This document shows positions 1 through 64,000 of a stretch of DNA of 64,000 nucleotides, piece after piece. Numbering within the stretch: the stretch's first letter is position 1; each line of letters opens with the position of its first letter. The stretch is from positions 248,001 through 312,000 of the forward strand of contig JALGYY010000046.1 in assembly GCA_025782575.1 (NCBI GenBank). The letters are read 5' to 3'. The notes under the pieces are model-generated. The model ran no database searches. It was not told the DNA's origin and was given only the letters and a program-made list of their open reading frames with translations. Both the position numbers and the translations under genes were made by a program. The stretch comes from a bacterium. Its GTDB lineage: Bacteria; Orphanbacterota; Orphanbacteria; Orphanbacterales; Orphanbacteraceae.

Positions 1-2
1 GG

Positions 3-416
3 GGAGAAGGAATTCGCTGCGCTTGCGGCGCGCTCGATTGCCTGGAGCTCTATTGCTCCGCCGAGGGGATCAAGCGCTGGTATACACGGCGGACAGGCAA
101 CACTGATCCATCATCCCACAGGATTTTTGAAGCCGCCCGCAAGGGGGAGAAAGCGGCTCTGGAGGTGGTACAAGGGGCATCCCTTCTGCTTGGCCGTGCG
201 ATCGCGAGCCTCCAGAAAACATTGGATCCTGAGCGGATTCTTGTGAGCGGCGGACTCTCCCGTGAATGGGATCTTCTGGTCGGGCCAGCTGCCGAGGAGG
301 CGAAACGGGGCCTCTTTCGTGGAGTGGCAGAGCACTTTGATCTTCGGCCGGCTGCGCTCGGGACGGACGCAGGCCTTTACGGCGCCGCCGAACTTGCACT
401 TTCCTCGGTCTCCTGA
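3..416 (+). CDS. ROK family sugar kinase or regulator, C-terminal part
   Basis: The reading frame is open from the window edge to the TGA at 414-416, so the N-terminus lies outside. Near the start is a cysteine-rich CxCG...CLE motif (C-A-C-G-A-L-D-C-L-E), the zinc-binding signature of ROK (repressor, ORF, kinase) proteins. The end has the family's usual C-terminal pattern: a 'GLSREWDLLVGP' stretch followed by an 'AALGTDAGLYGAAELA' stretch, which matches the conserved GA(A)xLA end of ROK sugar kinases. ROK members are cytosolic glucokinases, N-acetylmannosamine kinases or sugar-responsive repressors. The ATP-binding and any DNA-binding part is missing, so kinase and repressor cannot be told apart. 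Confidence 0.8.
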   Translation, partial: GEGIRCACGALDCLELYCSAEGIKRWYTRRTGNTDPSSHRIFEAARKGEKAALEVVQGASLLLGRAIASLQKTLDPERILVSGGLSREWDLLVGPAAEEAKRGLFRGVAEHFDLRPAALGTDAGLYGAAELALSSVS

Positions 417-522
417 AGGGGCCTCGATCGGGGTATATTCCCCAAAATCTGTCCGAATTCAATACAGCGCCCTGTCTCAAGCCCCTCCGAATACCGCCGA
501 TCAGAAGAGTGAGGGGTTAGTC

Positions 523-1104
523 ATGCCGTCAGAACATACAAAACTGAGAGAACTCGAGCGACGATTCGCCCACATGAATCGTACCGAGTTAGGTGAGTCT
601 GTGATCTATAAGACTCGCTCCGGGCGGGAGCTGTTTCGTCTCGAAGGTCAGGGGACAAGGCTTCGCGTGCCTGTTTCTCTCGAAGTTCTGCAAAGCCTTT
701 TCGGTAACCTTCCGTTTGCGGTAGAGCCTTTCGGAGATAGTTGCGTCATTCCCCTCGGCCAGATTCGAGATGAGGTCCTGCTCTGGACATTGCTCGAAGC
801 AATCGGGGAGCAGACCGTGGATACACCGGATGAGATCAGGAAGCAGAACCCGATCGATGTGATTGAGCAGCAGATGAATCTCGTCCGGGAGGGACGGACG
901 ACTCCTCTGAAACGGGGCACGGGGGTAACCGAAAAATCGGAGATCGCCGGTGCCATGCGGCATCTTCCCGTACAGTTCATTGTCCGGGTGGTCGCTGTCG
1001 GTGTCGTCCTCATGCTCGCCGCGTTTCTCGCTCTATCCTATATCCTGGGTTCGAATGACATGAAGAGTGACAGGCAGATCCAGGTGGAAGAGCTCCTCCG
1101 CTAG
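523..1104 (+). CDS. Unknown protein with one C-terminal membrane segment
   Basis: I do not recognise the family. The frame is open further upstream, but the ATG at 523 fits best because the upstream part would run through the ROK gene in another frame. The 193-residue product has a polar, charged N-terminal body of about 145 residues. A single strongly hydrophobic segment follows at residues 150-175 (rich in V, L, A), and then a short charged tail of about 15 residues. No signal peptide precedes the body, so the likely topology is a cytoplasmic domain anchored by a C-terminal helix. The body contains a run similar to hydrophobic beta strands (LFRLEGQGTRLRVPVSLEVL) but no motif I can name. A C-rich intergenic stretch separates it from the next operon. 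Confidence 0.6.
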   Translation: MPSEHTKLRELERRFAHMNRTELGESVIYKTRSGRELFRLEGQGTRLRVPVSLEVLQSLFGNLPFAVEPFGDSCVIPLGQIRDEVLLWTLLEAIGEQTVDTPDEIRKQNPIDVIEQQMNLVREGRTTPLKRGTGVTEKSEIAGAMRHLPVQFIVRVVAVGVVLMLAAFLALSYILGSNDMKSDRQIQVEELLR

Positions 1105-1220
1105 CCCTGACCGTTCGACCCCTCTCGTTCCTGAATCCCGCTCTCTACAAACAAATCCCGCCACTCCCGTATGTCTCCCGATTAGCCCCGATTTACCCGC
1201 GCTTCACCCACCCGGTCCGG

Positions 1221-1249
1221 TTGACAGAAGGGAGGCAAAAACCTATTCT
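1221..1249 (+). promoter_or_regulatory. Sigma-70-type promoter for the meaB operon
   Basis: TTGACA at 1221-1226 and TATTCT at 1244-1249 are separated by 17 bp. The site lies 64 bp upstream of the meaB start. The preceding 1105-1220 is C-rich and shows nothing else I can name. Confidence 0.7.
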
Positions 1250-1312
1250 TATCCAAGACAGGACTGACCTAAATCTTGATTCCATTTCCTCTTAGCGGGA
1301 CTTGAGTCTCTA

Positions 1313-2275
1313 TTGCACACTGATGGCGTCCAGTTGGCGGATGGGTTGATGGGGGGGGACCGCGTGGCGCTCGCCCGGGCCATGACGCTTGTCGAAAACG
1401 GGAGTCCCGGCGCCGCCGACCTTCTTGACCGTGTATATCCCAGAACCGGGCATGCTTACCGGATCGGGATTACCGGCCCACCGGGTGCCGGCAAGAGCAC
1501 ACTTGTCAGCCGACTCGTCGGGGAACTATGGAAGGGAGGCAGCAAGGTCGGTGTCGTCGCTGTCGATCCATCGAGTCCATTCACGAGAGGGGCTCTGCTT
1601 GGGGACCGCGTCCGCTTTCAGGATCTGCCCGATAATTCGGATGTCTTTGTACGAAGCATGGCATCACGCGGGAGTTCGGGCGGGCTGGCGTTCAAGACCG
1701 GCGAGGTCTGCGACCTTCTGGACGCCGCCGGAATGGACACCGTAATCGTGGAGACTGTAGGCGTCGGTCAATCGGAACTCGATGTCGCTGCAGCCGTACA
1801 CACGACGATTGTCGTGCTCGTTCCTGAATCGGGTGACGAGGTGCAGGCGATGAAGGCCGGTCTCATGGAAATTGGCGATCTGTTCGTCGTTAACAAGTCG
1901 GATCGGCTGGGGGCGGAACGGATGGCGCGGGGGATCGAAGATATGCTTCGGCTCAGCCCGGCCAGGCACGACTGGATCCCGACTGTGGTTCTGCTCTCGG
2001 CGCTTCGTGGCGATCGCTTTCCTGAACTGCTGGAAGCGATCGAAAGTCATCGATCTCATCTGGAGGAGTCGGGCGACCTGGCGGAACTGAAAACGGAAAC
2101 GGCCCGGTCTCGGATACGGGATCTCATCGACGCCTGTATCCGGCAGCAATTCTGGGCAACCGACGGGGTGAACGAGCAGTTGGATAAGGCGCTCGAACTG
2201 ATTGCCGCGGGCGGATCATCCCCCTACAGTGCCGCCGATGAAATCATTAAGAAGTTCACTGGTGGGAGAGGATAA
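1313..2275 (+). CDS. meaB: Methylmalonyl-CoA mutase-associated GTPase MeaB/ArgK
   Basis: G3E-family P-loop GTPase that guards and reloads the B12 cofactor of methylmalonyl-CoA mutase. The Walker A motif GPPGAGKS is at residues 55-62. The family motif DPSSPFTRGALLGDR follows at about 87-101, and 'ETVGVGQSE' and the guanine-specificity motif NKSD are also present. The length of 320 residues is normal. The TTG at 1313 gives the expected N-terminal helix, and an in-frame ATG lies about 12 codons later. It is the first gene of the operon and ends 3 bp before the mutase large subunit, which is the usual partner arrangement. The protein is cytosolic. Function is well supported; only the exact start is uncertain. 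Confidence 0.93.
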   Translation: MHTDGVQLADGLMGGDRVALARAMTLVENGSPGAADLLDRVYPRTGHAYRIGITGPPGAGKSTLVSRLVGELWKGGSKVGVVAVDPSSPFTRGALLGDRVRFQDLPDNSDVFVRSMASRGSSGGLAFKTGEVCDLLDAAGMDTVIVETVGVGQSELDVAAAVHTTIVVLVPESGDEVQAMKAGLMEIGDLFVVNKSDRLGAERMARGIEDMLRLSPARHDWIPTVVLLSALRGDRFPELLEAIESHRSHLEESGDLAELKTETARSRIRDLIDACIRQQFWATDGVNEQLDKALELIAAGGSSPYSAADEIIKKFTGGRG

Positions 2276-2278
2276 CCC

Positions 2279-3877
2279 ATGAGCAAAATGAATAAGCGGC
2301 GGGAGGAGCAAGAGCGATATCGCACACTCTCCGATATCCCCGTCGATCGCCTTTATGGGCCGGAGAAACCGGATGAGAAGATCGGGATCCCTGGATCCTA
2401 TCCGTTCACCCGCGGAATTCATGAAACGATGTACCGGAGCCGTCTCTGGACCATGCGTCAGTTCGCCGGTTTCGGCACTCCGGAAGATACGAACGCTCGA
2501 TTCCGCTATCTGCTTCAAAAAGGGCAGACCGGTCTCTCTACGGCGTTCGACATGCCCACACTGATGGGGTATGACTCCGACGATCCGATCTCCCTCGGCG
2601 AGGTGGGTGTCGAGGGTGTGGCGGTCGACACGATCGAAGATATGGAGACGCTGTTCGCCGGTATTCCACTCGATCAGGTTTCGACTTCCATGACGATCAA
2701 CGGTCCGGCGATTCTGCTGCTTGCCATGTACATCGTGGCGGCAGAGCGGCAGGGCGTCCCTCCTGAAAAACTTCGCGGCACGCTTCAAAACGATATTTTG
2801 AAAGAATACATCGCCCAGAAAGAGTGGGTCTTTCCCCCCCGGCCTTCCATGCGAGTCATCACAGACATGCTCGCCTACTGTACGGAACACATGCCGCTCT
2901 GGAATACGATTTCGATCAGCGGCTATCACATAAGGGAAGCAGGCTCCACCGCCGTTCAGGAACTGGCGTTCACCCTCGCCGACGGATTTGCATACGTGGA
3001 AGCGGGTATTGAGGCCGGTCTCGATGTCGATGACTTCGCACCCCGGCTGTCATTCTTCTGGAACGCCCACAACGATTTCTTCGAAGAGATCGCCAAGTAT
3101 CGCGCGGCCCGCAGAATCTGGGCGAAGAGAATGAAGAACGTGTACGGCGCAAAGAAAGAACGGAGCTGGATGGTCCGGTTCCACACGCAGACAGCCGGCT
3201 GTACACTCACCGCTCAGCAGCCGGAAATCAACATCGCCCGTGTGGCCTATCAGGCTCTTGCCGCCGTTCTCGGCGGTACTCAGTCGCTTCATACTAATTC
3301 CATGGACGAGGCTCTAGCGCTTCCCTCGGAAAAAGCGGCGAAGATCGCACTTCGTACGCAGCAGGTAGTTGCTCATGAGACCGGTGTGACCAACACGGTC
3401 GACCCGCTTGGCGGATCCTATTTTTTAGAGTCGCTCACCGATCGCATGGAGGAAGAGGCGGAACGCTACTTCCGGGAGATTGATGAACGGGGGGGCGTGA
3501 TTGCGGCGATCGAAGAGGGCTATTTCCAGAAGGAAATCGCCGATTCAGCTTATCAGTATCAACGGGAAGTGGAGAAGGAAGAGCGGATTGTCGTGGGAGT
3601 AAACGCCTACAAAGAAGACGAGAAGATCGAGATCGACCTTCTGCATATCGATCGGGAGAAGCAGACAGATCAGTTGAAGCGGTTGCAGTCGTTTCGGGCA
3701 CGGCGAAACAATGACGAAGTCGACCAGGCCCTGGCCGCCATTCGAAAGGCATCGGAAACCGGAGAGAATCTGATGCCTCCGATTCTGGACGCGACCCGCA
3801 AGGGGGCTACCCTCGGCGAAATGGTAAACGTCATGCGCGGAGTATTCGGCACGTACCGAGAACCGGCCGTGTTTTAG
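2279..3877 (+). CDS. Methylmalonyl-CoA mutase, large (catalytic TIM-barrel) subunit
   Basis: Converts (R)-methylmalonyl-CoA to succinyl-CoA, or a close acyl-CoA analogue, with adenosylcobalamin bound by the separate small subunit. The 532-residue product covers only the N-terminal substrate-binding barrel. Visible family signatures are '[21 protein letters not shown]' near residue 42, '[14 protein letters not shown]', '[17 protein letters not shown]', '[18 protein letters not shown]' and '[12 protein letters not shown]'-like text (here '[17 protein letters not shown]'). It sits between meaB and the B12-binding subunit in one operon. The split-subunit form is common in bacteria and archaea. 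Isobutyryl-CoA or ethylmalonyl-CoA mutases share the fold, so substrate is inferred from the meaB and beta-oxidation context. Confidence 0.93.
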
Positions 3878-3904
3878 CTCCACTCTTTTATGAGGAAGTG
3901 AAAG

Positions 3905-4312
3905 ATGGACAATCCGATTCGCGTTCTTGTCGGAAAGGTCGGGCTTGACGGTCACGATCGTGGAGTAAAAGTCGTGGCAAGTGCACTCCGTGATGCGGGG
4001 ATGGAGGTCATCTACAGCGGGCTTCACCAGACTCCGGAAAACGTGGTGCGCGCCGCCATTGAGGAAGATGTGGATGTCGTGGCCATCAGCATTCTGTCAG
4101 GGGCGCACATGACGCTCTTTCCGCGGATTCTCGAACTGTTGAACGGAAAAGGGCGAGATGACGTGCTTTTGTGTGGGGGAGGGATCATCCCGGAGAAAGA
4201 CCGTGAGGAGTTGATGAAGCTCGGCGTCGGTAATCTTTTCGGACCGGGAACTCCTACGACCGAAATCGTTGCCTATCTGGAGAAGGAGATCGCCGCTCGT
4301 CGTGGGAAATAG
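3905..4312 (+). CDS. Methylmalonyl-CoA mutase, small B12-binding subunit
   Basis: A 135-residue stand-alone cobalamin-binding domain. Its DxHxxG motif (D-G-H-D-R-G, residues about 16-21) supplies the lower axial histidine to cobalt. The typical continuation '[19 protein letters not shown]', '[10 protein letters not shown]' and 'GGGIIPEKD' are also present. It completes the mutase with the gene 27 bp upstream and follows a good ribosome-binding site (GAGGAAGTG before ATG 3905). Length and motif order match the C-terminal domain or small subunit of methylmalonyl-CoA mutases. Confidence 0.93.
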
Positions 4313-4324
4313 GTTTGCTCTCAG

Positions 4325-5206
4325 ATGACCGGCATGATGCACACTCTCCGGCTCGGAGAGACGGAGATCATCTCCCTTCATGCCGGCGATCTCTGGTATG
4401 ACGGTGGAGCCACGTTCGGAGCCGTACCTCGCCCGATCTGGGAGCGCCTGCTACCACCTGATGATCGGAATCGGGTCCGGTTGTCTCTTCGGCCTGTACT
4501 GATCAGGCATCGCGGGCATACGGTCCTGGTGGACAGCGGGTTCGGGAGCCACCAGCATGAACGGCTCCGTCAGATCTATTCACTGGAAGGTGATGGGTCG
4601 CTCCGGCGTGCTCTCTCTCGCGTTTCCACGGATCCCGGCTCGGTGGATACCGTTCTATTCAGCCATCTGCATGTCGATCATGCGGGGGGAGCGGTGGAGC
4701 GCCACGAAGGTGAACTTGTTCCCGCCCTTCCCGCTGCGCGATTCGTAGTCCAGCAGGGGGAGTGGGAGAGCGCTTCCAATCTGAATTCGCTGACACGCGC
4801 AGGCTATATGCCGCGCGATCTGAAAGTACTTGAAAGTTCGGGACGGCTCGAACGGATCGAAGGAGATACGGAAGTCATACCCGGCATCAGGCTCGTCCCC
4901 GCGGGCGGGCATACGCCCTGGCATCAGGTGGTCCTTGTGGAGACGGAAGAAGGAACCGTACTCCTTCCGGGAGATCTCGCGCCGACCACAATACATTTGC
5001 GCCTTCCCTATATAACGGCGCTCGATCTGAACAGGCTCGAGACGTTTCGCCAGAAATCATACTGGCTGGACCGCGCCGCTAGGGAAGGCTGGTATGTTGT
5101 TCTCTATCATGAACCGGGTGTTCCGATCGGCAGACTCGTCGAGCGTGCCACAGGCCGCTACGACTGGGAGCCGGCGGGACAACAGGTTGAGGAGGTTGGG
5201 CCATGA
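4325..5206 (+). CDS. Metallo-beta-lactamase-fold hydrolase
   Basis: A 293-residue MBL-fold protein with the zinc motif HLHVDHAGG (HxHxDH), a later 'AGGHTPWHQ' histidine, the bridging aspartate in 'LLPGDLAP', and a terminal 'YHEPG' histidine. No signal peptide is present, so it is probably a cytosolic hydrolase of thioesters, lactones or similar compounds. It lies 12 bp after the mutase small subunit and overlaps the thiolase start by 4 bp (GCCATGA). It is therefore co-translated with acyl-CoA genes and may cleave an intermediate of that pathway; substrate is inference only. Alternative ATG starts lie 3-4 codons downstream. Confidence 0.82.
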   Translation: MTGMMHTLRLGETEIISLHAGDLWYDGGATFGAVPRPIWERLLPPDDRNRVRLSLRPVLIRHRGHTVLVDSGFGSHQHERLRQIYSLEGDGSLRRALSRVSTDPGSVDTVLFSHLHVDHAGGAVERHEGELVPALPAARFVVQQGEWESASNLNSLTRAGYMPRDLKVLESSGRLERIEGDTEVIPGIRLVPAGGHTPWHQVVLVETEEGTVLLPGDLAPTTIHLRLPYITALDLNRLETFRQKSYWLDRAAREGWYVVLYHEPGVPIGRLVERATGRYDWEPAGQQVEEVGP

Positions 5207-6393
5207 ACGCCGATCGGAATGCCGTCATCGTCAGCGCGGTGCGGACGCCCATTGGCGAGTACTTGAAGTCGCTCGCCGGTTTCCCCGCCACCAGGCTGGG
5301 TGCTCTCGTGGTGAAAGAAGCGGTGAAACGAGCCGGTATTGCGGCGGAGGTGGTCGATGAGGTGATTCTGGGAAACGTCGTCTCCTCCGGAGGGGGGCAG
5401 GCACCCGCTCGACAGGCGGCGATTCACGGAGGAATTCCTCCTGAAAGGGGAGCGCTCACAATTAACAAGGTGTGCGGTTCGGGGATGAAAGCCGTTCAAC
5501 TCGCGGCACAGGGAATTCTCGTCGGTGATGTCGACACCGTCATTGCTGGAGGTATGGAGAGCATGTCGAACGTGCCCTACTACCTCAAGAAAGCGCGCAC
5601 GGGATACCGGATGGGAAACGGTACGATTGTGGACGGCATGATTCACGACGGTTTGTGGGATTCGTTCGGCGACTATCACATGGGTGTGGCTGCGGAGCTG
5701 ACGGCAAGAAAATCGGATATCAGCAGGGAGGCCCAGGATCGTTTCGCCGCTGAGAGCCACGCCAAAGCAGCGGCGGCAACAGAAGGAGGGGCATTCCAGG
5801 ACGAGATAGTTCCGGTCGAAATCCCTCAGCGAAAAGGTGATCCGATCCTCTTCGATCGAGACGAGAGAATCCGCAAAGACACGTCGGCCGAGTCCCTCGG
5901 AAGACTACGGCCGGCGTTCCAGAAAGACGGAACGGTCACCGCCGGAAATGCCCCTGGTCTGAACGATGGCGCATGCGCCATCGTCGTCATGTCCGAGGCG
6001 AAAGCCCGCGATCTGGGAGTCAAGCCGCTCGCGAGGATCACAGGATGGGCGATCGGCGGAGCGCCCCCGGAGGATGTATTCTACGCACCGATCGATGCGG
6101 TGAACAAGATCATGGCGAAAACGGGCCGCGTAATCGGCGATTACGATCTCATCGAGATCAACGAAGCTTTCAGTGTTCAGGTACTGGCTGACGGCAAGGA
6201 ACTCGGCTGGGACTGGGAACGGGTAAATGTGAACGGCGGCGCCGTTGCTCTCGGACACCCGATCGGGGCGAGCGGCGCGCGTATTCTGACCACTCTCATC
6301 TATGCGATGAGGAACCGCGGTAAATCCACCGGCCTCGCTGCCATCTGTCTCGGCGGCGGGAACGCGGTCGCCCTCAGCGTGGAGGCGATGTAA
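5203..6393 (+). CDS. Acetyl-CoA C-acetyltransferase (thiolase)
   Basis: Thiolase of 396 residues that cleaves or forms 3-ketoacyl-CoA. The nucleophilic cysteine is C91 in '[14 protein letters not shown]', the catalytic histidine is H352 in '[13 protein letters not shown]', and the second active-site cysteine is in '[12 protein letters not shown]' near residue 382. The last motif usually reads CxGGGxG followed by a small residue, so the N-A replacement is slightly atypical. The protein is cytosolic. It lies between an MBL hydrolase (4-bp overlap) and 3-hydroxybutyryl-CoA dehydrogenase (5-bp gap), which indicates a short-chain acyl-CoA pathway. Direction, beta-oxidation or synthesis, cannot be decided from sequence. 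Confidence 0.95.
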
Positions 6394-6398
6394 CGATC

Positions 6399-7256
6399 AT
6401 GACAGCCAGTAACAAGAGAGTAGCCGTAGTCGGTGCCGGTACGATGGGCTCCGGAATTGCTCAAGTTTTCGGCCAGAGCGGTTGGGAGGTCGATCTCGTC
6501 GATGTGGATGAGGGGGCTCTGGAACGGGGATTCGGACGCCTGCAGAAGAGTGTCTCGAAGCTCGCCACCAAGGGTGTGATCGATCCGGAGCAGGTCGATT
6601 CGATCGTCGGCCGAATCCATAAAGTAAACCGCCTGGAAAATATGCAGGAGCCGTCCCTGGTAATCGAGGCGGTGCCTGAGAATTTCGAGCTGAAAGTAAA
6701 GATTTTTCAGGCTGTGGATGATCTCGTTCCGGCCGACAGCATTATCGCCTCGAATACTTCGTCGATTTCAGTCACGGAAATAGGTGCGGCGACGAATCGG
6801 CCTGACAATGTAATTGGTATGCACTTCATGAACCCTGTGCCGATCATGAAGCTCGTAGAGGTCATCCGCGGCGTAGCGACGAGTGACAAGACGTTTTCCA
6901 GGGTCGAATCCATCACCAAGGAACTCGGCAAGGTCCCGGTGGAGGTGCAGGACTACCCGGGATTCGTTTCCAACCGAATCCTGATGCCGATGATTAACGA
7001 GGCGATCTACGTGCTGATGGAGGGCGTGGCGAACGCGGACGACATCGACAAGGTTCTCAAGCTCGGAATGAACCACCCCATGGGACCGCTCTCTCTGGCC
7101 GATTTTATCGGGTTGGACGTATGCCTGGCGATTATGGAGGTGCTCTATAGTGGATTCTCCGATCCCAAGTACCGTCCGTGCCCTTTGCTTCGTAAAATGG
7201 TAAACGCCGGTTATCTGGGCAGGAAAAGCGGAAGAGGATTCTTCAGCTACGAATAG
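6399..7256 (+). CDS. 3-hydroxybutyryl-CoA dehydrogenase
   Basis: NAD(P)-dependent 3-hydroxyacyl-CoA dehydrogenase of 285 residues, the usual single-function length. The Rossmann motif is 'GAGTMGSGIAQVF' (residues about 11-23), the catalytic pair is in 'SNTSSISV' and 'GMHFMNPVPIMKLVE' (H and E), and the C-terminal domain has 'NHPMGPLSLADFIGLDVC'. It catalyses (S)-3-hydroxyacyl-CoA to 3-oxoacyl-CoA, the step before thiolase. It sits directly behind the thiolase and before acyl-CoA dehydrogenase. No enoyl-CoA hydratase is in this cluster, so that step must be encoded elsewhere. Confidence 0.95.
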   Translation: MTASNKRVAVVGAGTMGSGIAQVFGQSGWEVDLVDVDEGALERGFGRLQKSVSKLATKGVIDPEQVDSIVGRIHKVNRLENMQEPSLVIEAVPENFELKVKIFQAVDDLVPADSIIASNTSSISVTEIGAATNRPDNVIGMHFMNPVPIMKLVEVIRGVATSDKTFSRVESITKELGKVPVEVQDYPGFVSNRILMPMINEAIYVLMEGVANADDIDKVLKLGMNHPMGPLSLADFIGLDVCLAIMEVLYSGFSDPKYRPCPLLRKMVNAGYLGRKSGRGFFSYE

Positions 7257-7295
7257 ACAAGCGGCGCCGCGTGCGCGGGAGCAAGGATTACAGCA

Positions 7296-8438
7296 ATGCA
7301 CTTTCAATTGAATGATGAACAGAACATGGTGCGCGATATGGTGCGCCAGTTTGCCGAGAAGCAACTGGCTCCTACGGCGAATGAGCGGGATGCAAAAGAA
7401 GAACCGGCGCTGGAGCAGATGAAGGCGGTTGCCGAGCTCGGCATTCTCGGAATGACGATCCCCGAAGAGTATGGCGGCCTCCCGCTCGACGATATTTCCG
7501 AGGCGATCGTGATCGAGGAGTTCTCCCGCGTGGACGCTTCGTTCGGAGTGTTCGTCGCTGTTCATACCGGACTATGTGCGACGTGCGTCGTAATACACGG
7601 CACGGACTCTCAGAAGAAGAAGTATCTCCCCCTTCTGGCGACTGGTGAAAAATTCGGGGCGTACTCGCTTTCCGAAGCGGGGGCCGGGTCCGATCCGAGC
7701 GCCCTTCGGTGTGTTGCCGAGAAGAAAGGCGACAAGTATCTGGTGACGGGCGAGAAAATGTGGGTGACCAACGGCCAGATCGCGGATATTTATATCGTGA
7801 TGGCGAAGACCGATCCCGATGCCCCGGGGGGAAAGGGCATTTCCGCTTTCATTGTCGAAAAAGATTTCCCCGGATTTACGGTGGGGAAGAAAGAGGAAAA
7901 GCTCGGTATCCGGTCGAGTGATACGGTTACACTCGTTCTTGAAAACTGTGAGGTGCCGGCTGAAAATCTGATCTGGGAGGAAGGGCGCGGGATGCCTGTC
8001 GCGTTCGGTGCTCTTGATCGAAGCCGGATCGGGATTGCGGCGCAGGCTGTGGGGATCGCCCAGGGAGCGCTGGAAGTGGCGCTCAAGTTCGCCCAGGAGC
8101 GCGAGCAGTTCGGTGTTCCCATTATCCGTCACCAGACGATCGGGAACTATCTGGCCGATATGTCTACTCGAACAGAGGCGGCGCGGCTTCTGACTTACAA
8201 GGCTGCATACATGAAAGAACAAGGCGTGAAGCATACGCTTGAATCCGCTCAGGCGAAGTTGTTCGCCGGTGATACTGCGGTCTGGGTGGCTGACAAAGCA
8301 GTGCAGATTCTCGGCGGTTACGGCTATACAAGAGAGTTTGCCGCAGAGCGATTCTACAGGGATGCCAAGATCACTCAGATCTATGAGGGTACAAACGAGA
8401 TTCAGAGGCTCGTTATCGCCCGGGCTCTCCAGTCGTAG
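7296..8438 (+). CDS. Acyl-CoA dehydrogenase
   Basis: FAD-dependent short/medium-chain acyl-CoA dehydrogenase of 380 residues. It shows the FAD/substrate motifs 'YSLSEAGAGSDPSALR' and 'KMWVTNGQIADIYIV'. A C-terminal 'QILGGYGYTREFAAER' is followed by 'QIYEGTNEIQRLVIAR', which carries the catalytic glutamate (about E364). It oxidises acyl-CoA to 2-enoyl-CoA and passes electrons to electron-transfer flavoprotein, which is not in the window. The start ATG is preceded by an AAGGA sequence. It is the last metabolic gene of the meaB operon; uvrA begins 24 bp later and may be co-transcribed. Confidence 0.95.
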   Translation: MHFQLNDEQNMVRDMVRQFAEKQLAPTANERDAKEEPALEQMKAVAELGILGMTIPEEYGGLPLDDISEAIVIEEFSRVDASFGVFVAVHTGLCATCVVIHGTDSQKKKYLPLLATGEKFGAYSLSEAGAGSDPSALRCVAEKKGDKYLVTGEKMWVTNGQIADIYIVMAKTDPDAPGGKGISAFIVEKDFPGFTVGKKEEKLGIRSSDTVTLVLENCEVPAENLIWEEGRGMPVAFGALDRSRIGIAAQAVGIAQGALEVALKFAQEREQFGVPIIRHQTIGNYLADMSTRTEAARLLTYKAAYMKEQGVKHTLESAQAKLFAGDTAVWVADKAVQILGGYGYTREFAAERFYRDAKITQIYEGTNEIQRLVIARALQS

Positions 8439-8461
8439 CAACTCGCTGCAAGGAGTTTTGA

Positions 8462-11293
8462 TTGATTCGTGTACGAGGGGCGTCCGAGCATAATCTGAAG
8501 TCGATCGACGTTGATATTCCAAGGGGAAAGCTTGTCGTGGTGACAGGCCTATCCGGGAGCGGAAAATCATCGCTCGCGTTTGACACGATCTATGCCGAGG
8601 GACAGCGGCGCTATGTGGAATCTCTATCCGCTTACGCTCGCCAATTCCTCGGCCAGATGGAGAAGCCGGATGTCGAATCGATCGAGGGACTTTCCCCCGC
8701 GATCGCCATCGAGCAGCGAAGCGCGTCAAGAAATCCCCGATCAACTGTCGGAACGGTAACCGAGATCTACGATCATCTTCGTCTTCTCTTTGCGCGTATC
8801 GGAGTCCCTCATTGTCCTACCTGCGAAACTCCGATCGAGACACAGACCGTTCAGCAGATTGTCGACCTCATCGCCACTTTTCCCTCGGGTGAAAAGCTTC
8901 GAATTCTCGCCCCTGTTGTTCGGGGCAAGAAAGGAGAGCATCGCGAAATACTTGGTGGCCTCCGGAAGGAGGGATATCTGCGGGTCCTGATCGATGGCGA
9001 AGAGCGGCTTCTGGAGGATGAGATCAAACTGGCGAAGACGAAGAAGCATGATATTTTCGTCGTCATCGACCGGATAAAAATTTCCTCCAAGATCCTGGGC
9101 CGGCTGGCAGACAGTGTAGCGACCGCACTGGCCGGAGGTGACGGTGTCATTTATGTGCAGCGGGAGGACGGATCGACGCAGGTCTTTTCAGAGGCCCTTT
9201 CCTGCCCCCAGTGTGGTTTTTCGCTGGCGGAATTAAGTCCCCGGATCTTTTCATTCAACTCTCCCTACGGCGCCTGTCCTACCTGCAGCGGTCTCGGGAC
9301 ACAGAAGAGTGTTACGCCGGAGCTGATCGTCCCCGATCGAAACGTTCCCGTCGGCGAAGGGGGGATTGTTCCGTGGGGACCCTTACGAGGCTCGTGGCAC
9401 AGGAATATCACGGAAGGCCTGGCGAAGCACTTCCGCTTTTCGCTGGACGTCCCTTACAGGAGGCTCCCCCAAAAGGCTCAGAAGATCCTCCTGTACGGAA
9501 CGAAAGAAAGAATTCGGATCCGGTTCAACCGGCCGACGGGAAAAGGGAGTGCGCATGTACGTTTTGAGGGTGTAGTCCCATGGCTCGAGAGGCGCTATCG
9601 GGAGACAGGGTCCGACGGCGTCAGGCGATGGATCGAAGGTTTCATGACATCCGTCGCCTGTCCCGATTGCGATGGTGCGAGGCTTAAGCCCGAGTCGCTT
9701 GCTGTCAGGCTTCATGGATGGGGAATCGACGGGCTGACCCGTCTCTCGGTAAAGGAGATCACCTCGACGATCGAGTCAATTCCCTGGAGCGAACGAGAGC
9801 TTCTGATCGGCGAGCAGGTCTTCAAGGAAATTCGCGAGCGCCTTCGATTCCTGAACGATGTGGGGCTATCGTATCTTTCGCTCGTTCGGAGTGCGGCTAC
9901 GCTATCCGGTGGTGAAGCCCAGCGGATTCGTCTTGCCACACAGATCGGGTCAGGTCTGACCGGCGTTCTCTATGTGCTAGACGAGCCGTCGATCGGGCTG
10001 CATGCGAGAGACAACCAGCGCCTTCTTGCTACCCTTCGCCGTCTGCAGAATCTGGGAAATACCGTGATCGTGGTCGAACATGACCGTGAAACGATCGAAT
10101 CCGCGGATCATGTGATCGATCTCGGTCCGCGAGCGGGTATTCACGGCGGGGAGGTGGTGGCAGAGGGGAAGCCCTCCAGAATCCTTTCCGCCAAACGTTC
10201 GCTCACCGCCGCCTATCTGCGAGGTGATCGCGCCATCCCGGTCCCGGCATCAAGGCGGCGCGGAAGCAGGAAGTCCATCGAAGTCACCGGAGCCGAAGAG
10301 AACAATCTCAAGAAAGTGAAGGCCCGGTTCGATCTGGGCAAATTTATCTGCGTAACGGGTGTTTCCGGATCGGGAAAGAGTACGCTGGTGAACGAAATTC
10401 TTTATAAGGCGCTCGCCCGCGAGCTGAACGGAGCGCGGGCGATTCCGGGCAAACATGCACGTATCCGCGGAATCGAGCATATCGACAAGGTGATCGACAT
10501 CGATCAGTCGCCGATCGGACGGACTCCGCGATCGAATCCGGCTACCTACACAGGGACCTTTACTCCCATTCGCGACATTTTCGCCATGCTCCCGGAAGCG
10601 AAAGTACGAGGCTACAGACCTGGGCGCTTCAGCTTCAATGTCAAAGGGGGGCGGTGCGAAGCCTGCCGGGGTGATGGAACCCTCAAAATTGAAATGCACT
10701 TCCTGCCGGACGTCTACGTAAAATGCGACGTCTGCAAGGGTCGCCGGTATAACCGTGAAACTCTTGATGTCAAATTCAGGGGCTGTTCGATTGCGGACAT
10801 ATTGGACATGACGGTGGAAGAGGCTGCGGAGATTCTGAAGAACATCCCGGTCGCAAAAAGGAAACTCGATCTTCTTACGGAAGTCGGGCTCGGCTATATT
10901 CATCTCGGCCAATCGGCTACTACTCTTTCGGGAGGGGAGGCTCAGAGGATCAAGCTCGCCACTGAGCTTTCGAAACGGGCGACCGGGAAGACGGTGTACA
11001 TTCTTGACGAGCCGACCACAGGCTTGCATTTTGAAGATGTCCGTATGTTGCTGGATGTGTTGAACCGCCTGGTGGATACAGGGAATACCGTGATCGTGAT
11101 CGAGCACAATATGGACGTCATCAAAACGGCTGATGAGGTGATCGACCTCGGTCCCGAAGGGGGAGACGAGGGGGGGCAGGTGATCGCCAGAGGCACGCCG
11201 GAGCAGGTGGCAACCGTATCAGGATCGCACACAGGAAAGGAGCTTCGCGCTCTTTTCGAGAGGGAGGTGGGATCGATTGCAGGAGTCGCCTGA
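8462..11293 (+). CDS. uvrA: Excinuclease ABC subunit A
   Basis: DNA-damage recognition ATPase of nucleotide excision repair, 943 residues. The first Walker A is GLSGSGKSS (residues 29-37), followed by the UvrA-specific 'YVESLSAYARQFLGQM'. Zinc modules are CPTC/CPQC...CPTC in the first half and CEAC...CDVC in the second. The second Walker A is GVSGSGKST, and the ABC signatures 'LSGGEAQRIRLAT' and 'LSGGEAQRIKLAT' precede 'LDEPSIGLHARD' and 'LDEPTTGLHFED'. The start is a TTG with AAGGAG upstream. Its 3' end overlaps gcvT by 17 bp, an unusual junction of repair and glycine catabolism. Confidence 0.98.
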   Translation: MIRVRGASEHNLKSIDVDIPRGKLVVVTGLSGSGKSSLAFDTIYAEGQRRYVESLSAYARQFLGQMEKPDVESIEGLSPAIAIEQRSASRNPRSTVGTVTEIYDHLRLLFARIGVPHCPTCETPIETQTVQQIVDLIATFPSGEKLRILAPVVRGKKGEHREILGGLRKEGYLRVLIDGEERLLEDEIKLAKTKKHDIFVVIDRIKISSKILGRLADSVATALAGGDGVIYVQREDGSTQVFSEALSCPQCGFSLAELSPRIFSFNSPYGACPTCSGLGTQKSVTPELIVPDRNVPVGEGGIVPWGPLRGSWHRNITEGLAKHFRFSLDVPYRRLPQKAQKILLYGTKERIRIRFNRPTGKGSAHVRFEGVVPWLERRYRETGSDGVRRWIEGFMTSVACPDCDGARLKPESLAVRLHGWGIDGLTRLSVKEITSTIESIPWSERELLIGEQVFKEIRERLRFLNDVGLSYLSLVRSAATLSGGEAQRIRLATQIGSGLTGVLYVLDEPSIGLHARDNQRLLATLRRLQNLGNTVIVVEHDRETIESADHVIDLGPRAGIHGGEVVAEGKPSRILSAKRSLTAAYLRGDRAIPVPASRRRGSRKSIEVTGAEENNLKKVKARFDLGKFICVTGVSGSGKSTLVNEILYKALARELNGARAIPGKHARIRGIEHIDKVIDIDQSPIGRTPRSNPATYTGTFTPIRDIFAMLPEAKVRGYRPGRFSFNVKGGRCEACRGDGTLKIEMHFLPDVYVKCDVCKGRRYNRETLDVKFRGCSIADILDMTVEEAAEILKNIPVAKRKLDLLTEVGLGYIHLGQSATTLSGGEAQRIKLATELSKRATGKTVYILDEPTTGLHFEDVRMLLDVLNRLVDTGNTVIVIEHNMDVIKTADEVIDLGPEGGDEGGQVIARGTPEQVATVSGSHTGKELRALFEREVGSIAGVA

Positions 11294-12413
11294 GACCCGG
11301 CCGGATTCGCTCCGGAGTCCGCTCCACGAACTTCATATCGAGGCGGGGGGGAAGATCGTCCCGTTCGCAGGTTGGCGGATGCCTGTTCAATACACTTCCA
11401 TAATCGAGGAATGTAAAACGGTCAGGAGTCGCGTCGGATTGTTCGACGTATCCCACATGGGTGAGATCGAGATCACTGGACCGGACCGATTCGTCGAGGT
11501 CGACAGAATCATGACCGCGAAAGTGACGGGGAAGAGTAATGGTGTGGTGCAATACGCATTGCTGCTTAATGATGAGGGGGGAATTATCGATGATATCCTC
11601 GTTTACATTCGACCCGGATCGATCCTTCTTGTAGTAAATGCGGCTAACAAAGACAAGGACTTCGCCTGGATCTCGAGCCGGGTACGAGGCGATGCCCGGG
11701 TTACTGACAGAAGCAGCGAGATCGCTCAAATTGCTGTACAGGGACCCCGGTCGCGCGACGTCATTCGATCTGTCGTCGGGAATCGAGCGGCCGCTCTCGA
11801 CTACTATCGATCTCTCGAGGGCAAAGCGGCCGGCCATGGGGCCGTCATTTCTCGTACAGGTTATACAGGTGAGCTCGGATGGGAGATCTATTGCGGTTGG
11901 GATCAGTCTCCGGCGATCTGGCGGGCCCTGCTCGAGGCAGGTGCGGAGCATGATGTCCGCCCGATCGGGCTTGGTGCCCGGGATTCCCTTCGGATGGAGA
12001 TGGCGTACTGTCTTTACGGCAATGACATTGACGAAAACACCAGTCCGGTGGAAGCAGGACTTCGCTGGCTGGTAAGAGCGAAAAAGGATGACTATATCGG
12101 GAAAGAGCCTTATCTTGCTGCGAAGCGGGAGGGCCCGAAACGCCGCCTGATCGGACTGCGGCTCGGCCCCCGCGAGATTCCCCGGCCCGGATATACCATT
12201 CTTCATGGTGGTGAGGAGGTCGGAACCGTAACGAGCGGGGGGTTCTCTCCCACCTGCGGCACAGGAATCGCCCTCGGATATGTGCGTGCCGATCGTGCCG
12301 ATGGAGATGAAGACTTTTCGATCGCAATCCGGCGACGGCGCGCCGATGCGGAGATCGTCAGAGGATCATTTGTACCTTCATCCGTGAAGGGCGGAGGGGA
12401 GGAGATGCAGTGA
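11277..12413 (+). CDS. gcvT: Glycine cleavage system T protein (aminomethyltransferase)
   Basis: Takes the aminomethyl group from lipoyl-GcvH, releases ammonia and makes 5,10-methylene-tetrahydrofolate. The 378-residue product has the usual starts 'LHELHIEAGGKIVPFAGW' and 'GLFDVSHMGEI', the folate-site 'VVNAANKDKDFAW' with its aspartate, 'SRTGYTGELGWEIY' and 'LGARDSLRMEM'. The first codon is a TTG inside the end of uvrA, so translation is probably coupled. Its stop overlaps the gcvH GTG as GTGA. The gcvT-H-PA-PB order is the standard split-P operon. Confidence 0.96.
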   Translation: MQESPETRPDSLRSPLHELHIEAGGKIVPFAGWRMPVQYTSIIEECKTVRSRVGLFDVSHMGEIEITGPDRFVEVDRIMTAKVTGKSNGVVQYALLLNDEGGIIDDILVYIRPGSILLVVNAANKDKDFAWISSRVRGDARVTDRSSEIAQIAVQGPRSRDVIRSVVGNRAAALDYYRSLEGKAAGHGAVISRTGYTGELGWEIYCGWDQSPAIWRALLEAGAEHDVRPIGLGARDSLRMEMAYCLYGNDIDENTSPVEAGLRWLVRAKKDDYIGKEPYLAAKREGPKRRLIGLRLGPREIPRPGYTILHGGEEVGTVTSGGFSPTCGTGIALGYVRADRADGDEDFSIAIRRRRADAEIVRGSFVPSSVKGGGEEMQ

Positions 12414-12805
12414 GGATTCCCGAAGATCTGAAGTACACCCGTGAACATGAGTGGCTCCTCATGGAGGAGGGCACGGTGACTTACGGCATAACCGATTTCG
12501 CGCAGTCGGAACTGGGTGATATCGTCTTCGTCGAGCTCCCTGAAGTTGGTGATGCGGTAACTGTGAATGATACCTCGGGTACGATCGAAGCCGTGAAGAC
12601 AGTGGCTGATATCTTTTCACCTGTCAGCGGCCATGTAATCGAAGTGAACGAGCGTCTCGTCGACGATCCCGATCTCGTGAATCGCGATCCTTACGGCGAG
12701 GGTTGGATGATTAAAGTAGAGGTCGAAGATCCTCCGGAACTCGTGGACCTCCTGAGCGCTGATGAATACAACGGACTGATCGAGCAGGAGCAGGCGAACT
12801 CCTGA
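12410..12805 (+). CDS. gcvH: Glycine cleavage system H protein
   Basis: Lipoyl carrier protein of 131 residues that shuttles the aminomethyl intermediate between GcvP, GcvT and GcvL. The modified lysine is K63 in 'GTIEAVKTVADIFSP', close to the ESVKA consensus. 'YTREHEWL' and 'GITDFAQSELGDIVFVELP' are classic. GTG start overlapping the gcvT stop (GTGA) with GGAGG upstream indicates coupled translation. The dihydrolipoyl dehydrogenase partner is not in this window. Confidence 0.97.
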   Translation: MRIPEDLKYTREHEWLLMEEGTVTYGITDFAQSELGDIVFVELPEVGDAVTVNDTSGTIEAVKTVADIFSPVSGHVIEVNERLVDDPDLVNRDPYGEGWMIKVEVEDPPELVDLLSADEYNGLIEQEQANS

Positions 12806-12843
12806 TCACGCGACGATCCCCGTAGCATTGGAAGAATCCGACG

Positions 12844-14220
12844 ATGACTTACATCCCGCATACAGATAAAGATCGCCGGGATATGCTCAAGGTCCTCGGG
12901 GTTGATCGAATCGACGATCTGATGAGCGATATTCCCGAAGAGGTGAAGCTTAAGGGAGACCTGCCTCTCCCCCCCGCACTTTCCCAGGAGGAAGTGGAGA
13001 GAAAAATCGGCCGCATCGCACGGGATTGCCTGGGCGGCGCGCTTGCCGACGCTTTTCTCGGAGGAGGGATCTATGATCACTATATCCCCCCTCTCGTAGC
13101 CGGTACTCTTTCCCGACCAGAATTCTATTCGGCGTATACGCCTTATCAGGCTGAGGTAAGCCAGGGATCGTTACAAGCCACGTTCGAGTTTCAAAGCCTG
13201 CTCTGCCGGCTGACCGATATGCCGCTCGCCAATGCCTCGATGTACGATGGCGCGACCGCGTTCGCGGAGGGAATCTGGATGGCCGCCGCCGAGGCGAAGG
13301 GGAAGAGCCGGGTCCTGGTATCGGAGACTCTCCATCCCCGCTATCGTAAAGTACTCGAGACACACATCGGATCGGGCCCCCTGACGATCGTGACGGTTCC
13401 TATGGATAAGAGCGGCCGTACCGACCAGGTTGCCCTCGAGGCGATGATCGACAGCAACACGGCCGTGGTGGCGGTGCAGAACCCTAACTATTTTGGCCAT
13501 ATCGAGGAGTTGACGAGTATCGGGGAAATGGCGCACCAGGGAGGAGCCTTCTTCCTGGAGGTTTTCGAGCCGCTCAGCCTGGCGGTTCTGCAGACACCGG
13601 GAGAAGCGGGGGTAGACATCGCCGTTGGTGAGGGGCAGACTCTCGGATGCACCATGAGCTATGGAGGACCGTTACTCGGACTATTCACCTGCACTGAAAG
13701 ATTTCTACGAAAGATGCCGGGCCGTCTGGCCGGCCTTACCGAGGACAGTGAGGGGACACGAGCGTTCACACTCGCACTCCAGACCAGGGAGCAACACATC
13801 CGGCGGGGGAAGGCGACGTCCAACATCTGCACGAATCAGGCTCTGCTTTCGGTCGCTGCGTTGGTTCACCTCGCTTCTCTGGGTCCCCAGGGACTTAGGC
13901 AGGCCGCTCTGCTCACACAGGAGCGTGCGCTTCTTCTCCGCCATGAACTCGAGAAGGGTGGAGCGTCCTTCCCGTTCGACACGCCGTTCTTCCGTGAATT
14001 TGCTGTACGTCTTCCTGATGGAGCTTATCGGGATCTGAGGGAGGGGGGCATCATTCCCGGCATTCCTTTGGCACCCGACTATCCGGAATATCAGGACGCT
14101 TATCTTGTCGCCGTAACCGAGCGAAAAACTCGTCCGGAAATCATGCGTTATGCGGATCGAGTGAGAGATTATCTGAGAACCAGGTCAAGGGAGACCCATG
14201 CAGAATCCGGTACTGTTTGA
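12844..14220 (+). CDS. gcvPA: Glycine dehydrogenase (decarboxylating) subunit 1
   Basis: N-terminal half of the P protein as a separate 458-residue subunit. 'MTYIPHTDKDRRDMLKVLG' at the start, 'YTPYQAEVSQGSLQATFEFQ' and 'NASMYDGATAFAE' are hallmark stretches. It lacks the PLP-lysine, which is in subunit 2, as expected. The two subunits decarboxylate glycine and load the H-protein lipoate. The C-terminus overlaps gcvPB by 23 bp. Confidence 0.96.
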   Translation: MTYIPHTDKDRRDMLKVLGVDRIDDLMSDIPEEVKLKGDLPLPPALSQEEVERKIGRIARDCLGGALADAFLGGGIYDHYIPPLVAGTLSRPEFYSAYTPYQAEVSQGSLQATFEFQSLLCRLTDMPLANASMYDGATAFAEGIWMAAAEAKGKSRVLVSETLHPRYRKVLETHIGSGPLTIVTVPMDKSGRTDQVALEAMIDSNTAVVAVQNPNYFGHIEELTSIGEMAHQGGAFFLEVFEPLSLAVLQTPGEAGVDIAVGEGQTLGCTMSYGGPLLGLFTCTERFLRKMPGRLAGLTEDSEGTRAFTLALQTREQHIRRGKATSNICTNQALLSVAALVHLASLGPQGLRQAALLTQERALLLRHELEKGGASFPFDTPFFREFAVRLPDGAYRDLREGGIIPGIPLAPDYPEYQDAYLVAVTERKTRPEIMRYADRVRDYLRTRSRETHAESGTV

Positions 14221-15658
14221 GCTTGCCCGGGAAGGGCGGGGTTCGCGTCACTTGCCCGATCTGGTAACTTCGGAAGAGAAGATCCTCGCATCTATTCCTC
14301 CGTCATCCCTTCGAAAGAGTCCGCTCCGCCTGCCGGAGATCGCCGAACTCGACCTGGCCCGACATCTCGAACGGCTGACCGATCGCAATCATTATATAGA
14401 AAAGGATCTCTATCCGCTCGGCTCGTGCACAATGAAGTACAACCCCAAACTTCATGAGAAGCTGGCATCCCATCCGTTGATCAGCGGGCTTCATCCCGGA
14501 CTTCCGGATGAAGAGGTACAGGGAGCGATCCAGCTCCTGGTGGAACTCGAAGAGTGTCTCCAGGCGATCACGGGGATGGATGATGTCACGCTCCAGCCGG
14601 CGGCCGGGGCACACGGCGAATTCACGAGCATGAGAATGATTGAGGCTTATTACCGGGACAGGGGTGAATCGCGCACAAAGGTAATCACCCCCGATTCCGC
14701 CCATGGGACGAACCCCGCTTCGATCATGCGTGTCGGCTGGACTCCTGTCGAGGCTCCTCATAATGAACGGGGCGAGGTCGATCTGGAGGCACTCGGTAAG
14801 CTCGTGGACGGTTCCACCGCCGCCCTCATGCTTACCCTCCCCAATACCCTCGGTCTCTTCGAAACACAGCTCCCGAAAATTGTCGAAATCGTTCATTCTG
14901 CCGGCGCGCAGATGTATCTGGACGGCGCCAATCTGAACGCCCTGCTCGGGTTCGTTCGTCCGGGTGACGTCGGATTCGATGTTATGCATATCAATGTTCA
15001 CAAGACTTTTTCGACTCCCCACGGGGGAGGCGGCCCCGGAGCGGGGCCCGTCGGCGTCAAGAAGCATCTGACGCCTTATCTCCCGTCGCCCCGTCCCGTG
15101 AAGAGCGGAGATGTCTATCACTGGGACCGCGACCTGCCCGATTCGATCGGTCCCGTACACTCTCACTTCGGCAATTTCGGGATCCTGCTCCGGGCGTTCG
15201 CTTACATCCGGCACCACGGCTCAGACGGACTCCGTGAAGTGCAGCGCCACGCCATCTTGAACGCCAATTATCTGATGAAGCGGATTGCTGATTCTTTTCC
15301 GCCCGCTTTCGATCGGACTCCCATGCACGAGTTTGTTTCTTCCGCGGCCCGATATCGGGATCGAGGGATTCGTGCCGGCGACATCGGCAAACGCCTGCTG
15401 GATTTCGGGTTCTACGCCCCTACGATCGCCTTTCCGTTGATCGTAAAAGAGGCGCTCATGATTGAGCCGACGGAAACGGAGAGCCCTGAAACCCTCGATC
15501 GATTCGCAGACGCCATGAATCAGATTGCCGCCGAGATCGAGTCCGATCCTGAGATGGTGAAGACCGCTCCCCATAACACCCCTGTCAAAAGAGTGAATGA
15601 CAGTCTGGCCTCGCGGAAACCGATCCTCCGCTGGCCCGACGATGCCCCGACCGATTGA
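14198..15658 (+). CDS. gcvPB: Glycine dehydrogenase (decarboxylating) subunit 2
   Basis: PLP-bearing half of the P protein, 486 residues. The PLP Schiff-base lysine is K269 in 'INVHKTFSTPHGGGGPG'. Other signatures are 'HYIEKDLYPLGSCTMKYNPK'-type text near residue 65, 'LQPAAGAHGEFTS' and 'PDSAHGTNPAS'. It starts inside the end of gcvPA (23-bp overlap), so the two subunits are likely made in equal amounts. It ends the glycine cleavage set. Confidence 0.97.
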   Translation: MQNPVLFELAREGRGSRHLPDLVTSEEKILASIPPSSLRKSPLRLPEIAELDLARHLERLTDRNHYIEKDLYPLGSCTMKYNPKLHEKLASHPLISGLHPGLPDEEVQGAIQLLVELEECLQAITGMDDVTLQPAAGAHGEFTSMRMIEAYYRDRGESRTKVITPDSAHGTNPASIMRVGWTPVEAPHNERGEVDLEALGKLVDGSTAALMLTLPNTLGLFETQLPKIVEIVHSAGAQMYLDGANLNALLGFVRPGDVGFDVMHINVHKTFSTPHGGGGPGAGPVGVKKHLTPYLPSPRPVKSGDVYHWDRDLPDSIGPVHSHFGNFGILLRAFAYIRHHGSDGLREVQRHAILNANYLMKRIADSFPPAFDRTPMHEFVSSAARYRDRGIRAGDIGKRLLDFGFYAPTIAFPLIVKEALMIEPTETESPETLDRFADAMNQIAAEIESDPEMVKTAPHNTPVKRVNDSLASRKPILRWPDDAPTD

Positions 15659-15680
15659 CGATTCGATAACAGGGGTCTCC

Positions 15681-15706
15681 CGACAGGAGCGGACCTGTCG
15701 TATAGT
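15681..15706 (+). promoter_or_regulatory. Inverted repeat and possible -10 element before the peptide ABC genes
   Basis: CGACAGG at 15681-15687 and CCTGTCG at 15694-15700 form a perfect 7-bp inverted repeat with a 6-nt loop. TATAGT at 15701-15706 follows directly and resembles the -10 used elsewhere in this window. No good -35 lies 17 bp upstream. If this -10 is used, the ATG at 15719 would have almost no leader. It could instead be a short hairpin ending gcvPB transcription, although no T-run follows. Confidence 0.35.
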
Positions 15707-15709
15707 GGC

Positions 15710-16726
15710 GTGGTTGTCATGACATCTTTACTCGAAATCTCAGGTCTCCAGGTTCACTTCGATTCCTATGGCGGTAAAACACGTGCGGTCGATTCGGTCT
15801 CTCTCGCGATCGACCCGGGTGAAGTCGTCGGCCTCGTTGGAGAGTCGGGCTGCGGCAAGAGCGTAACCGCGCTATCCATTATCGGTCTCCTCCCCGTTCC
15901 TCCCGCTCGTATTGCGGGTGGCAAAATCTACTATCGTCCTGCCGATGCTGATCTCCTGACATTGACATCCCGGGCAAGAAACCGCATTCGGGGAAGAGAG
16001 ATATCGATGATCTTCCAGGAGCCGATGAGTGCGTTGAATCCCGTCCTTTCGTGCGGAATCCAGATTGAGGAGGTCCTTCGTGTTCATCTGGGGATGACGG
16101 CGGCGGAGTCAAAGTCGGAGACGATTCGCCTGCTTGAAGAGGTGAAAATCCCTGACGCCGCAAGAACGGCGGCTCGCTATCCCCATGAATTATCAGGGGG
16201 GATGAGACAGCGGGTCCTTCTCGCCGCCGCGCTGGCCGGCAATCCGAGGCTTCTTCTCGCCGACGAACCGACGACGGCTCTCGACGTCACGATTCAGGCC
16301 CAGATCCTCGATCTTATTCTGGAGCGTCAGCGGGATCGTGGAATGGCCGTCCTTCTGATATCCCATGATCTGGGAGTGATCGCCCGGACTGCTTCCCGTG
16401 TGGCGGTGATGTATGCGGGGCAGGTTGTCGAAGAGGGTCCCGTCCGGCAGATTCTGGAGACTCCCCGCCATCCCTACACCGAGGCGCTTCTCGGCGCCAT
16501 CCCTGATCCTGATCACCCCGAGCGCACTCCTCTCCCGATTCCCGGTACGTTGCCCGATCCGACGGCCACTCTTTCCGGGTGCCGGTTCGAGCCGCGATGT
16601 CCTCGCGCGATCGGCCGCTGTTCGAAAGAAGATCAACATCTGGAGAAGATCAGGGGGAAAGCCGGCGGCGCATTGCGATGCTCCGTATCCATCGCCCGAG
16701 GTGGTCCGGGAGATGGAAAGGAATGA
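15710..16726 (+). CDS. Oligopeptide/dipeptide ABC transporter ATP-binding protein (DppD/OppD type)
   Basis: ABC ATPase with Walker A GESGCGKSV, signature LSGGMRQRV, Walker B LLLADEPTTALD and the H-loop 'LISHDLGVI'. The C-terminal oligopeptide-transporter domain has the cysteine cluster 'CRFEPRCPRAIGRC' that may hold an iron-sulfur or zinc site. The 338-residue length fits. Starts are GTG 15710 or ATG 15719; the latter gives the more usual N-terminus. The next gene overlaps by 4 bp (ATGA) and encodes the DppF partner. No permease or binding-protein gene is adjacent, so membrane partners must be encoded elsewhere. Confidence 0.92.
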   Translation: MVVMTSLLEISGLQVHFDSYGGKTRAVDSVSLAIDPGEVVGLVGESGCGKSVTALSIIGLLPVPPARIAGGKIYYRPADADLLTLTSRARNRIRGREISMIFQEPMSALNPVLSCGIQIEEVLRVHLGMTAAESKSETIRLLEEVKIPDAARTAARYPHELSGGMRQRVLLAAALAGNPRLLLADEPTTALDVTIQAQILDLILERQRDRGMAVLLISHDLGVIARTASRVAVMYAGQVVEEGPVRQILETPRHPYTEALLGAIPDPDHPERTPLPIPGTLPDPTATLSGCRFEPRCPRAIGRCSKEDQHLEKIRGKAGGALRCSVSIARGGPGDGKE

Positions 16727-17724
16727 AGAAGCAATCATCACTCCCTCTTCTCGAACTGACCGATATCCGGAAGCACTATCCGGTACGGAAGGGATTGTTT
16801 CGTAAGGCTTCCGGGATCGTGCGAGCGGTGGAAGATGTATCCCTTGCTGTCAATCGGGGGGAGTCGGTTGCCCTTGTGGGCGAGAGCGGGTCGGGGAAGT
16901 CGACAATCGCGCGGATGGCTTCCTTGCTCGAGACTCCCACTGCCGGAGAGATTCGTTTCGATGGCCGGATCATCACTGCTAGGAGGGAGAAATCTCTTCG
17001 GGAATTCCGACGGCAGGTGCAGATCACTTTTCAGGATCCCTATGGTTCTCTCAATCCAAGGCTTACGATCGGCCGGGCGATCGGTGAGGTGCTTCGCGTG
17101 CACCACATTGCAAGCGGGAGAGAGGTAACCGGAGCGGTAAGAAAACTACTCGGCCGGGTCGGCCTGTCCGAGGGAGACGGGAACAGATATCCTCATGCGT
17201 TGAGCGGGGGGCAGAGGCAGCGCGCCGGGCTCGCGCGCGCTCTGGCAGTCAGGCCGTCGCTCGTGGTCGCGGACGAGCCGGTATCCGCCCTCGATGTATC
17301 CACCCAGGCGCAGGTCCTGCAACTCTTTCGCGAGCTTCGCCGAACTCTCTCCATCGCCTATCTTTTCATAACTCATGACCTCGCCATCATTCCTCATATA
17401 GCTGATCGGGTAATCATCCTCTATGCAGGTAGAATTATGGAACAAGGGCCGGTCGAGTCGGTCTACAGGGACCCCAGCCACCCCTATACAAAGGCGCTCC
17501 TGGATGCTATTCCCCGTCTGAAGAGCGGGAGAGGCCCCTCCAGGCCGGATTCGATCGGCGGGGACATCCCCTCCCCTCTCAATCCACCATCCGGGTGCCC
17601 CTTCCATCCACGCTGCCCTCTGGCGGATGAAGAGTGCGCCGGCCGTTTGCCGGAACTGGTCCCGACCGGTGCGGGCCGGGAGGCGGCATGCCTCAAACTT
17701 CATCCCCGACAAGACGATACTTAG
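16723..17724 (+). CDS. Oligopeptide/dipeptide ABC transporter ATP-binding protein (DppF/OppF type)
   Basis: Second ATPase of a peptide importer, 333 residues from the ATG at 16723, which overlaps the upstream stop as ATGA. Upstream in-frame ATGs lie inside the previous gene and are not needed. Motifs are 'LTDIRKHYPVRKGLF' at the start (typical of DppF), Walker A GESGSGKST, 'QITFQDPYGSLNPR', signature LSGGQRQR, Walker B VVADEPVSALD and C-terminal 'CPFHPRCPLADEEC'. It pairs with the preceding DppD-like subunit. The ligand could be di/oligopeptide, nickel or another small solute. Confidence 0.92.
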   Translation: MKKQSSLPLLELTDIRKHYPVRKGLFRKASGIVRAVEDVSLAVNRGESVALVGESGSGKSTIARMASLLETPTAGEIRFDGRIITARREKSLREFRRQVQITFQDPYGSLNPRLTIGRAIGEVLRVHHIASGREVTGAVRKLLGRVGLSEGDGNRYPHALSGGQRQRAGLARALAVRPSLVVADEPVSALDVSTQAQVLQLFRELRRTLSIAYLFITHDLAIIPHIADRVIILYAGRIMEQGPVESVYRDPSHPYTKALLDAIPRLKSGRGPSRPDSIGGDIPSPLNPPSGCPFHPRCPLADEECAGRLPELVPTGAGREAACLKLHPRQDDT

Positions 17725-17760
17725 AGTACCCTTAGCGTGTGATAATATTGGGGTTGCATG

Positions 17761-17789
17761 TTGACACTCTCCTATCCCCTTGGTAGAGT
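17761..17789 (+). promoter_or_regulatory. Sigma-70-type promoter of the TonB-dependent receptor operon
   Basis: TTGACA at 17761-17766 and TAGAGT at 17784-17789 with a 17-bp spacer, about 70 bp before the receptor start. The same two hexamers with the same spacing precede exbB (25432-25460). Confidence 0.72.
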
Positions 17790-17858
17790 GCGCAGCAGTA
17801 CAAAAGTACATTTCTGACTGAGCGTAGCGAGAGTTTTATGCCGAAAGGAGCGGAGAGT

Positions 17859-20570
17859 ATGCGCGGAAAGAATAGATCTTTCTGGAACCCTGCCGTCTTC
17901 CTTTTCTTGCTCGCCCTCATGGCCGCACCCCCCAGCGAGGTACTAGGGCAAAATCAGGACACGGGGATTCTGTCAGGAACAGTAAGAAACCGAGATAACG
18001 GCAAAGCTATCCCCTATGCCGATATCATCATCGAGGGAACGGGCCGAGGCGGGATCACCCAGAGTAACGGTACGTTTACGGTGCCGAGCATTCCGGCCGG
18101 AACCTACGCCATCAAAATCACTCGGATCGGATTTTCGACCGAGAGAATCGAAGGGGTGATCATCGGCCCCGGCCAGATCGCGACCATCAGTGTCCAGCTC
18201 GATATTTCAGAGACGGTCATCGATGCCATCCAAGTAACGGACAACATCGACAAGATTGATGTGACGGCATCGGTATCTTCTAACAAGATCGGCAGGGAAG
18301 AGTTCAAAATCCGTGCGATTAACAACGTGACGGACGCCCTCTCTAAACAGCCGGGTGTCGTCGTTGAACCGGGCGGCCAGATTCACGTTCGTGGCGGACG
18401 GGCCGACGAGACGAAGTTCATGATTGACGGCATGCCAGTGACAAGCGCATTTTCGAGCGCCAGTCTGAACGTCTCATTCGCCGCGCTCGACCAGATTGAG
18501 TTGCTTTCCGGCGGTTTCGACGCCGAGTACGGTAACGCCGCATCCGGTATCGTGAACATTACGACGGCTGAAGGTGGCAGAAGCTACTCGGGGCTCGTTC
18601 GTTTCTTCACTGATGACTACGGCGCGGACGACAAGACGTACTTCAATCAAGACGATATAGCGCTCGCTTTCGGAGGACCTCTTCTTCACAAGGACCTTCG
18701 ATTCCATCTTTCCGTCGAGGGGATTTTCAGCGATACCCATACTCCGATGAACCGGGATTACAACAAACGCGATATTCTGGGAATCACCTTCCGGGATCGC
18801 CAGGACAATCAGTATCAGGGCCAGGGCAAGGTGACCTACTTCTTCACGCCTCAAAAGAAGCTCTCTACGGAGTTTCTCGCCACACGTCGAAAGAGGACGC
18901 CGTACAATCACGTCTTCAGCCGCGTCGGATGGTGGTCGGAAGAGGCGCGCCACTGGTGGTTCGAGCCCCTGGATGATACCTATGAATTCTACTCGGGCCC
19001 GGAGCACGCTCAGAGAACTGAGCGAATCGACCTCCAGAACAGCCTGAGCTGGACTCATACGCTCTCTCCGGAGACGTACTACACCGCCAAACTTGCACGT
19101 TTCTCCAGTTCATTCCTGAATCGGGTGGGAGAGAAGGATCCCGGGGATTACATTCCCTTCTTCGGCGCCGAGTCGCAGATCGATCCCCTGAATCGCTTCT
19201 TCGCCGTGGACGGAGATTATCCACTGTTCTCGGAGTATGACGCGAAGACGATCACGTTGAAATCCGATCTGACCAGTCAGCTTCATCCTGCTCATCGTGC
19301 CAAGATCGGATTCCAGTTCGACTATCACGACATGGAGAATTTCGAGGCGTCGTTCCCGGATTCCAATAATCTTCAGGGGTCTTTCCCGGATGACTATCAC
19401 GTCTTCGCATGGGGGGGAGCCGCCTATGTTCAGGACAAGTTCCAACACGAAGGGATGGTCATTAACGGCGGACTTCGCTGGGACTTCTTCGATCCGGGCT
19501 TGAAGGCCGTCCGCCTGGACAATGAAGCACGGGCCGCAACGTTCCGGCCGCCGCTGGATATATCCCTCGGTGCGCGCCTGAAATCGCAGGTCAGCCCGAG
19601 GCTCGGGATGGCCTATCCGATCACCGATCGTGATGTGCTCCATTTTCATTACGGCCGGTTTTATCAGCTCCCCGATCTCGATAACATGTATCAATCGATC
19701 GGTGTGACCAACTTCCAGCCTGGGGCAACACAGGGGAATGTGAACCTCGAACCGCAGCAGACAATTTCCTATGAGCTCGGTGTCGACCACCAGTTGTCCA
19801 GTACGCTCAATCTGGATATGACGATTTTCTTCAAGGATATTTTCGGCCAGATCGATACGGAAGAACTGAATGCTGCAACCACTGCCGGGATCGGCTCGGA
19901 TGCTCCCGTTACTTTCGTGAATCAGGCCTATGGCACGGTGAAGGGTCTCGAGTTCAAGCTGAAGCGCCGCCTGTCGAGAAAGTTCGGCGGTACCCTGGTG
20001 TATACGCTTTCGCGCGCTACCGGAACGACCTCGGACGAAAATACGCAGGTCCTCGTCGGGCTCGGTCAATTGAATCGGAAACCGTTGACGGAAAACCCGC
20101 TCCGATGGGACCGAACCCACACGGTCGTCGCCAATCTGATTCTTACCGATCCTGGTGTTTGGGAAGTCTCCGCGGACTACACTTTCCAGAGTGCCGCGCC
20201 GTACACTCCTCAGACCTTCAACCAGAGAGAGACACTGGCTGAGTCGATCAACACAGGCCGCCTGCTGGACGAGGCGTGGCTCGATATCAGAGCGAATAAA
20301 CTCTATTCAATGTACGGGCAGGAGTACCGTCTATTCGTAGAAGGACGCAATTTACTGGATCGTGACAATATCGCGACGTTCTCACCGGGAATCTGGCCGA
20401 GTAATTCAGGACTCTTTGCGGAGTACTATACTGAGGCCGGGGAGCTCGGCGGGGCTTTCAACCTGCATGAGGTAAACTCGTCGAGCGAAGATACCTATAT
20501 TCCCCTGAGTGATCCCCGCGTGTTTGATCCCGGCCGAAATATCAAAGTCGGGGTGATGTTCGACTGGTAG
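17859..20570 (+). CDS. TonB-dependent outer-membrane receptor with N-terminal carboxypeptidase-regulatory-like domain
   Basis: Outer-membrane active-transport barrel of about 903 residues. The ATG at 17859 is chosen over 17838 because AAAGGAG lies 8 nt ahead. A signal peptide with hydrophobic core 'AVFLFLLALMAAPP' ends near 'VLG-QNQD'. A CarboxypepD_reg/CNA-B-like fold follows ('GTVRNRDNGKAIPYADIII', 'SNGTFTVPSIPAGTYAI'), as in SusC-type receptors. The plug domain follows ('DALSKQPGVVVEPGGQIHVRGGRADETKFMIDG' region), then 'GGFDAEYGNAASGIVNITT', and then a long beta-barrel ending in a terminal aromatic residue (MFDW). The substrate is not identifiable. It heads a block with a secreted protein, a PorV-like barrel, and exbB/exbD/tonB to energise it. 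Confidence 0.9.
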   Translation: MRGKNRSFWNPAVFLFLLALMAAPPSEVLGQNQDTGILSGTVRNRDNGKAIPYADIIIEGTGRGGITQSNGTFTVPSIPAGTYAIKITRIGFSTERIEGVIIGPGQIATISVQLDISETVIDAIQVTDNIDKIDVTASVSSNKIGREEFKIRAINNVTDALSKQPGVVVEPGGQIHVRGGRADETKFMIDGMPVTSAFSSASLNVSFAALDQIELLSGGFDAEYGNAASGIVNITTAEGGRSYSGLVRFFTDDYGADDKTYFNQDDIALAFGGPLLHKDLRFHLSVEGIFSDTHTPMNRDYNKRDILGITFRDRQDNQYQGQGKVTYFFTPQKKLSTEFLATRRKRTPYNHVFSRVGWWSEEARHWWFEPLDDTYEFYSGPEHAQRTERIDLQNSLSWTHTLSPETYYTAKLARFSSSFLNRVGEKDPGDYIPFFGAESQIDPLNRFFAVDGDYPLFSEYDAKTITLKSDLTSQLHPAHRAKIGFQFDYHDMENFEASFPDSNNLQGSFPDDYHVFAWGGAAYVQDKFQHEGMVINGGLRWDFFDPGLKAVRLDNEARAATFRPPLDISLGARLKSQVSPRLGMAYPITDRDVLHFHYGRFYQLPDLDNMYQSIGVTNFQPGATQGNVNLEPQQTISYELGVDHQLSSTLNLDMTIFFKDIFGQIDTEELNAATTAGIGSDAPVTFVNQAYGTVKGLEFKLKRRLSRKFGGTLVYTLSRATGTTSDENTQVLVGLGQLNRKPLTENPLRWDRTHTVVANLILTDPGVWEVSADYTFQSAAPYTPQTFNQRETLAESINTGRLLDEAWLDIRANKLYSMYGQEYRLFVEGRNLLDRDNIATFSPGIWPSNSGLFAEYYTEAGELGGAFNLHEVNSSSEDTYIPLSDPRVFDPGRNIKVGVMFDW

Positions 20571-20616
20571 GCGGTTGAAGGATTTGATGGGATTCAATTC
20601 GGGGAGGATGACACAG

Positions 20617-22785
20617 ATGATCAATCCTTGCTCGGTCTGCCGACCGGATTGCAGAAAAAAACGGTTGCAGGCGATGTTCGCCGCCATGCTCGCTTGCCTG
20701 ATCTTCATCGCGGTTCCGGCGAGTGCCAAGATGACTCCCGAGCAGTATAGCGGGCAACCGGAAGTATCGCTCCCTTCGAACAGCACGCTTCAGTTTCTGC
20801 TTCGCTTCCACAACGTCGGAAAACTGATTCTCCATGTTTCCAACCAAGGTGTTTTCGGAACCAGGGGGAATGCCCCGCCCAATGCCGCTCCCTCAGGGCA
20901 ATGGCTCCCGGGTGAGCCGCATGAATATCTCTGGGCAGCCGGGCTCTGGGTGGGTGGTGTCACCGAGGACAATGATACCCTTGTCTCGACCGCCATCTAT
21001 AACCCCGAATTCTGGCCCAGCTTTTTCGACCCGCTCGAAGTGATCTATGAAACATGGGAAGGCCGGCCGGGAGGCCTCCGGAACCAGGATGATGACGGCG
21101 ACGGGGAGATCGACGAAGACAACATCGATGGATCGAACAACGATCCCTGGAACGATACCCGGATTGATGAGGATCACGCCGCTATCAGCCAGCAGATGTT
21201 TCGATGTGTCTACTATGACAGTTCTACATTCCTGAATGACCGTATCACCGATCCGCAGGAACTCCACAGACCACTCAATCTAAAGGTCTGGCAGGAGAGC
21301 TATCAGTGGATCGGGCCGAACTGGGATGATTTCGTCGGGCTCCATTTCGTGATCGAGAACATCGGTGATGAAACGATCAACAACGCCTATGTCGGCTTCA
21401 TGGTCGATTCCGATGTGGGAGATGTGAGTCTCAGCCAAAACTCGTTCCACGTGGATGATCTGTCGAATTTCATATCTCAGGACACTACGATCATTGTTCT
21501 GGGGGCACCTGATGAGAAACTGAGTCTCAATGTGGCATACATGCGTGATGCGGAGGGGGGGGATGACGGCAGCAATGCCGACGGACTGTTCGGCGTCATG
21601 TTCCTTGGGCACACGGTAGACTCCACCGGTATTAACGCACCGCCGAAAGTGGAAATCCACGCCTATCGATCGTGGTCCAGCGGCGAAGAGGATCCCGAGA
21701 ACGACCGGGAGCGGTATCGTTATCTGAGAGGGAGCAAAAAAGAGGGACCGGCGTACGTTCAGGATATCGATCCACCTGAATCCAGGCCGGCTGACTATCG
21801 AATGCTTCTGTCCGCCGGACAATTCCGCCAGGTGCGTCCGGGAGACCTTCTTGAATTCGACGCCGCTTTCGTAGTGCTCGATCCCCTCGGACTCGACCGG
21901 AATGATGAAAACGTCGTGCGCACAAAAATGCTGGGCAATGCGATTGCCGCCCAGCGGATCTTCAATCGGGATTGGACGGCGGCGGCGGCACCACCTCCTC
22001 CTGAGCAGAGAGTCATTCCAGGTGATCACCGCGTGACGATTGAATGGGATGACTTTTCCGAGCAGACCAGAGACCCGCTCAGCCTGAAGTTCGATTTCCA
22101 GGGATACCAGGTGTGGAAAGCAGCCGGCTGGCGTAGAGCGACGGTCGACCCTCGCGACGATCAATGGTTTCTTGTCGCCGATGTCGATAAAGACGATCTG
22201 GCTGATTTTGATACCGGGGCACAGGGAATCGGTAAGTACCGCTACATCGATACAGATGTGAAGAACGGTTTCCCTTACTGGTATGCCGTTACCGCCTATG
22301 ATCATGGCGATGAAGAATCAGGGATCGCTCCGGAATTCGGCAAATTCTCCCAATCCAAGCAGCTGGTCTACGTTCGGTTCTCCCCGACCCGCTCCCTGGA
22401 AGACGGGGTCGACGTCTTCGAAATCGATCCATCAACCGGCGAGGTGATGGGATCGAGAGAGATTCGGACCGTCGAGAACGTGAACGTCGTGCCCAACCCC
22501 TATCGACTCGAGGCGGCATGGGACGAGGAAGACTCCCCGTTCAATCCGACCGGTCGCAAAATCTATTTCGTCAACGTTCCCGCTCGAGCTACCATTACGA
22601 TTTACACCCTGGCGGGAGATCTGGTACAAACGATTGAGCACAATTATCATACCGCTCCCGAGGTGGACCTGGTTTCGTGGAATCTCGTTTCCCGGAACAA
22701 TCAGGAGATCGTGAGCGGGGTTTATCTCTACCACATCGAATCGGACGTAGGCGAAAAGGTCGGCCGGTTCGTTATCATTCGATAG
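20617..22785 (+). CDS. Secreted protein with T9SS-type C-terminal sorting-like domain
   Basis: Family unknown, but the architecture is clear. GGGGAGG at 20601-20607 places the start at ATG 20617. A signal peptide with core 'MFAAMLACLIFIAVPASA' follows. Near residue 158 is an aspartate-rich 'DDDGDGEIDEDNIDG' calcium-binding-like loop. The last ~95 residues start with 'NVVPNPYRLEAAW', continue with 'ATITIYTLAGDLVQTI' and 'VSWNLVSRN', and end in 'IVSGVYLYHIES...GRFVIIR'. That is the pattern of T9SS type A sorting domains and FlgD-like Ig folds. It lies 46 bp after the TonB-dependent receptor and 8 bp before the PorV-like gene. It is probably surface-exposed or secreted through SprA. Cysteines near the N-terminus belong to the pre-signal region and are likely not a lipobox. 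Confidence 0.75.
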   Translation: MINPCSVCRPDCRKKRLQAMFAAMLACLIFIAVPASAKMTPEQYSGQPEVSLPSNSTLQFLLRFHNVGKLILHVSNQGVFGTRGNAPPNAAPSGQWLPGEPHEYLWAAGLWVGGVTEDNDTLVSTAIYNPEFWPSFFDPLEVIYETWEGRPGGLRNQDDDGDGEIDEDNIDGSNNDPWNDTRIDEDHAAISQQMFRCVYYDSSTFLNDRITDPQELHRPLNLKVWQESYQWIGPNWDDFVGLHFVIENIGDETINNAYVGFMVDSDVGDVSLSQNSFHVDDLSNFISQDTTIIVLGAPDEKLSLNVAYMRDAEGGDDGSNADGLFGVMFLGHTVDSTGINAPPKVEIHAYRSWSSGEEDPENDRERYRYLRGSKKEGPAYVQDIDPPESRPADYRMLLSAGQFRQVRPGDLLEFDAAFVVLDPLGLDRNDENVVRTKMLGNAIAAQRIFNRDWTAAAAPPPPEQRVIPGDHRVTIEWDDFSEQTRDPLSLKFDFQGYQVWKAAGWRRATVDPRDDQWFLVADVDKDDLADFDTGAQGIGKYRYIDTDVKNGFPYWYAVTAYDHGDEESGIAPEFGKFSQSKQLVYVRFSPTRSLEDGVDVFEIDPSTGEVMGSREIRTVENVNVVPNPYRLEAAWDEEDSPFNPTGRKIYFVNVPARATITIYTLAGDLVQTIEHNYHTAPEVDLVSWNLVSRNNQEIVSGVYLYHIESDVGEKVGRFVIIR

Positions 22786-22793
22786 GAAGAATC

Positions 22794-23804
22794 ATGTTGT
22801 CATTGCACAAAAGGGGGACCGGGAAAGTGAAATGGTTGAAGCTCTCCCTCGCCGTCGCACTGATCTTCTCTCTCCATGGAAATGCCCAGGCGACAGAGAT
22901 CTTCGCAAAAGTGGGAACCATCGGGGCCCAGTTCCTGAAAATGGGGGTTGGTGGCCGGGGGGTCGCCATGGGTGAGTCCTTTGTCGCGATCGCTGATGAT
23001 GCGTCGGCGTTGTATTGGAACCCGGCCGGAATCGCGCAACTGGAAGGGAAGAGCCACGTTATTCTGTCCCACACCTCCTGGCCGGCTGATATCGGCCACG
23101 AGTTTATCGGCTACGTATTCACCTACGGGGGCATTCCGGGCGTTCTCGGAGTGAGCATGAACATCCTTCAGATGGACCCGATGATTCGTACGACCGAGTA
23201 CCATCCGGATGGTATCAACATTGCCGGTTCGGAGGAACTCGAGCAGTTCGATGCGGGTGACCTCGCTCTCGGCTTCAGTTATGCTCAGTTCCTGACCGAT
23301 AAGTTTTCGTTCGGCGGAACGATCAAGTGGATCCACCAGGGTCTGGAGGACGAATTCGCTGAAGCTCTTAACTTTGATTTCGGCACTCTGTACAACACTG
23401 GTTTCCGGACCATTACGATCGGTATGGCCGTGCAGAGTATCGGGCAGGAAATGCGATTCATAGACCAGAACTTCTCACCTCCCACGATGTTCAAACTGGG
23501 TGTCGCCATGAGCGCATTCCAGGCCGAGCAGCACAGTGTACTCACCTCGGTCGAGTTCAATCATCCGAGTGACAACAAAGAGCGAGGCAACGTGGGGCTC
23601 GAATATCTCTACGCGCCGCTCGAGAGAGTAAGCCTCGCCCTTCGCGGCGGATACATGACCGGCCGTGATGTGCAGGACTATACTTTCGGTCTTGGTGTCC
23701 AGTTTCCGACCAGCGCCGCTGCTCTCGCCAATGTGAACTACTCGTTTTCCAATCTCGAGGCACTTGGCGGTTCGCATCAGGTGAGCGTGCAACTCCAGTA
23801 TTAG
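22794..23804 (+). CDS. PorV/PorQ-family outer-membrane beta-barrel protein
   Basis: A 336-residue barrel of the FadL-like PorV/PorQ group. ATG 22794 with AGGAAG upstream is preferred over a start inside the previous gene. The signal peptide ends at 'HGNAQA'. The mature N-terminus then shows the diagnostic PorV pattern 'GTIGAQFLKMGVGGRGVAMGESFVAIADDASALYWNPAGIA'. The protein ends in an aromatic residue (VQLQY), typical for Bam-inserted barrels. In Bacteroidota PorV is the T9SS shuttle that receives cargo from SprA and delivers it to the sortase. Its place next to a sorting-domain protein supports that role, but PorV paralogues without a T9SS role also exist. Confidence 0.85.
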   Translation: MLSLHKRGTGKVKWLKLSLAVALIFSLHGNAQATEIFAKVGTIGAQFLKMGVGGRGVAMGESFVAIADDASALYWNPAGIAQLEGKSHVILSHTSWPADIGHEFIGYVFTYGGIPGVLGVSMNILQMDPMIRTTEYHPDGINIAGSEELEQFDAGDLALGFSYAQFLTDKFSFGGTIKWIHQGLEDEFAEALNFDFGTLYNTGFRTITIGMAVQSIGQEMRFIDQNFSPPTMFKLGVAMSAFQAEQHSVLTSVEFNHPSDNKERGNVGLEYLYAPLERVSLALRGGYMTGRDVQDYTFGLGVQFPTSAAALANVNYSFSNLEALGGSHQVSVQLQY

Positions 23805-23864
23805 GACACCGGATCCGGCCATAGCAATCGAACAAACGGCCTAGGCCATATTCGGCGGATCGTG

Positions 23865-25364
23865 ATGCAAGTCTACCGAACATCAAACCGGCTGCTTCTA
23901 CTGATCATCCTTCTTCTGGCGCCCCCGATACATGCTTCCGTAGACGGTCTTCCCGTCACTTCCACTGACGACATTCGATTCGTCGTTGATGCCGTCAGCA
24001 GGCAGGGAACAGGAGGGGAGACCAGTGAGCATCTTGCGATACTCATCCCGAACCGCCAGATCAAATTCGTCAGGACGAGCGAAGCGATCCTCGCAGCTGA
24101 GTTGGATATCGTTATCTATTTCCGCCGCTGGCCGACTGGAGAGCTGCTCGCGCGGAAACAGATCGGCGCCAGTCTCGAAGTCAAATCCAAAAAACTGGCT
24201 CGGGGTGCTCATGACCTCCAGATCCTCGAGAGTTCTTTCTTGATTCCGCCGGGCCCCTACGAACTGGAAGTTAAAGTAAGTGACAGGAATACGTTGGGCT
24301 TCGGGTTTTTCCATCTCTTCGGAAGGAATGCGAGAAGCGGGACAGCCCTGGGTCGCTTTGTGGCAAAAGAATTTCGTGGAGAGGGGCTGGCGATATCGGA
24401 CATCCATTTCGGCCGGGATGTCGATACGACCAGCCAGAGCGTTCTCGCGAACCCGAACAGGCTGTTCGGTGCCACTATGCCTGAGCTTGCCTATTCATAC
24501 GAGGTGTACCTCGGATTGACGCCGGAAGAGAAATCGGCCGTTCCGTATGATGTGAGACGTGAGGTGTTCGACGAGGATGGCCAGATCTGGGCTGTCGAAG
24601 ATGAGAGGCTGACCTATTCGGGGGAGGGGACCAGATTCCGCCGTGCCGGCGTACAGGATCTCTCAGCCATCCCCGGGGGAAGCTACCGTTACCGGGTAAC
24701 CGTCCGGCGGAGCGATGGGAGTGACTCGACTGCTACGGAATCGCCGTTTCATGTCGTCTGGAGCAAAGAAGATCTTGCCTTGATCAATGGAAATGAATCT
24801 TCGGGTGCCGACTTCTTCTCCGAACTGGGTATCGAAGTAGAAGTGAAATCACTTTCCTATATTCTCACTCAAGACGACATTCAGATGGTTGAGCTCCTTA
24901 GCCCGGAGGAGCAGCGGGAGTGGATCACAACCTATTGGGAAGACCGCGATCCTACACCGGGAACGCCCCTCAATGAACTCCGGATGGAGCACTACAGACG
25001 GATTTATCATGCCAATCAACGATTTGGTTCGATCAGAAACATTGGAATGGACACCGATCGCGGCAGGATCTATATCCGCTACGGAGAGCCGGAGCAGATC
25101 AGTAGTGGCTTCTCCGCCCAATCGTTCTTCCAGCCGTTGGGGGGATTCAATATCCACTCCGATCAAGCGAGGGTCGGGGGAATCCGGGGAGGAACCAATG
25201 TCGAGGAAAAAGCCTATGAGATCTGGGTCTTCGGGGAGCGGGGTCGATTTCTCGGAGAGCGGCGGAATAAGGCGGCGGGGCTCCAGTTGCGATTTGTATT
25301 CGTCGACGTGGAAGGCTACGGAGAGTACACCCTCACTGAAAGTACGGACCGTTCGGAATTCTGA
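23865..25364 (+). CDS. GWxTD domain-containing exported protein
   Basis: About 499 residues with a signal peptide (core 'LLLLIILLLAPPIHAS'). The C-terminal third carries the GWxTD-domain pattern: 'EREWITTYWEDRDPTPGTPLNE'-like text (here starting EEQREW at about residue 350), 'YYRRI.HANQRFG' and 'GRIYIRYGEPEQI'. The domain is found almost only in FCB-side and acidobacterial lineages and its function is unknown. The middle part looks like beta-sandwich domains (e.g. 'GSYRYRVTVRRSDG'). It follows the PorV-like gene after 60 bp and precedes the exbB promoter. GTG 23862 and ATG 23865 are both possible starts. Confidence 0.82.
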   Translation: MQVYRTSNRLLLLIILLLAPPIHASVDGLPVTSTDDIRFVVDAVSRQGTGGETSEHLAILIPNRQIKFVRTSEAILAAELDIVIYFRRWPTGELLARKQIGASLEVKSKKLARGAHDLQILESSFLIPPGPYELEVKVSDRNTLGFGFFHLFGRNARSGTALGRFVAKEFRGEGLAISDIHFGRDVDTTSQSVLANPNRLFGATMPELAYSYEVYLGLTPEEKSAVPYDVRREVFDEDGQIWAVEDERLTYSGEGTRFRRAGVQDLSAIPGGSYRYRVTVRRSDGSDSTATESPFHVVWSKEDLALINGNESSGADFFSELGIEVEVKSLSYILTQDDIQMVELLSPEEQREWITTYWEDRDPTPGTPLNELRMEHYRRIYHANQRFGSIRNIGMDTDRGRIYIRYGEPEQISSGFSAQSFFQPLGGFNIHSDQARVGGIRGGTNVEEKAYEIWVFGERGRFLGERRNKAAGLQLRFVFVDVEGYGEYTLTESTDRSEF

Positions 25365-25431
25365 CCTGCAGGGGCATACCGGTCGGATATCGCCTGCCGG
25401 ATCTCCACACACGGGCGGGGGACAAAAGCTG

Positions 25432-25460
25432 TTGACACCATCCAGGACGGTGGCTAGAGT
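25432..25460 (+). promoter_or_regulatory. Sigma-70-type promoter of the exbB-exbD-exbD-tonB operon
   Basis: TTGACA at 25432-25437, 17-bp spacer, TAGAGT at 25455-25460. It is identical in both hexamers and spacing to the promoter at 17761, suggesting matched expression of receptor and energiser. A leader of about 105 nt follows. Confidence 0.75.
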
Positions 25461-25573
25461 AAAGCGTCTAAGTCTTTTCGTTCTATTATAGTTTGTCGAT
25501 TCGACATGACAGATCAGGACCTAAACTCCTGGCCATAAGCGCAGGAGTTGTGTGTGATCGGAGGAGTTTTTTC

Positions 25574-26461
25574 ATGGCACTTCTGGGCATTCGATGGAAA
25601 CCCTTTCTTTCCCTCGGACTTGTTTTCGCTCTTTTCTTTCTAACTGGACCTGCCGAGGCCCAGGATGACGCTTCGGTCGACGGAGCGGAAGTTGCGGGTT
25701 ATACGCTTGGCGAAACCGGCGACACTCTTCTCGCGGAAGCGGCGGGGGATACTCTGGAAGAAACAGGCGATTCCCTGGCTGCTGGAGCGGGTTTCACAGA
25801 TACGGAAGAGTCAAAATCATTCTTCGGCAAGATTGCCTCCAGCGGGATGGTCGATAAGTTCCATGAGGGTGGAGTCTTCATGTGGCCCCTCCTGATTCTT
25901 TCCGTAGTCGGTCTCGCTGTATTCTTCGAGCGATTCTTCACGTTCAGCAAAGCACGGATCAACGTCCGGAAGTTCATGAGTGAAATCGGTACCGCCATGC
26001 AGAAGGACGGCATCGAGGGGTCAAAGCATGTGTGTGAACGGACCCGTGGTCCGATTTCCGCCGTTTTGCATGCCGGCCTCATGAAAGCCGGTCGTGGAAC
26101 GGAAGCGATCGAGAAGGCGGTTGAGAGTGCCGGCACGGTCGAAATGTCCTTTCTCGAGAAGGGTCTCGTTGTTATTTCATCCGTCGCGACCGTTGGACCT
26201 CTTGTCGGCTTCCTCGGCACAGTGGCTGGAATGATCCACGCGTTCGAGGCGATCGCGGCAGCCGATCAGGTAAACGCCAAAGTGGTTGCGTCCGGTATTT
26301 CGGAAGCGCTGATCACGACGGCGACGGGACTCATGATCGCCATCCCGGCACAGATCGCCTACAACTATTTCGTCGCTCAGATTGACCGCTTCATCATCGA
26401 AATGGAAGAAGCCTCCACAGAGATGATCGACAGCCTGATTCGTCTCGAAGGCGGCGAATAG
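25574..26461 (+). CDS. exbB: MotA/TolQ/ExbB proton channel family protein with signal-like N-terminus
   Basis: Inner-membrane proton channel subunit of the TonB energising complex. ATG 25574 is supported by GGAGGAG 7 nt upstream and gives 295 residues. It starts with a cleavable-looking signal ('SLGLVFALFFLTGPAEA-QDD') followed by an acidic linker with repeated 'GDTL/ETGDSLA' units. TM1 is near 'GGVFMWPLLILSVVGLAVFFERF'. The pair TM2/TM3 contains the ExbB core 'VATVGPLVGFLGTVAGMI' and 'EALITTATGLMIAIPAQIAYNYF'. Two ExbD genes and tonB follow. TolQ or MotA could look similar, but the neighbouring TonB argues for ExbB. Confidence 0.93.
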   Translation: MALLGIRWKPFLSLGLVFALFFLTGPAEAQDDASVDGAEVAGYTLGETGDTLLAEAAGDTLEETGDSLAAGAGFTDTEESKSFFGKIASSGMVDKFHEGGVFMWPLLILSVVGLAVFFERFFTFSKARINVRKFMSEIGTAMQKDGIEGSKHVCERTRGPISAVLHAGLMKAGRGTEAIEKAVESAGTVEMSFLEKGLVVISSVATVGPLVGFLGTVAGMIHAFEAIAAADQVNAKVVASGISEALITTATGLMIAIPAQIAYNYFVAQIDRFIIEMEEASTEMIDSLIRLEGGE

Positions 26462-26491
26462 GACTGACCTTGGTCAGGGGACGGTGACGCG

Positions 26492-26893
26492 ATGAACTTC
26501 AAAAAGAAAACGCGCGTAGAGACTGAGATACCGAACTCGTCGATGTCCGACGTCGCGTTTCTACTGCTCATCTTCTTTCTTGTAACGACCATCTTCAACA
26601 TGGAGAAGGGGCTCTCGCTCTCCCTGCCGAACTCCGAAAGTGCCCCCAAGCGGATCAGCAAAGAGAATATCTGCGAGATCAAGATCGACCCGGTAGGCCG
26701 GATTACTTTGGATGGAGACGAGGTTGCCATCCCCATGATCGAGGATATCGTTCGGGTCCGTCTGATGGAGAACGATAAACTCATCTGTGTGCTGGAGACG
26801 AATCCCCGCGCACCCTATGGAAAAATGGTCGACGTACTCGATGAACTGAATCTGGCGGGTGCCAAGAAAATAACCCTTCGTTCGGGGAAGTAG
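26492..26893 (+). CDS. exbD: Biopolymer transport protein ExbD (first copy)
   Basis: A 133-residue ExbD/TolR protein with a short basic cytoplasmic N-terminus and one TM helix ('VAFLLLIFFLVTTIFNMEKGL'). The helix carries the usual aspartate just before it (SMSDVAF), the proton-relay residue. The periplasmic part includes 'ISKENICEIKIDPVGRITLDG'. It lies 30 bp behind exbB and 8 bp ahead of a second exbD. Two different ExbDs with one ExbB are typical of Bacteroidota and other FCB TonB operons. Confidence 0.94.
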   Translation: MNFKKKTRVETEIPNSSMSDVAFLLLIFFLVTTIFNMEKGLSLSLPNSESAPKRISKENICEIKIDPVGRITLDGDEVAIPMIEDIVRVRLMENDKLICVLETNPRAPYGKMVDVLDELNLAGAKKITLRSGK

Positions 26894-26901
26894 CTAAGGG
26901 C

Positions 26902-27327
26902 ATGAGCAAAGCAAGATTCAAAAGAAATGCGAGAAGCGGGGCGAAAGTCCCGACTTCATCCATGGCGGATATCGCGTTCCTTCTCCTCATTTTCTTCATG
27001 GTTACGACCATCTTCAAACTGGAAGACGGACTTCCCGTAGAACTGCCCAAAGCTGCTGCAGCGGAACAGATCGCCCGTGAAAGGGTTTCCTACATCTGGG
27101 TCGACAGAAACGGCCGGCTTTCCATCAACGATAACGTCGTTGAACTCGATCGGGTGGGATCGATCATGCTCCGCAAACTGGGGGCCAATCCGGCACTTAT
27201 CGTCTCCTTCAAGGCGGACAAGCACGTCACATACAAGCGTATGGACGACGTGATGGAAGAGCTTAAGAAAGTGAACGCCACGCAGGTCTCATTCTCCTCC
27301 GACTACGAAAAGAAGCGGGGCAGCTGA
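26902..27327 (+). CDS. exbD: Biopolymer transport protein ExbD (second copy)
   Basis: A 141-residue paralogue of the preceding gene, with the same order: basic N-terminus, 'SSMADIAFLLLIFFMVTTIFKLEDGL' membrane helix with the conserved aspartate, and a periplasmic domain with 'YIWVDRNGRLSIND' and 'DDVMEELKKVNATQVSF'. It is not a simple tandem duplicate, since the periplasmic domains are clearly divergent. It is followed after 13 bp by tonB. Confidence 0.94.
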   Translation: MSKARFKRNARSGAKVPTSSMADIAFLLLIFFMVTTIFKLEDGLPVELPKAAAAEQIARERVSYIWVDRNGRLSINDNVVELDRVGSIMLRKLGANPALIVSFKADKHVTYKRMDDVMEELKKVNATQVSFSSDYEKKRGS

Positions 27328-27340
27328 TGAGGCGGTTAAA

Positions 27341-27982
27341 ATGAACATCGGTGCGCAGACCGAACTGAAACTCAATTTCCGCAAGTACTTCGACCTGGCC
27401 CTTCTGCTGGCCATATTCACTCACTTGATGGGCTTCCTGATTTCGCCGAGTTATAAACCGATACCCTATACTCCGGCGGAAGAAGAGATCCAGGTGATCG
27501 AAGAACTCCCTGAAGTGGAGATTCCTCTTCCGCCTGTTGAAGTGGCGCGGCCCAGTATTCCCATTGCGGCCGAGTTTACAGAGATTGAGGTCTCGGAAGA
27601 AGCGGACCCGGATGAGACCATCGAGGATACGGAAGTAAATGTGGAGAACCCGACTGCGGCGCGACTGAATTACGTCGATCCGGGGGCGGGGGGCGATTTT
27701 ACTTCATTCAGTGATCCTCCAATGGAGAAGCGGATGGTCGTACCGGACTATCCGGAGCTGATCCGCCTGGCGGGGATCGAAGGGACAGTGGTTGCCCGCG
27801 TTTATATCGATGAGCGGGGCCGGGTCGTACGTGTCGTAATCCTAGAGTCTCCTGCTCCCGGTTTTAACGCCCCTGTGAAAGAGGCATTGTTCAAAAGCGA
27901 ATTCTATCCCGCCAAACAGAGAGATATCGCCGTCAAGAGCCAGATCATCGTACCATTCGAATTCAACCTCCGGGGTCACTAG
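27341..27982 (+). CDS. tonB: TonB energy transducer
   Basis: TonB of 213 residues. An N-terminal signal anchor ('FDLALLLAIFTHLMGFLISP', residues 14-33) is followed by a Pro/Glu-rich periplasmic linker with 'EELPEVEIPLPPVEVARP'. The C-terminal TonB fold has 'PDYPELIRLAGIEGTVVARV', 'IDERGRVVRVVILES' and the last strand 'KSQIIVPFEFNL'. It couples the ExbB/ExbD proton flux to outer-membrane receptors such as the one encoded 7 kb upstream. It is the last gene of its operon; a terminator hairpin lies 100 bp downstream. Confidence 0.94.
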   Translation: MNIGAQTELKLNFRKYFDLALLLAIFTHLMGFLISPSYKPIPYTPAEEEIQVIEELPEVEIPLPPVEVARPSIPIAAEFTEIEVSEEADPDETIEDTEVNVENPTAARLNYVDPGAGGDFTSFSDPPMEKRMVVPDYPELIRLAGIEGTVVARVYIDERGRVVRVVILESPAPGFNAPVKEALFKSEFYPAKQRDIAVKSQIIVPFEFNLRGH

Positions 27983-28084
27983 GAGAGTGATCAGGAACTG
28001 GGCTGTTTCCAGTTCAGTATCGTCTCTCCTGTCCCTTCTGAGAGGGCCGATTCGGGCTCCCGGATTAGATCGAACGGATTACCC

Positions 28085-28125
28085 TCCCGGCCCGTCTCTC
28101 TTTTGGGGAGAGCCGGGAATTTTTG
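28085..28125 (+). terminator. Rho-independent terminator downstream of tonB
   Basis: TCCCGGC (28085-28091) pairs with GCCGGGA (28112-28118), with an inner TCTC/GAGA stem and a small bulge, followed by ATTTTTG. The rest of the gap 27983-28156 shows no other feature. Confidence 0.6.
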
Positions 28126-28156
28126 TCTGGTGGTCAATCCATCGAAGGGGAGCGAA

Positions 28157-28810
28157 ATGAACTATCCCATAGCGGACCTCATCGCTGCGCCCACCCGATT
28201 CTTCCAGTGGCTCTCTGAATCGAGAGTATGGATTTTTCCCGTTCTGGTCCTCCTGATCGTCTTCAGCCTTGCCTATGGCATCACGTCCGGGATTATGGTC
28301 GATTTCGCGCGTGAGGCGGCCTTGGAGAGCGCGGATTCGGCCGACGCTCGCGAGTCGATCGAAAATGTTTTCGATAAATCTTGGCTTCGTATTGCCTTGA
28401 TTGCCGCCCCCTCACTTTCTCATTTAATGGCGGTCCTGATTCTAACGGCAATCGCTCTTCTGATCACCTCACTGACGGGGGGGACATCGACGCGGCGCCC
28501 CTTCTTGATGCTGCTTTGCATAGGTTTGTGGGCGAAGCTGGTCGCCGTTCCCCACATGATTCTCTGGACTCCGCTCGCGCTCATGAAAGAAACGCCGGAG
28601 ATCTATTTCGGGCCTGCCGCGTTTTTGACCGGGGACTCGACTGACAAACTCTTCCGGTTCCTTGCGGCATTTGACATTTTTAATCTTTGGTATATCGCCC
28701 TTTTTGTCATTGGAGCGAAAGTCTGTCTTTCCATCTCCACTGTTCGCGCTGCTCTGGCTGTCCTGACCCCATGGCTCATCTGGCATGTCGTGACAAGCTC
28801 GCTCGCCTGA
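28157..28810 (+). CDS. Yip1-like multi-pass membrane protein
   Basis: About 217 residues from ATG 28157, chosen for the AAGGGGAG ribosome-binding site; upstream in-frame codons overlap the terminator. There are five or so hydrophobic segments: 'VWIFPVLVLLIVFSLAYGI', 'LSHLMAVLILTAIALLITS', 'FLMLLCIGLWAKLVAVPHMI', 'FNLWYIALFVIGAKVCLSI' and 'AALAVLTPWLIWHVV'. The order, the N-terminal 'LIAAPTRFFQWL' and the 'DIFNLWYIALFVIG' segment fit the YIP1 family (PF04893), whose bacterial function is unknown. It stands between tonB and a TolC gene and may belong to the following transport operon. Confidence 0.65.
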   Translation: MNYPIADLIAAPTRFFQWLSESRVWIFPVLVLLIVFSLAYGITSGIMVDFAREAALESADSADARESIENVFDKSWLRIALIAAPSLSHLMAVLILTAIALLITSLTGGTSTRRPFLMLLCIGLWAKLVAVPHMILWTPLALMKETPEIYFGPAAFLTGDSTDKLFRFLAAFDIFNLWYIALFVIGAKVCLSISTVRAALAVLTPWLIWHVVTSSLA

Positions 28811-28892
28811 TGGGAGAAACCGAATGGCCCGGAATCACGTATGAATCAAAGGACAGACATGGACCCGGTCAAATGAAACACCGAAGGAGCAA

Positions 28893-30266
28893 ATGATGAT
28901 TGCTATCCCAAGCCGCCTCTTCTCCCTGGCAGGCCTCTTTATCCTGCTGGCGGGTAACGCCCAGGCATCCACTCTCCAGGAATCACTGGAGCGGGCGGTG
29001 GACGGCCGCGCGGTGACCATCGAAGATTGTGTGCGAATCGCCCTCGCCACGAATCCGGCACTCCTCGCGAGCAGTCACTCTACGAGGAGTTCGGAAAAGG
29101 CCGTGCTTGAAGCTTACTCAGCGTACCTGCCGAGTCTGAACGGCAGCTTCAACGCCACGAAGGCAAGTGGGACGCAGACGACGGCCATCGGCTCGTTCGA
29201 CGGGGAGTCCCGCTTCAAAACAACCAGTCTCCGACTCAATCAAAATATTCTTTCCTGGTCAAGCTGGCGTGGTATCGGGCAGGCGAAAGAGAACCGGGAA
29301 GCGAGCCGGGCCGGCCATCGCGCTACTCGACAGGACGTGGTCTTTCGAGTACGTGAAGGCTTTCATAATATACTTCGGATGAAGGATCTGCTCGAGGTTT
29401 CGAATGACAATCTTCGGGTCGGAGAAGAGCAGCTGAAGCTTGCGGAAAAACGAAAGGAAGTGGGCGCCGGTGTGATTGCGGACGTTCTCAAGGCGAAGGC
29501 ACAAGTGGAATCGAACAAGCTGAGCGTCATTACTGCTGAAAAGAATCTCGCCACGTCCGAGGCGACGCTCCTCTCTTCGCTTGGTCTCGATCTCATGATT
29601 CCGATTCTTCCTGCCGAGCCGGATCCGATCGATCCCTTGCTCCCATCGTATGAAGAGAGTCTTGAGCTGGCGAAAAAGATCCATCCGGAACTCAAACGGC
29701 AGGAGCATCTTCTGGCCTCCGCCAGGGATGGAATCGGTGCCGCCCGTGGCGAATGGTTCCCGTCTCTCTCCGGGCAGCTGAGCTACCAGTGGCAGGATGC
29801 GAGGCTGGAGAACGAACGTTCTGACGGATCGATCTTTTTAAGCGAGAGCTTCGACAGGAACTGGTCGGCCAATCTCAGTCTTTCCGTGCCCCTCTTCAAT
29901 GCCGGCACGCTTTCGCGGATTCAGCAAAGAAAAGCCGAAGCCAGATCGGCGCTATGGACTCTGGAAAGTACGAGACAATCCGTGGCGCTCGAAGTTCGCG
30001 AGGCGATCCTCTCGATCGAAGAGAACATGAAGAAGATGGACGTGGCTGAGAGAAACGTCGCAGCCGCCGAGGAGGATCTGCGGGTATCCAAGGGGAAGTA
30101 CAAGCACGGCCTTGTCCCCATTCTGGATCTGATCGAGGCCCAGGTCGATCTCGCGACCGCTCGGTCGGAAAAGGTCGACGCATTCTACAACTATCTCACT
30201 TCCCAGGCTGCGCTCGAGAAAGCGATCGGCCTGCCGGAGTATAATGGCCAGTCAACCTCTGATTGA
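28893..30266 (+). CDS. TolC-family outer-membrane efflux protein
   Basis: A 457-residue OEP/TolC channel. AAGGAG precedes the ATG at 28893, and the signal peptide ends 'AGNAQA'. Two repeated halves, each with long coiled-coil helices, are visible: '[19 protein letters not shown]' begins the first and '[19 protein letters not shown]' the second. Barrel strands such as '[21 protein letters not shown]' and the C-terminal '[21 protein letters not shown]...[16 protein letters not shown]' are classic. It forms an exit duct for a tripartite pump. An ABC ATPase gene overlaps its end by 23 bp, but no membrane-fusion protein or permease follows. Confidence 0.92.
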
Positions 30267-30957
30267 GGCGGCCGGGCTTTCCAAGGTCTACCAGATGGGT
30301 CGACTGGAAGTCACCGCCCTTCGGGAAGTGACCTTTCGGGTCATGCCGAATGAATATATCGCCATCATGGGCCCCTCCGGATCGGGGAAGTCGACGCTCA
30401 TGAACCTGATCGGGTGTCTCGATACGCCGACGTCGGGTACGTATCTTCTTGAAGGTGAGGAAGTGTCGGCGATGGACGATGATCAACTCGCGGCGATACG
30501 GAACGGGAAGATCGGATTCGTCTTCCAGACATTCAATCTTCTCCCGAGGGCGGACGCGGTCAAGAACGTGGAGCTTCCCCTGATCTATGCCGGCAGGTCG
30601 AAGGAAGAGCGAGAGAGCATGGTCCGGGAAGCGATCGATGCAGTCGGCCTCACTGAGAGAAGGCACCACCGGCCGAACGAGCTGTCAGGTGGAGAGAGGC
30701 AGCGCGTGGCGATCGCACGCGCTCTGGTTAACAAGCCCTCCTTGATCCTGGCAGATGAACCGACTGGTAATCTTGACAGCGTGACAGGGGAGGAGATCAT
30801 GGGCCTCTTCGATGTGATTCACCGGAACGGCAATACGATTATTCTGGTGACCCACGAGGAGCAGGTAGCTCGAAAGGCGAGTCGGGTGATTCGATTGCGG
30901 GACGGCACGATCGAGGAAGACCGAAAGTTTGCCGGGAGTGGGGGGGAGAGCTCATGA
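30244..30957 (+). CDS. MacB/LolD-type ABC transporter ATP-binding protein
   Basis: A 237-residue ATPase of the MacB/LolD/FtsE branch. It shows '[18 protein letters not shown]', Walker [10 protein letters not shown], '[16 protein letters not shown]', '[23 protein letters not shown]', signature LSGGERQRV, Walker [13 protein letters not shown] and the H-loop 'LVTHEEQVA'. This branch drives mechanotransmission permeases for macrolides, lipoproteins or peptides. It overlaps the upstream TolC gene (23 bp) and the downstream NlpC/P60 gene (4 bp, ATGA), so the three are translated together. The expected FtsX-like permease is absent from this locus. Confidence 0.92.
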
Positions 30958-32030
30958 GTGCCGCCGACTCCGCGCGGATTATTCGGGCGGCGATCCGCAA
31001 TCTCGCGGACAAGACCGATCCACGTTACGAATCAATCGCTCTCTCCGTCGTGCGAAAGGGAGATACCTGCCGGCTCACCGGATATTCTACTTCCAGACCG
31101 GCGCTCCGGGAAATCCGAGCGCTCCTCGGAGAACAGGACGTCCGTTGGCTTGATGAGGCTAGGTTTGCACCTGGTGACAGGAAACAGGCCGTCTATGTTC
31201 AGATCGCCCCTCCCGTGGTCCCCCTCCGGACAGAGCCTGTCCATTCGGCAGAACTGGGGTCCCAGGCGATCATGGGTGAGATCTTAGAGGTTTTGACAAC
31301 CAGAGGGGAGTGGTCGCTCGTTCGAGGTGATGATCGCTATCTTGGCTGGATGCCGACCGGAGTAACGGTTTCCATGCCGGACGAGTCTATGAAGCCGGGA
31401 ATGCGACCGGCCGGGATTCGTATTACGGCAAGGCTCGCTCTTGTCCGGAAAGCTCCTGATCGGGAGGCTGATGTTATTATCGAGGCCCCTTTCGACGCGC
31501 CGCTGCTGCTGATCGAGGAGCGGGAAAGCTGGTTTCTGGCCGGCCTTCCTGGGGGAGCAGAGGGGTGGATTTCCAAATCAGACGCCGTCACGGAGGATTC
31601 GCGTCCGCGCTACTCCGAGCCGATTGATCTTGTCAGGACCGCCCGATCGCTCGTCGGGATCCCTTACCTCTGGGGAGGGACGACCACCAAGGGATTCGAT
31701 TGCTCCGGATTGATCCAGAGGCTTTTCCTGCATCACAAAGTGCTTCTTCCCCGCGATGCGGACCTCCAACATGAGTCAGTCGAACTGATCGAGGCAGGCG
31801 ATGATGCGAGGCCGGGTGATCTACTCTTTTTCGGGGACAAAAAGGTGACCCACGTCGCCCTTTCACTCGGCGGCCAGTCCATACTGCACGCATCGGATTG
31901 GGTCCGCATTCAGTCTCTCGACCCGGATGATCCCGATTTCAGGGAAGACCTGCGGGATACTCGCGTGGGGACGGGACGAGTCAGAAATTTCGGTGTCGAG
32001 GGGAGCCGGACCTCCCTGTTCGAGGATTGA
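30954..32030 (+). CDS. NlpC/P60 cell-wall endopeptidase with SH3-like domains
   Basis: A 358-residue cysteine peptidase acting on peptidoglycan stem peptides. The C-terminal NlpC/P60 domain has the catalytic cysteine in '[17 protein letters not shown]', with '[10 protein letters not shown]' before it and '[18 protein letters not shown]' carrying the histidine. Two SH3-like regions precede it ('[22 protein letters not shown]' and '[20 protein letters not shown]'), the YkfC-type dipeptidyl-peptidase VI layout. No clear signal peptide is visible, so a cytosolic muropeptide-recycling role is possible. It starts with ATGA over the ABC ATPase stop. Confidence 0.88.
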
Positions 32031-32227
32031 TCGTGCTCCGCACTCTTTTCATTGTTGCGCTATTCGCACTGCTGATCCGCTTTGTCTGGGGGATCGGCCG
32101 GCTCTTGCGGTTCCTCGGCCAGGGCCGTCCCGATCGGCCCGGCGTGGACGGATTCGACTCTGAGGGGACGGAAATCGAAGAGGCGAAGTGGGAGGAAATC
32201 AACGACGAAGACCGGGATTCACCTTGA
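32027..32227 (+). CDS. Small single-pass membrane protein, unknown
   Basis: A 66-residue reading frame with a hydrophobic N-terminal helix ('LRTLFIVALFALLIRFVWGIG') and an acidic C-terminal tail (EIEEAKWEEINDED). The start is TTG 32027, overlapping the previous stop, or GTG 32033. Size and layout resemble short DUF4834-like proteins of FCB bacteria. I cannot assign a function. Tight spacing to the NlpC gene suggests it is the last gene of that operon. Confidence 0.5.
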   Translation: MIVLRTLFIVALFALLIRFVWGIGRLLRFLGQGRPDRPGVDGFDSEGTEIEEAKWEEINDEDRDSP

Positions 32228-32253
32228 CGCTTCGTGCGGGCGCTTTTTATAGT
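32224..32253 (+). promoter_or_regulatory. Sigma-70-type promoter before the prepilin-like gene
   Basis: TTGACG at 32224-32229, 18-bp spacer, TATAGT at 32248-32253, ending 24 bp before the ATG at 32278. Confidence 0.6.
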
Positions 32254-32277
32254 AAGAGTAGATTTGAGGGGGGACAG

Positions 32278-32652
32278 ATGTCCAATTGTAAACGGGGTAA
32301 TACCCGCGGCTTGATCCTCCTGGATTTCGCCGTCATTCTGATGGTGATGGTCCTGGTGCTGATGCTGCAGCTCTCCATCAATCACCGGAACGGTGTGAAT
32401 CGCAGGGAGGCGGCGTGTCAGAAACAGATGAAGTGGATCGCCAAGGCTCAGGAGGGTTTCTACACGGAACACGCCCAGTATGCGGACCGTTTTCGCAAAC
32501 TGGCCCCTCAATTCCGAAACCTGAGTACTTTTGTATGCCCGACCTCACAGGAGATCTACTCATTATGGGTCGATGAGGTGGGAAGATACACGGTGGAGTG
32601 CCAGTTTGCCGGCCATGGTGCGATCGTGTCCGGCGACCCCACTTGGGAATAA
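32278..32652 (+). CDS. Small pseudopilin-like membrane protein, unknown
   Basis: A 124-residue product starting at ATG 32278 with GAGGGGGGA ahead. After a short basic stretch (SNCKRGNTRG) comes one long hydrophobic helix ('LILLDFAVILMVMVLVLMLQLSI') and then a periplasmic domain with 'QKQMKWIAKAQEGFYTEHAQYA', a pattern seen in type II secretion and type IV pilin-like proteins after their N-terminal helix ('aQeaYytdhg.Y'). The E5 and prepilin cleavage site G-F-T-L-x-E are replaced by G-L-I-L-L-D. The domain also has C-P-T-S. Because it stands alone with its own promoter, it may be a stray minor pseudopilin; a pilin function is not proven. Confidence 0.6.
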   Translation: MSNCKRGNTRGLILLDFAVILMVMVLVLMLQLSINHRNGVNRREAACQKQMKWIAKAQEGFYTEHAQYADRFRKLAPQFRNLSTFVCPTSQEIYSLWVDEVGRYTVECQFAGHGAIVSGDPTWE

Positions 32653-32680
32653 AGCCTGACCCAGGGTCTCGAACAACCTC

Positions 32681-33124
32681 CTAGCTATCGTCCGCCCAGT
32701 GTTTGTCTTCTATATCTTTCAGGATCTTGTCGATCTGCTCTTTCGCAATCGTCTCCGAACTCGGTTCGAACAGGACCTTTTGAATCCGGCCATGTGAGTC
32801 TTTCTTGGCGTAGCGGATCGATTTCAGTACTTCGAGTGGAGTCAGAATGTCTTTGGAGACACGTACTTCGAGTGTTTCTCCATCGACGTTGACGTCCGGG
32901 CTGTTGAACGGGGACATCCCGAGTGCCCACCCATGGGCAAGCATGCCGCAAAGGGCGATTCTCATCCTGTTCCACCCCTCTTCCGTGGAGAGGTCGATGT
33001 TGCCCCGAAGTCTCTGAATCAGCCCGTCCACTACCGGAGACATTCGATCGACAACATCCGGTTCCAGCTTCAATTTCGCCAGATTGACGAACATCTGACT
33101 GATAATCTCTTGAGTCTGTGTCAT
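32681..33124 (-). CDS. Conserved-looking unknown protein on the opposite strand
   Basis: A 147-residue minus-strand gene, convergent with the preceding one (29-bp gap). On the minus strand AAGGAG lies 7 nt before its ATG at 33124. The codon bias is like that of neighbouring genes, which supports it as real rather than a shadow. The protein is hydrophilic and mostly helical: 'EIISQMFVNLAKLKLEPDVVDRMSPVVDGLIQRL' opens it, 'WNRMRIALCGMLAHGWALGMSPF' forms a mildly hydrophobic centre, and an acidic C-terminus ends it. I see no catalytic motif or transmembrane segment and do not know the family. Confidence 0.7.
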   Translation of the reverse strand: MTQTQEIISQMFVNLAKLKLEPDVVDRMSPVVDGLIQRLRGNIDLSTEEGWNRMRIALCGMLAHGWALGMSPFNSPDVNVDGETLEVRVSKDILTPLEVLKSIRYAKKDSHGRIQKVLFEPSSETIAKEQIDKILKDIEDKHWADDS

Positions 33125-33208
33125 CCGGCTCTCCTTGCCTCAGTTATGAGGTCTATGGTTCTACTCTTATCATCGGAAGGAAGGGCGAATCGATTAACGC
33201 CTTTTCGG

Positions 33209-33238
33209 TTGACCTTGCCGAATCCCGAAGCCTATTGT
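33209..33238 (+). promoter_or_regulatory. Probable promoter for the second TonB-domain gene
   Basis: TTGACC at 33209-33214, 18-bp spacer, TATTGT at 33233-33238, 58 bp before the ATG at 33297. Confidence 0.45.
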
Positions 33239-33296
33239 GATCATAACGTTGACTCGGCCTCCCTCTGTTTCCGGGGGTGCCTTTAAGGATGGATGA

Positions 33297-34343
33297 ATGT
33301 ATCGTATCGCCATCGGGATCGTTCTACTCGGTTGGGCACAGATCGCCGGAGCTTCCGGTGTGGCTGTCGGAGTTCACCTGACAAACGTAGAACTCATGCA
33401 ACTGGTTGTACGAAAAGCAGTTGCGGAGGCCATGCTCGAGTTTCCTGACGTCGGAACCGAGCCGCTGATCTTGCGATCGCGCGAAGGGACCGATATCGAC
33501 TGGATTGTCGAGAATGTAGTTCTCACCTCCCTGGGAGGTCGGGGCATCGACATTCAGGTCGTCTCGGGACCGAAGTCCAGGAAGAAGAAAAAGGGGGGTG
33601 CCGTTTCGGAAGATTCATCCCAGCCGGCTGCCCCGCCGACTTTGAAACCGGGACAAGGCGCGATCTATCCCGAAGAGGCTTGTAGAAAAGGATTTGGGGG
33701 TTACGTAATCGTTCAGTTTCTTGTCACCAAGAAGGGAAGGGTTACGAACAAGGATGTAGCAGAGAGTTCAGGCGAGCTGTTCACCACAGCCGTCGAGGAG
33801 GCGCTGTCCTCCTTCGAGTTCGAACCCGCACGGGACAACGATGGCAAACCCATGCCGTCCCCTGCCTATTTTCGCTTCGATTTCGCAGAAGGTGTGGGCG
33901 ATTGCGCCGACCTTCTCGTGGTTCCCGAATCCGTCGATCCGGCGGAGGAATCGCCAGGCGAAGTAGATGATGAACCTGCCGAGACTCCGTACGGAGCCGG
34001 TGAGACCAGGCAACTGACCTACCGGGTGTCCGAACTCGAATTCGACTATCCCCGTGCGCACCGACGATTCTGGTTCGGACCGAGGCGTGTGGAACGATTC
34101 GCACGTGCGCGGATCGATTTTCGGTTGCAGAACGGGGAGAATGTTCGCTGGTCCACATCGGTCGAGCAGTTTGCCGCGGACGAAGTTCCCGGCTCCGCTC
34201 TCGACTATCTGGAAAGTTCCCAGTACAGCTTTGCGCGGCCGGATTCTCCGAGCGGGTCCGCCAGGTTCTGGGAGCCCGCCGTTGTCGCGGGTGTGGTCGG
34301 CGGACTAGTCGCTCTCTTCTATACCAATCAGGCCGGCGACTGA
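33297..34343 (+). CDS. Exported protein with an internal TonB C-terminal-like domain
   Basis: A 348-residue protein in three parts. A signal peptide ('AIGIVLLGWAQIAGASG') comes first. After a lysine-rich linker (KSRKKKKGG), residues about 120-195 form a TonB-CTD-like fold: 'YPEEACRKGFGGYVIVQFLV', 'KKGRVTNKDVAESSGELF' and 'TAVEEALSSFEFEPARDNDGKP'. The C-terminal 150 residues have an acidic linker, an unknown arginine-rich domain ('YPRAHRRFWFGPRRVERFA') and a final hydrophobic segment 'AVVAGVVGGLVALFYTN'. Canonical TonB is anchored at the N-terminus with its domain at the C-terminus; here the order differs, so a periplasmic or outer-membrane-linked partner role is more likely than energising receptors. 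Confidence 0.65.
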   Translation: MYRIAIGIVLLGWAQIAGASGVAVGVHLTNVELMQLVVRKAVAEAMLEFPDVGTEPLILRSREGTDIDWIVENVVLTSLGGRGIDIQVVSGPKSRKKKKGGAVSEDSSQPAAPPTLKPGQGAIYPEEACRKGFGGYVIVQFLVTKKGRVTNKDVAESSGELFTTAVEEALSSFEFEPARDNDGKPMPSPAYFRFDFAEGVGDCADLLVVPESVDPAEESPGEVDDEPAETPYGAGETRQLTYRVSELEFDYPRAHRRFWFGPRRVERFARARIDFRLQNGENVRWSTSVEQFAADEVPGSALDYLESSQYSFARPDSPSGSARFWEPAVVAGVVGGLVALFYTNQAGD

Positions 34344-34378
34344 CTGTCTGCCGGCGCCCCCTCAGGAAAGCGAGCGAG

Positions 34379-35149
34379 ATGTTTTTGATTCGTGCTATAG
34401 CCGGCACGCTGGCGGCGTGCTGTTTACTGGCCGATTGCGGGGGTGTATCCCTGCTGCCGGATGCCACTCCCGAGGAGCGGCTTTCGCGGGCCCGTGCCTA
34501 TCTCGATGATGGGGACGGCCGGAAGTCGATGGCAGCCTACCGGACGATCGCCGGCCTCTACCCGGGCACAGAGTGGGAGGAGGAGGCGCGGCTCGGCGTG
34601 GCACGGTCCCAGCGGGAACTGGGGGACTATTTCGCCGCCGTCCAGGAATATCAGACCTTTCAGCGGCGTTATCCACGGTCAAGCCGTGTGGGAGACGCCG
34701 TCCTCGAAATCGCCTACTGCTACGTCGATCAACAAGCAAGTCCGGCCTACGATCAGGAATGGAATACAAAGGCGATCCGCCAGTTCGAAGAGTACATTGC
34801 CGGTCATCCTGATCATCCTAGGATCGAGGAAGGGCGCCGCGGTCTTCTCGAGGCTCGTACCCATCGCGCACGCAAGGAATTTGAGAACGCCGTGACGTAT
34901 GTCAAGCTGCGCCGGTTTTCAGCCGCCCGTTTTTACTTCCAGATCGTCCTCGATGACTGGGGGGACACACCACTCGCCCATGAGGCGCGGTATGAAATGG
35001 CGCGCACCTATGAGCTGGCCAACGACGATGACGAAGCGATTCGGTGGTTGGAGATCTGCTTGAATGAGGGGGCGGAGGGAGAGCTCGCCGAGAAGGCACG
35101 GACCAGACTTGCCAAGCTTCGCGGACTCGAAAGGGCCGACAATGACTGA
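34379..35149 (+). CDS. BamD-like TPR lipoprotein
   Basis: A 256-residue protein with tetratricopeptide-like repeats: 'ARAYLDDGDGRKSMAAYRTI', 'LGVARSQRELGDYFAAVQEYQTF', 'AIRQFEEYIAGHPDHPR', 'ARFYFQIVLDDWGDTPLAHEA' and 'LANDDDEAIRWLEICL'. The five-repeat pattern and the 'RYPRSSRVGDAVLEIAYCY' segment match the outer-membrane assembly factor BamD/YfiO. The hydrophobic N-terminus ends in 'LLADCGG'; aspartate before the cysteine is unusual for a lipobox, and an 'LAACC' just upstream is an alternative but very close to the N-terminus. It overlaps nadD by 8 bp (ATGACTGA). Confidence 0.78.
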   Translation: MFLIRAIAGTLAACCLLADCGGVSLLPDATPEERLSRARAYLDDGDGRKSMAAYRTIAGLYPGTEWEEEARLGVARSQRELGDYFAAVQEYQTFQRRYPRSSRVGDAVLEIAYCYVDQQASPAYDQEWNTKAIRQFEEYIAGHPDHPRIEEGRRGLLEARTHRARKEFENAVTYVKLRRFSAARFYFQIVLDDWGDTPLAHEARYEMARTYELANDDDEAIRWLEICLNEGAEGELAEKARTRLAKLRGLERADND

Positions 35150-35759
35150 GGAAGTGATTATTTTCGGCGGTACATTCGATCCGATTCACACCGCCCATCT
35201 GATGCTCGCCGAGGCGGCAGCGTGCGAACTTGGCGTGACCAGGGTGCTCTTCATACCAAGTAGACAGCCCCCTCATAAGAGCACGTCCCGGCTGACTGAT
35301 GCGGAAGATCGTGCTGCCATGGTAAGCCTCGCTATTGACGGGAACCCGCTGTTCGAGATTTCCCGCGTCGAACTCGAAAGGAAGGGGAGTTCTTTCGCGA
35401 TTGATACGATCCGCCAGATCGCCAGGGAACGATCCATTCTTCGGCCCTATTATCTGGTCGGTTTTGACAGCCTTGTCGATCTCGCCCATTGGCGCTCACC
35501 GGAGAAAATCATGGAAGAATCGCGAGTTGTAGTCGCGCCGAGACCCGGATTTGAGCCCGGGTTGGTGGACGATCGCTTTCGCCAAAAATATCGTCTTCTC
35601 GATTCACCCCAGTTCACTCTTTCCGCCACGGCAATCCGGGAGAGAGTACGAAGGGAGGAGTCGATCCGCTATTTGACGCCCGAACCGGTTCGTCACTTTA
35701 TCGATGAGCGGAAACTGTATCGACCGGGGACAGGAGGGTTGAACCGTGGGTCGGGATGA
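35142..35759 (+). CDS. nadD: Nicotinate-nucleotide adenylyltransferase
   Basis: Adenylates nicotinate mononucleotide in NAD synthesis. The 205-residue product shows the nucleotidyltransferase motif 'GGTFDPIHTAHLMLAE', 'FIPSRQPPHK', 'YYLVGFDSLVDLAHW' and 'SATAIRERV' (the ISSTxIR motif). ATG 35142 is chosen because it overlaps the upstream stop and lies directly before GGTFDP; the earlier in-frame ATG lies inside the BamD-like gene. The gene is followed by rng with a 14-bp overlap. Confidence 0.95.
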   Translation: MTEEVIIFGGTFDPIHTAHLMLAEAAACELGVTRVLFIPSRQPPHKSTSRLTDAEDRAAMVSLAIDGNPLFEISRVELERKGSSFAIDTIRQIARERSILRPYYLVGFDSLVDLAHWRSPEKIMEESRVVVAPRPGFEPGLVDDRFRQKYRLLDSPQFTLSATAIRERVRREESIRYLTPEPVRHFIDERKLYRPGTGGLNRGSG

Positions 35760-37302
35760 TAAAGTTTACTCGGAGATCATAATTAATGCGTCACCGAACG
35801 AGATGCGGGTGGCGATCATGGAGGACCACCGGCTGGTCGAGTTTTTCGCCGAACGGGCCGACTCCATGCGACAGGTCGGTAATATCTGTAAGGGACGTGT
35901 GAATGCCGTCCTTCCGGGAATGCAGGCCGCCTTTATCGACATCGGTCAGGAAAAGACGGCGTTCCTTCATGTATCGGACATGATCGTAACGGATCCTGAG
36001 ACGAATGATGCAGCGGAGCAGGGGGGAAGGCGTTCAGGATCCCGCTCTCGTAAAATTCCTCGAGGCGTATCGATCGACAACCTGCTGAAAAAAGGGCAGG
36101 AGATCATGGTCCAGATCACGAAGGAGCCGATCGGGACCAAAGGTCCTCGAGTGACCACGCAGGTCTCCCTTCCCGGCCGCTATCTGGTGCTCATGCCGAA
36201 CGTGTCCCACCTGGGCGTTTCCAGAAAGATCGAAGATCGAAACGAGCGAACCCGGCTCCGGCAATTGCTGGGCGAGGTTGTGCCGAAGGGGTACGGCGCC
36301 ATCATGCGAACCGTTGGTATCGGACGTGATAAGCACCACTTCGAGGCCGATATCAAAGGCCTTACCCGCATCTGGAAGAAGGCGCAGGCTGCCTACGCGA
36401 AGATGACCGCTCCCGCCATCCTCCACAAAGAACTGGAACTGACAACCGGTTTGATCAGGGACATTTTCAATGAGGATGTAGACCGGCTCATCATTGACTC
36501 TAAAGACCACGTAACCCAGGCCCATGCCTATTTGAACGCCACGTCACCCGAGTTGATCGATCGTGTCACTCTATATGAGGAAGAGACCCCGCTCTTCGAC
36601 GCGTACGAGATTGAAAGCGAAATCGAAAAGACATTGTCGTCGAAGATCTGGTTGAAGCGGGGGGGGTATATCATCATCGATCATGCCGAGGCACTCGTTG
36701 CGATCGACGTGAATACCGGTCGGTTTACGGGGGACAAGGACCAGGAAGAGACGATTACCCAGACCAATGTCGAGGCGGCGAGGGAGGTTGCGCGGCAACT
36801 TCGGCTCAGGGATATGGGCGGGATTATTGTAATCGACTTTATCGACATGGAGAAAGAGTCGAATCGGGAAAAGGTATCGGACACTCTGCGGAGGGCGCTC
36901 CGCCGGGACCGGGCGAAGACGAAGACGTTTCGAATCAGCGATCTCGGTTTAGTTGAAATGACTCGGCAGCGGGTGAGGCCGAGCCTGATGCAGTACTTCA
37001 GTTCCAACTGTCCGCATTGCGGGGGGACAGGGCGCCGGCTCTCACTTGCCTCGCTTGCGGCGAAAGTGGAAAGGCTGCTGCGGCGGGTCGCCACCTACTG
37101 CAACGAGAAGCGGATCGTCGTCCATCTCCACCCTGAATTGGCCGGTTTCTTTGAGGAAGGTGAGTTGAACCGCCTCGAAGGGATTCAGAAGCGATACGAT
37201 CTCGATGTCGAGATTCACCAGAACGCCGGTCACGAACGGGAAGAGGTACGCATCTTCGCCAAGAAATCGGGCCAGGAGCTGACCCAAAAAGTGGTTTTTT
37301 AG
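35746..37302 (+). CDS. rng: Ribonuclease G
   Basis: Single-strand endoribonuclease of the RNase E/G family, 518 residues. An N-terminal S1 domain ('NICKGRVNAVLPGMQAAFID') is followed by the RNase H-like/DNase I-like catalytic core. The magnesium aspartates are D321 in 'VAIDVNTGRFTG' and D364 in 'GIIVIDFIDME'. The Zn-link is 'NCPHCGGTGRR' near residue 425. No long C-terminal scaffold is present, so RNase G rather than RNase E is favoured, although it may be the only RNase E/G. GTG start with AGGAGG upstream. The S1 loop contains a basic insertion (RRSGSRSRK). Confidence 0.94.
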   Translation: MGRDDKVYSEIIINASPNEMRVAIMEDHRLVEFFAERADSMRQVGNICKGRVNAVLPGMQAAFIDIGQEKTAFLHVSDMIVTDPETNDAAEQGGRRSGSRSRKIPRGVSIDNLLKKGQEIMVQITKEPIGTKGPRVTTQVSLPGRYLVLMPNVSHLGVSRKIEDRNERTRLRQLLGEVVPKGYGAIMRTVGIGRDKHHFEADIKGLTRIWKKAQAAYAKMTAPAILHKELELTTGLIRDIFNEDVDRLIIDSKDHVTQAHAYLNATSPELIDRVTLYEEETPLFDAYEIESEIEKTLSSKIWLKRGGYIIIDHAEALVAIDVNTGRFTGDKDQEETITQTNVEAAREVARQLRLRDMGGIIVIDFIDMEKESNREKVSDTLRRALRRDRAKTKTFRISDLGLVEMTRQRVRPSLMQYFSSNCPHCGGTGRRLSLASLAAKVERLLRRVATYCNEKRIVVHLHPELAGFFEEGELNRLEGIQKRYDLDVEIHQNAGHEREEVRIFAKKSGQELTQKVVF

Positions 37303-37411
37303 GGCTCGTCCATGACGGACTCCTCTTTTGCCGCGCCCCGGGGTCTCAGGCGGCTGCCAGGGGCCTGGGACGAATCTTGACTGACCGCCGGGGAGGTGTT
37401 ACGAACAGGGC

Positions 37412-37439
37412 TTGACAGTTTTCCTTGGAATGGTATAGA
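37412..37439 (+). promoter_or_regulatory. Sigma-70-type promoter of the rplU-rpmA operon
   Basis: TTGACA at 37412-37417, 16-bp spacer, TATAGA at 37434-37439 (17 bp if ATAGAT is used). It lies about 70 bp before rplU. Confidence 0.7.
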
Positions 37440-37511
37440 TTGGGAAATTGATCAAACTTGGGTTCGTGCGGTCTTATGACCGCGTATTACGTTGAAAGAA
37501 GGGAGATTACG

Positions 37512-37847
37512 TTGTTCGCCATTGTGGAGACCGGTGGATTCCAGTATCGGATCGAACCGGGGGAGGAAATAGAAGTCCCCATTCTGGACGCCGAGGTGGG
37601 CGACAAGATCACCCTCGAACGGATCCTTCTCTGGGAAAATGACGGCACCCGCGAAGTGGGTCGCCCGACTCTTGAAAACGTAGCCGCCGAGGCAGAGGTT
37701 CTTGCATTCGGCCGCTACCCCAAGGTGCTTGTCCAGAAATTCAAACGACGCAAGAACTACAGGCGCATTCTGGGACATCGCACTTCGTACGCGCGCCTTC
37801 GCATCCTCTCGATCGGAAAGAAGGATGGCGCGGCGACCGAGGAATAG
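37512..37847 (+). CDS. rplU: 50S ribosomal protein L21
   Basis: L21 of 111 residues. The TTG at 37512 with GGGAG 7 nt upstream is chosen because L21 begins with M-x-A-I-V-x-x-G-G-x-Q-Y; here 'FAIVETGGFQYRIEPGEEI'. The upstream in-frame ATG would add 18 non-conserved residues. 'KVLVQKFKRRKNYRRILGHR' is the conserved RNA-binding end. Directly followed by rpmA, as in most bacteria. Confidence 0.96.
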   Translation: MFAIVETGGFQYRIEPGEEIEVPILDAEVGDKITLERILLWENDGTREVGRPTLENVAAEAEVLAFGRYPKVLVQKFKRRKNYRRILGHRTSYARLRILSIGKKDGAATEE

Positions 37848-37884
37848 TCCGTCCGCGGATGGATCAGCTTAAGGAGACGGGCTC

Positions 37885-38151
37885 ATGGCTCACAAAAAAG
37901 GTGTAGGAAGCTCCAGAAACGGGCGTGACAGTAATTCCCAGCGGCTGGGTGTGAAGCGTTTCGGGGGGCAGGCGGTCCTTGCCGGCACGATCATCGTCCG
38001 CCAGCGAGGGACTCATTTTATTCCCGGCGCCAACGTCGGCAAGGGAGGAGACGACACTCTCTTCGCTTTGACAGACGGCAAGGTTCACTTCGTCGACAAG
38101 GGGAAGAGACGCAAGATCGTCAGCGTAGTCGCGCCCGAGATGGCGCACTAG
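37885..38151 (+). CDS. rpmA: 50S ribosomal protein L27
   Basis: An 88-residue protein with the invariant N-terminus '[20 protein letters not shown]' that reaches the peptidyl transferase centre, then '[22 protein letters not shown]' and '[15 protein letters not shown]'. No N-terminal extension of the Firmicutes cleavage type is present. AAGGAG precedes the ATG. Confidence 0.98.
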
Positions 38152-38200
38152 GGGGATCATGCCGCTCGCTGTAGGTGGCGAGAACAAACACGATAGTAAG

Positions 38201-38230
38201 CGGAGGGGGTCGTATCCCCTCCGTTCTTTT
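38201..38230 (+). terminator. Rho-independent terminator after rpmA
   Basis: CGGAGGGG (38201-38208) and CCCCTCCG (38216-38223) form a perfect 8-bp stem with a 7-nt loop, followed by TTCTTTTT. It lies only 12-20 bp before kdsB, so it may attenuate rather than fully separate the two operons. Confidence 0.75.
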
Positions 38231-38241
38231 TGGGGATCGAT

Positions 38242-38997
38242 TTGAATGCCGCTGTTGTCATTCCCGCCCGACTCGGCTCCGTTAGGGTTCCCAGAAAGCC
38301 CCTTCAGCTGATCAGCGGTCGGGAACTCATCCTGCATGTCTGCGACGCGGTATCCCAAGCCCGATTGATCGACAGGGTCATCGTGGCGACTGACAGCGAG
38401 GAGATCAAGGAGTGCGTTCTCGGTGCAGGCTTCGAGGCTCGCCTCACCTCATCGGACCATCAGACCGGAACCGATCGGGTAGCGGAAGTCGCGAAGGATC
38501 TCACGGAACGTGTCATCATCAATGTGCAGGGGGACGAGCCCTTCCTCCCTCCGGACGCCGTCGACCTGGTAGCCGCCCTTCTCCTCGAAGATAAGAACGT
38601 GCAGCTGCACACGTTGGCTGTCCCCTTTCTGAACGACGACCCGAGTGACCCGAACACGGTTAAGATCGCGGTCGATCGAAATGGTAACGCCCTCTATTTT
38701 TCCCGCTCCCTGATCCCGCATGCGTGGCGGGAGGGGGGGATCGCCCCCTGGATGCATGTCGGAATCTACGGGTTTCAGAAAGAAGCGCTATTCCGATTTG
38801 TATCTTTTGAACGGTCCCCTTTGGAGAAGAGCGAGGGACTGGAGCAACTCCGGGCATTGGAAAACGGAATGCCCATTCGTGTCAGCCTGTATCCCGCGCC
38901 ATTTCGTGGCGTGGAAACGATAGACGATTTGAGGGCGGCCCGGGATCATGCCGGGAAGAGCGAGGAACCGTTAATGGGAAAGGGGCAGGGTACTTGA
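38242..38997 (+). CDS. kdsB: 3-deoxy-manno-octulosonate cytidylyltransferase
   Basis: Activates Kdo with CTP for lipid A glycosylation. The 251-residue product begins 'AAVVIPARLGSVRVPRKPL', the nucleotidyltransferase signature. 'RVIVATDSEEI', 'ALTSSDHQTGTDRV'-type text (here 'LTSSDHQTGTDRVAEVA') and 'NVQGDEPFLPPDAVDLV' follow. The TTG at 38242 is preferred over the TTG at 38230, which lies in the terminator T-run. The stop overlaps pyrG (TTGA). It heads a Kdo-pathway operon with pyrG supplying CTP. Confidence 0.95.
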   Translation: MNAAVVIPARLGSVRVPRKPLQLISGRELILHVCDAVSQARLIDRVIVATDSEEIKECVLGAGFEARLTSSDHQTGTDRVAEVAKDLTERVIINVQGDEPFLPPDAVDLVAALLLEDKNVQLHTLAVPFLNDDPSDPNTVKIAVDRNGNALYFSRSLIPHAWREGGIAPWMHVGIYGFQKEALFRFVSFERSPLEKSEGLEQLRALENGMPIRVSLYPAPFRGVETIDDLRAARDHAGKSEEPLMGKGQGT

Positions 38998-40646
38998 CGG
39001 CAAAGGTTGATTCGGCGGTTCGCTATGTGTTCGTCACCGGTGGTGTGATGTCTTCGATCGGCAAGGGGATCGTATCGGCATCGCTCGGTATGCTTCTCAA
39101 AGCCCGCGGCATTCCAATCACTCTCCTCAAGCTCGATCCCTACATCAACCTTGATCCTGGGACGATGAACCCGTTTCAGCACGGTGAAGTCTTTGTGACG
39201 GACGACGGGGCGGAGACCGACCTCGACCTCGGGCACTATGAAAGATTCACTGATGAAGATCTCGGGAAGATCAACAATACGACTGCCGGGCAGATCTACG
39301 ATACCGTCATTTCCCGCGAGCGGAAAGGTGAGTATCTCGGCGTAACCGTTCAAGTGATCCCCCACATCACAGATGAAATCAAACGCCGTATCGTGGAGGC
39401 GGGCCGCCAGAAAGATGCGAAGATCGTCATCTGTGAAATCGGCGGAACGGTCGGCGACATCGAGAGCCTTCCATTTCTGGAAGCGATCCGTCAAATGCGT
39501 CTCCAGGTCGGAACGCGATCGAGCCTTTATATCCATGTCACCCAGCTGCCCTATCTGGAGACCTCTCAGGAGATGAAGACGAAGCCGACACAGCACAGTG
39601 TCAAAGAGCTTCGGGAGATCGGTATCCAGGCGGACATACTCGTCTGCCGGACGAGTCATCCCATGCCTGAGGATGTGAAGTCCAAAATCGCTCTTTTCTG
39701 CAATGTCGAGCCTCGCGCCGTCCTGGAATCCAGGGATGCGAAATCGATTTATGAGGTTCCTCTTGCCATGCATCGGGGCGGACTCGACGCTCTCGTGACG
39801 GAACAGTTCGAAATGGACGTACCCGATCCCGATCTCAGGGAATGGAATCGCATTGTGGATCGAATTCACAATCCGGGCGAGACCATACGGATCGCCGTGG
39901 CCGGGAAGTATGTTCACCTGGTTGACGCTTACAAATCGATTCACGAAGCGCTCGTTCATGCGGGAATCGCCAACGAAGTCAAGGTCCAGCCGGTCTGGGT
40001 CGACTCTGAACGTCTCGACGATCCAGCCGTCATGGAGGAGCTGAGGGGGTGTGACGGGATTCTCGTTCCCGGCGGTTTCGGGACGCGGGGGATCGAGGGG
40101 AAGATCGAGGCGGTACGAATCGCACGAACAGAAGGAATTCCGTATCTCGGTATCTGCTTCGGCCTTCAACTCGCCGTGATCGAGTTCGCCCGGAACGTCT
40201 GCGGCATTGAACACGCGACCAGCGGCGAGTTCGAGCCCGAGGGGAAGAATCGGGTGATCGACCTTCTTCCTGAGCAGAGAGGGATCGCGGAGATGGGTGC
40301 TACCATGCGCCTCGGCGCCTCACCGGTCACGATCGATGAGGGGTCCCGGGCTCACGAATACTACGGCGTTACTCTCGTGAATGAACGTCACCGCCATCGC
40401 TATGAGGTCAATAACGAATTTCGCGAGAGTCTCCGGTCCCATGGCATGCGTGACAGCGGGAGAAACCCGGAACGCGATCTGGTGGAGATCGTCGAACTTC
40501 CGGATCATCCGTTCTTCATGGCCAGCCAGTTTCATCCTGAATTCCGGTCTCGCCCGCTCCGTCCCCACCCACTGTTTCTGGGACTCGTCCGGGCGGCCAA
40601 GGAACATGCCCTGCCGGTCGAAGCGAATGCCGGGGGGGGATCGTGA
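38994..40646 (+). CDS. pyrG: CTP synthase
   Basis: Makes CTP from UTP with glutamine, 550 residues. The amidoligase half has 'FVTGGVMSSIGKGIVSASLG', 'KLDPYINLDPGTMNPFQHGEV' region and 'CEIGGTVGDIESLPF'. The class I glutaminase half has the cysteine nucleophile C388 in 'GICFGLQLAVIEFARN' and the histidine/glutamate in 'QFHPEFRSRP'. TTG start overlapping the kdsB stop. Placement between kdsB and kdsA links CTP supply to CMP-Kdo production. Confidence 0.98.
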   Translation: MTAKVDSAVRYVFVTGGVMSSIGKGIVSASLGMLLKARGIPITLLKLDPYINLDPGTMNPFQHGEVFVTDDGAETDLDLGHYERFTDEDLGKINNTTAGQIYDTVISRERKGEYLGVTVQVIPHITDEIKRRIVEAGRQKDAKIVICEIGGTVGDIESLPFLEAIRQMRLQVGTRSSLYIHVTQLPYLETSQEMKTKPTQHSVKELREIGIQADILVCRTSHPMPEDVKSKIALFCNVEPRAVLESRDAKSIYEVPLAMHRGGLDALVTEQFEMDVPDPDLREWNRIVDRIHNPGETIRIAVAGKYVHLVDAYKSIHEALVHAGIANEVKVQPVWVDSERLDDPAVMEELRGCDGILVPGGFGTRGIEGKIEAVRIARTEGIPYLGICFGLQLAVIEFARNVCGIEHATSGEFEPEGKNRVIDLLPEQRGIAEMGATMRLGASPVTIDEGSRAHEYYGVTLVNERHRHRYEVNNEFRESLRSHGMRDSGRNPERDLVEIVELPDHPFFMASQFHPEFRSRPLRPHPLFLGLVRAAKEHALPVEANAGGGS

Positions 40647-41485
40647 CCACCTTTCATCCTGTGAGTGTCGGCGCGGTCCGCTTCGGGGAAGGAGACGGCC
40701 TCGCCCTTATCTCAGGACCATGCGTAATTGAGACGGCCGAGATCTGTCTCGCCGCGGCTGAACGGATCAGCGAAATCACGGCCCGTCTCGGGATTCCTTA
40801 CGTGTTCAAATCTTCATTTCGAAAGGACAATCGATCCTCACTCGACAATTACGAAGGGCCGGGCGTCGAAGCGGGTCTGGAAATACTCCAAAAAGTAAAG
40901 AGCCGGATAGGGTGTCCTGTGATTTCTGATGTTCATACACCCGCCCAGGTCGGGCCGGCCTCGGAGGTTCTGGACGCCATACAGATTCCTGCCTATCTTT
41001 CCCAGCAGACGGAACTTCTCGTTACGGCCGGAAAGACCGGGCTCCCCGTAAATGTGAAGAAGGGCCAGTTTATCGCTCCCGAGGATATGAAAAATTCGGT
41101 CAGAAAAATTGAATCGACCGGGAATCACTCCATCCTGTTGACTGAGCGGGGGAGTTCGTTCGGTTACCGCAATCTGGTGGTAGACTATCGTTCGCTTCCC
41201 ATCATGCGAAGCCACGGCTACCCGGTGATCTTCGACGCCACTCATGCTGTCCGGATCTACGGCCGGCCGAGTTCTGATCCCAAAGGGGGGACCCCCGAGC
41301 ACATCCCCCTGCTGGCACGAGCAGGTGTTGCTGCCGGTTGTGACGCCCTATTTCTGGAAGCCCACCCTGACCCGACCAAGGCACTCTGCGATGCATCGAG
41401 CCAACTGAGAATCGATCGACTCGAAACGCTCCTTCGACAGGTGCTTGCCATTCATGAAGCACGGGTGGAGCATCAGGAGCTGTGA
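40643..41485 (+). CDS. kdsA: 3-deoxy-8-phosphooctulonate synthase
   Basis: Condenses arabinose-5-phosphate with phosphoenolpyruvate to Kdo-8-phosphate. The 280-residue product has 'ISGPCVIETAEICL', 'FKSSFRKDNRSS', 'SDVHTPAQV', 'VNVKKGQFIAPEDM', 'LTERGSSFGYRNLVVDYR' and 'EAHPDPTKALCDASSQL'. The cysteine in GPCVIE, in place of the asparagine of the E. coli enzyme, indicates the metal-dependent class. GTG start overlaps the pyrG stop (GTGA); its end overlaps kdsD the same way. Confidence 0.97.
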   Translation: MTTFHPVSVGAVRFGEGDGLALISGPCVIETAEICLAAAERISEITARLGIPYVFKSSFRKDNRSSLDNYEGPGVEAGLEILQKVKSRIGCPVISDVHTPAQVGPASEVLDAIQIPAYLSQQTELLVTAGKTGLPVNVKKGQFIAPEDMKNSVRKIESTGNHSILLTERGSSFGYRNLVVDYRSLPIMRSHGYPVIFDATHAVRIYGRPSSDPKGGTPEHIPLLARAGVAAGCDALFLEAHPDPTKALCDASSQLRIDRLETLLRQVLAIHEARVEHQEL

Positions 41486-42519
41486 AACCTGTTCTGGATC
41501 AATCCTGGGTGGAGAGCTGCATCGAGAGAGGCCGCGAAGTCCTGAAGCGGGAGGCGGACGCGCTCCAGGAATTGGAGGGCCGTCTCGATCGGTCGTTCGC
41601 CGAGGCTGTCGATCTGCTTTACCGTACGATCGTCCGCCCCGAAGACCGTTCGCGAACAGGGCTTGGCAAGGTTGTTGTAACCGGGATCGGTAAGTCCGGG
41701 ATCATCGGCCGGAAATTGGCGGCGACGTTCAATTCAACCGGAGCGACGGCCTTCTTCCTTCATCCTGTCGAAGCGGTACACGGCGATCTCGGTATGGTGA
41801 CCGGAGAAGATGTTGTAGTCGTACTTTCGCGATCGGGGAACAACGAAGAGGTCAATCGCTTGATCCCTTCCCTTAAAGTCCTCGGCCTTCCGATCATCGC
41901 GATTACGGCGAACGGAGAGAGCGAGCTCGCCCGAGCCGCCGCTGTCACGATCGAAATCGGCGACGGCCCGGAAGCGTGCAGCCTGAATCTTGCCCCCACT
42001 TCGAGTGCGGTTGCCATGCTGGCGGTGGGCGACGCACTTGCTCTGACACTTTTCGATTTGCGAGGTCTGAAAGAGGAAGACTTCGCCCGATTCCATCCGG
42101 CGGGCGCCCTCGGGAAGCGTCTTCTTCTCAAAGTAGAAGATCTGATGCACACGGGGGAGGAGATGCCGGCGGTCGGTGAGGAGGTGAGCATGAAGGATGT
42201 GCTTGTCGAGATCATCGAGAAGCGATTGGGCGCGACGACCGTAATCGATGACGATGGCCATCTTTCCGGGATTATTACAGACGGTGATCTGAAGCGTCTC
42301 TTGCTTCGTCATCAGGATCTATTCACTCTCCAGGCCCGTGATGTCATGAGCACCCGCCCATCATCGATACGGAAGGACCTCCTTGCGGCCGACGCCCTCA
42401 AGTTGATGCACGCCGATCCGAAGGCGATCATCACTTGTCTGGCGGTGACTGACGAGGAGGGATCCCTGCTCGGTTTCGTTCATATGTACGACTGCCTTCG
42501 AAGCGGAGTCGCCGGATAA
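41482..42519 (+). CDS. kdsD: Arabinose-5-phosphate isomerase (KpsF/GutQ family)
   Basis: Interconverts ribulose-5-phosphate and arabinose-5-phosphate, the first step to Kdo. A SIS domain is at residues about 40-180 ('GIGKSGIIGRKLAATFNSTG', 'VVVLSRSGNNEEVNRLIP') and includes the family 'PTSSAVAMLAVGDALA' stretch. Two CBS domains form the C-terminus ('LGATTVIDDDGHLSGIITDGDLKRLL' and 'IITCLAVTDEEGSLLGFVHM'). The length of 345 is close to the usual 320-330. GTG start overlaps the kdsA stop. It ends the kdsB-pyrG-kdsA-kdsD set. Confidence 0.95.
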   Translation: MKPVLDQSWVESCIERGREVLKREADALQELEGRLDRSFAEAVDLLYRTIVRPEDRSRTGLGKVVVTGIGKSGIIGRKLAATFNSTGATAFFLHPVEAVHGDLGMVTGEDVVVVLSRSGNNEEVNRLIPSLKVLGLPIIAITANGESELARAAAVTIEIGDGPEACSLNLAPTSSAVAMLAVGDALALTLFDLRGLKEEDFARFHPAGALGKRLLLKVEDLMHTGEEMPAVGEEVSMKDVLVEIIEKRLGATTVIDDDGHLSGIITDGDLKRLLLRHQDLFTLQARDVMSTRPSSIRKDLLAADALKLMHADPKAIITCLAVTDEEGSLLGFVHMYDCLRSGVAG

Positions 42520-42526
42520 CCCGTTC

Positions 42527-42542
42527 TGGCACAAACGTTGCT
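42527..42542 (+). promoter_or_regulatory. Sigma-54-type -24/-12 element before lpxL-lptC-lptB-rpoN
   Basis: TGGCAC at 42527-42532, then AAACG, then TTGCT at 42538-42542. The invariant GG (42528-42529) and GC (42540-42541) are 12 bp apart, as required for sigma-54. Only the base after TGGCAC differs from the usual TGGCACG-N4-TTGCW. It overlaps the TTGACA of the sigma-70 promoter by one base. Confidence 0.6.
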
Positions 42543-42570
42543 TGACACTCCCTATATCCTTGTCTATTCT
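42542..42570 (+). promoter_or_regulatory. Sigma-70-type promoter of the lpxL-rpoN operon
   Basis: TTGACA at 42542-42547, 17-bp spacer, TATTCT at 42565-42570, about 48 bp before the lpxL GTG. Both hexamers match the meaB promoter. Confidence 0.72.
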
Positions 42571-42618
42571 CTAGTTGGCCGATAATGAACCCCGGCCGGA
42601 ATTGGGGATCAACGTCTG

Positions 42619-43500
42619 GTGAACCTTCCCTCCAAACTTGCATCCAAAGCGATTCTGGCTTTGATGGGCCTCGGAAAGACGTTGCCTCGTGACCTGGCTC
42701 TGCCTCTTTTCGAGGCAGGAGGATCACTCGCCCATCTGATTCTTGGACGTGGGCGTCGCATGGCCCGCCACAATCTCCATCTGATTTACGGTGATCGATC
42801 AGAGGCGAACAGACTATCGAGAATCGTCTATAGGGAACTCGGGCGGAACGTGGTCGATCTTGCGCGCCTGGAAATCATCAGCAGCTCCGAATTGAACAGT
42901 CTGGTGGAGGTCGAAGGATACGATCATCTCCAGAAGGCGATTGATCGAGGTCGCGGCATAATCGGCGTCACAGGTCATATCGGAAACTGGGAGTTGCTCG
43001 CATCCTGGCTCGGGTGCCGTGGTGTCGATCTGACAGTTTTCTCTTCCTCTTCTTTTGATCCTAAACTCGGTGAGAGACTCGTCCGGCTACGGGCTCGTCA
43101 CGGTGTGCGCTCCATAGTCCGTTCGGAGACCGATTGCCTTCGTGAAATCTTCAGGACACTTCACCGAGGGGGCATGCTCGGGCTCCTCATGGATCTTCGA
43201 TCCCGTTCAATGGGTGTAGATACTGTATTTCTCGGCAGGCCTGCCCGGGCAGTAACCGGGCCGGTCCGGATCGCGATGAAAACGGGTGCATCCCTGGTCC
43301 CCATGGCATGCTGGCGAATGGGAGATGACCGTTATCAGCTCGTGATCGACGAACCTGTTCGCCTCGTCTCTACTGGGAACATGGATGCAGACATAATCGA
43401 GAACACAAGACGGTGTATGCAGATAATCGAAACTTATATTCACAGAGTGAGAACACAATGGGTCTGGATGCACGATCGATGGAATCAGGGGGCGGCCTGA
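42619..43500 (+). CDS. Lipid A biosynthesis acyltransferase (LpxL/HtrB family)
   Basis: Adds a secondary acyl chain to Kdo-lipid A on the inner face of the inner membrane. The 293-residue product has the catalytic H(X)4E motif with H120 and E125 in 'VTGHIGNWELLASW'. A family 'GGMLGLLMDLRSRSMGVDTVFLGRPA' region and 'ALVPMACWRMGDDRYQLVID'-like text follow. An amphipathic N-terminus anchors it to the membrane. GTG start. It is first in an operon behind paired sigma-54 and sigma-70 elements and overlaps lptC. LpxL versus LpxM specificity cannot be read off. Confidence 0.88.
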   Translation: MNLPSKLASKAILALMGLGKTLPRDLALPLFEAGGSLAHLILGRGRRMARHNLHLIYGDRSEANRLSRIVYRELGRNVVDLARLEIISSSELNSLVEVEGYDHLQKAIDRGRGIIGVTGHIGNWELLASWLGCRGVDLTVFSSSSFDPKLGERLVRLRARHGVRSIVRSETDCLREIFRTLHRGGMLGLLMDLRSRSMGVDTVFLGRPARAVTGPVRIAMKTGASLVPMACWRMGDDRYQLVIDEPVRLVSTGNMDADIIENTRRCMQIIETYIHRVRTQWVWMHDRWNQGAA

Positions 43501-44024
43501 TACTGGCAGTCGCAATTCTCGCGGGTGCCGGCTGCGCCGACCTCAAGGAGCCGGCTGTCTCCTCGTCAGCCGGTGGCGGTTCGTCACCGATTCAGGAAAC
43601 CCAAGTCAGAAAATGGGTCGAATACAGGGGCGGCCGGATCGCGTGGGAGTTCCGTGGCGATCGGCTTCGCTACTATGAGAATCCCGAGAGGGTCGAGGCG
43701 GATCAGGTGATCATCGATTTCTATGACGATGACGAAGAGTATTCTTCCACGCTTCTGGCCGATCATGGGGAAATCGATCAAAAGTCGAGCGATATGAGGG
43801 CATGGGGATCAGTTGTCCTCACAAATGTGGAAGGAACCAGGCTGGAAACGGAATCTATCGAGTTTAGAGACAAAGAGGAAAAGATATTCACTGACGACTT
43901 TGTCTCGATCACCAAAGGAAAGCAAAAAATCACAGGCTACGGGCTTGAGACGGATCCCCATTTGAACGAAACGTTGATCAAGAGAGATGTGGTGGCGGTG
44001 ACTGATGAGGCCATCGATGGTTGA
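43458..44024 (+). CDS. lptC: LPS export protein LptC, probable lipoprotein-like anchor
   Basis: Periplasmic bridge protein of the Lpt machine, about 188 residues from the ATG at 43458 (ATG 43479 is the alternative). It starts inside lpxL (43-bp overlap). A short hydrophobic segment '[18 protein letters not shown]' ends in a cysteine that may be lipidated, though the lipobox is imperfect. The beta-jellyroll follows the LptC pattern: '[21 protein letters not shown]', '[22 protein letters not shown]', '[22 protein letters not shown]' and '[10 protein letters not shown]'. No separate LptA gene lies between it and lptB. Confidence 0.82.
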
Positions 44025-44766
44025 GCCGGTCAAAGAGGCCGTCGGGACTGAGCTCAGGACGGATGATCTCTCTAAGCAATATCGAGGCCGTGAAGTTGTC
44101 CGTGGTGTGTCGGTCAACGTCAGGCAGGGCGAAGTGGTCGGCCTGCTCGGACCGAACGGTGCCGGAAAGACGACGACCTTCTACATGATCGTCGGCATGA
44201 TTCGACCTAAGAGGGGACGGATATTTCTTGACGATATGGATGTCACGGGACTTCCGATGTACCGGCGGGCACGAATGGGAATCGGCTATCTCCCACAGGA
44301 GTCGTCGATCTTTCGAAAGCTGACAGTCGAGGAAAATGTACTGGCCGTTCTGGAAACGATGCCAATGGGAAAGAAAGAGCGGAGGGAGAGGGCCGATCAA
44401 CTCATCGAGGAATTGGGAATCACAGACCTGGCCCGTGCCAAGGCGTACACCCTCTCAGGTGGAGAACGACGGCGCGCGGAAATCAGTCGCGCTCTGGCGA
44501 CAGATCCTTCCTTTCTCCTGCTTGACGAACCATTCGCCGGCATCGACCCGATTGCGGTACAGGACATTCAGGAGATCATCGCGGGTTTGCGGGACAGGGG
44601 GCTCGGCGTCTTGATTACGGATCATAATGTGCGAGAAACACTATCGATCACGAATAGGGCTTATATTATGTATGAGGGTAAGGTGCTTCTCTCAGGGAGT
44701 GCCGGAGAACTCGCCGAGAACCAGGAAGCACGCCAGATCTATCTGGGCGAGAAGTTTCGGCTCTGA
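44005..44766 (+). CDS. lptB: LPS export ABC transporter ATP-binding protein LptB
   Basis: Cytosolic ATPase powering LPS extraction through LptF/LptG, 253 residues from ATG 44005 (ATG 44017 also possible, overlapping the lptC stop). Walker [12 protein letters not shown], the LptB-typical '[18 protein letters not shown]', signature [15 protein letters not shown], Walker [13 protein letters not shown] and '[15 protein letters not shown]' are all present. Its membrane partners lptF and lptG are on the opposite strand at 53.5-56 kb. It overlaps lptC and is followed by rpoN, the usual lptB-rpoN-hpf order. Confidence 0.97.
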
Positions 44767-44798
44767 CCGAGCCGTTTGCTTAGGGAGACCTACCAAGT

Positions 44799-46247
44799 AT
44801 GGAAATGAGAGTCGGACTTCAGCTCCGCATGCTGCAGACACAAAAGCTCGTCATGACGCCGCAGTTGCAGCAGGCCTTGAAGTTTCTACAGATGCCTACT
44901 CTGGAACTGCAGCAGGTGTTGAAACAGGAGCTTCTTATGAATCCCGTGCTCGAAGAGGTTGACGACCTCATCGACGGCGAGGAAGAGGAACTGGATAAAC
45001 GGGAGGAAGAGCCAGCGGATCCGATGGAGAAGCCCGAACCGGATGAGAACCAATCCAATGATGAGCAGAAGAACGAGATCGACTGGGACGAATATTTCCA
45101 CTCACCACAGGATTACTCCCATCGTCAGCAATCCGAGGGAGGGCAGGACGAGACATACGAGCGTGTGCTCTCTACTACGGTCCGACTGTCGGAGCACCTG
45201 ATTTCCCAGCTTCGGATCGCGACGACCGATGATGAGACATTGCGGATCGGTGAGTTCCTGATCGGGAGCCTCGATGACAAGGGCTTTCTGACGTTGTCAT
45301 TTGAAGAAGTGGCGGAGAGTGTGCGGGCTCCCGTGAACCGGGTGCGGAAGACTCTCGAGCTGTTGCAGACGTTCGATCCTTCCGGCGTGGGAGCCCGCGA
45401 TCTCCGTGAATGTCTTCTTCTGCAGTTTCAGGCAGTAGAGGATTCGTCGAGCCTCGCCTACCGTGTGGTTCATGATCACTTCGATGAGTTCGTGCAGAAC
45501 AAATATAACGATATCGCTCGCAAACTGAAGACCACCGCCCAGGAGATTCAAGAGGCGACCGGCGTGATCGGGCAGCTCAATCCCAGGCCGGGAATGCTGT
45601 ATACGGACGAGGACCCCCGCTATATCACACCTGATCTGGTCGTCGACCGCGTCGATGACGAATACGTCGTTTACCTGAACGATCAGAACGTTCCGCGGCT
45701 TCGGGTATCGAAGACGTACCAGAAACTGATGACCAACGGCGACGGAACGAACTCCGAAACGAAAGAGTATGTAAAAAACAAGCTGAATGCGGCCAATCAG
45801 CTGATCAACACGATCGAGCGACGACGCAGGACCATGATTAAAGTCATGAAGTCGATCGTGGAGAACCAGGAGGAGTTCTTCGAAAGGGGAATTCGTTACC
45901 TGAAACCGATGACGCTTCAGCATGTGGCGGATCAGATCGGTATGCATGAGTCTACAGTAAGCAGGGTCACGTCGAATAAGTACGTGCAGACCCCCCGGGG
46001 CGTGTTCGAGCTCAAGTTCTTCTTCTCCTCGAGTATTCGATCCGATTCAGGTGAGGATGTCTCGGCCAAGCGCGTGAAAGATCGTGTCAAGGAACTGGTT
46101 GATTCCGAGGTCAAGACTAGCCCGCACAGTGATCAGAAGATTGTTGATATTCTCAGGAACGAGGGGCTTATCATTGCAAGGAGGACTGTAGCGAAGTATC
46201 GGGATCAAATGGGGATTCTCTCCGCCCGATACCGGAAGCAGTTCTGA
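44799..46247 (+). CDS. rpoN: RNA polymerase sigma-54 factor
   Basis: Alternative sigma factor of 482 residues. Region I is glutamine- and leucine-rich ('LQLRMLQTQKLVMTPQLQQALKFLQMPTLELQQ' area, residues 5-37), and region II is acidic. The core-binding domain follows. A helix-turn-helix is 'MTLQHVADQIGMHESTVSRV', and the RpoN box is 'IIARRTVAKYRDQ' near residue 465, essentially perfect. It needs an AAA+ activator, none of which is in this window. It is followed by hpf and hprK, as in the classic rpoN cluster. The upstream operon promoter has a sigma-54 site, so it may control itself. Confidence 0.98.
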   Translation: MEMRVGLQLRMLQTQKLVMTPQLQQALKFLQMPTLELQQVLKQELLMNPVLEEVDDLIDGEEEELDKREEEPADPMEKPEPDENQSNDEQKNEIDWDEYFHSPQDYSHRQQSEGGQDETYERVLSTTVRLSEHLISQLRIATTDDETLRIGEFLIGSLDDKGFLTLSFEEVAESVRAPVNRVRKTLELLQTFDPSGVGARDLRECLLLQFQAVEDSSSLAYRVVHDHFDEFVQNKYNDIARKLKTTAQEIQEATGVIGQLNPRPGMLYTDEDPRYITPDLVVDRVDDEYVVYLNDQNVPRLRVSKTYQKLMTNGDGTNSETKEYVKNKLNAANQLINTIERRRRTMIKVMKSIVENQEEFFERGIRYLKPMTLQHVADQIGMHESTVSRVTSNKYVQTPRGVFELKFFFSSSIRSDSGEDVSAKRVKDRVKELVDSEVKTSPHSDQKIVDILRNEGLIIARRTVAKYRDQMGILSARYRKQF

Positions 46248-46278
46248 TTATCGGTGACTCCAAGAAAGGGGACGACGG

Positions 46279-46812
46279 ATGCAGCTCTCGATCACCGCGC
46301 GTCATTTCGACCTCACGGAAGGTCTAAAGGAACACACGGAGGAGCGAGTTCAGAAGCTCACCAAGTACGGACTCGATATCCTGGAAGCCCATGCGGTGTT
46401 GATGGTGGAAAAATACCGTCATATGGTGGAGGTCACGCTTCACTCCAAGGGCTTAAACGTTACCGGAAAGGCGGAGTCTGACGACATGTATACCTCTGTC
46501 GATCAGGCCGTAAACAAGGTGGAAGAGCAGATCCGTAGGCACAAGGATCGCATGAAGGGGCACAAATCGAAGGTCACGCGAAGGTCCGGTGTCCGGTTCG
46601 ATGTTTTGCGGACGAAAAGCGATAAGACCGGCGCCCAGATTGATGTCGTGCGCTCCGGCGAGTTAGAGATCCCGACGCTGACAGTGGAAGAGGCTATTCT
46701 CGAGTTGGAGAAAGGGGGCGACGATTACGTTCTCTTTACCAATCCCATAACTGACAAAGTTAACATCCTGAGCAAGAGGGAAGACGGAAACTACGGCGTC
46801 GTCGAGACCTGA
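46279..46812 (+). CDS. hpf: Ribosome hibernation-promoting factor, long form
   Basis: A 177-residue long-type HPF. The N-terminal S30AE domain ('LSITARHFDLTEGLKEHTEERVQKL' start, residues 3-100) binds the decoding centre. The C-terminal domain ('VRSGELEIPTLTVEEAILELEKGGDDYVLFTNP' area) mediates dimerisation of 70S ribosomes into 100S particles. AAAGGGGAC precedes the ATG. Position behind rpoN is conserved in many bacteria. Confidence 0.95.
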   Translation: MQLSITARHFDLTEGLKEHTEERVQKLTKYGLDILEAHAVLMVEKYRHMVEVTLHSKGLNVTGKAESDDMYTSVDQAVNKVEEQIRRHKDRMKGHKSKVTRRSGVRFDVLRTKSDKTGAQIDVVRSGELEIPTLTVEEAILELEKGGDDYVLFTNPITDKVNILSKREDGNYGVVET

Positions 46813-46842
46813 TCTGCGCCGGCCCGGTACCAGGAGAAGAGA

Positions 46843-47784
46843 ATGAAGAGCCTATCGGTTCGGGAACTCTACGAAAGCAAGAGGGAGCTCTTTCAATTCG
46901 AAGTGCTGACAGGCTCCATCGATTCCGAACGCCCGATTACGGTGAGCGATGTTCATAGACCGGGTCTGGCTCTCGCCGGCTTTACGAAGAACTTTCTGGC
47001 TGAACGGATTCAGATCCTCGGCGAAACGGAAATGCTCTTCCTGGAGACGCTGGGGAAAGAAGAACGGCGAAAAGCGATTGATCGTCTCTTTCAGGAAAAA
47101 GTACCTTGTGTCATTGTCGCTAAAGGTCTCGAATATGATGCATACCTGTCGACGAAGGCGAAGGAAGTCGGTGTTCCGATTTTGCGGACGCCCCAATCGA
47201 CGACGCCGTTCATTCATCGCCTGGCTGAATTTCTTGAAGAGGCTTTTGCGCCGAGAACAACGCTACATGGAACGCTCGTCGACGTGTATGGTGCCGGTCT
47301 TCTGATTACGGGAAAAAGCGGCATCGGGAAAAGCGAATGCGCACTGGACCTCGTAGAGAGAGGGCACCGTCTCGTTACTGACGACATGGTGATCGTCACA
47401 AGAAAGCACAATCTGCTCTACGGCGAGGCAAGCGAACAATTGAAGTACCACATGGAGATCCGGGGGATCGGGATCGTCGACGTGCGCAGCATGTTCGGCG
47501 TTCGTGCGATAGGGAAGACAAAGCGAATCGACGTGGAGGTTAGACTTCGCGAATGGAGCGCCAGCGTGCAGTATGATCGCCTCGGCCTCGAGGATCGGAT
47601 GACGACGATTCTGGGATTGAAGGTACCGGTCGTCACGATTCCGATCATTCCCGGCAAGAACATCACGGTTCTGGCAGAGGTAGTCGCCATGAACCATCAA
47701 CTCAAGATTCAGGGAATCCATTCAGTTGATCTTCTGGATAAATCCTTGATCGAAGCGATGCGAAAAAAATCCGCTCCCGTATGA
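46843..47784 (+). CDS. hprK: HPr kinase/phosphorylase
   Basis: Bifunctional enzyme that phosphorylates and dephosphorylates Ser46 of HPr, 313 residues. The N-terminal regulatory domain is followed by the P-loop GKSGIGKSE (residues about 157-165), 'LVERGHRLVTDDMVI', and the HprK/P signature 'MEIRGIGIVDVRSMFGVRAI' with downstream 'IDVEVRLREW'. It sits between hpf and ptsH; target serine and catalytic motifs are both conserved, so the pair should be functional. AGGAGA precedes the ATG. Confidence 0.97.
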   Translation: MKSLSVRELYESKRELFQFEVLTGSIDSERPITVSDVHRPGLALAGFTKNFLAERIQILGETEMLFLETLGKEERRKAIDRLFQEKVPCVIVAKGLEYDAYLSTKAKEVGVPILRTPQSTTPFIHRLAEFLEEAFAPRTTLHGTLVDVYGAGLLITGKSGIGKSECALDLVERGHRLVTDDMVIVTRKHNLLYGEASEQLKYHMEIRGIGIVDVRSMFGVRAIGKTKRIDVEVRLREWSASVQYDRLGLEDRMTTILGLKVPVVTIPIIPGKNITVLAEVVAMNHQLKIQGIHSVDLLDKSLIEAMRKKSAPV

Positions 47785-47839
47785 TCGGAGAATAGCAGCG
47801 GTCGCGCCAGAATGGTCGAACCACGAGACACAGGTGGGC

Positions 47840-48118
47840 ATGTTGGAACGAATCGTTCGAGTTAGAAACAGCAAGGGGATTCATATCAGACCGGGGCAGG
47901 AGATTGTCCAGACTGCCGAGCAGTTTCTGGCTGATGTATTCCTGCAGAACGGTTCGAAGCGGATCAATGCGAAAAGCATGCTCGGCATCATGGGACTCGT
48001 GGCGGGAGAGGGTACGGATCTCAAGATCATTACGGACGGCCCGGACGAGGCCGAAGCACTACAGGCTCTCGCCGACCTTATCGAGAGCGGCTTCGGTGAG
48101 GAGCTTGAAGAAGAGTGA
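47840..48118 (+). CDS. ptsH: Phosphocarrier protein HPr
   Basis: A 92-residue HPr. ATG 47840 is preferred over GTG 47834 because it places the phospho-histidine at H15 (G-I-H-I-R-P) and the regulatory serine at S46 (NAKSMLGIMGL), the standard numbering. The residue after H15 is Ile instead of the usual Ala. EI phosphorylates H15; HprK acts on S46. It overlaps ptsI by 4 bp (GTGA). No EII permease is nearby, so a regulatory role is likely. Confidence 0.95.
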   Translation: MLERIVRVRNSKGIHIRPGQEIVQTAEQFLADVFLQNGSKRINAKSMLGIMGLVAGEGTDLKIITDGPDEAEALQALADLIESGFGEELEEE

Positions 48119-49896
48119 ATCTTCCCCCTGATCGTGATTCGAGGGGAGGGGGGGGCGGGCATTCTCTCCTGCATGGTATCCCCGTGTCTCCCGGCATTGC
48201 TGTAGGTGAAGTCTTCGTTCTCGGGGCCGAAGAGTTCGAGATCGATAACCGCCCGATTGAAGCCTCCGAAACCGACACTGAACAGAAACGGTTCTTCGAC
48301 GCACTCGACCGCACTCGCCACGAGATCGAGAAAATCCGCACCCGCTATCGATCTGTAATCGGTGAAGAACTCGTTCGTGTGTTCGACGCTCAGATCCTGA
48401 TTCTGCAGGATCCCACTCTGCTTGACGGAACGACTCATCGTATTCAGAAGGAGCTGCAGAGTGCCACCGCCGCCTTTCAGGCGATCATTTCGGAAGCGAT
48501 CGTCAATCTCTCCCGTGTGGAAAATGACTACCTGCGTGATCGCGTGGAAGATCTGAAAGACGTCAGGAGAAGGGTGTTGAGACATCTTTCCGGCCGTGGC
48601 CGGAAATCACTATCCCACCTGAAGAAGAACGTCATCCTCGTCGCAGAGGACTTGACGCCGTCAGAGACTGTTCAGATTCCGAGAAGCAAGGTCAAGGGGT
48701 TCGTGACGAGGCAAGGGGGGGCCACGTCTCATACGGCGATCATGGCCCGTTCGCTTCAGATTCCGGCGGTGGTCGGGGTTGAAGGATTGCTTGATCATGT
48801 TCATCATCGCGATATTGTCGTGATCGACGGGAGTGAGGGCCAGATACTGGTGAATCCCGCACCGGACGTCTTGAAGAAGGCGCGCAAACAGCAGCGCCGC
48901 TACAAGGAACTCTCTAAGGAGCGCAAGCGCCTTCACGACCTGCCGTCCAGAACTCGAGATGGCTTGGATATCAAGCTGCTCGCCAATGTCGAATTCCCTG
49001 AGGAGATTCCGCTGGCCCTTGAAAACCGGGCGGCCGGAATCGGCCTGTTTCGCACTGAATTTTTATTCTTTCGGGAATCCGATCTATCGGACGAGGATGC
49101 CCAGACGTCTCTTTACCGTAAAATACTGAAGCGCGTTTCTCCCGAAGTCGTGGTGTTCCGCACGCTCGACGTCGGCGGTGACAAAGTGCTCGATCCCATG
49201 AGCGACGTACTCGAGCCGAACCCTATGCTCGGCTGGCGAGGAATCCGGATCTCCCTCGAATTGCGACCTCTCTTTCGAAAACAGTTACGCGCCCTTCTGC
49301 GAGCATCCGTAGACGGAAACCTCCGAATCCTTTTCCCCATGATCACGACGATTGAGGAGATTCGTGCTTCCAAGAGGATTCTCGCCGAGGTAAGGGAGGA
49401 GTTGGAACTCGGGGGACATCACGTTCCGAAAAACTATGAGGTGGGCGTCATGATCGAGACCCCGGCCGCCGTGAGTGTGGCTGATCACATCGCCCGGGAA
49501 GTGGATTTCATGAGCATCGGGACGAACGATTTGATCCAGTACAGCCTCGCGGTCGATCGAGACAATATGAAAATCGCCCATCTGTTCGATCCGTTTCACC
49601 CGGCAGTGGTTCGTATGGTCCACTCCGTACTCGAGGTCGGCCGCGAGTCGGATACACCTGTCAGTATCTGTGGAGAAATGGCGGGCGAACCGCTGGCGGC
49701 GCTCCTACTCATCGGTCTTGGAGCCAGGGAACTATCAGTTCACCCCTATTTGATTCCGGAACTGAAGAGGCTGATTACACGTATGAGTTCAGTAGACGCT
49801 CACCGTCTGGCCGAGCAGGTACTCGAGCTGCCGACCGGCCACGACATCCACGAGACAATGGAAGAATATCTGCACATGCTGGAGAGCGAGGAGTAA
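48115..49896 (+). CDS. ptsI: PTS enzyme I (phosphoenolpyruvate-protein phosphotransferase)
   Basis: Starts the PEP phosphorelay to HPr, 593 residues. The N-terminal HPr-binding and swivel domains carry the active-site histidine H206 in 'QGGATSHTAIMARS'. The C-terminal PEP-binding barrel has 'GIGLFRTEFLFF', 'FRTLDVGGDKVLDPM', 'NPMLGWRGIRISLE', 'GVMIETPAAV', 'FMSIGTNDLIQYSLAVDRDN' and the cysteine in 'VSICGEMAGEPL'. No GAF domain precedes it, so it is EI rather than EI-Ntr. GTG start overlapping ptsH. Confidence 0.97.
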   Translation: MNLPPDRDSRGGGGGHSLLHGIPVSPGIAVGEVFVLGAEEFEIDNRPIEASETDTEQKRFFDALDRTRHEIEKIRTRYRSVIGEELVRVFDAQILILQDPTLLDGTTHRIQKELQSATAAFQAIISEAIVNLSRVENDYLRDRVEDLKDVRRRVLRHLSGRGRKSLSHLKKNVILVAEDLTPSETVQIPRSKVKGFVTRQGGATSHTAIMARSLQIPAVVGVEGLLDHVHHRDIVVIDGSEGQILVNPAPDVLKKARKQQRRYKELSKERKRLHDLPSRTRDGLDIKLLANVEFPEEIPLALENRAAGIGLFRTEFLFFRESDLSDEDAQTSLYRKILKRVSPEVVVFRTLDVGGDKVLDPMSDVLEPNPMLGWRGIRISLELRPLFRKQLRALLRASVDGNLRILFPMITTIEEIRASKRILAEVREELELGGHHVPKNYEVGVMIETPAAVSVADHIAREVDFMSIGTNDLIQYSLAVDRDNMKIAHLFDPFHPAVVRMVHSVLEVGRESDTPVSICGEMAGEPLAALLLIGLGARELSVHPYLIPELKRLITRMSSVDAHRLAEQVLELPTGHDIHETMEEYLHMLESEE

Positions 49897-49900
49897 GGAC

Positions 49901-50956
49901 GTGCTGGACTGGGAAGGGTTGCGAGCCACCTACGATCGATCGGACATGTATGGAAGAATCGCCAGTCTACCGGATGAACTCGATCAGGCTGCTGCTGCTT
50001 TTCCGGATTCAATAGCAGGGTGGTCCGGTGATGGAGTCAGCAACGTCCTTCTCCTGGGAATGGGAGGGTCGGCCATCGGGGGCGATATCGTTGCGGCTGC
50101 CGTTCGAGATAGGGCGTCCGTCCCGGTCACCGTTGTCCGTGGCTATTCGATTCCCGCGTATTGTGGAAAGAGCACCATTGCGATCGCCACCAGCTATTCC
50201 GGTAACACCGAGGAGACGCTAAGCGCCACGAAAATGGCACTCGCGATAGGAGCGAGGCTCGCTGCCATCACATCCGGTGGGGCACTCGGCCGAATCGCCG
50301 AAAGTGCCGGCGCCCCCGTGATTTCCGTACCGGGAGGCTTTCCTCCGCGTACGGCTCTCGGTCTTCTTACAGTCCCGGCTCTTCTGTTACTTTCGCGGGC
50401 TGGTCTCGTCTCGTCGCCGGAGCGGGAAATCGCCGCGGCTGCAAAGCAGATGAAGGAGATGCTCCGTCAGTGGGGTTCTCGGAATCCCGCCTTGGAAACG
50501 GATCCGGCCGCACTGGCCGAACGCCTGCACGGCACTCTGCCTGTTATTTACTATGGCGGGGGGGAGATGGACCCGGTGGCGACACGATGGTGCGGCCAGT
50601 TTGCCGAGAACGCAAAAGCGCTTTCCCACAGAAACTCCTTTCCTGAGCTCAACCATAACGAAATTGTCGGATGGGAAAATCCGGTCGTTCTGCTCGGCCG
50701 GACATCCATAATCGTATTGGATAACGAGAACGACGATCCCCGGCTGGCCAGGGGGAAGGACGTGGCGATCAGCCTGCTGAAGGCCTATCCTGCACGCGTC
50801 CTCCGAGTGGCTGTAAAAGGGGAATCTGTGCTTGAACGAATTCTTTCGACTATATACATAGGGGACTGGATCAGCTATTATCTGGGATTGGCAAACGGGG
50901 TCGATCCGACACCCGTTCACAGAATCGATCAGCTCAAGGCGGAGCTCGCCCGGTAG
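49901..50956 (+). CDS. Bifunctional phosphoglucose/phosphomannose isomerase
   Basis: Double-SIS-domain isomerase of 351 residues that interconverts glucose-6-P, mannose-6-P and fructose-6-P. 'LLGMGGSAIGGDIVAAAVRD' and 'AIATSYSGNTEETLSAT' form the sugar-phosphate site. 'SFPELNHNEIVGWE' carries the catalytic glutamate and histidine of the PGI/PMI family. The GTG start lies 4 bp after the ptsI stop. It supplies hexose phosphates for glycolysis or for LPS sugar precursors, in line with its Kdo/Lpt neighbours. Confidence 0.92.
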   Translation: MLDWEGLRATYDRSDMYGRIASLPDELDQAAAAFPDSIAGWSGDGVSNVLLLGMGGSAIGGDIVAAAVRDRASVPVTVVRGYSIPAYCGKSTIAIATSYSGNTEETLSATKMALAIGARLAAITSGGALGRIAESAGAPVISVPGGFPPRTALGLLTVPALLLLSRAGLVSSPEREIAAAAKQMKEMLRQWGSRNPALETDPAALAERLHGTLPVIYYGGGEMDPVATRWCGQFAENAKALSHRNSFPELNHNEIVGWENPVVLLGRTSIIVLDNENDDPRLARGKDVAISLLKAYPARVLRVAVKGESVLERILSTIYIGDWISYYLGLANGVDPTPVHRIDQLKAELAR

Positions 50957-50981
50957 GAAATCCGGCGCTCCGCCGAAAAGG

Positions 50982-51007
50982 TGCCCGCCTTTGCGGCGGG
51001 CAATTTC
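50982..51007 (+). terminator. Hairpin between the isomerase gene and metK
   Basis: TGCCCGCC (50982-50989) and GGCGGGCA (50995-51002) form a perfect 8-bp stem with a 5-nt loop, followed by ATTTCT. The tail is weak, so this is a probable but not certain terminator. I see no SAM or SAH riboswitch consensus in the 80-nt gap. Confidence 0.5.
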
Positions 51008-51034
51008 TCATGACCGATTGACAGGGGGTTATTC

Positions 51035-52177
51035 ATGCCCGTCGACCATTTATTCACTTCGGAGTCCGTTTCTGAAGGGCACCCGGACAAGATCGCCGAT
51101 CAGATTTCCGATGGCGTTCTTGATGCCGCACTGAAAGATGACCCGGACAGTCGTGTGGCCTGTGAAACGCTCGTAACCACGGGTCTTGTGCTTGTTGCTG
51201 GTGAGATGAGCACGAAGGCATACGTGGACGTTCCGAAAATTGCGAGAGACACGATCAAGCGGGTCGGGTACGACCGTTCCGCACTCGGATTTGATTTTGA
51301 GACATGCGCTGTCCTCACCTCGATCGACGAGCAATCGTCTGACATCGCCATGGGGGTCGATACAGGCGGCGCCGGTGATCAAGGACTGATGTTCGGGTAC
51401 GCGAGCAATGAGACGCCCCAATTGATGCCGATGCCGATTCAGATCGCCCACGCAATTGTCCGGCGATTGGCCGAACTCCGCCGCGCCGGGGAGATCAAAT
51501 TCCTCCGTCCCGACAGCAAGTCGCAAGTCACGATTCGCTATGCGGACAACAAGCCGGTCGAGCTTCACACGGTTGTCGTATCTACCCAGCACGATGAAGA
51601 TGTCACGCAGGAGCAGATTCGCGAGGAAGTGATTGAGAAAGCTATCCGGCCGTGTATTCCGGAAGGGTTGGGCGAGGCGGCAGATATTCAGTACCACATC
51701 AACCCGACCGGCAAATTCGTACGAGGAGGCCCCCATGCCGACTGCGGACTTACGGGCCGTAAGATCATCGTCGATACATACGGTGGTATGGGAAGCCACG
51801 GCGGTGGTGCTTTTTCGGGTAAGGATCCTACGAAAGTGGATCGATCGGCCTCCTATGCCGCCCGGCATGTGGCGAAGAATATAGTTGGCGCCGGGCTTGC
51901 GGATCGCTGCGAGGTTCAACTCGCGTACGCAATCGGGGTTGTTCAGCCCGTCTCCGTCATGGTCGATACTTTTGCTACCGGACAGGTTTCCGATGAGAAG
52001 CTTGTCGATATCATTCGTAATCTCTGGGACCTTTCTCCCAGGGGGATCATCGAGTATTTCAATCTTCGTAGACCAATCTTCCAGATGACCGCCGCGTATG
52101 GCCATTTCGGGCGGGAAGAGGAAGAGTTCACCTGGGAGAAACTCTCCCGTGTGGAGGAACTTAAGAATGCCGTCTGA
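51035..52177 (+). CDS. metK: S-adenosylmethionine synthetase
   Basis: Makes S-adenosylmethionine from methionine and ATP, 380 residues. '[21 protein letters not shown]' opens the protein, '[15 protein letters not shown]' is the methionine/ATP loop, and '[19 protein letters not shown]'-like text (here SASYAAR) is the phosphate loop. AGGGGGTTATTC leads to the ATG. It overlaps ahcY by 11 bp, coupling methyl-donor synthesis to removal of S-adenosylhomocysteine. Confidence 0.98.
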
Positions 52178-53438
52178 AACCGCTCTTAAACACAAGGTCT
52201 TTGATCTTGCTCTCGCAGAGGAAGGGAGGCGCAAGATCGATTGGGCGGAATCCCGTATGCCCGTCCTGATGGAGCTGCGGGACCGTTACTCCAAAACAAA
52301 GCCTCTTGCGGGTACACGCATTGCCGGTTGTCTGCATGTGACGAAGGAGACCGCTGTTCTTATCCGGACTCTTATCGCCGCCGGCGCTGAGATCTCCTGG
52401 TCGGGATGTAATCCTCTATCGACTCAGGATTCCGTCGCCGCCGCTCTCGCCGACGAAGGGACGAGCATATTCGCCTGGCATGGGATGAATGTCGAAGACT
52501 TCTACTGGTGTATCGACCGGACAATCGATTTTGGGCCGACCATGACCCTCGATGACGGGGCGGATCTCATCTTCACGATACACAAGCGGTTCAAGGACAT
52601 TGCAGCGAATGTCTGGGGCGGAACTGAAGAGACGACCACCGGTGTCCATCGCCTGCGTGCCATGGCCGACGACGGCGCTCTGAGCTATCCTGTCATCGCG
52701 GTCAACGACGCGGAGACGAAATGGGATTTCGATAACGTCTACGGCACAGGGCAGTCTTCACTGGATGGTATTCTGCGCGCGACTTCCGTTCTCATGGCGG
52801 CCAAGAATTTTGTAGTCGCCGGCTACGGCCATTGCGGTCGCGGCTGTGCCATGCGGGCCAAAGGGATGGGTGCTAACGTCATCGTCACGGAAGTCAACCC
52901 GGTCGCAGCCCTCAAGGCTACTCTCGAAGGATTTCGAGTAATGACGATGGACGAAGCGGCTCCGATCGGAGACATCTTCATTACGGCAACAGGAATGAAG
53001 GATGTGCTCGTGGAACGTCATTTCGAAAGCATGCGTGAAGGGGCGATTATCTGCAACACGGGTCACTATGACTGCGAGATCAATATCGAGCAGATGGAGG
53101 CGCTCAAAGTCTCGAAGCGGGAGATCCGCTCAGACAATGAAGAGTACACGATGAAGGGGGGCAAACGGATCTACCTGCTCGCCCAGGGACGGCTCGTCAA
53201 CCTTGCGGCTGCCGAGGGGCATCCCTCCGAAGTGATGGATATGAGCTTCGCCAATCAGTTCCTGGCCATGAAATTTCTGGCGGATAACAAAGACAAGCTG
53301 GAGAACAAGGTCTACACTGCTTCAAAAGAACAGGACCAGGAGATCGCGACACTCAAGCTTTCCACAATGGGGCTCGTGATTGACGAACTGACGGAAGATC
53401 AGATCAAGTACGCGACGGACTACTCTTCCGGCACCTGA
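52167..53438 (+). CDS. ahcY: Adenosylhomocysteinase
   Basis: Hydrolyses S-adenosylhomocysteine to adenosine and homocysteine using bound NAD, 423 residues from ATG 52167 (the earlier in-frame ATG lies in metK). '[17 protein letters not shown]', '[18 protein letters not shown]', the NAD motif '[20 protein letters not shown]' and 'NTGHYDCEI' are diagnostic. It lacks the ~40-residue insertion of long bacterial forms and resembles the shorter archaeal/thermophile type. A strong terminator follows. Confidence 0.96.
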
Positions 53439-53471
53439 TCCGGAAGATGTTCAGATAGATAATTAATGCAC

Positions 53472-53507
53472 GCGGTCCGGTGGGGGAGAGCCTGCCGGAC
53501 CGCTTTT
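53472..53507 (+). terminator. Rho-independent terminator after ahcY
   Basis: GCGGTCCGG (53472-53480) pairs with CCGGACCGC (53495-53503) in a perfect 9-bp stem, loop 14 nt, followed by TTTT. It separates ahcY from the convergent lptG gene. Confidence 0.72.
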
Positions 53508-53536
53508 CCGTACGGAGTTCTGGTAAGAAACTCCCT

Positions 53537-54616
53537 CTATCGCGCCAGTCGGCGGAAGAGGAGGAGGCCGATGCCGAGAAAGATGATATTCCCGAGCCAG
53601 GCGGCGGCAAGAGGATGAAGGACTTCGTTGTAACCGAGCGCCTGACCTACACGGATGGTGATGTAGAAGATAAAGCAGATCAGAAGCGCGACCGCAATCC
53701 CGACGGCATTTCCACTCTTTCTCAGTAGTGCGCCCAGGGGGCTTCCGAATATGACGATAACGAAGCTGGTGAAAGGGAAAGAGAGTTTCATTTGTAAATC
53801 GACCCTCTCTTTCATCACTTCTCCACCGCTCATGTCCGCCTTCCTGATGAACCGGGAGAGCTCCCGATAGCTCATCTGGCTCGAGCTTTTCTGCCGCTTG
53901 GCGAGATCGTCGGGTGATTCGACAATGTCGGGCATCACGCGCTCCAGGAACTGGATCTCTTCCAGAAGACGGCTCTCGTCGAATCGTCTGAAGTAACCAT
54001 CTATGAAGGTCCACTCTCCATCTTTCCAGGTCGCCTTTTTCGCATCGATTCGCTCACGTAGCATGAAATCAGAAACTCGGGAGACCACTACATTTCTCAT
54101 GGTCTCCTTCTGCGTATCCAGTCGGCCGATCCAGTAGATCCAGTCGTTCTCGCCGAGGTAGCTCACATTGGTCCGAATGTTCTTTACCCGGCCACGGCCC
54201 GGTTTGATCGTATCGTTTTCGAGCATCTTCACCTGTTCGGATGCGAACGGCCCCAGGGTCTCTCCCGTGGCCATGGCGAGCAGGCTCACCCCGAGAGCCG
54301 CCGCAAGTATGGGAAGAAGGGTTCGTTTGACGCTGATACCCGCGGACTGGATGGCGACGAATTCGTTGTTTCGCGCATGAGAGCCGAGGGCGAAGAGACA
54401 GGCGAGTAGCATACCTACCGGCAGGAGGAGAAGTACGATCTCAGGAGTTCGCAAGGCATAGTATTTTCCGATGATAAGCAGGGAGACATCGTGATCGAGG
54501 AAGTCGTCGATCTTCTCGAAGAGATCTAGAATGATGAACACGGCAAGAAAAGCCAATATGGCGAAGCCGAGGGTGGTCAAATAGCTTTTTAAGACGTATC
54601 GATCGAGAATTCGCAT
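53537..54616 (-). CDS. lptG: LPS export permease LptG
   Basis: Inner-membrane permease of the YjgP/YjgQ family, 359 residues. The start at 54616 (minus strand) overlaps the lptF stop by one base, and the N-terminus 'MRILDRYVLKSYLTTLGFAI' is family-typical. Three N-terminal TM helices ('AILAFLAVFIILDLFEKI', 'PEIVLLLLPVGMLLACLFALG', 'LLPILAAALGVSLLAMATG') are followed by a periplasmic jellyroll and three C-terminal TM helices ending 'LLLFRRLAR'. 'NNEFVAIQSAGIS' is the conserved coupling-helix region that docks LptB. It forms LptB2FG with lptF and lptB. Confidence 0.9.
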   Translation of the reverse strand: MRILDRYVLKSYLTTLGFAILAFLAVFIILDLFEKIDDFLDHDVSLLIIGKYYALRTPEIVLLLLPVGMLLACLFALGSHARNNEFVAIQSAGISVKRTLLPILAAALGVSLLAMATGETLGPFASEQVKMLENDTIKPGRGRVKNIRTNVSYLGENDWIYWIGRLDTQKETMRNVVVSRVSDFMLRERIDAKKATWKDGEWTFIDGYFRRFDESRLLEEIQFLERVMPDIVESPDDLAKRQKSSSQMSYRELSRFIRKADMSGGEVMKERVDLQMKLSFPFTSFVIVIFGSPLGALLRKSGNAVGIAVALLICFIFYITIRVGQALGYNEVLHPLAAAWLGNIIFLGIGLLLFRRLAR

Positions 54617-55980
54617 CAGGGGGATTCTTCCTCGCTCCGCCTGCGGCCGAACCGGCGGAACCGGATGAACGTGGTTTCCCTCGTCGTCTGCCAGACGAGA
54701 TAGAGGCCGAGGCCCCCGATCAATACGTTGGCCGCCCACATGGATACGGCCGGCTCAATATGGCCCCGATCGGCGAGCTTTTCACCCCCGGTCAGGAAAA
54801 GATAGTAGATAACGAAGAGGATAATGCTGAATCCGACGCCTACCCCCGCTCCGCCGCGATGAGCCTTCACACCGAGAGGGGTGCCGATAAGCACGAAAAC
54901 CAGACAGGCCACCGGAAGTGCATACTTCTTGTGAACTTCCACCATGTACCGGTTGACCTGAAGTTCCTTGTCCCGGATGCGCCGCGTAATCGAGCTCAGG
55001 TCGCTGCTGTTCGTGCTGATGTCGCGCGCGTAGGTTCGAAGAGTTATCTGTTCTTTGGGTGCCCGTTCCCCTTCCCGACGGCGTGGTCCCTCCCAATCGA
55101 GAATACCGAGTCGATCGCTCACCCCTTTGGTTGCATCGTTGAACAGTTCCTTTCGGAATTTCTCAATCTCTTTCCGGTACCCGGCGATGCGCTCCAGCAT
55201 GTCAGCCGAGCTCAGTTCACGGTCACCCCGGTTCTTCTTCTCCGATCGTACGAGTTCCGATCCGATATCCTCGATACGGATCGTGTGTGTATAGAAGGAC
55301 ATCCGGTGATACCGGGAGGGGTTCTTTTCGTTCACACCGTGGATCTCGCCGTCCCGGAGATGGAGAGTCAGCGAGGCGCCGCCGTCAGTGAATTCCATCG
55401 ATCCGTAGCGAGCGACGATTGTCTCACTCTCCTTCCCGGGATTCTTCTTCTGGATCGTAACCGACTCCAACGTGCCGTCTTTCTCATTCATTTTGCCGAC
55501 ACGAATGGTGTACCCCTGAAAATCGTTAAACGCACCGGCTTTAAGGGCAAGCGCCGGCCGTTTCCGGTGAATGTCGATAATGAGTCCCGCGAGGCGATGA
55601 TTGGAATCCGGCAGGATTTCATTGTTGAAGTAAATAAGGCCCCCCACTATCAGAACGGCTACGGTAACGGGAGGAAGAAGGATCTGCCATGTACTCACGC
55701 CGGCGGCTTTCATGGCTGTGATCTCGTTGTCCGCCGAGAGTCTGCCGAACGCCATCAGGGATGCCACAAGGACCGCCATCGGGACGATAAGGGCGACCAT
55801 CCAGCCGAGGCTCAGCATGAAAACTTCGAGCACCACGCCGAGGGGGACACCCTTACCCAGGAATAGATCGATATACCGGATCAGAAGATCCATGATCAGA
55901 ATGAAAGTGATTACGAAGACCCCGAAAAAGAAGGGCCCTACGTGCTGACGGATGATATAGAGGCTCAGGATTCGTGACAT
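54616..55980 (-). CDS. lptF: LPS export permease LptF
   Basis: Partner permease of LptG, about 454 residues from ATG 55980 on the minus strand (GGAG 7 nt upstream; an ATG six codons earlier lacks it). TM segments include 'GPFFFGVFVITFILIMDLL', 'LGWMVALIVPMAVLVASLMAFG' and 'ILLPPVTVAVLIVGGLIYF', with 'DNEITAMKAAGVS' as the LptB-contact motif. A long periplasmic part contains a polar insertion ('EKKNRGDRELSS...EKFRKELFNDAT') of about 100 residues that most short LptF proteins lack. C-terminal helices follow. lptG starts on its stop codon. Confidence 0.9.
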   Translation of the reverse strand: MSRILSLYIIRQHVGPFFFGVFVITFILIMDLLIRYIDLFLGKGVPLGVVLEVFMLSLGWMVALIVPMAVLVASLMAFGRLSADNEITAMKAAGVSTWQILLPPVTVAVLIVGGLIYFNNEILPDSNHRLAGLIIDIHRKRPALALKAGAFNDFQGYTIRVGKMNEKDGTLESVTIQKKNPGKESETIVARYGSMEFTDGGASLTLHLRDGEIHGVNEKNPSRYHRMSFYTHTIRIEDIGSELVRSEKKNRGDRELSSADMLERIAGYRKEIEKFRKELFNDATKGVSDRLGILDWEGPRRREGERAPKEQITLRTYARDISTNSSDLSSITRRIRDKELQVNRYMVEVHKKYALPVACLVFVLIGTPLGVKAHRGGAGVGVGFSIILFVIYYLFLTGGEKLADRGHIEPAVSMWAANVLIGGLGLYLVWQTTRETTFIRFRRFGRRRSEEESP

Positions 55981-55998
55981 GATTTCGCTCCGGCGCAT

Positions 55999-56223
55999 GA
56001 CTTTAGCTGATATACCCCGCAGCAGTCCACTCGGATTCCCCGTCTCCGGTTGAGGACAGTTCGTACCCGCGTGGGTACTGGATCGGCGGGCGAGTTGGTT
56101 TCATTTAAGTACTCCATGCCGGCACCTGCTAGGGAAAGACTGTAACTTGCATTCTGACAAGTCGTTAGTGATCCCAACCCTCTTTCGATCGAACCGTCGG
56201 CCTTGGTTGAGCTTTCTCCCTGA
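55999..56223. other. Intergenic region between divergent lptF and sprA, with palindromes
   Basis: A gap of about 360 bp in total; no gene is visible. Two perfect palindromic elements occur: GTACCC-GCGT-GGGTAC at 56063-56078 and TTCGATCGAA at 56184-56193. No convincing -35/-10 for lptF was found on the minus strand. The sprA-proximal part holds the sigma-54-like site listed next. Confidence 0.5.
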
Positions 56224-56249
56224 TGGCATGTAGATTGCGTTCCTATAAT
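56224..56249 (+). promoter_or_regulatory. Sigma-54-type promoter candidate upstream of sprA
   Basis: TGGCAT (56224-56229), GTAGA, TTGCG (56235-56239): the GG and GC doublets are 12 bp apart, and TGGCAnG-N4-TTGC matches the consensus at all key positions. A TATAAT at 56244-56249 follows, but no -35 stands 16-18 bp before it, so sigma-54 explains the site better. A leader of about 140 nt with a GAGGAG...CTCCTC hairpin precedes the start codon. Confidence 0.5.
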
Positions 56250-56386
56250 TGGTTTCCAGTGAAATGTAGAGGCATCTCACCGGAATCCAGAAAAGAGATT
56301 GAAAGAATCACCTCTCCCCCATTGAGGAGCTCCTGAGCCTGGACTCCTCCGGTGGTTGATTGTACGTACCTTTGAGGACTAAAAAC

Positions 56387-59300
56387 TTGGGATGGCTCAT
56401 TCGCAGCCCCCTAGTGGGCCAGTGCATTCTCATGGCCCTGTCCGTGCTCATTGGTACACCTGCGCCCGCCATCAGCGACGGTGTGGGAGGCCCTGTTGCC
56501 GTTGTCCGCGATGCAACCTCCCGCAATCATCCCCCTTTCCTGTCATACGTGGGGACCGCCCCCTATCGAGAAGAGCTCGCCCAGCGTCTCAAGTGGCCGG
56601 ATGGAGAGTTCCGAACGGATCTGACGATCGATCTTGAGAACCAGACCGTCACGGTCGTCCGTTACTGGGATGATGTCCCGCTGACATGGCCATGGGTCGT
56701 CTCTCTGACAGGTTATCGGGAGCAGATCAAGATCTACTCCCATGCCGCCGTCTTCCGGGACAAGAACCGCCGTAGCAAAGCTCTCGCCCAAGGAGAAACC
56801 GCCGCCGGTGCATTCAACATTGATCTGCCGGTCCGATTCCCCAAGACTCTCTCCCGGATCATAGGCCAGGGAGCCAACATCAAAGTAACCGGAAGCGAGT
56901 CGATTACCTTTTCGGGGGAAACCCAGTTTTTTATTAAAGAGCGGGACAATGAAAGCGGCGGCCAGCGCCGCTTCCCGGAACTCGACATGCGACAACAGCT
57001 CCAAGTCAACCTGACAGGAACGATCGGTGAGAAGGTCAAGGTCGAGATGCAGCATAACTCTGAATCCCAGGTTCCGCTCGAAAACAGGATCAAACTTCGG
57101 TACGAAGGCTTTGAGGACGAGATCATCCAGAGAATCGAGGTCGGGAACACCAGCCTCGCCCTGCCGGGCAACCAGTTCGTAAGTCTCAGCTCTCAGCAGC
57201 AAGGGCTCTTCGGAGTGAAGATGATCGGCCAGGCGGGCAAACTCGATTTTACGGCGGTATTCAGTCAGCAGCAGGGGCAGACGGACAGCGAGCAATTCGT
57301 CGGTGGTTCGAGCCAGATCGAAAACACGATTCAGGATTTCGAGTACATACGAGGGCGGTACTTCGTCGTCAATAACTATGACGCCGTAGCGGATATTCGT
57401 GTATTTGTTGATGACAATAACGGAAACAATACGACCGGTGCTCAGCTTCCGGGAAACGGATACCTCTTCAACTCCCAGAATGTGCGTGTCGAAAACGTAC
57501 CGGGGATCCAAGGGAGCTACGATGAGCTGATCGAGTGGGAGGACTATATCATTCAGCGGGAGATCGGCCTGCTGGTGATGAACACCCGACTTCGTAACAA
57601 CGATGCGCTCGCTATCTGGTACACCGCCGGCAGTGGGACGGCGATCGATACGGTCGGCTTCCTGCCCGACCCCGTTCCTGTGGAGTTTGCTGCGGGAGAC
57701 AGCGTCGAATTGAAGGTGATCCGGCCGCGGACCGAAGAATACAGGCATCCGAACGATCCGATCAGCCCGAATCTTGCTTACTCGCCGACGTGGTTTTATC
57801 AGCTCCGCAATGTATACGATCTTCGAGGGCGCAACATTCAGCCTGACGGTCTCGATATCCGGATCTATCAGAAAGCGGCCGGTGCCGGAGAACGGACTGA
57901 TTTCCAGGGTAATCTTTCATTCTTCGAAATCATGGGACTCGATCTGATCGGCCAGACTCCGAGCGAACCTCCCGACGGTCTACTCGACGACATCTACCGT
58001 GGGTCGGAGATCGATCCGAACCGGCTTTTCCCCAATGCTTCGGACGATTCTTTCTATGTGAACAGGGGCCTTCCTCTCGGCAACCTGCCTTATCGCCTGA
58101 ACAACATGCTGGACGCCACGAATGGGGTCCTCTTTTTCCCCGATCTCTATCCCTTTGATCCCGCATACCGGCATGTCCTCCAAGGAAGCGACGAATTTCC
58201 TGATCTCGTAGATCGAAACCCATCAATTTATCTACAAAATGATTCCAGAAATGCCCAGAACCTTTATGAAATCGTCGTTAGGTTTCGGGCCTCCGCAGCC
58301 TCATTCTCCCTCGGCCGTTCCAATATTCTGGAAGGGAGCGAGGTGGTCCGACTGAACGGTCGTACTCTGGCACGGGGCCGGGACTACCGAATCGTCTACG
58401 AGATCGGTCAGATCGAATTTCTGGGAGAATCGAAAGATGAGGCGTTGGAAGAAAACGCCGATGTTTCGATCGACTTCGAATACGCCCCGTTTCTCGCGCA
58501 GTCTCAGCGGAGCCTTGCCGGAGCGGCGTTCACTTACAATCTCTCTGACGCGACAAAGCTCTCATCCATCCTGATGTTCAAAGGGAAGCGGACCCCCTTC
58601 CGGCGGCCTCGATTAGGGCAGGAGCCCTCCCGAATTTTCGTGAGCGGATTTTCTCTCGCCACGCAGAAAGAACCTGGCTTCCTGACCGATTGGGCGGACG
58701 CGATTCCCGGCATGGATGCCCGTGAACGATCCAACCTGACGATCAATCTGGAAGGGGCTGCCACATTCCCGAATCCGAACACCAAGAACGCGATCTATCT
58801 GGACGACATGGAAGGGACTGAGGAGGTCTCTTCATTCGGGATCACACGACGGCAGTGGGATCTGGCCTCGATTCCGAAGCGGGCCGACGGAGAAAGCGAG
58901 GTAAGAGACAGTCTTCGGTTCCGAGCCGTGGAGTGGTACAACCCAAAAAACTCCACCAGCAGGGGGGACTTGAATCCTGACCTGACGGAGGACGAAAAGC
59001 TCAAGTTCATTCCCGTGCTGGAAGTGGCCGTGAATGGTGGGACGATCGAATCGGGGGCGCCTGATGACAGCGCGTGGGGGGGAGTCATGCGGCTCGTCTC
59101 CAAGAGTGGTCTCGCTTTGAAAGAGAGGAAGTTCATCGAAGTCTGGGTGAATGACTTCGGTACCGGGCAGGGGAAGATGCATATTGATATGGGGCTTCTC
59201 GGAGAGGACCAGATGTGGTCGGTCGGGCCGCCGAACGACTCTCTTGATACGGAAGACAAGAACAGGGACGGTGTGCTGGACGACTCGGGAACTAACGATC

Positions 59301-62300
59301 CGGATGCCCTGAACGGAGATGAAGATACCGGGCTGGACGGCATTTTCGATACCCAAGGGTTGCCCGAGCCGATCGACGACAACTGGGCGTTTGACGAGGC
59401 GGTGCAAAATGACTTTTCCCATATCAACGGTACGGAAGATAACGGCTTTCTCGATACGGAAGACCTGAATGGAAACGGCCTACTCGATGAGGAGCGGAGT
59501 TTCTTCCGCTACACGGTCGACTTCTCGACCAATGAGAATGTCGGGGCTCGCGGAAACACGACGGATCCGGGAAAGAACTGGCTGCTCTATCGCATTCCGC
59601 TCGCTAAAGGAGAAGGGCGCTCGATCGGTGCCTCGGCCTCGCCCAGCCTCGACCAGGGAGTGAAGTACGTCCGCATCTGGTTCAGCGATGTGGGGGCTAC
59701 CGAGGCCCGCTTCCAGATCGCCTCGATCGAAATCACGGGAAACCGCTGGCTCGAAGGGGGAATCCAGAATGCGGACGGCGCGATCATACTTCCGGACAGC
59801 GCCGAGTTCAGTAATGACGAGCTGTTTGCGGCAGGGGTGATCAACAACAAGGACGACAAGTCCTACGATCCCCCGCCCGTAGAGATTCAGGAGGAGCGTG
59901 GCATTCCGGAACGGGAGCAATCTCTCTTTATTCAGTATGAGAATCTGAAGTCGGGTCATACGGGGACCGTTTTCAGGCGCCTCTTCGAGGACGAGGATTA
60001 TACTCGCTACGAGAAGCTGGAGTTCTGGGCGCGGCGGGCGAACCGGAGCCTGCCGACGAGCCCGGAGCAGGTGACCCGGCCTGTTCCGGTTCTCTTCTTT
60101 CGATTCGGCGGCGACTCGCTCAACTTTTACGAGGTGCGGGATACGCTGGACGCGCTCCCCGGCTCGATCGGTGGCCGTCCACCCTGGGATCGGATAGAAG
60201 TCGATCTCGCGGAGATCACCCGGGTCAAACTGGAGGAGCCGGACAGCATTTCCCTCTACGGCGTCCGCCTGCCTGTCCGGGAGGGTCAGTTCGAGGGGAG
60301 GTCGATTCGGGCGGTCGGGAACCCGAGTATGACAAAAGTGAGAAGGCTCTCATTCGGCGTGACCAACCCGCTTGTCCCCGGGGGACAGGCGGCAACCGAC
60401 ACGATCTGGGTGGATGATCTCAGACTGACCGGGGTCAAGGGAGATGTGGGCTATGCGGCGCGTGTAGGTTTCAATTTCAAAGTTTCAGATCTCATGGGTG
60501 TTCGAGGAGAGTTCAGGAAAGTGGGCAAGGAGTTTCGCCGCGTCACGGGCGGCGGAACCGGCGGGAGAATCACGGAAGAGCATCCTCGAAGCGGAAGCGA
60601 CGACACGGAACTTACGCTGAACGGTAATGTGAATCTCACCAAATTTCTTCAAGGGGCGGGTGTCAAGCTGCCAGTGGACTGGGGGTTCTCTAAAAGCGTC
60701 AGAAAACCGGAGCTCAAGAACGCGTCTGATATTCTTCTCGATGACCCTGAGAGTGAAAAGACCGTAAAGAACGGCAGAAACGTGGGGGTGTCGCTCGGCC
60801 GTACACGAAAATCGCCGAATCCGTTGCTGTACTACACGACTGACGCGATGAATCTTCGAATGTCCGGCGCCCGGAACGAAAACACGACTCCGGTTTCAGC
60901 CGACACGAGCTGGTCACTCAACATGGACTGGTCCTATAACTATAGTCCACGATTCAAAAGTGACCTTCCCGTTTTCCGGAACTGGGTGGTTAATCCTCTA
61001 CCGAAAAGCGCGACTCTGACTGCAAGCCGGAAAAGGGGGGAGAGCAGGCGTTTTGACATTCGGACCGGGCGAACGACCATCTCGGAGACCAGAGACTCCC
61101 GGTCGGTTCTCTCGTTCGCCATGGCGCCGGTCACCGGCGGGGGATTTACTTCTGATTTCAACTTCAGCTCCACCAGGGATCATCGATTCGGCGAACCCCT
61201 TCCCGGTTTCAGCCACGTCAACCGTGGTTTCGAAACAAATCGCAATCACGAATCCCGGCTCTCCTACACGCCCGGTTTCAAGAAGTATCTATCGTGGCTG
61301 AATCCCAGGCTCTCGTATAACACGAAGTTTACGGACAACCATCCGGCCAATACCAATCTCACTCTGAGTGACAATACCCAGATTCGAAGTCATCAGATCA
61401 ACAACTCCAATAACTCACGCATGGATTTCAGCGTGGGCATTTCGAAGCTATTCAAAGCACTGCCCGGTAAGCCCGCCCCCGTGCCGGAAGACTCGGCGAA
61501 AGGAAGCGGGGGGAATCCGATGTCTGTTGTGTGGTTCATAAAGGGACTCGGTTCCCGTATCGGCGACGTGTCCGGCTCGATCTCCCTGAATCGGTCCTCG
61601 AGCTTCGCCCAGCTCACCGACCGGCCGAGCCTCGCCTACCAGTTCGGGCTCGAGTCGGAAATCGACTCGCTTCTCCAAGGGCGGAGTACGAACCAGCAAC
61701 CGCAATCCAATCGAACGAGGGATGTTCAGACACGGGCCTCATCGTCTATCGGGATGCCGGCGGACATGAACCTCAGATGGTCATACAACCGCTCGACGCG
61801 GCGGAGCGAACAGAACAGCAATGCAACCGAATCGCAATCGACTACCTGGCCCGATCTGCAGTATTCGTGGTCGGGGTGGCACAAAATCGGCAAGCTGAAG
61901 GACGTCCTGAAGAACGGAAATCTCGATATCGGCTATAATCAGAGGAAAGATCTTGCGGGGAGAACGCTTGACGATCTGAACAGTGAACGGATATCCAAGA
62001 GCTGGGCCCCGCTCGCGGAGATTGACGCCGAATGGCAGAACGGACTGCAAAGCCGGGTCAGTGTCGATCGAACGGAGGACATCAACCGGAACCTGCGTGG
62101 GGGACAGTCTGAGAACCGGTCCAAATCGCTCGGAGTAAGCGGGTCTCTCAGCTATCGGAAGACCTCACGAAAAAAAATCAACATTCCCATACTCGGGAAG
62201 GGTAGGAAGGGGGGGACCTTCACCGCGACGACAACGTTTCGATTGAGCCTCAATTTCTCGAGTAACAAAGAGGAGCGTTTCGATCCGGGCGCACCGCCCA

Positions 62301-62473
62301 AACTCGAAGGTCACACCAGAGATTTCAGTATTGCACCATCCGTGTCGTGGTCCTGGCTCCAGAATCTGACAGGCAATCTGGAACTCCGTTTCGGGGAGAG
62401 GAGGAATCTGAAGAATGAAAACCGAAGTACTCGATCGATCGGCGCATCAATCTCCGCGCTCTTCAAGTTCTAG
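56387..62473 (+). CDS. sprA: SprA, T9SS outer-membrane translocon
   Basis: About 2,028 residues, the size of SprA/Sov, the giant 36-stranded barrel through which T9SS cargo crosses the outer membrane. TTG 56387 is preferred (GAGGA 8 nt upstream); TTG 56360 is an alternative. A hydrophobic signal ('CILMALSVLIGTPAPA') leads to periplasmic and barrel segments. Family signatures: 'ISFSGETQFFIKERDNESGG'-type text near residue 180, 'QVNLTGTIGEKVKVEMQHNS', 'NTIQDFEYIRGRYFVV' and 'YLDDMEGTEEVSSFGITRRQW'. A DxNxDG-rich stretch at about 955-1035 ('TEDKNRDGVLDDSG', 'DTEDLNGNGLLDEE') precedes 'FRYTVDFS', as in SprA. The end is 'IGASISALFKF', with a terminal Phe for Bam insertion. Its 3' end overlaps the M28 gene by 59 bp. 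Confidence 0.92.
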   Translation: MGWLIRSPLVGQCILMALSVLIGTPAPAISDGVGGPVAVVRDATSRNHPPFLSYVGTAPYREELAQRLKWPDGEFRTDLTIDLENQTVTVVRYWDDVPLTWPWVVSLTGYREQIKIYSHAAVFRDKNRRSKALAQGETAAGAFNIDLPVRFPKTLSRIIGQGANIKVTGSESITFSGETQFFIKERDNESGGQRRFPELDMRQQLQVNLTGTIGEKVKVEMQHNSESQVPLENRIKLRYEGFEDEIIQRIEVGNTSLALPGNQFVSLSSQQQGLFGVKMIGQAGKLDFTAVFSQQQGQTDSEQFVGGSSQIENTIQDFEYIRGRYFVVNNYDAVADIRVFVDDNNGNNTTGAQLPGNGYLFNSQNVRVENVPGIQGSYDELIEWEDYIIQREIGLLVMNTRLRNNDALAIWYTAGSGTAIDTVGFLPDPVPVEFAAGDSVELKVIRPRTEEYRHPNDPISPNLAYSPTWFYQLRNVYDLRGRNIQPDGLDIRIYQKAAGAGERTDFQGNLSFFEIMGLDLIGQTPSEPPDGLLDDIYRGSEIDPNRLFPNASDDSFYVNRGLPLGNLPYRLNNMLDATNGVLFFPDLYPFDPAYRHVLQGSDEFPDLVDRNPSIYLQNDSRNAQNLYEIVVRFRASAASFSLGRSNILEGSEVVRLNGRTLARGRDYRIVYEIGQIEFLGESKDEALEENADVSIDFEYAPFLAQSQRSLAGAAFTYNLSDATKLSSILMFKGKRTPFRRPRLGQEPSRIFVSGFSLATQKEPGFLTDWADAIPGMDARERSNLTINLEGAATFPNPNTKNAIYLDDMEGTEEVSSFGITRRQWDLASIPKRADGESEVRDSLRFRAVEWYNPKNSTSRGDLNPDLTEDEKLKFIPVLEVAVNGGTIESGAPDDSAWGGVMRLVSKSGLALKERKFIEVWVNDFGTGQGKMHIDMGLLGEDQMWSVGPPNDSLDTEDKNRDGVLDDSGTNDPDALNGDEDTGLDGIFDTQGLPEPIDDNWAFDEAVQNDFSHINGTEDNGFLDTEDLNGNGLLDEERSFFRYTVDFSTNENVGARGNTTDPGKNWLLYRIPLAKGEGRSIGASASPSLDQGVKYVRIWFSDVGATEARFQIASIEITGNRWLEGGIQNADGAIILPDSAEFSNDELFAAGVINNKDDKSYDPPPVEIQEERGIPEREQSLFIQYENLKSGHTGTVFRRLFEDEDYTRYEKLEFWARRANRSLPTSPEQVTRPVPVLFFRFGGDSLNFYEVRDTLDALPGSIGGRPPWDRIEVDLAEITRVKLEEPDSISLYGVRLPVREGQFEGRSIRAVGNPSMTKVRRLSFGVTNPLVPGGQAATDTIWVDDLRLTGVKGDVGYAARVGFNFKVSDLMGVRGEFRKVGKEFRRVTGGGTGGRITEEHPRSGSDDTELTLNGNVNLTKFLQGAGVKLPVDWGFSKSVRKPELKNASDILLDDPESEKTVKNGRNVGVSLGRTRKSPNPLLYYTTDAMNLRMSGARNENTTPVSADTSWSLNMDWSYNYSPRFKSDLPVFRNWVVNPLPKSATLTASRKRGESRRFDIRTGRTTISETRDSRSVLSFAMAPVTGGGFTSDFNFSSTRDHRFGEPLPGFSHVNRGFETNRNHESRLSYTPGFKKYLSWLNPRLSYNTKFTDNHPANTNLTLSDNTQIRSHQINNSNNSRMDFSVGISKLFKALPGKPAPVPEDSAKGSGGNPMSVVWFIKGLGSRIGDVSGSISLNRSSSFAQLTDRPSLAYQFGLESEIDSLLQGRSTNQQPQSNRTRDVQTRASSSIGMPADMNLRWSYNRSTRRSEQNSNATESQSTTWPDLQYSWSGWHKIGKLKDVLKNGNLDIGYNQRKDLAGRTLDDLNSERISKSWAPLAEIDAEWQNGLQSRVSVDRTEDINRNLRGGQSENRSKSLGVSGSLSYRKTSRKKINIPILGKGRKGGTFTATTTFRLSLNFSSNKEERFDPGAPPKLEGHTRDFSIAPSVSWSWLQNLTGNLELRFGERRNLKNENRSTRSIGASISALFKF

Positions 62474-63383
62474 CACGCCTGGCCCGATTCGATCGACTTT
62501 CGGGATACCGGTTGCCGCCATGCTCCTTTTTACCCTGCCCGCGTTCGACGGACAGAAGGCATGGGACCTGGTGGATGAGCAGGTCGCATTCGGGTCTCGT
62601 GTGCCGGGCACAGCCGCTCACGTAGAGACGCGGGAGTGGATCCTCGACCAACTCCGGGATTGGGGCGCCCAAGTGACCCTCCGGCCGTTTATGCTCCGGA
62701 ATCCGTTGACCGGCGATTCGGTCTCGTGTGTCAATCTGGTCGCTTCGTTTCGGGAGAGCGAAAAAGAACGCATCTTTGTCGGCGCCCACTGGGACTCCCG
62801 AGCGTATGCCGATCGTGATCCTGATCCGGCTAGAAGAAAAGACCCGGTCCCCGGGGCGAACGACGGCGCTTCGGGAGTGGCCGTACTGCTCGAGCTGGCC
62901 CGCCTCATGAGCGAAACGCCCCCGCCCCTCGGTGTGGACCTTCTCTTTTTCGATGGTGAGGATCAGGGGCTCTACGGGGAGAAGGAGACCTTCTGTGCAG
63001 GTTCGAGAGAGCTCGCCCGGCTGAGCCGGCTTACCGGATTTTCTCCGCGCTTCGGTATTGTGATCGATCTTATCGGGAGCCGCCATATTCGAATCCATCC
63101 CGATCGACGGTCCCAGTCGTGCTGTCCCGAGCTCACAACCACTATTCTTGCAATCGTAGAACGCCATTTACCTGCGCGCGTTGAAAAATCGGTGCCCGTC
63201 GACGTTTATGATGATCATATCCCATTTATTGACGCGGGGATTCCGACTGTTCTCCTGTTCGGGGCTGGAGATCCATACTGGCATACAACATCAGACCTTC
63301 CTAAAAACGTCACCACCAGAAACCTTAAGGGGATCGGGAATGCCCTCGTGGAGGTGATCTGGGGTGGGTCACAAATCCCTTGA
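62415..63383 (+). CDS. M28-family zinc enzyme, glutaminyl-cyclase-like
   Basis: A 322-residue M28 fold. Zinc ligands and motifs: 'FVGAHWDSRAYADRDPD', 'VPGANDGASGVAVLLELARL', 'VDLLFFDGEDQGLYGE' and 'ETFCAGSRELA' (compare W-C-L-G-S in bacterial glutaminyl cyclases). 'VYDDHIPFIDAGIPTVLL' and 'PYWHTTSDLPKNV' complete the site. This set is closer to glutaminyl-peptide cyclotransferases than to aminopeptidases. A hydrophobic stretch at residues 30-45 suggests export. ATG 62415 has GAGAGGAGG upstream and lies inside sprA. Such an enzyme would cyclise N-terminal Gln on exported proteins; activity is inferred. Confidence 0.82.
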   Translation: MKTEVLDRSAHQSPRSSSSSTPGPIRSTFGIPVAAMLLFTLPAFDGQKAWDLVDEQVAFGSRVPGTAAHVETREWILDQLRDWGAQVTLRPFMLRNPLTGDSVSCVNLVASFRESEKERIFVGAHWDSRAYADRDPDPARRKDPVPGANDGASGVAVLLELARLMSETPPPLGVDLLFFDGEDQGLYGEKETFCAGSRELARLSRLTGFSPRFGIVIDLIGSRHIRIHPDRRSQSCCPELTTTILAIVERHLPARVEKSVPVDVYDDHIPFIDAGIPTVLLFGAGDPYWHTTSDLPKNVTTRNLKGIGNALVEVIWGGSQIP

Positions 63384-63408
63384 CACTGTGAGACTTATCT
63401 CTTAGTTT
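63380..63408 (+). promoter_or_regulatory. Sigma-70-type promoter of rimP-nusA
   Basis: TTGACA at 63380-63385, overlapping the M28 stop, 17-bp spacer, TAGTTT at 63403-63408. A CCCTCG...CGAGGG hairpin lies in the 70-nt leader. Confidence 0.6.
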
Positions 63409-63477
63409 CTGACTCACCCTCGGGTGCCGCGCATTCGAGGGCATTCTTATGCTTTTTTCCCCCTTCGGGAGGCGTAA

Positions 63478-63966
63478 ATGGGGCTCCAGAGGCTCGAGGA
63501 TGAGCTTTTTCCGGTGGCTCGGGCGGCAGTTGATGTTACTGGGCTCACGCTGGTTGATATCGAGGCTATTCCCCAGCGGGGCGTTCTCTTTCGATTTGTC
63601 ATCGACGCCGAAGCTGGTATCACGATCAAAGATTGTGTCCGAGTCGATCGTATCGTGAGCGAGGTGCTCGCCGAGTCCTCACTGGTTAACGGGGATTATG
63701 GCGTAGAGGTAACCTCGCCGGGGCTCGACCGGCGGCTCCGCCGCAAAGAGGAATATGATCACTTCCGGGGCCGGCAGATCCAGGTGATCGAGCGGCTCGA
63801 CGAAGGATCCCGGGAGTACCGCGGGATTCTCGGCGGCCTGGATGGAGATCACGTACTGATCGAAGTGGACGGAAAGGAAATGCGAATTCAGCAGGACCGC
63901 ATCGCCAAGGCGTGCCTTCTTGCTGATGGGGTAGGGAAGAAGCAGCCCTCCGGGAGAGGACGATGA
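63478..63966 (+). CDS. rimP: Ribosome maturation factor RimP
   Basis: A 162-residue RimP, needed for 30S maturation. The N-terminal alpha/beta domain has 'GLTLVDIEAIPQRGVLFRFVID', followed by 'DCVRVDRIVSEVLAES' and the signature 'YGVEVTSPGLDRRLRRKEEYDHFRGRQI'. The C-terminal SH3-like part is 'YRGILGGLDGDHVLIEVDGKEMRI'. CGGGAGG lies 6 nt before the ATG. The stop overlaps nusA (ATGA), the usual rimP-nusA-infB order. Confidence 0.95.
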   Translation: MGLQRLEDELFPVARAAVDVTGLTLVDIEAIPQRGVLFRFVIDAEAGITIKDCVRVDRIVSEVLAESSLVNGDYGVEVTSPGLDRRLRRKEEYDHFRGRQIQVIERLDEGSREYRGILGGLDGDHVLIEVDGKEMRIQQDRIAKACLLADGVGKKQPSGRGR

Positions 63967-64000
63967 ATTACGAAGTGATTGAAGCGCTCGGACAGATCGC
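63963..64000 (+). CDS. nusA: Transcription termination/antitermination protein NusA, N-terminal fragment
   Basis: Only 12 codons are in the window ('NYEVIEALGQIA'). Position directly on the rimP stop (ATGA), preceded by GGGAGAGG, and the starting sequence typical of NusA support the call; the rest is cut off by the window end. Confidence 0.75.
   Translation, partial: MNYEVIEALGQI

Follow-up and report, generated by a model that had tools for sequence, protein, structure and literature searches.

The operon that encodes sigma-54 (RpoN) in this bacterium is preceded by a composite promoter, in which a sigma-54 site and a sigma-70 promoter overlap in a fixed register. This register is found after kdsD in members of three phyla. 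In our interpretation, sigma-54 polymerase probably represses its own operon by occluding the sigma-70 promoter, and firing of the sigma-54 promoter by an activator would also be possible.

The composite lies between the stop codon of kdsD (42519) and the GTG start codon of lpxL (42619) in the window, by which we mean the whole 64-kb stretch of DNA that was analysed. Direct reading gives cccgttcTGGCACAAACGTTGCTTGACActccctatatccttgtcTATTCTctagt for positions 42520-42575. The sigma-54 (−24/−12) site, TGGCACAAACGTTGCT, occupies 42527..42542 on the plus strand, 8 bp from the kdsD stop, with its GG at 42528-42529 and its GC at 42540-42541; it is oriented toward lpxL and predicts a start near 42553. 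The initial annotation had written this site as TGGCAC-AAACG-TTGCT, a string of 16 bases, and had called it near-perfect. Its position is confirmed by reading, but the match is in fact perfect, agreeing with TGGCAYRN4TTGCW at all specified positions, and TGGCACN5TTGC has this site as its one exact match in the 64-kb window. As had also been claimed, its last T (T42542) doubles as the first T of the sigma-70 −35 hexamer TTGACA (42542..42547, plus strand). After a 17-nt spacer comes the −10 hexamer TATTCT (42565..42570, plus strand), with a predicted start near 42577, about 24 nt from that of sigma-54. Relative to the predicted sigma-54 start, TTGACA covers −11 to −6. The good sigma-70 promoter described earlier, ending in TATTCT at 42570, is there on direct reading, and TTGACA-17-TATTCT was the single match when 41500-43500 was scanned for sigma-70-type promoters; because 0.8 matches would be expected by chance in these 2 kb, the sigma-70 hexamers alone carry little weight. 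Around the site, the window has no inverted repeats other than short palindromes.

Upstream of the composite is kdsD (41482..42519), an arabinose-5-phosphate isomerase gene with SIS and two CBS domains by Pfam. The controlled operon begins with an lpxL-type lipid A acyltransferase gene (42619..43500, PF03279), whose GTG start corresponds to that of its homologues in relatives, and continues with lptC (43413..44024, PF06835; the coordinates use the listed ORF start, and the true start may be further in) and the LPS export ABC ATPase gene lptB (44005..44766, PF00005 and synteny). Next comes rpoN (44799..46247; PF00309, PF04963, PF04552), with its activator-interacting, core-binding and DNA-binding domains all present. 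The remaining genes are the long form of hpf, for ribosome hibernation (46279..46812, PF02482 and PF16321), hprK, encoding HPr kinase/phosphorylase (46843..47784), ptsH, encoding HPr (47834..48118), and ptsI, encoding enzyme I (48115..49896), the last three assigned by Pfam. All genes from kdsD through ptsI are on the plus strand, with short gaps or overlaps between them, and Pfam bears out the order lpxL-lptC-lptB-rpoN-hpf-hprK-ptsH-ptsI given in the initial annotation. Within 43413-44766, lptC and lptB overlap and there is no lptA ORF between them. The genes hprK, ptsH and ptsI (46843-49896) directly follow hpf. We saw no enzyme II component in the ORFs read as far as 52.2 kb, and this PTS relay may therefore serve regulation alone.

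How unusual is this arrangement? The sigma-54 consensus alone is only modestly enriched genome-wide: in pattern searches of the 4.88-Mb genome, TGGCAYRN4TTGCW had 7 matches versus 2 for the reversed control, and a search with one mismatch did no better than its control (83 versus 125). The 21-base overlap TGGCAYRN4TTGCTTGACA, searched with at most one mismatch, is present in one copy per genome in all seven sampled members of the phylum (five genera), always after kdsD; the seven matches had no mismatches, and the control had no matches. Only one of 379 other genomes contained it at the same tolerance, at a different location. When the full composite, defined as the overlap plus TATNNT at 16-18 nt, was searched in 84,980 species, it gave 10 matches, seven of them between kdsD and the lpt-rpoN operon: four in the organism's own family and three (G386-G388) in another phylum. 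The significance is in the combined elements, not in either one alone. The full composite is also present some 190 bp upstream of an ORF of 1229 aa, rpoB-like by eye (L071, minus strand, 3838-3882), in an uncultured bacterium (CALLLL010000151), possibly by chance.

G386-G388 all belong to one phylum of 80 genomes (phylum groupings are tool-assigned, and one of the three records is labelled Krumholzibacteriota), and KdsD was found in 75 of the 80. We collected 60 stretches downstream of kdsD from this phylum, or 61 regions with the window, and most of these stretches keep the order kdsD-(lpxL)-lptC-lptB-rpoN-hpf-hprK. A sigma-54 match of at least 11/12 lies within 320 bp after kdsD in 46 of the 61 regions, versus 5.9% in shuffles and 1.6% on the reverse strand. 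In a genome-wide search, the relaxed motif TGGCAYN6TGCTTGAC was found in 46 of the 80 genomes, once per genome except for one genome with two copies. We also surveyed the DNA upstream of rpoN in 60 stretches taken from other genomes. In several of them, rpoN or lptC is preceded by a sigma-54 site outside the TTGAC register (e.g., G039, G282, G136 and G079), and the register itself occurs only in G140, G178 and G031. The latter two belong to the second phylum already surveyed, and G140 led to a third, of eight genomes, in which the relaxed motif occurs once in six and sits between kdsD and lpxL wherever this could be read. Together, the second and third phyla gave 53 matches to the relaxed motif versus 6 control matches. 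Conservation of both elements in related genomes, the check proposed in the initial annotation, thus extends in the overlapping register from 7/7 members of the phylum to 46/80 and, by the same relaxed motif, 6/8 elsewhere.

In the KdsD tree, the organism's own phylum and the third phylum group together (100/97), with deep branches not firmly resolved. Members without the site are scattered over the tree, a pattern compatible with an old element that was lost several times. Where kdsD and lpxL abut, the entire element is missing, and the composite is therefore not indispensable. In two genomes (L131 and L133), kdsD is about 3.5 kb from the lpxL-lptC-lptB-rpoN cluster and no composite follows it.

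Alignment of 64 distinct sites shows four conserved boxes between which the spacers drift in sequence: information is concentrated in TGGCAYA, TGCT, TTGAC(A) and TA...T and is low in the spacers. Since TGGCAY and TGCT, and for a minority of sites TTGAC as well, served as selection criteria, conservation in these columns is in part built in; the selection had no bearing on the −10 hexamer or on the A that follows TGGCAY. NANNNT follows TTGACN with a 17-nt spacer in 44% of the 64 sites and with an 18-nt spacer in 20%, versus 0-11% at other spacings. We also used a set of 67 kdsD-anchored regions from two phyla, chosen without reference to any box. The sigma-54 core is present in 52 of the 67, and TTGAC stands in register in 46 of these 52. 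The other six keep the sigma-54 core with a changed −35 (TATAC, TTCAC, TTAAC, TCGAC twice, and TTAAG). The reverse case, a sigma-70 pair without the TGGCAC/TTGC core, which the initial annotation had named as its refuting observation, was not found: the core accompanies all 13 of the 13 TTGACN-17-TANNNT promoters. Two relatives, L160 and L170, have a perfect sigma-54 core with TCGACT in place of TTGACA; in L170 this may be offset by a perfect extended −10 (TGCTATAAT) that lies at 17 nt. The −10 is weak in many of the second phylum's high-GC members (e.g., GAACCT or CAACCT), and for this reason sigma-70 activity there is uncertain. Because of the shared base, a shift in register would break one of the elements. 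The conservation therefore shows selection on both boxes, and not by itself selection on the overlap.

The genome encodes an intact three-domain RpoN and has about 27 strong matches to activator ATPases. One enhancer-binding protein looks broken, as stops (TGA and TAG) interrupt its ATPase domain (G000:C18:32817-33097), which extends over two frames. There are six other perfect sigma-54 sites, four of which precede genes with sigma-70 region 2/3 (sigma-28-like), flagellar FlgE/F/G, pilin methylation-motif or LytB domains; flagella and pili are classical sigma-54 targets. The LytB (IspH-type) case is an unusual possible target, with a perfect site before or just inside the ORF (L009, G000:C42:21794-21809). 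None of the six other sites is followed by TTGAC, which places TTGAC outside this organism's sigma-54 consensus and rules out the idea that it is a general extension of the genome's sigma-54 sites.

Sigma-54 polymerase requires an activator to open DNA and is otherwise a roadblock, and its closed complex covers a stretch of the promoter that includes −11 to −6. As the −35 hexamer falls within this stretch, the two polymerases should exclude each other, as the initial annotation had proposed; this is in line with the competition seen in vitro at overlapping promoters of E. coli (PMC4551910). We propose the following sequence of events. Sigma-70 polymerase would transcribe lpxL-lptC-lptB-rpoN-hpf-hprK-pts at a basal level from about 42577. 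With rising sigma-54, sigma-54 polymerase would occupy 42527-42542 as a closed complex unable to start alone, which would cover the −35 hexamer and exclude sigma-70 polymerase. The outcome would be negative feedback on the level of sigma-54, and hence on the levels of the LPS-export and PTS genes. Given an active enhancer-binding protein, the same complex could fire from about 42553, so that the repressor would become an activated promoter. Sigma-54 binding, its repressive sign, the activator input and the start sites are predictions made from the DNA sequence. Sigma-54 input to acylation of lipid A and to LPS export, suggested in the initial annotation along with rpoN autoregulation, would come solely through co-transcription with rpoN. 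We consider it less secure than control of rpoN itself, because some operons with the promoter lack lpxL (e.g., L118, L119 and L121).

Could the composite serve mainly to activate rpoN? An activator may drive positive autoregulation as its main purpose, with the sigma-70 promoter supplying only the starting sigma-54 before a switch to the sigma-54 promoter. The many activator ATPases in the genome and the perfect TTGC at −12 in many members are in keeping with this, as are two precedents: rpoN is among the sigma-54 targets in several classes, according to a survey (PMC12316311), and QseF activates glmY from an overlapping sigma-54 promoter (PMC7073468). Against it, the 58 upstream regions contain no shared dyad (13 have a 7-bp dyad versus 11.3 in shuffles) and no enriched 7-mer that looks non-coding, the enriched ones resembling the kdsD stretch that encodes HIHDI. 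Within the organism's own family, the DNA upstream of the site is kdsD coding sequence, and the ORFs read at 38.2-52.2 kb include none that we recognised as an activator gene. The dyad and 7-mer searches for a common upstream activator site yielded only apparent kdsD coding sequence, which mildly favours occlusion over one fixed activator. Activators or their sites may vary by lineage or lie inside kdsD. On balance, activation as the main purpose appears unlikely to us, though it deserves to be taken seriously.

The remaining alternatives concern the identity of the boxes. That the sigma-54 box is the sole functional element, with TTGAC a lineage-specific −12 extension or the site of another factor rather than a −35, would account for the 6 of 52 sites with an altered TTGAC and for the poor −10 hexamers of some high-GC lineages; we judge it improbable in view of the NANNNT peak at 17-18 nt after TTGACN, which together hold 64% versus 0-11% elsewhere, and of the genome's other sigma-54 sites, which lack TTGAC. 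Still less probable is binding of TGGCAY-N6-TGC by a different DNA-binding protein instead of sigma-54 polymerase. The box is recognised by its sequence, which leaves some room for such a protein, but it is not an inverted repeat, it has the exact asymmetric −24/−12 consensus with the right GG/GC distance and a drifting spacer, and it precedes rpoN itself in an activator-rich genome. Finally, the window alone might suggest a normal sigma-70 promoter that matches the sigma-54 consensus by accident, as neither element stands out there from a handful of chance matches. A single register at a single locus conserved in three phyla makes this scarcely credible, and the 7/7 single-copy conservation together with the 13/13 co-occurrence at kdsD-anchored loci refutes a chance match.

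Autorepression by occlusion is favoured by three observations in other bacteria. In vitro, where E. coli promoters of the two kinds overlap, sigma-54 cuts transcription by sigma-70 polymerase by 10-60%, and the same study reports a C at −12 in all repressive E. coli sigma-54 sites (PMC4551910). At glmY, the overlapping sigma-70 promoter is normally kept repressed by bound sigma-54 (PMC7073468). In Geobacter, overproduction of RpoN inhibits growth (PMC2725144), which suggests that the RpoN level needs control. The literature also reports or predicts rpoN autoregulation in many classes (PMC12316311), with negative autoregulation in R. leguminosarum (cited in PMC3538637).

The closest parallel is E. 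coli glmY (Reichenbach 2009; Gopel 2011; via PMC7073468 and PMC3844500), where, as here, a sigma-54 site covers a sigma-70 promoter; sigma-54 represses until an activator fires the sigma-54 start, and there is a link to the cell envelope, likewise as proposed here. The glmY promoters, however, are described as "perfectly overlapping", and their product is a small RNA, whereas here the −12 box abuts the −35 with one shared T and the predicted starts lie about 24 nt apart. Unlike at glmY, the operon controlled here encodes sigma-54, which would close a feedback loop. Work on rpoN autoregulation likewise describes a sigma-54 site before the sigma-54 gene, sometimes with negative effect (PMC12316311 and PMC3538637), but excerpts of the 16-phylum survey (PMC12316311) contain no mention of a fixed overlap with a sigma-70 −35, and Krumholzi-, Eisenbacteria and Gemmatimonad- are absent from its main text. 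The E. coli class I/II promoters argT, chaC, mdfA and patA share the sigma-70 overlap and show binding competition in vitro; in the excerpts of that study they are scattered cases other than rpoN, with phylum-deep conservation not described (PMC4551910). In 2011, sigma-54 was proposed as a controller of the bacterial exterior from gene context and promoter motifs, in a study that described both the kdsCD-lptABC-rpoN-hpf-PTS neighbourhood and a link between sigma-54 and LPS (PMC3162934); its text contains neither 'autoregulat' nor 'upstream of rpoN', and the composite here adds a direct cis-regulatory link at the operon. We found no paper on Krumholzibacteriota and sigma-54, and no earlier description of the composite in the open-licence literature. 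Each principle thus has a precedent in glmY, rpoN autoregulation or sigma-54 occlusion; what is new is the fixed sigma-70 −35 overlap at the rpoN operon, its three-phylum depth and its near uniqueness per genome.

Taken together, these findings make the composite look like an ancient feedback switch, with sigma-54 setting its own level. It is tempting to go further and to see in TGGCAYA-N4-NTGCTTGACA-N17-TANNNT an ancestral, nearly single-copy, activator-free sigma-54 homeostat of three related candidate phyla, tying LPS export capacity to sigma-54 supply, a view that we put forward tentatively. Sigma-54 is usually regarded as activator-dependent, and its own gene as constitutive or mildly autoregulated. 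On the tentative view above, sigma-54 would count itself by blocking the housekeeping promoter that drives the rpoN operon, and it would act here mainly as a repressor. A composite whose register is conserved across three phyla, nearly always as a single copy per genome at the rpoN operon, is strong comparative evidence that a sigma-54 polymerase parked on the DNA can repress as a selected function rather than as a side effect. With it, the proposals of repression by sigma-54 binding competition (PMC4551910) and of sigma-54 control of the bacterial exterior (PMC3162934) become testable on one small DNA fragment.

What the first reader, a model, noticed from the sequence alone, without database searches (positions are those of the whole stretch)
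56063..56249. sprA may be driven by sigma-54, with an upstream palindrome as activator site
TGGCATG-TAGA-TTGCG at 56224-56239 has the GG/GC spacing and both core elements of a sigma-54 promoter. About 146 bp upstream is GTACCC-GCGT-GGGTAC, and at 56184 a second palindrome TTCGATCGAA. Activators of sigma-54 (bEBPs) normally bind inverted repeats 80-200 bp upstream. An alternative TATAAT at 56244 has no -35. I am not aware of sigma-54 control of a T9SS translocon gene; T9SS regulation described in Bacteroidota uses PorXY and the ECF factor SigP. Control by sigma-54 is inference.
Basis: partly seen in the sequence, partly recalled or inferred. Interest (0 to 1): 0.75.

Follow-up and report, generated by a model that had tools for sequence, protein, structure and literature searches.

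The report
Conserved sigma-54 promoter before sprA
The gene for the outer-membrane gate of the type IX secretion system in this uncultured bacterium carries a textbook sigma-54 promoter that is kept in every relative where the region can be read, while the DNA around it has been scrambled, so this secretion gate is very probably switched on by an activator, together with pili and flagella, rather than by the ordinary housekeeping sigma factor.

Summary
TGGCATGTAGATTGC lies at 56224-56238, between divergent lptF and sprA, with all 11 informative -24/-12 positions.

All six upstream regions in the phylum that could be read (five genera, this genome included) carry an 11/11 site before sprA. Only 10-20 such sites exist per genome. 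Chance for the other four genera is about 2e-13. In the alignment the core positions are almost the only conserved columns; no sigma-70 promoter is conserved.

In a survey of 80 other SprA-bearing genomes, one more had an 11/11 site, and all five readable members of its family, in a second phylum, have one. The genome encodes an intact RpoN (44799-46247) and about 27 sigma-54 activators. Other strict sites in the phylum precede pilin, flagellar, GTPase and lipoprotein genes: a surface regulon.

The activator-site part is only weakly supported. GTACCC-N4-GGGTAC is recognisable in three genera, doubtful in a fourth and lost in a fifth by leave-one-out test; TTCGATCGAA is not conserved.

Precedent: sigma-54 drives the sprB gliding operon in Flavobacterium psychrophilum. 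Sigma-54 control of sprA itself was not found in the papers searched. Transcription is untested.

The parts
56224..56238 (+). sigma-54 -24/-12 promoter core TGGCATG-TAGA-TTGC of sprA (GG at 56225-56226, GC at 56237-56238; predicted +1 near 56250)
   Evidence: Sequence; 11/11 site before sprA in all readable members of the phylum and invariant in the alignment
56387..62473 (+). sprA, T9SS outer-membrane translocon; likely start TTG 56387 behind GAGGA 56374-56378 (ORF opens earlier, first TTG 56360)
   Evidence: TIGR04189 equivalog, 533.7 bits; start codon by inspection
56063..56078 (.). palindrome GTACCCGCGTGGGTAC, candidate activator site (unproven)
   Evidence: Sequence; partial conservation
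56184..56193 (.). palindrome TTCGATCGAA, probably chance
   Evidence: Not found upstream of sprA in the other four genera
56244..56249 (+). TATAAT, probably chance: no adequate -35, not conserved
   Evidence: absent from aligned relatives
54616..55998 (-). lptF-like LPS export permease, divergent from sprA; this arrangement is kept in relatives
   Evidence: LptF/LptG hits; relatives by inspection
44799..46247 (+). rpoN, sigma-54, with activator-interacting, core-binding and DNA-binding domains and RpoN box ARRTVAKYRD
42527..42541 (+). second strict sigma-54-like site, before lpxL in the lpxL-lptC-lptB-rpoN cluster, abutting a conserved TTGACA

Best explanation
sprA in this lineage is transcribed from a sigma-54 promoter. 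RpoN holoenzyme binds TGGCAYG-N4-TTGC, stays closed, and needs ATP-driven remodelling by one of the genome's roughly 27 enhancer-binding proteins, bound upstream. sprA is thereby wired into a sigma-54 surface programme that also includes type IV pilin, a flagellar rod gene, a flagellar-type sigma factor, a Ras-like GTPase, a GGDEF response regulator and lipoproteins. Shown here: the promoter core, its conservation, the presence of RpoN and activators, and shared strict sites before those genes. Inferred: RpoN binding, activator dependence, the start site near 56250, and which activator acts. Whether the palindrome at 56063 is the activator site is open (I put it near 0.3).
For: Six of six readable upstream regions in the phylum (five genera) have an 11/11 site. 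Strict sites number only 10-20 per genome, giving about 6e-4 to 8e-4 per 350 bp and a joint chance of about 2e-13 for the four genera not used to pose the idea. In the ungapped alignment of five genera ten core positions are invariant and the eleventh is C/T, against three invariant columns among the other 185 examined. In a second phylum five of five readable members of the G140 family carry an 11/11 site before sprA, where differing reading frames across genomes show DNA rather than protein conservation. The reversed-sequence control gave no hit of 10 or 11 in the survey. RpoN is intact with its RpoN box. The same strict motif precedes orthologous pilin and flagellar genes in several genera, known sigma-54 target types. 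No sigma-70 or Bacteroidota-type promoter is conserved in the same stretch.
Against: No transcript ends or rpoN mutant data exist. Among 80 surveyed genomes outside the phylum only one has an 11/11 site, so this is not the general rule for sprA. The second phylum was not checked for rpoN. No cognate activator is identified. A minor sigma-70 promoter cannot be excluded.
Confidence: 0.88

Rival explanations
1. sprA is driven by a housekeeping sigma-70 promoter using TATAAT at 56244, and the sigma-54-like core is coincidental.
For: TATAAT is a perfect -10 hexamer; best bipartite match 9 of 12 in G000.
Against: Its -35 is CTGATG with spacing 18; shuffles reach this score in 9% of trials; the best matches in three other genera are 6 of 12. 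The -24/-12 core is conserved everywhere instead.
Confidence: 0.04
2. The promoter is sigma-54 dependent and the palindrome at 56063 is its enhancer, bound by one dedicated activator (a stronger form of the best explanation).
For: A related 16-bp element can be lined up in all six sprA upstreams, ending 98-145 bp before the TGG; leave-one-out ranks G000 above all 94 other sigma-54 upstreams and G001 and G004 above all but three.
Against: Leave-one-out picks another instance in G003 and fails in G002 (13 of 94 do as well). It lies about 65 bp from the lptF start and could serve lptF. Similar elements at a histidine-kinase promoter lie just behind secF, and in G003 the element is part of a terminator-like hairpin (by inspection).
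Confidence: 0.3
3. Dual control: the sigma-54 promoter adds to a weak constitutive promoter further upstream or within the leader.
For: Envelope genes often have more than one promoter; the lpxL promoter in the same window has a sigma-54-like core abutting a conserved TTGACA with a TA-rich -10 about 17 bp on.
Against: No conserved sigma-70 element was seen before sprA from 60 bp upstream to 150 bp downstream of the site.
Confidence: 0.2
4. The conserved core is the binding site of another regulator, or part of a small RNA or leader structure, not a promoter.
For: Conservation alone does not prove promoter activity.
Against: Exactly the sigma-54-informative positions are kept and the spacer is free to vary between genera; the same core stands before pilin and flagellar genes.
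Confidence: 0.05

Closest known systems
Sigma-54 (SM4) promoter of the remFG-sprCDBF gliding operon in Flavobacterium psychrophilum (PMC9723704)
   Same: A -24/-12 promoter controlling a gene set tied to T9SS and gliding; that operon encodes the T9SS cargo SprB and SprF, needed to secrete it; mapped and mutagenised there.
   Different: That operon encodes adhesin and partners, not the translocon SprA; a second alternative-sigma motif (SM5) is also present there; Bacteroidota rather than this phylum.
PorXY-SigP and ECF-sigma control of T9SS genes in Porphyromonas gingivalis and Flavobacterium
   Same: Alternative-sigma regulation of T9SS components (PMC7712824 abstract; PMC9723704).
   Different: ECF sigma factors, not sigma-54; no enhancer-dependent step.
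Sigma-54 promoters of type IV pilin and flagellar genes
   Same: Same core, same RpoN; such genes carry strict sites in the same genomes.
   Different: Target is a secretion translocon; activator unknown.
Sigma-54 as controller of the bacterial exterior (PMC3162934, 2011)
   Same: sprA and the LPS gene lpxL fit that theme.
   Different: That paper's text does not mention Bacteroidetes (no hit); I saw no mention of T9SS in the passages read.

Membership tests
sigma-54 dependent promoter | -24 TGGC and -12 TTGC elements with GG-N10-GC spacing | tested here: met
   56224-56238, 11/11
sigma-54 dependent promoter | Core conserved before orthologous genes above background | tested here: met
   6/6 readable in phylum; 5/5 readable in the G140 family of a second phylum
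sigma-54 dependent promoter | RpoN with DNA-binding domain and RpoN box encoded in the genome | tested here: met
   Window 44799-46247
sigma-54 dependent promoter | Enhancer-binding activators encoded in the genome | tested here: met
   About 27 full PF00158 domains
sigma-54 dependent promoter | Upstream activator binding site | tested here: inconclusive
   Palindrome partly conserved, fails leave-one-out in one genus
sigma-54 dependent promoter | Transcription lost without RpoN or without activator ATPase | not testable with these tools
   Needs experiment
Type IX secretion system | SprA/Sov translocon | tested here: met
   TIGR04189, 533.7 bits, cut-off 200
Type IX secretion system | PorV-family partner | tested here: met
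   11-15 family matches per genome
Type IX secretion system | GldK/L/M/N motor, sortase PorU, C-terminal sorting domains | not tested

The most novel reading that the evidence does not exclude
In at least two FCB-like phyla the type IX translocon is an enhancer-dependent gene: a dedicated activator, reading an envelope or surface signal, opens a sigma-54 promoter before sprA and so couples protein secretion to pili, flagella and LPS export, either as an ancestral trait lost in most lineages or as one gained twice.
Probability: 0.35. Interest if true: 0.7.

Novelty: new variant of a known kind. Interest (0 to 1): 0.58.

Why it matters
T9SS regulation is known mainly from PorXY and ECF sigma factors in Bacteroidota. 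A conserved enhancer-dependent promoter before the translocon gene would mean that in other phyla secretion through SprA can be fully off until a signal arrives. It also gives a ready list of candidate co-regulated surface genes and a way to find the cognate activator.

Tried and rejected
The G031 10/11 site is inside lptF coding sequence (by inspection): rejected. The G110 10/11 site could not be backed: its phylum holds one other genome, G246, which has no comparable site. Sharing of the palindrome with the promoter of a histidine-kinase operon behind secDF looked exciting, but in G003 the element is part of a terminator-like hairpin, in G004/G006 it lies just behind secF, and it is weak in the others: not used as proof. 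A genome-wide palindrome search gave mostly chance hits; among strict matches only sprA and that locus had an 11/11 site downstream. PorV loci showed no 11/11 sites in the 30 checked. SprA as single query found nothing in named genomes; an alignment did. One Pfam call failed on coordinates.

Full report
What was claimed. It said the idea would fail if the core were not conserved in orthologues while a TATAAT plus -35 was.

The observation. The core is at 56224-56238 exactly as stated. It lies between lptF-like (54616-55998, minus strand) and sprA (start probably TTG 56387, behind GAGGA). The gene is SprA by an equivalog model at 534 bits against a cut-off of 200. The window has two matches to TGGCAYNNNNNTTGC where 0.16 are expected. 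In the whole genome the stricter TGGCAYRNNNNTTGC occurs 20 times against 5 for the reversed control.

Relatives. The window's phylum holds seven genomes in five genera, all of one family. Close named records are MAGs labelled Gemmatimonadetes or Candidatus Eisenbacteria. In six of the seven the sprA upstream region is readable, and every one has an 11/11 core on the sprA strand: TGGCATGTAGATTGC, TGGCACGACGTTTGC, TGGCACGTCCCTTGC (twice, one genus), TGGCATGGGGCTTGC, TGGCACGCCCCTTGC. In the seventh the contig ends first. An alignment shows little else conserved between the divergent genes apart from a block nearer lptF. Aligned without gaps on the site, ten core positions are invariant and one is C/T, against three invariant columns among the other 185 examined. 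With 13-17 strict sites per genome, the chance of one in 350 bp on the right strand is 6e-4 to 8e-4, and about 2e-13 jointly for the four genera not used to raise the idea. This treats genera as independent; shared ancestry alone does not explain survival of the core while the surroundings have diverged.

Rival promoter. The best sigma-70 match in G000 is 9 of 12 with a poor -35. The other genera give 8, 6, 6 and 6. The Bacteroidota-type promoter is at shuffle level.

How wide. An alignment of the SprA N-terminal region was searched in 386 genomes across the domain, and 130 matched. Upstream DNA of 90 was read. Outside the phylum 80 were usable and one, G140, has an 11/11 core; the reversed-sequence control never reached 10. 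All eight genomes held for G140's phylum have SprA. The five readable members of its family all carry TGGCAYGGAANTTGC before sprA, lying in different reading frames of the extended ORF, so it is the DNA that is kept. G277 of another family there has none. So the site is fixed in two small groups of different phyla and rare elsewhere.

Machinery. RpoN is complete, with activator-interacting, core-binding and DNA-binding domains and the RpoN box ARRTVAKYRD. About 27 full activator ATPase domains are encoded, none in the window.

Regulon. Sorting 102 strict sites by the gene that follows gives orthologous groups seen in several genera: type IV pilin, a flagellar rod gene, a sigma-70-family flagellar-type sigma factor, a response regulator with GGDEF domain, a Ras-like GTPase, a LytB/IspH-like protein (Pfam), lpxL, several lipoproteins or exported proteins, a large putative histidine kinase behind secDF, and sprA. 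Known sigma-54 target types among these act as positive controls.

The palindromes. TTCGATCGAA is found in G000 only. GTACCC-N4-GGGTAC has counterparts GTCCCG-GGGTAC, GTCGCC-GGATAC, GTCGCC-GGGTAC and GTTCTC-GAGTAC ending 98-145 bp before the core. These instances were chosen by eye, so a leave-one-out test was run: G000 beats all 94 other sigma-54 upstreams, G001 and G004 all but three, G003 finds a different instance, and G002 fails. It is a candidate activator site with odds I put near 0.3; it could also serve lptF.

Literature. In Flavobacterium psychrophilum a -24/-12 promoter before remFG-sprCDBF was mapped and tested by mutagenesis, and T9SS components such as PorU and GldN had an ECF-type motif (PMC9723704). 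The word sprA does not occur in that paper's text. Searches for sigma-54 or rpoN with T9SS or sprA found no report of sigma-54 control of sprA in the held library, which lacks most subscription papers. The theme of sigma-54 as controller of the bacterial exterior is established (PMC3162934).

Verdict. Sigma-54 promoter before sprA: strongly supported by comparative evidence, untested by experiment. Palindrome as enhancer: open. Kind: a new variant of a known kind.

Noticed in passing
window 42527-42541 and downstream to 46247: A second strict sigma-54-like core stands before lpxL in the lpxL-lptC-lptB-rpoN cluster, conserved in all five genera and always directly followed by TTGACA with a TA-rich hexamer about 17 bp on. 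It may be a nested double promoter through which RpoN affects its own operon.
   Followed up: partly
window 22677-23804; places listed: PorV-family outer-membrane proteins are multiplied: 11-15 matches per genome in all seven genomes, one in this window followed by a GWxTD-domain protein.
   Followed up: partly
L026, L151, L138, L143, L168, L177: Strict sigma-54 sites precede a LytB/IspH-like gene in six genomes, an unexpected target.
   Followed up: no
L231 2517-7420 (minus-strand reading) and orthologues: In all seven genomes a strict sigma-54 site follows secDF and precedes a roughly 1600-aa putative histidine kinase, in three genomes with a small exported protein in between.
   Followed up: partly
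L260, L326, L329, L330, L331: A second, unnamed phylum (G140) has the same type of site before sprA, with a fixed GGAA spanning the end of the -24 element and the start of the spacer.
   Followed up: partly
window 46279-49896: rpoN is followed by a ribosome hibernation (S30AE) protein, HPr kinase and a PEP-utilising PTS enzyme I, an rpoN-hpf-PTS arrangement.
   Followed up: no
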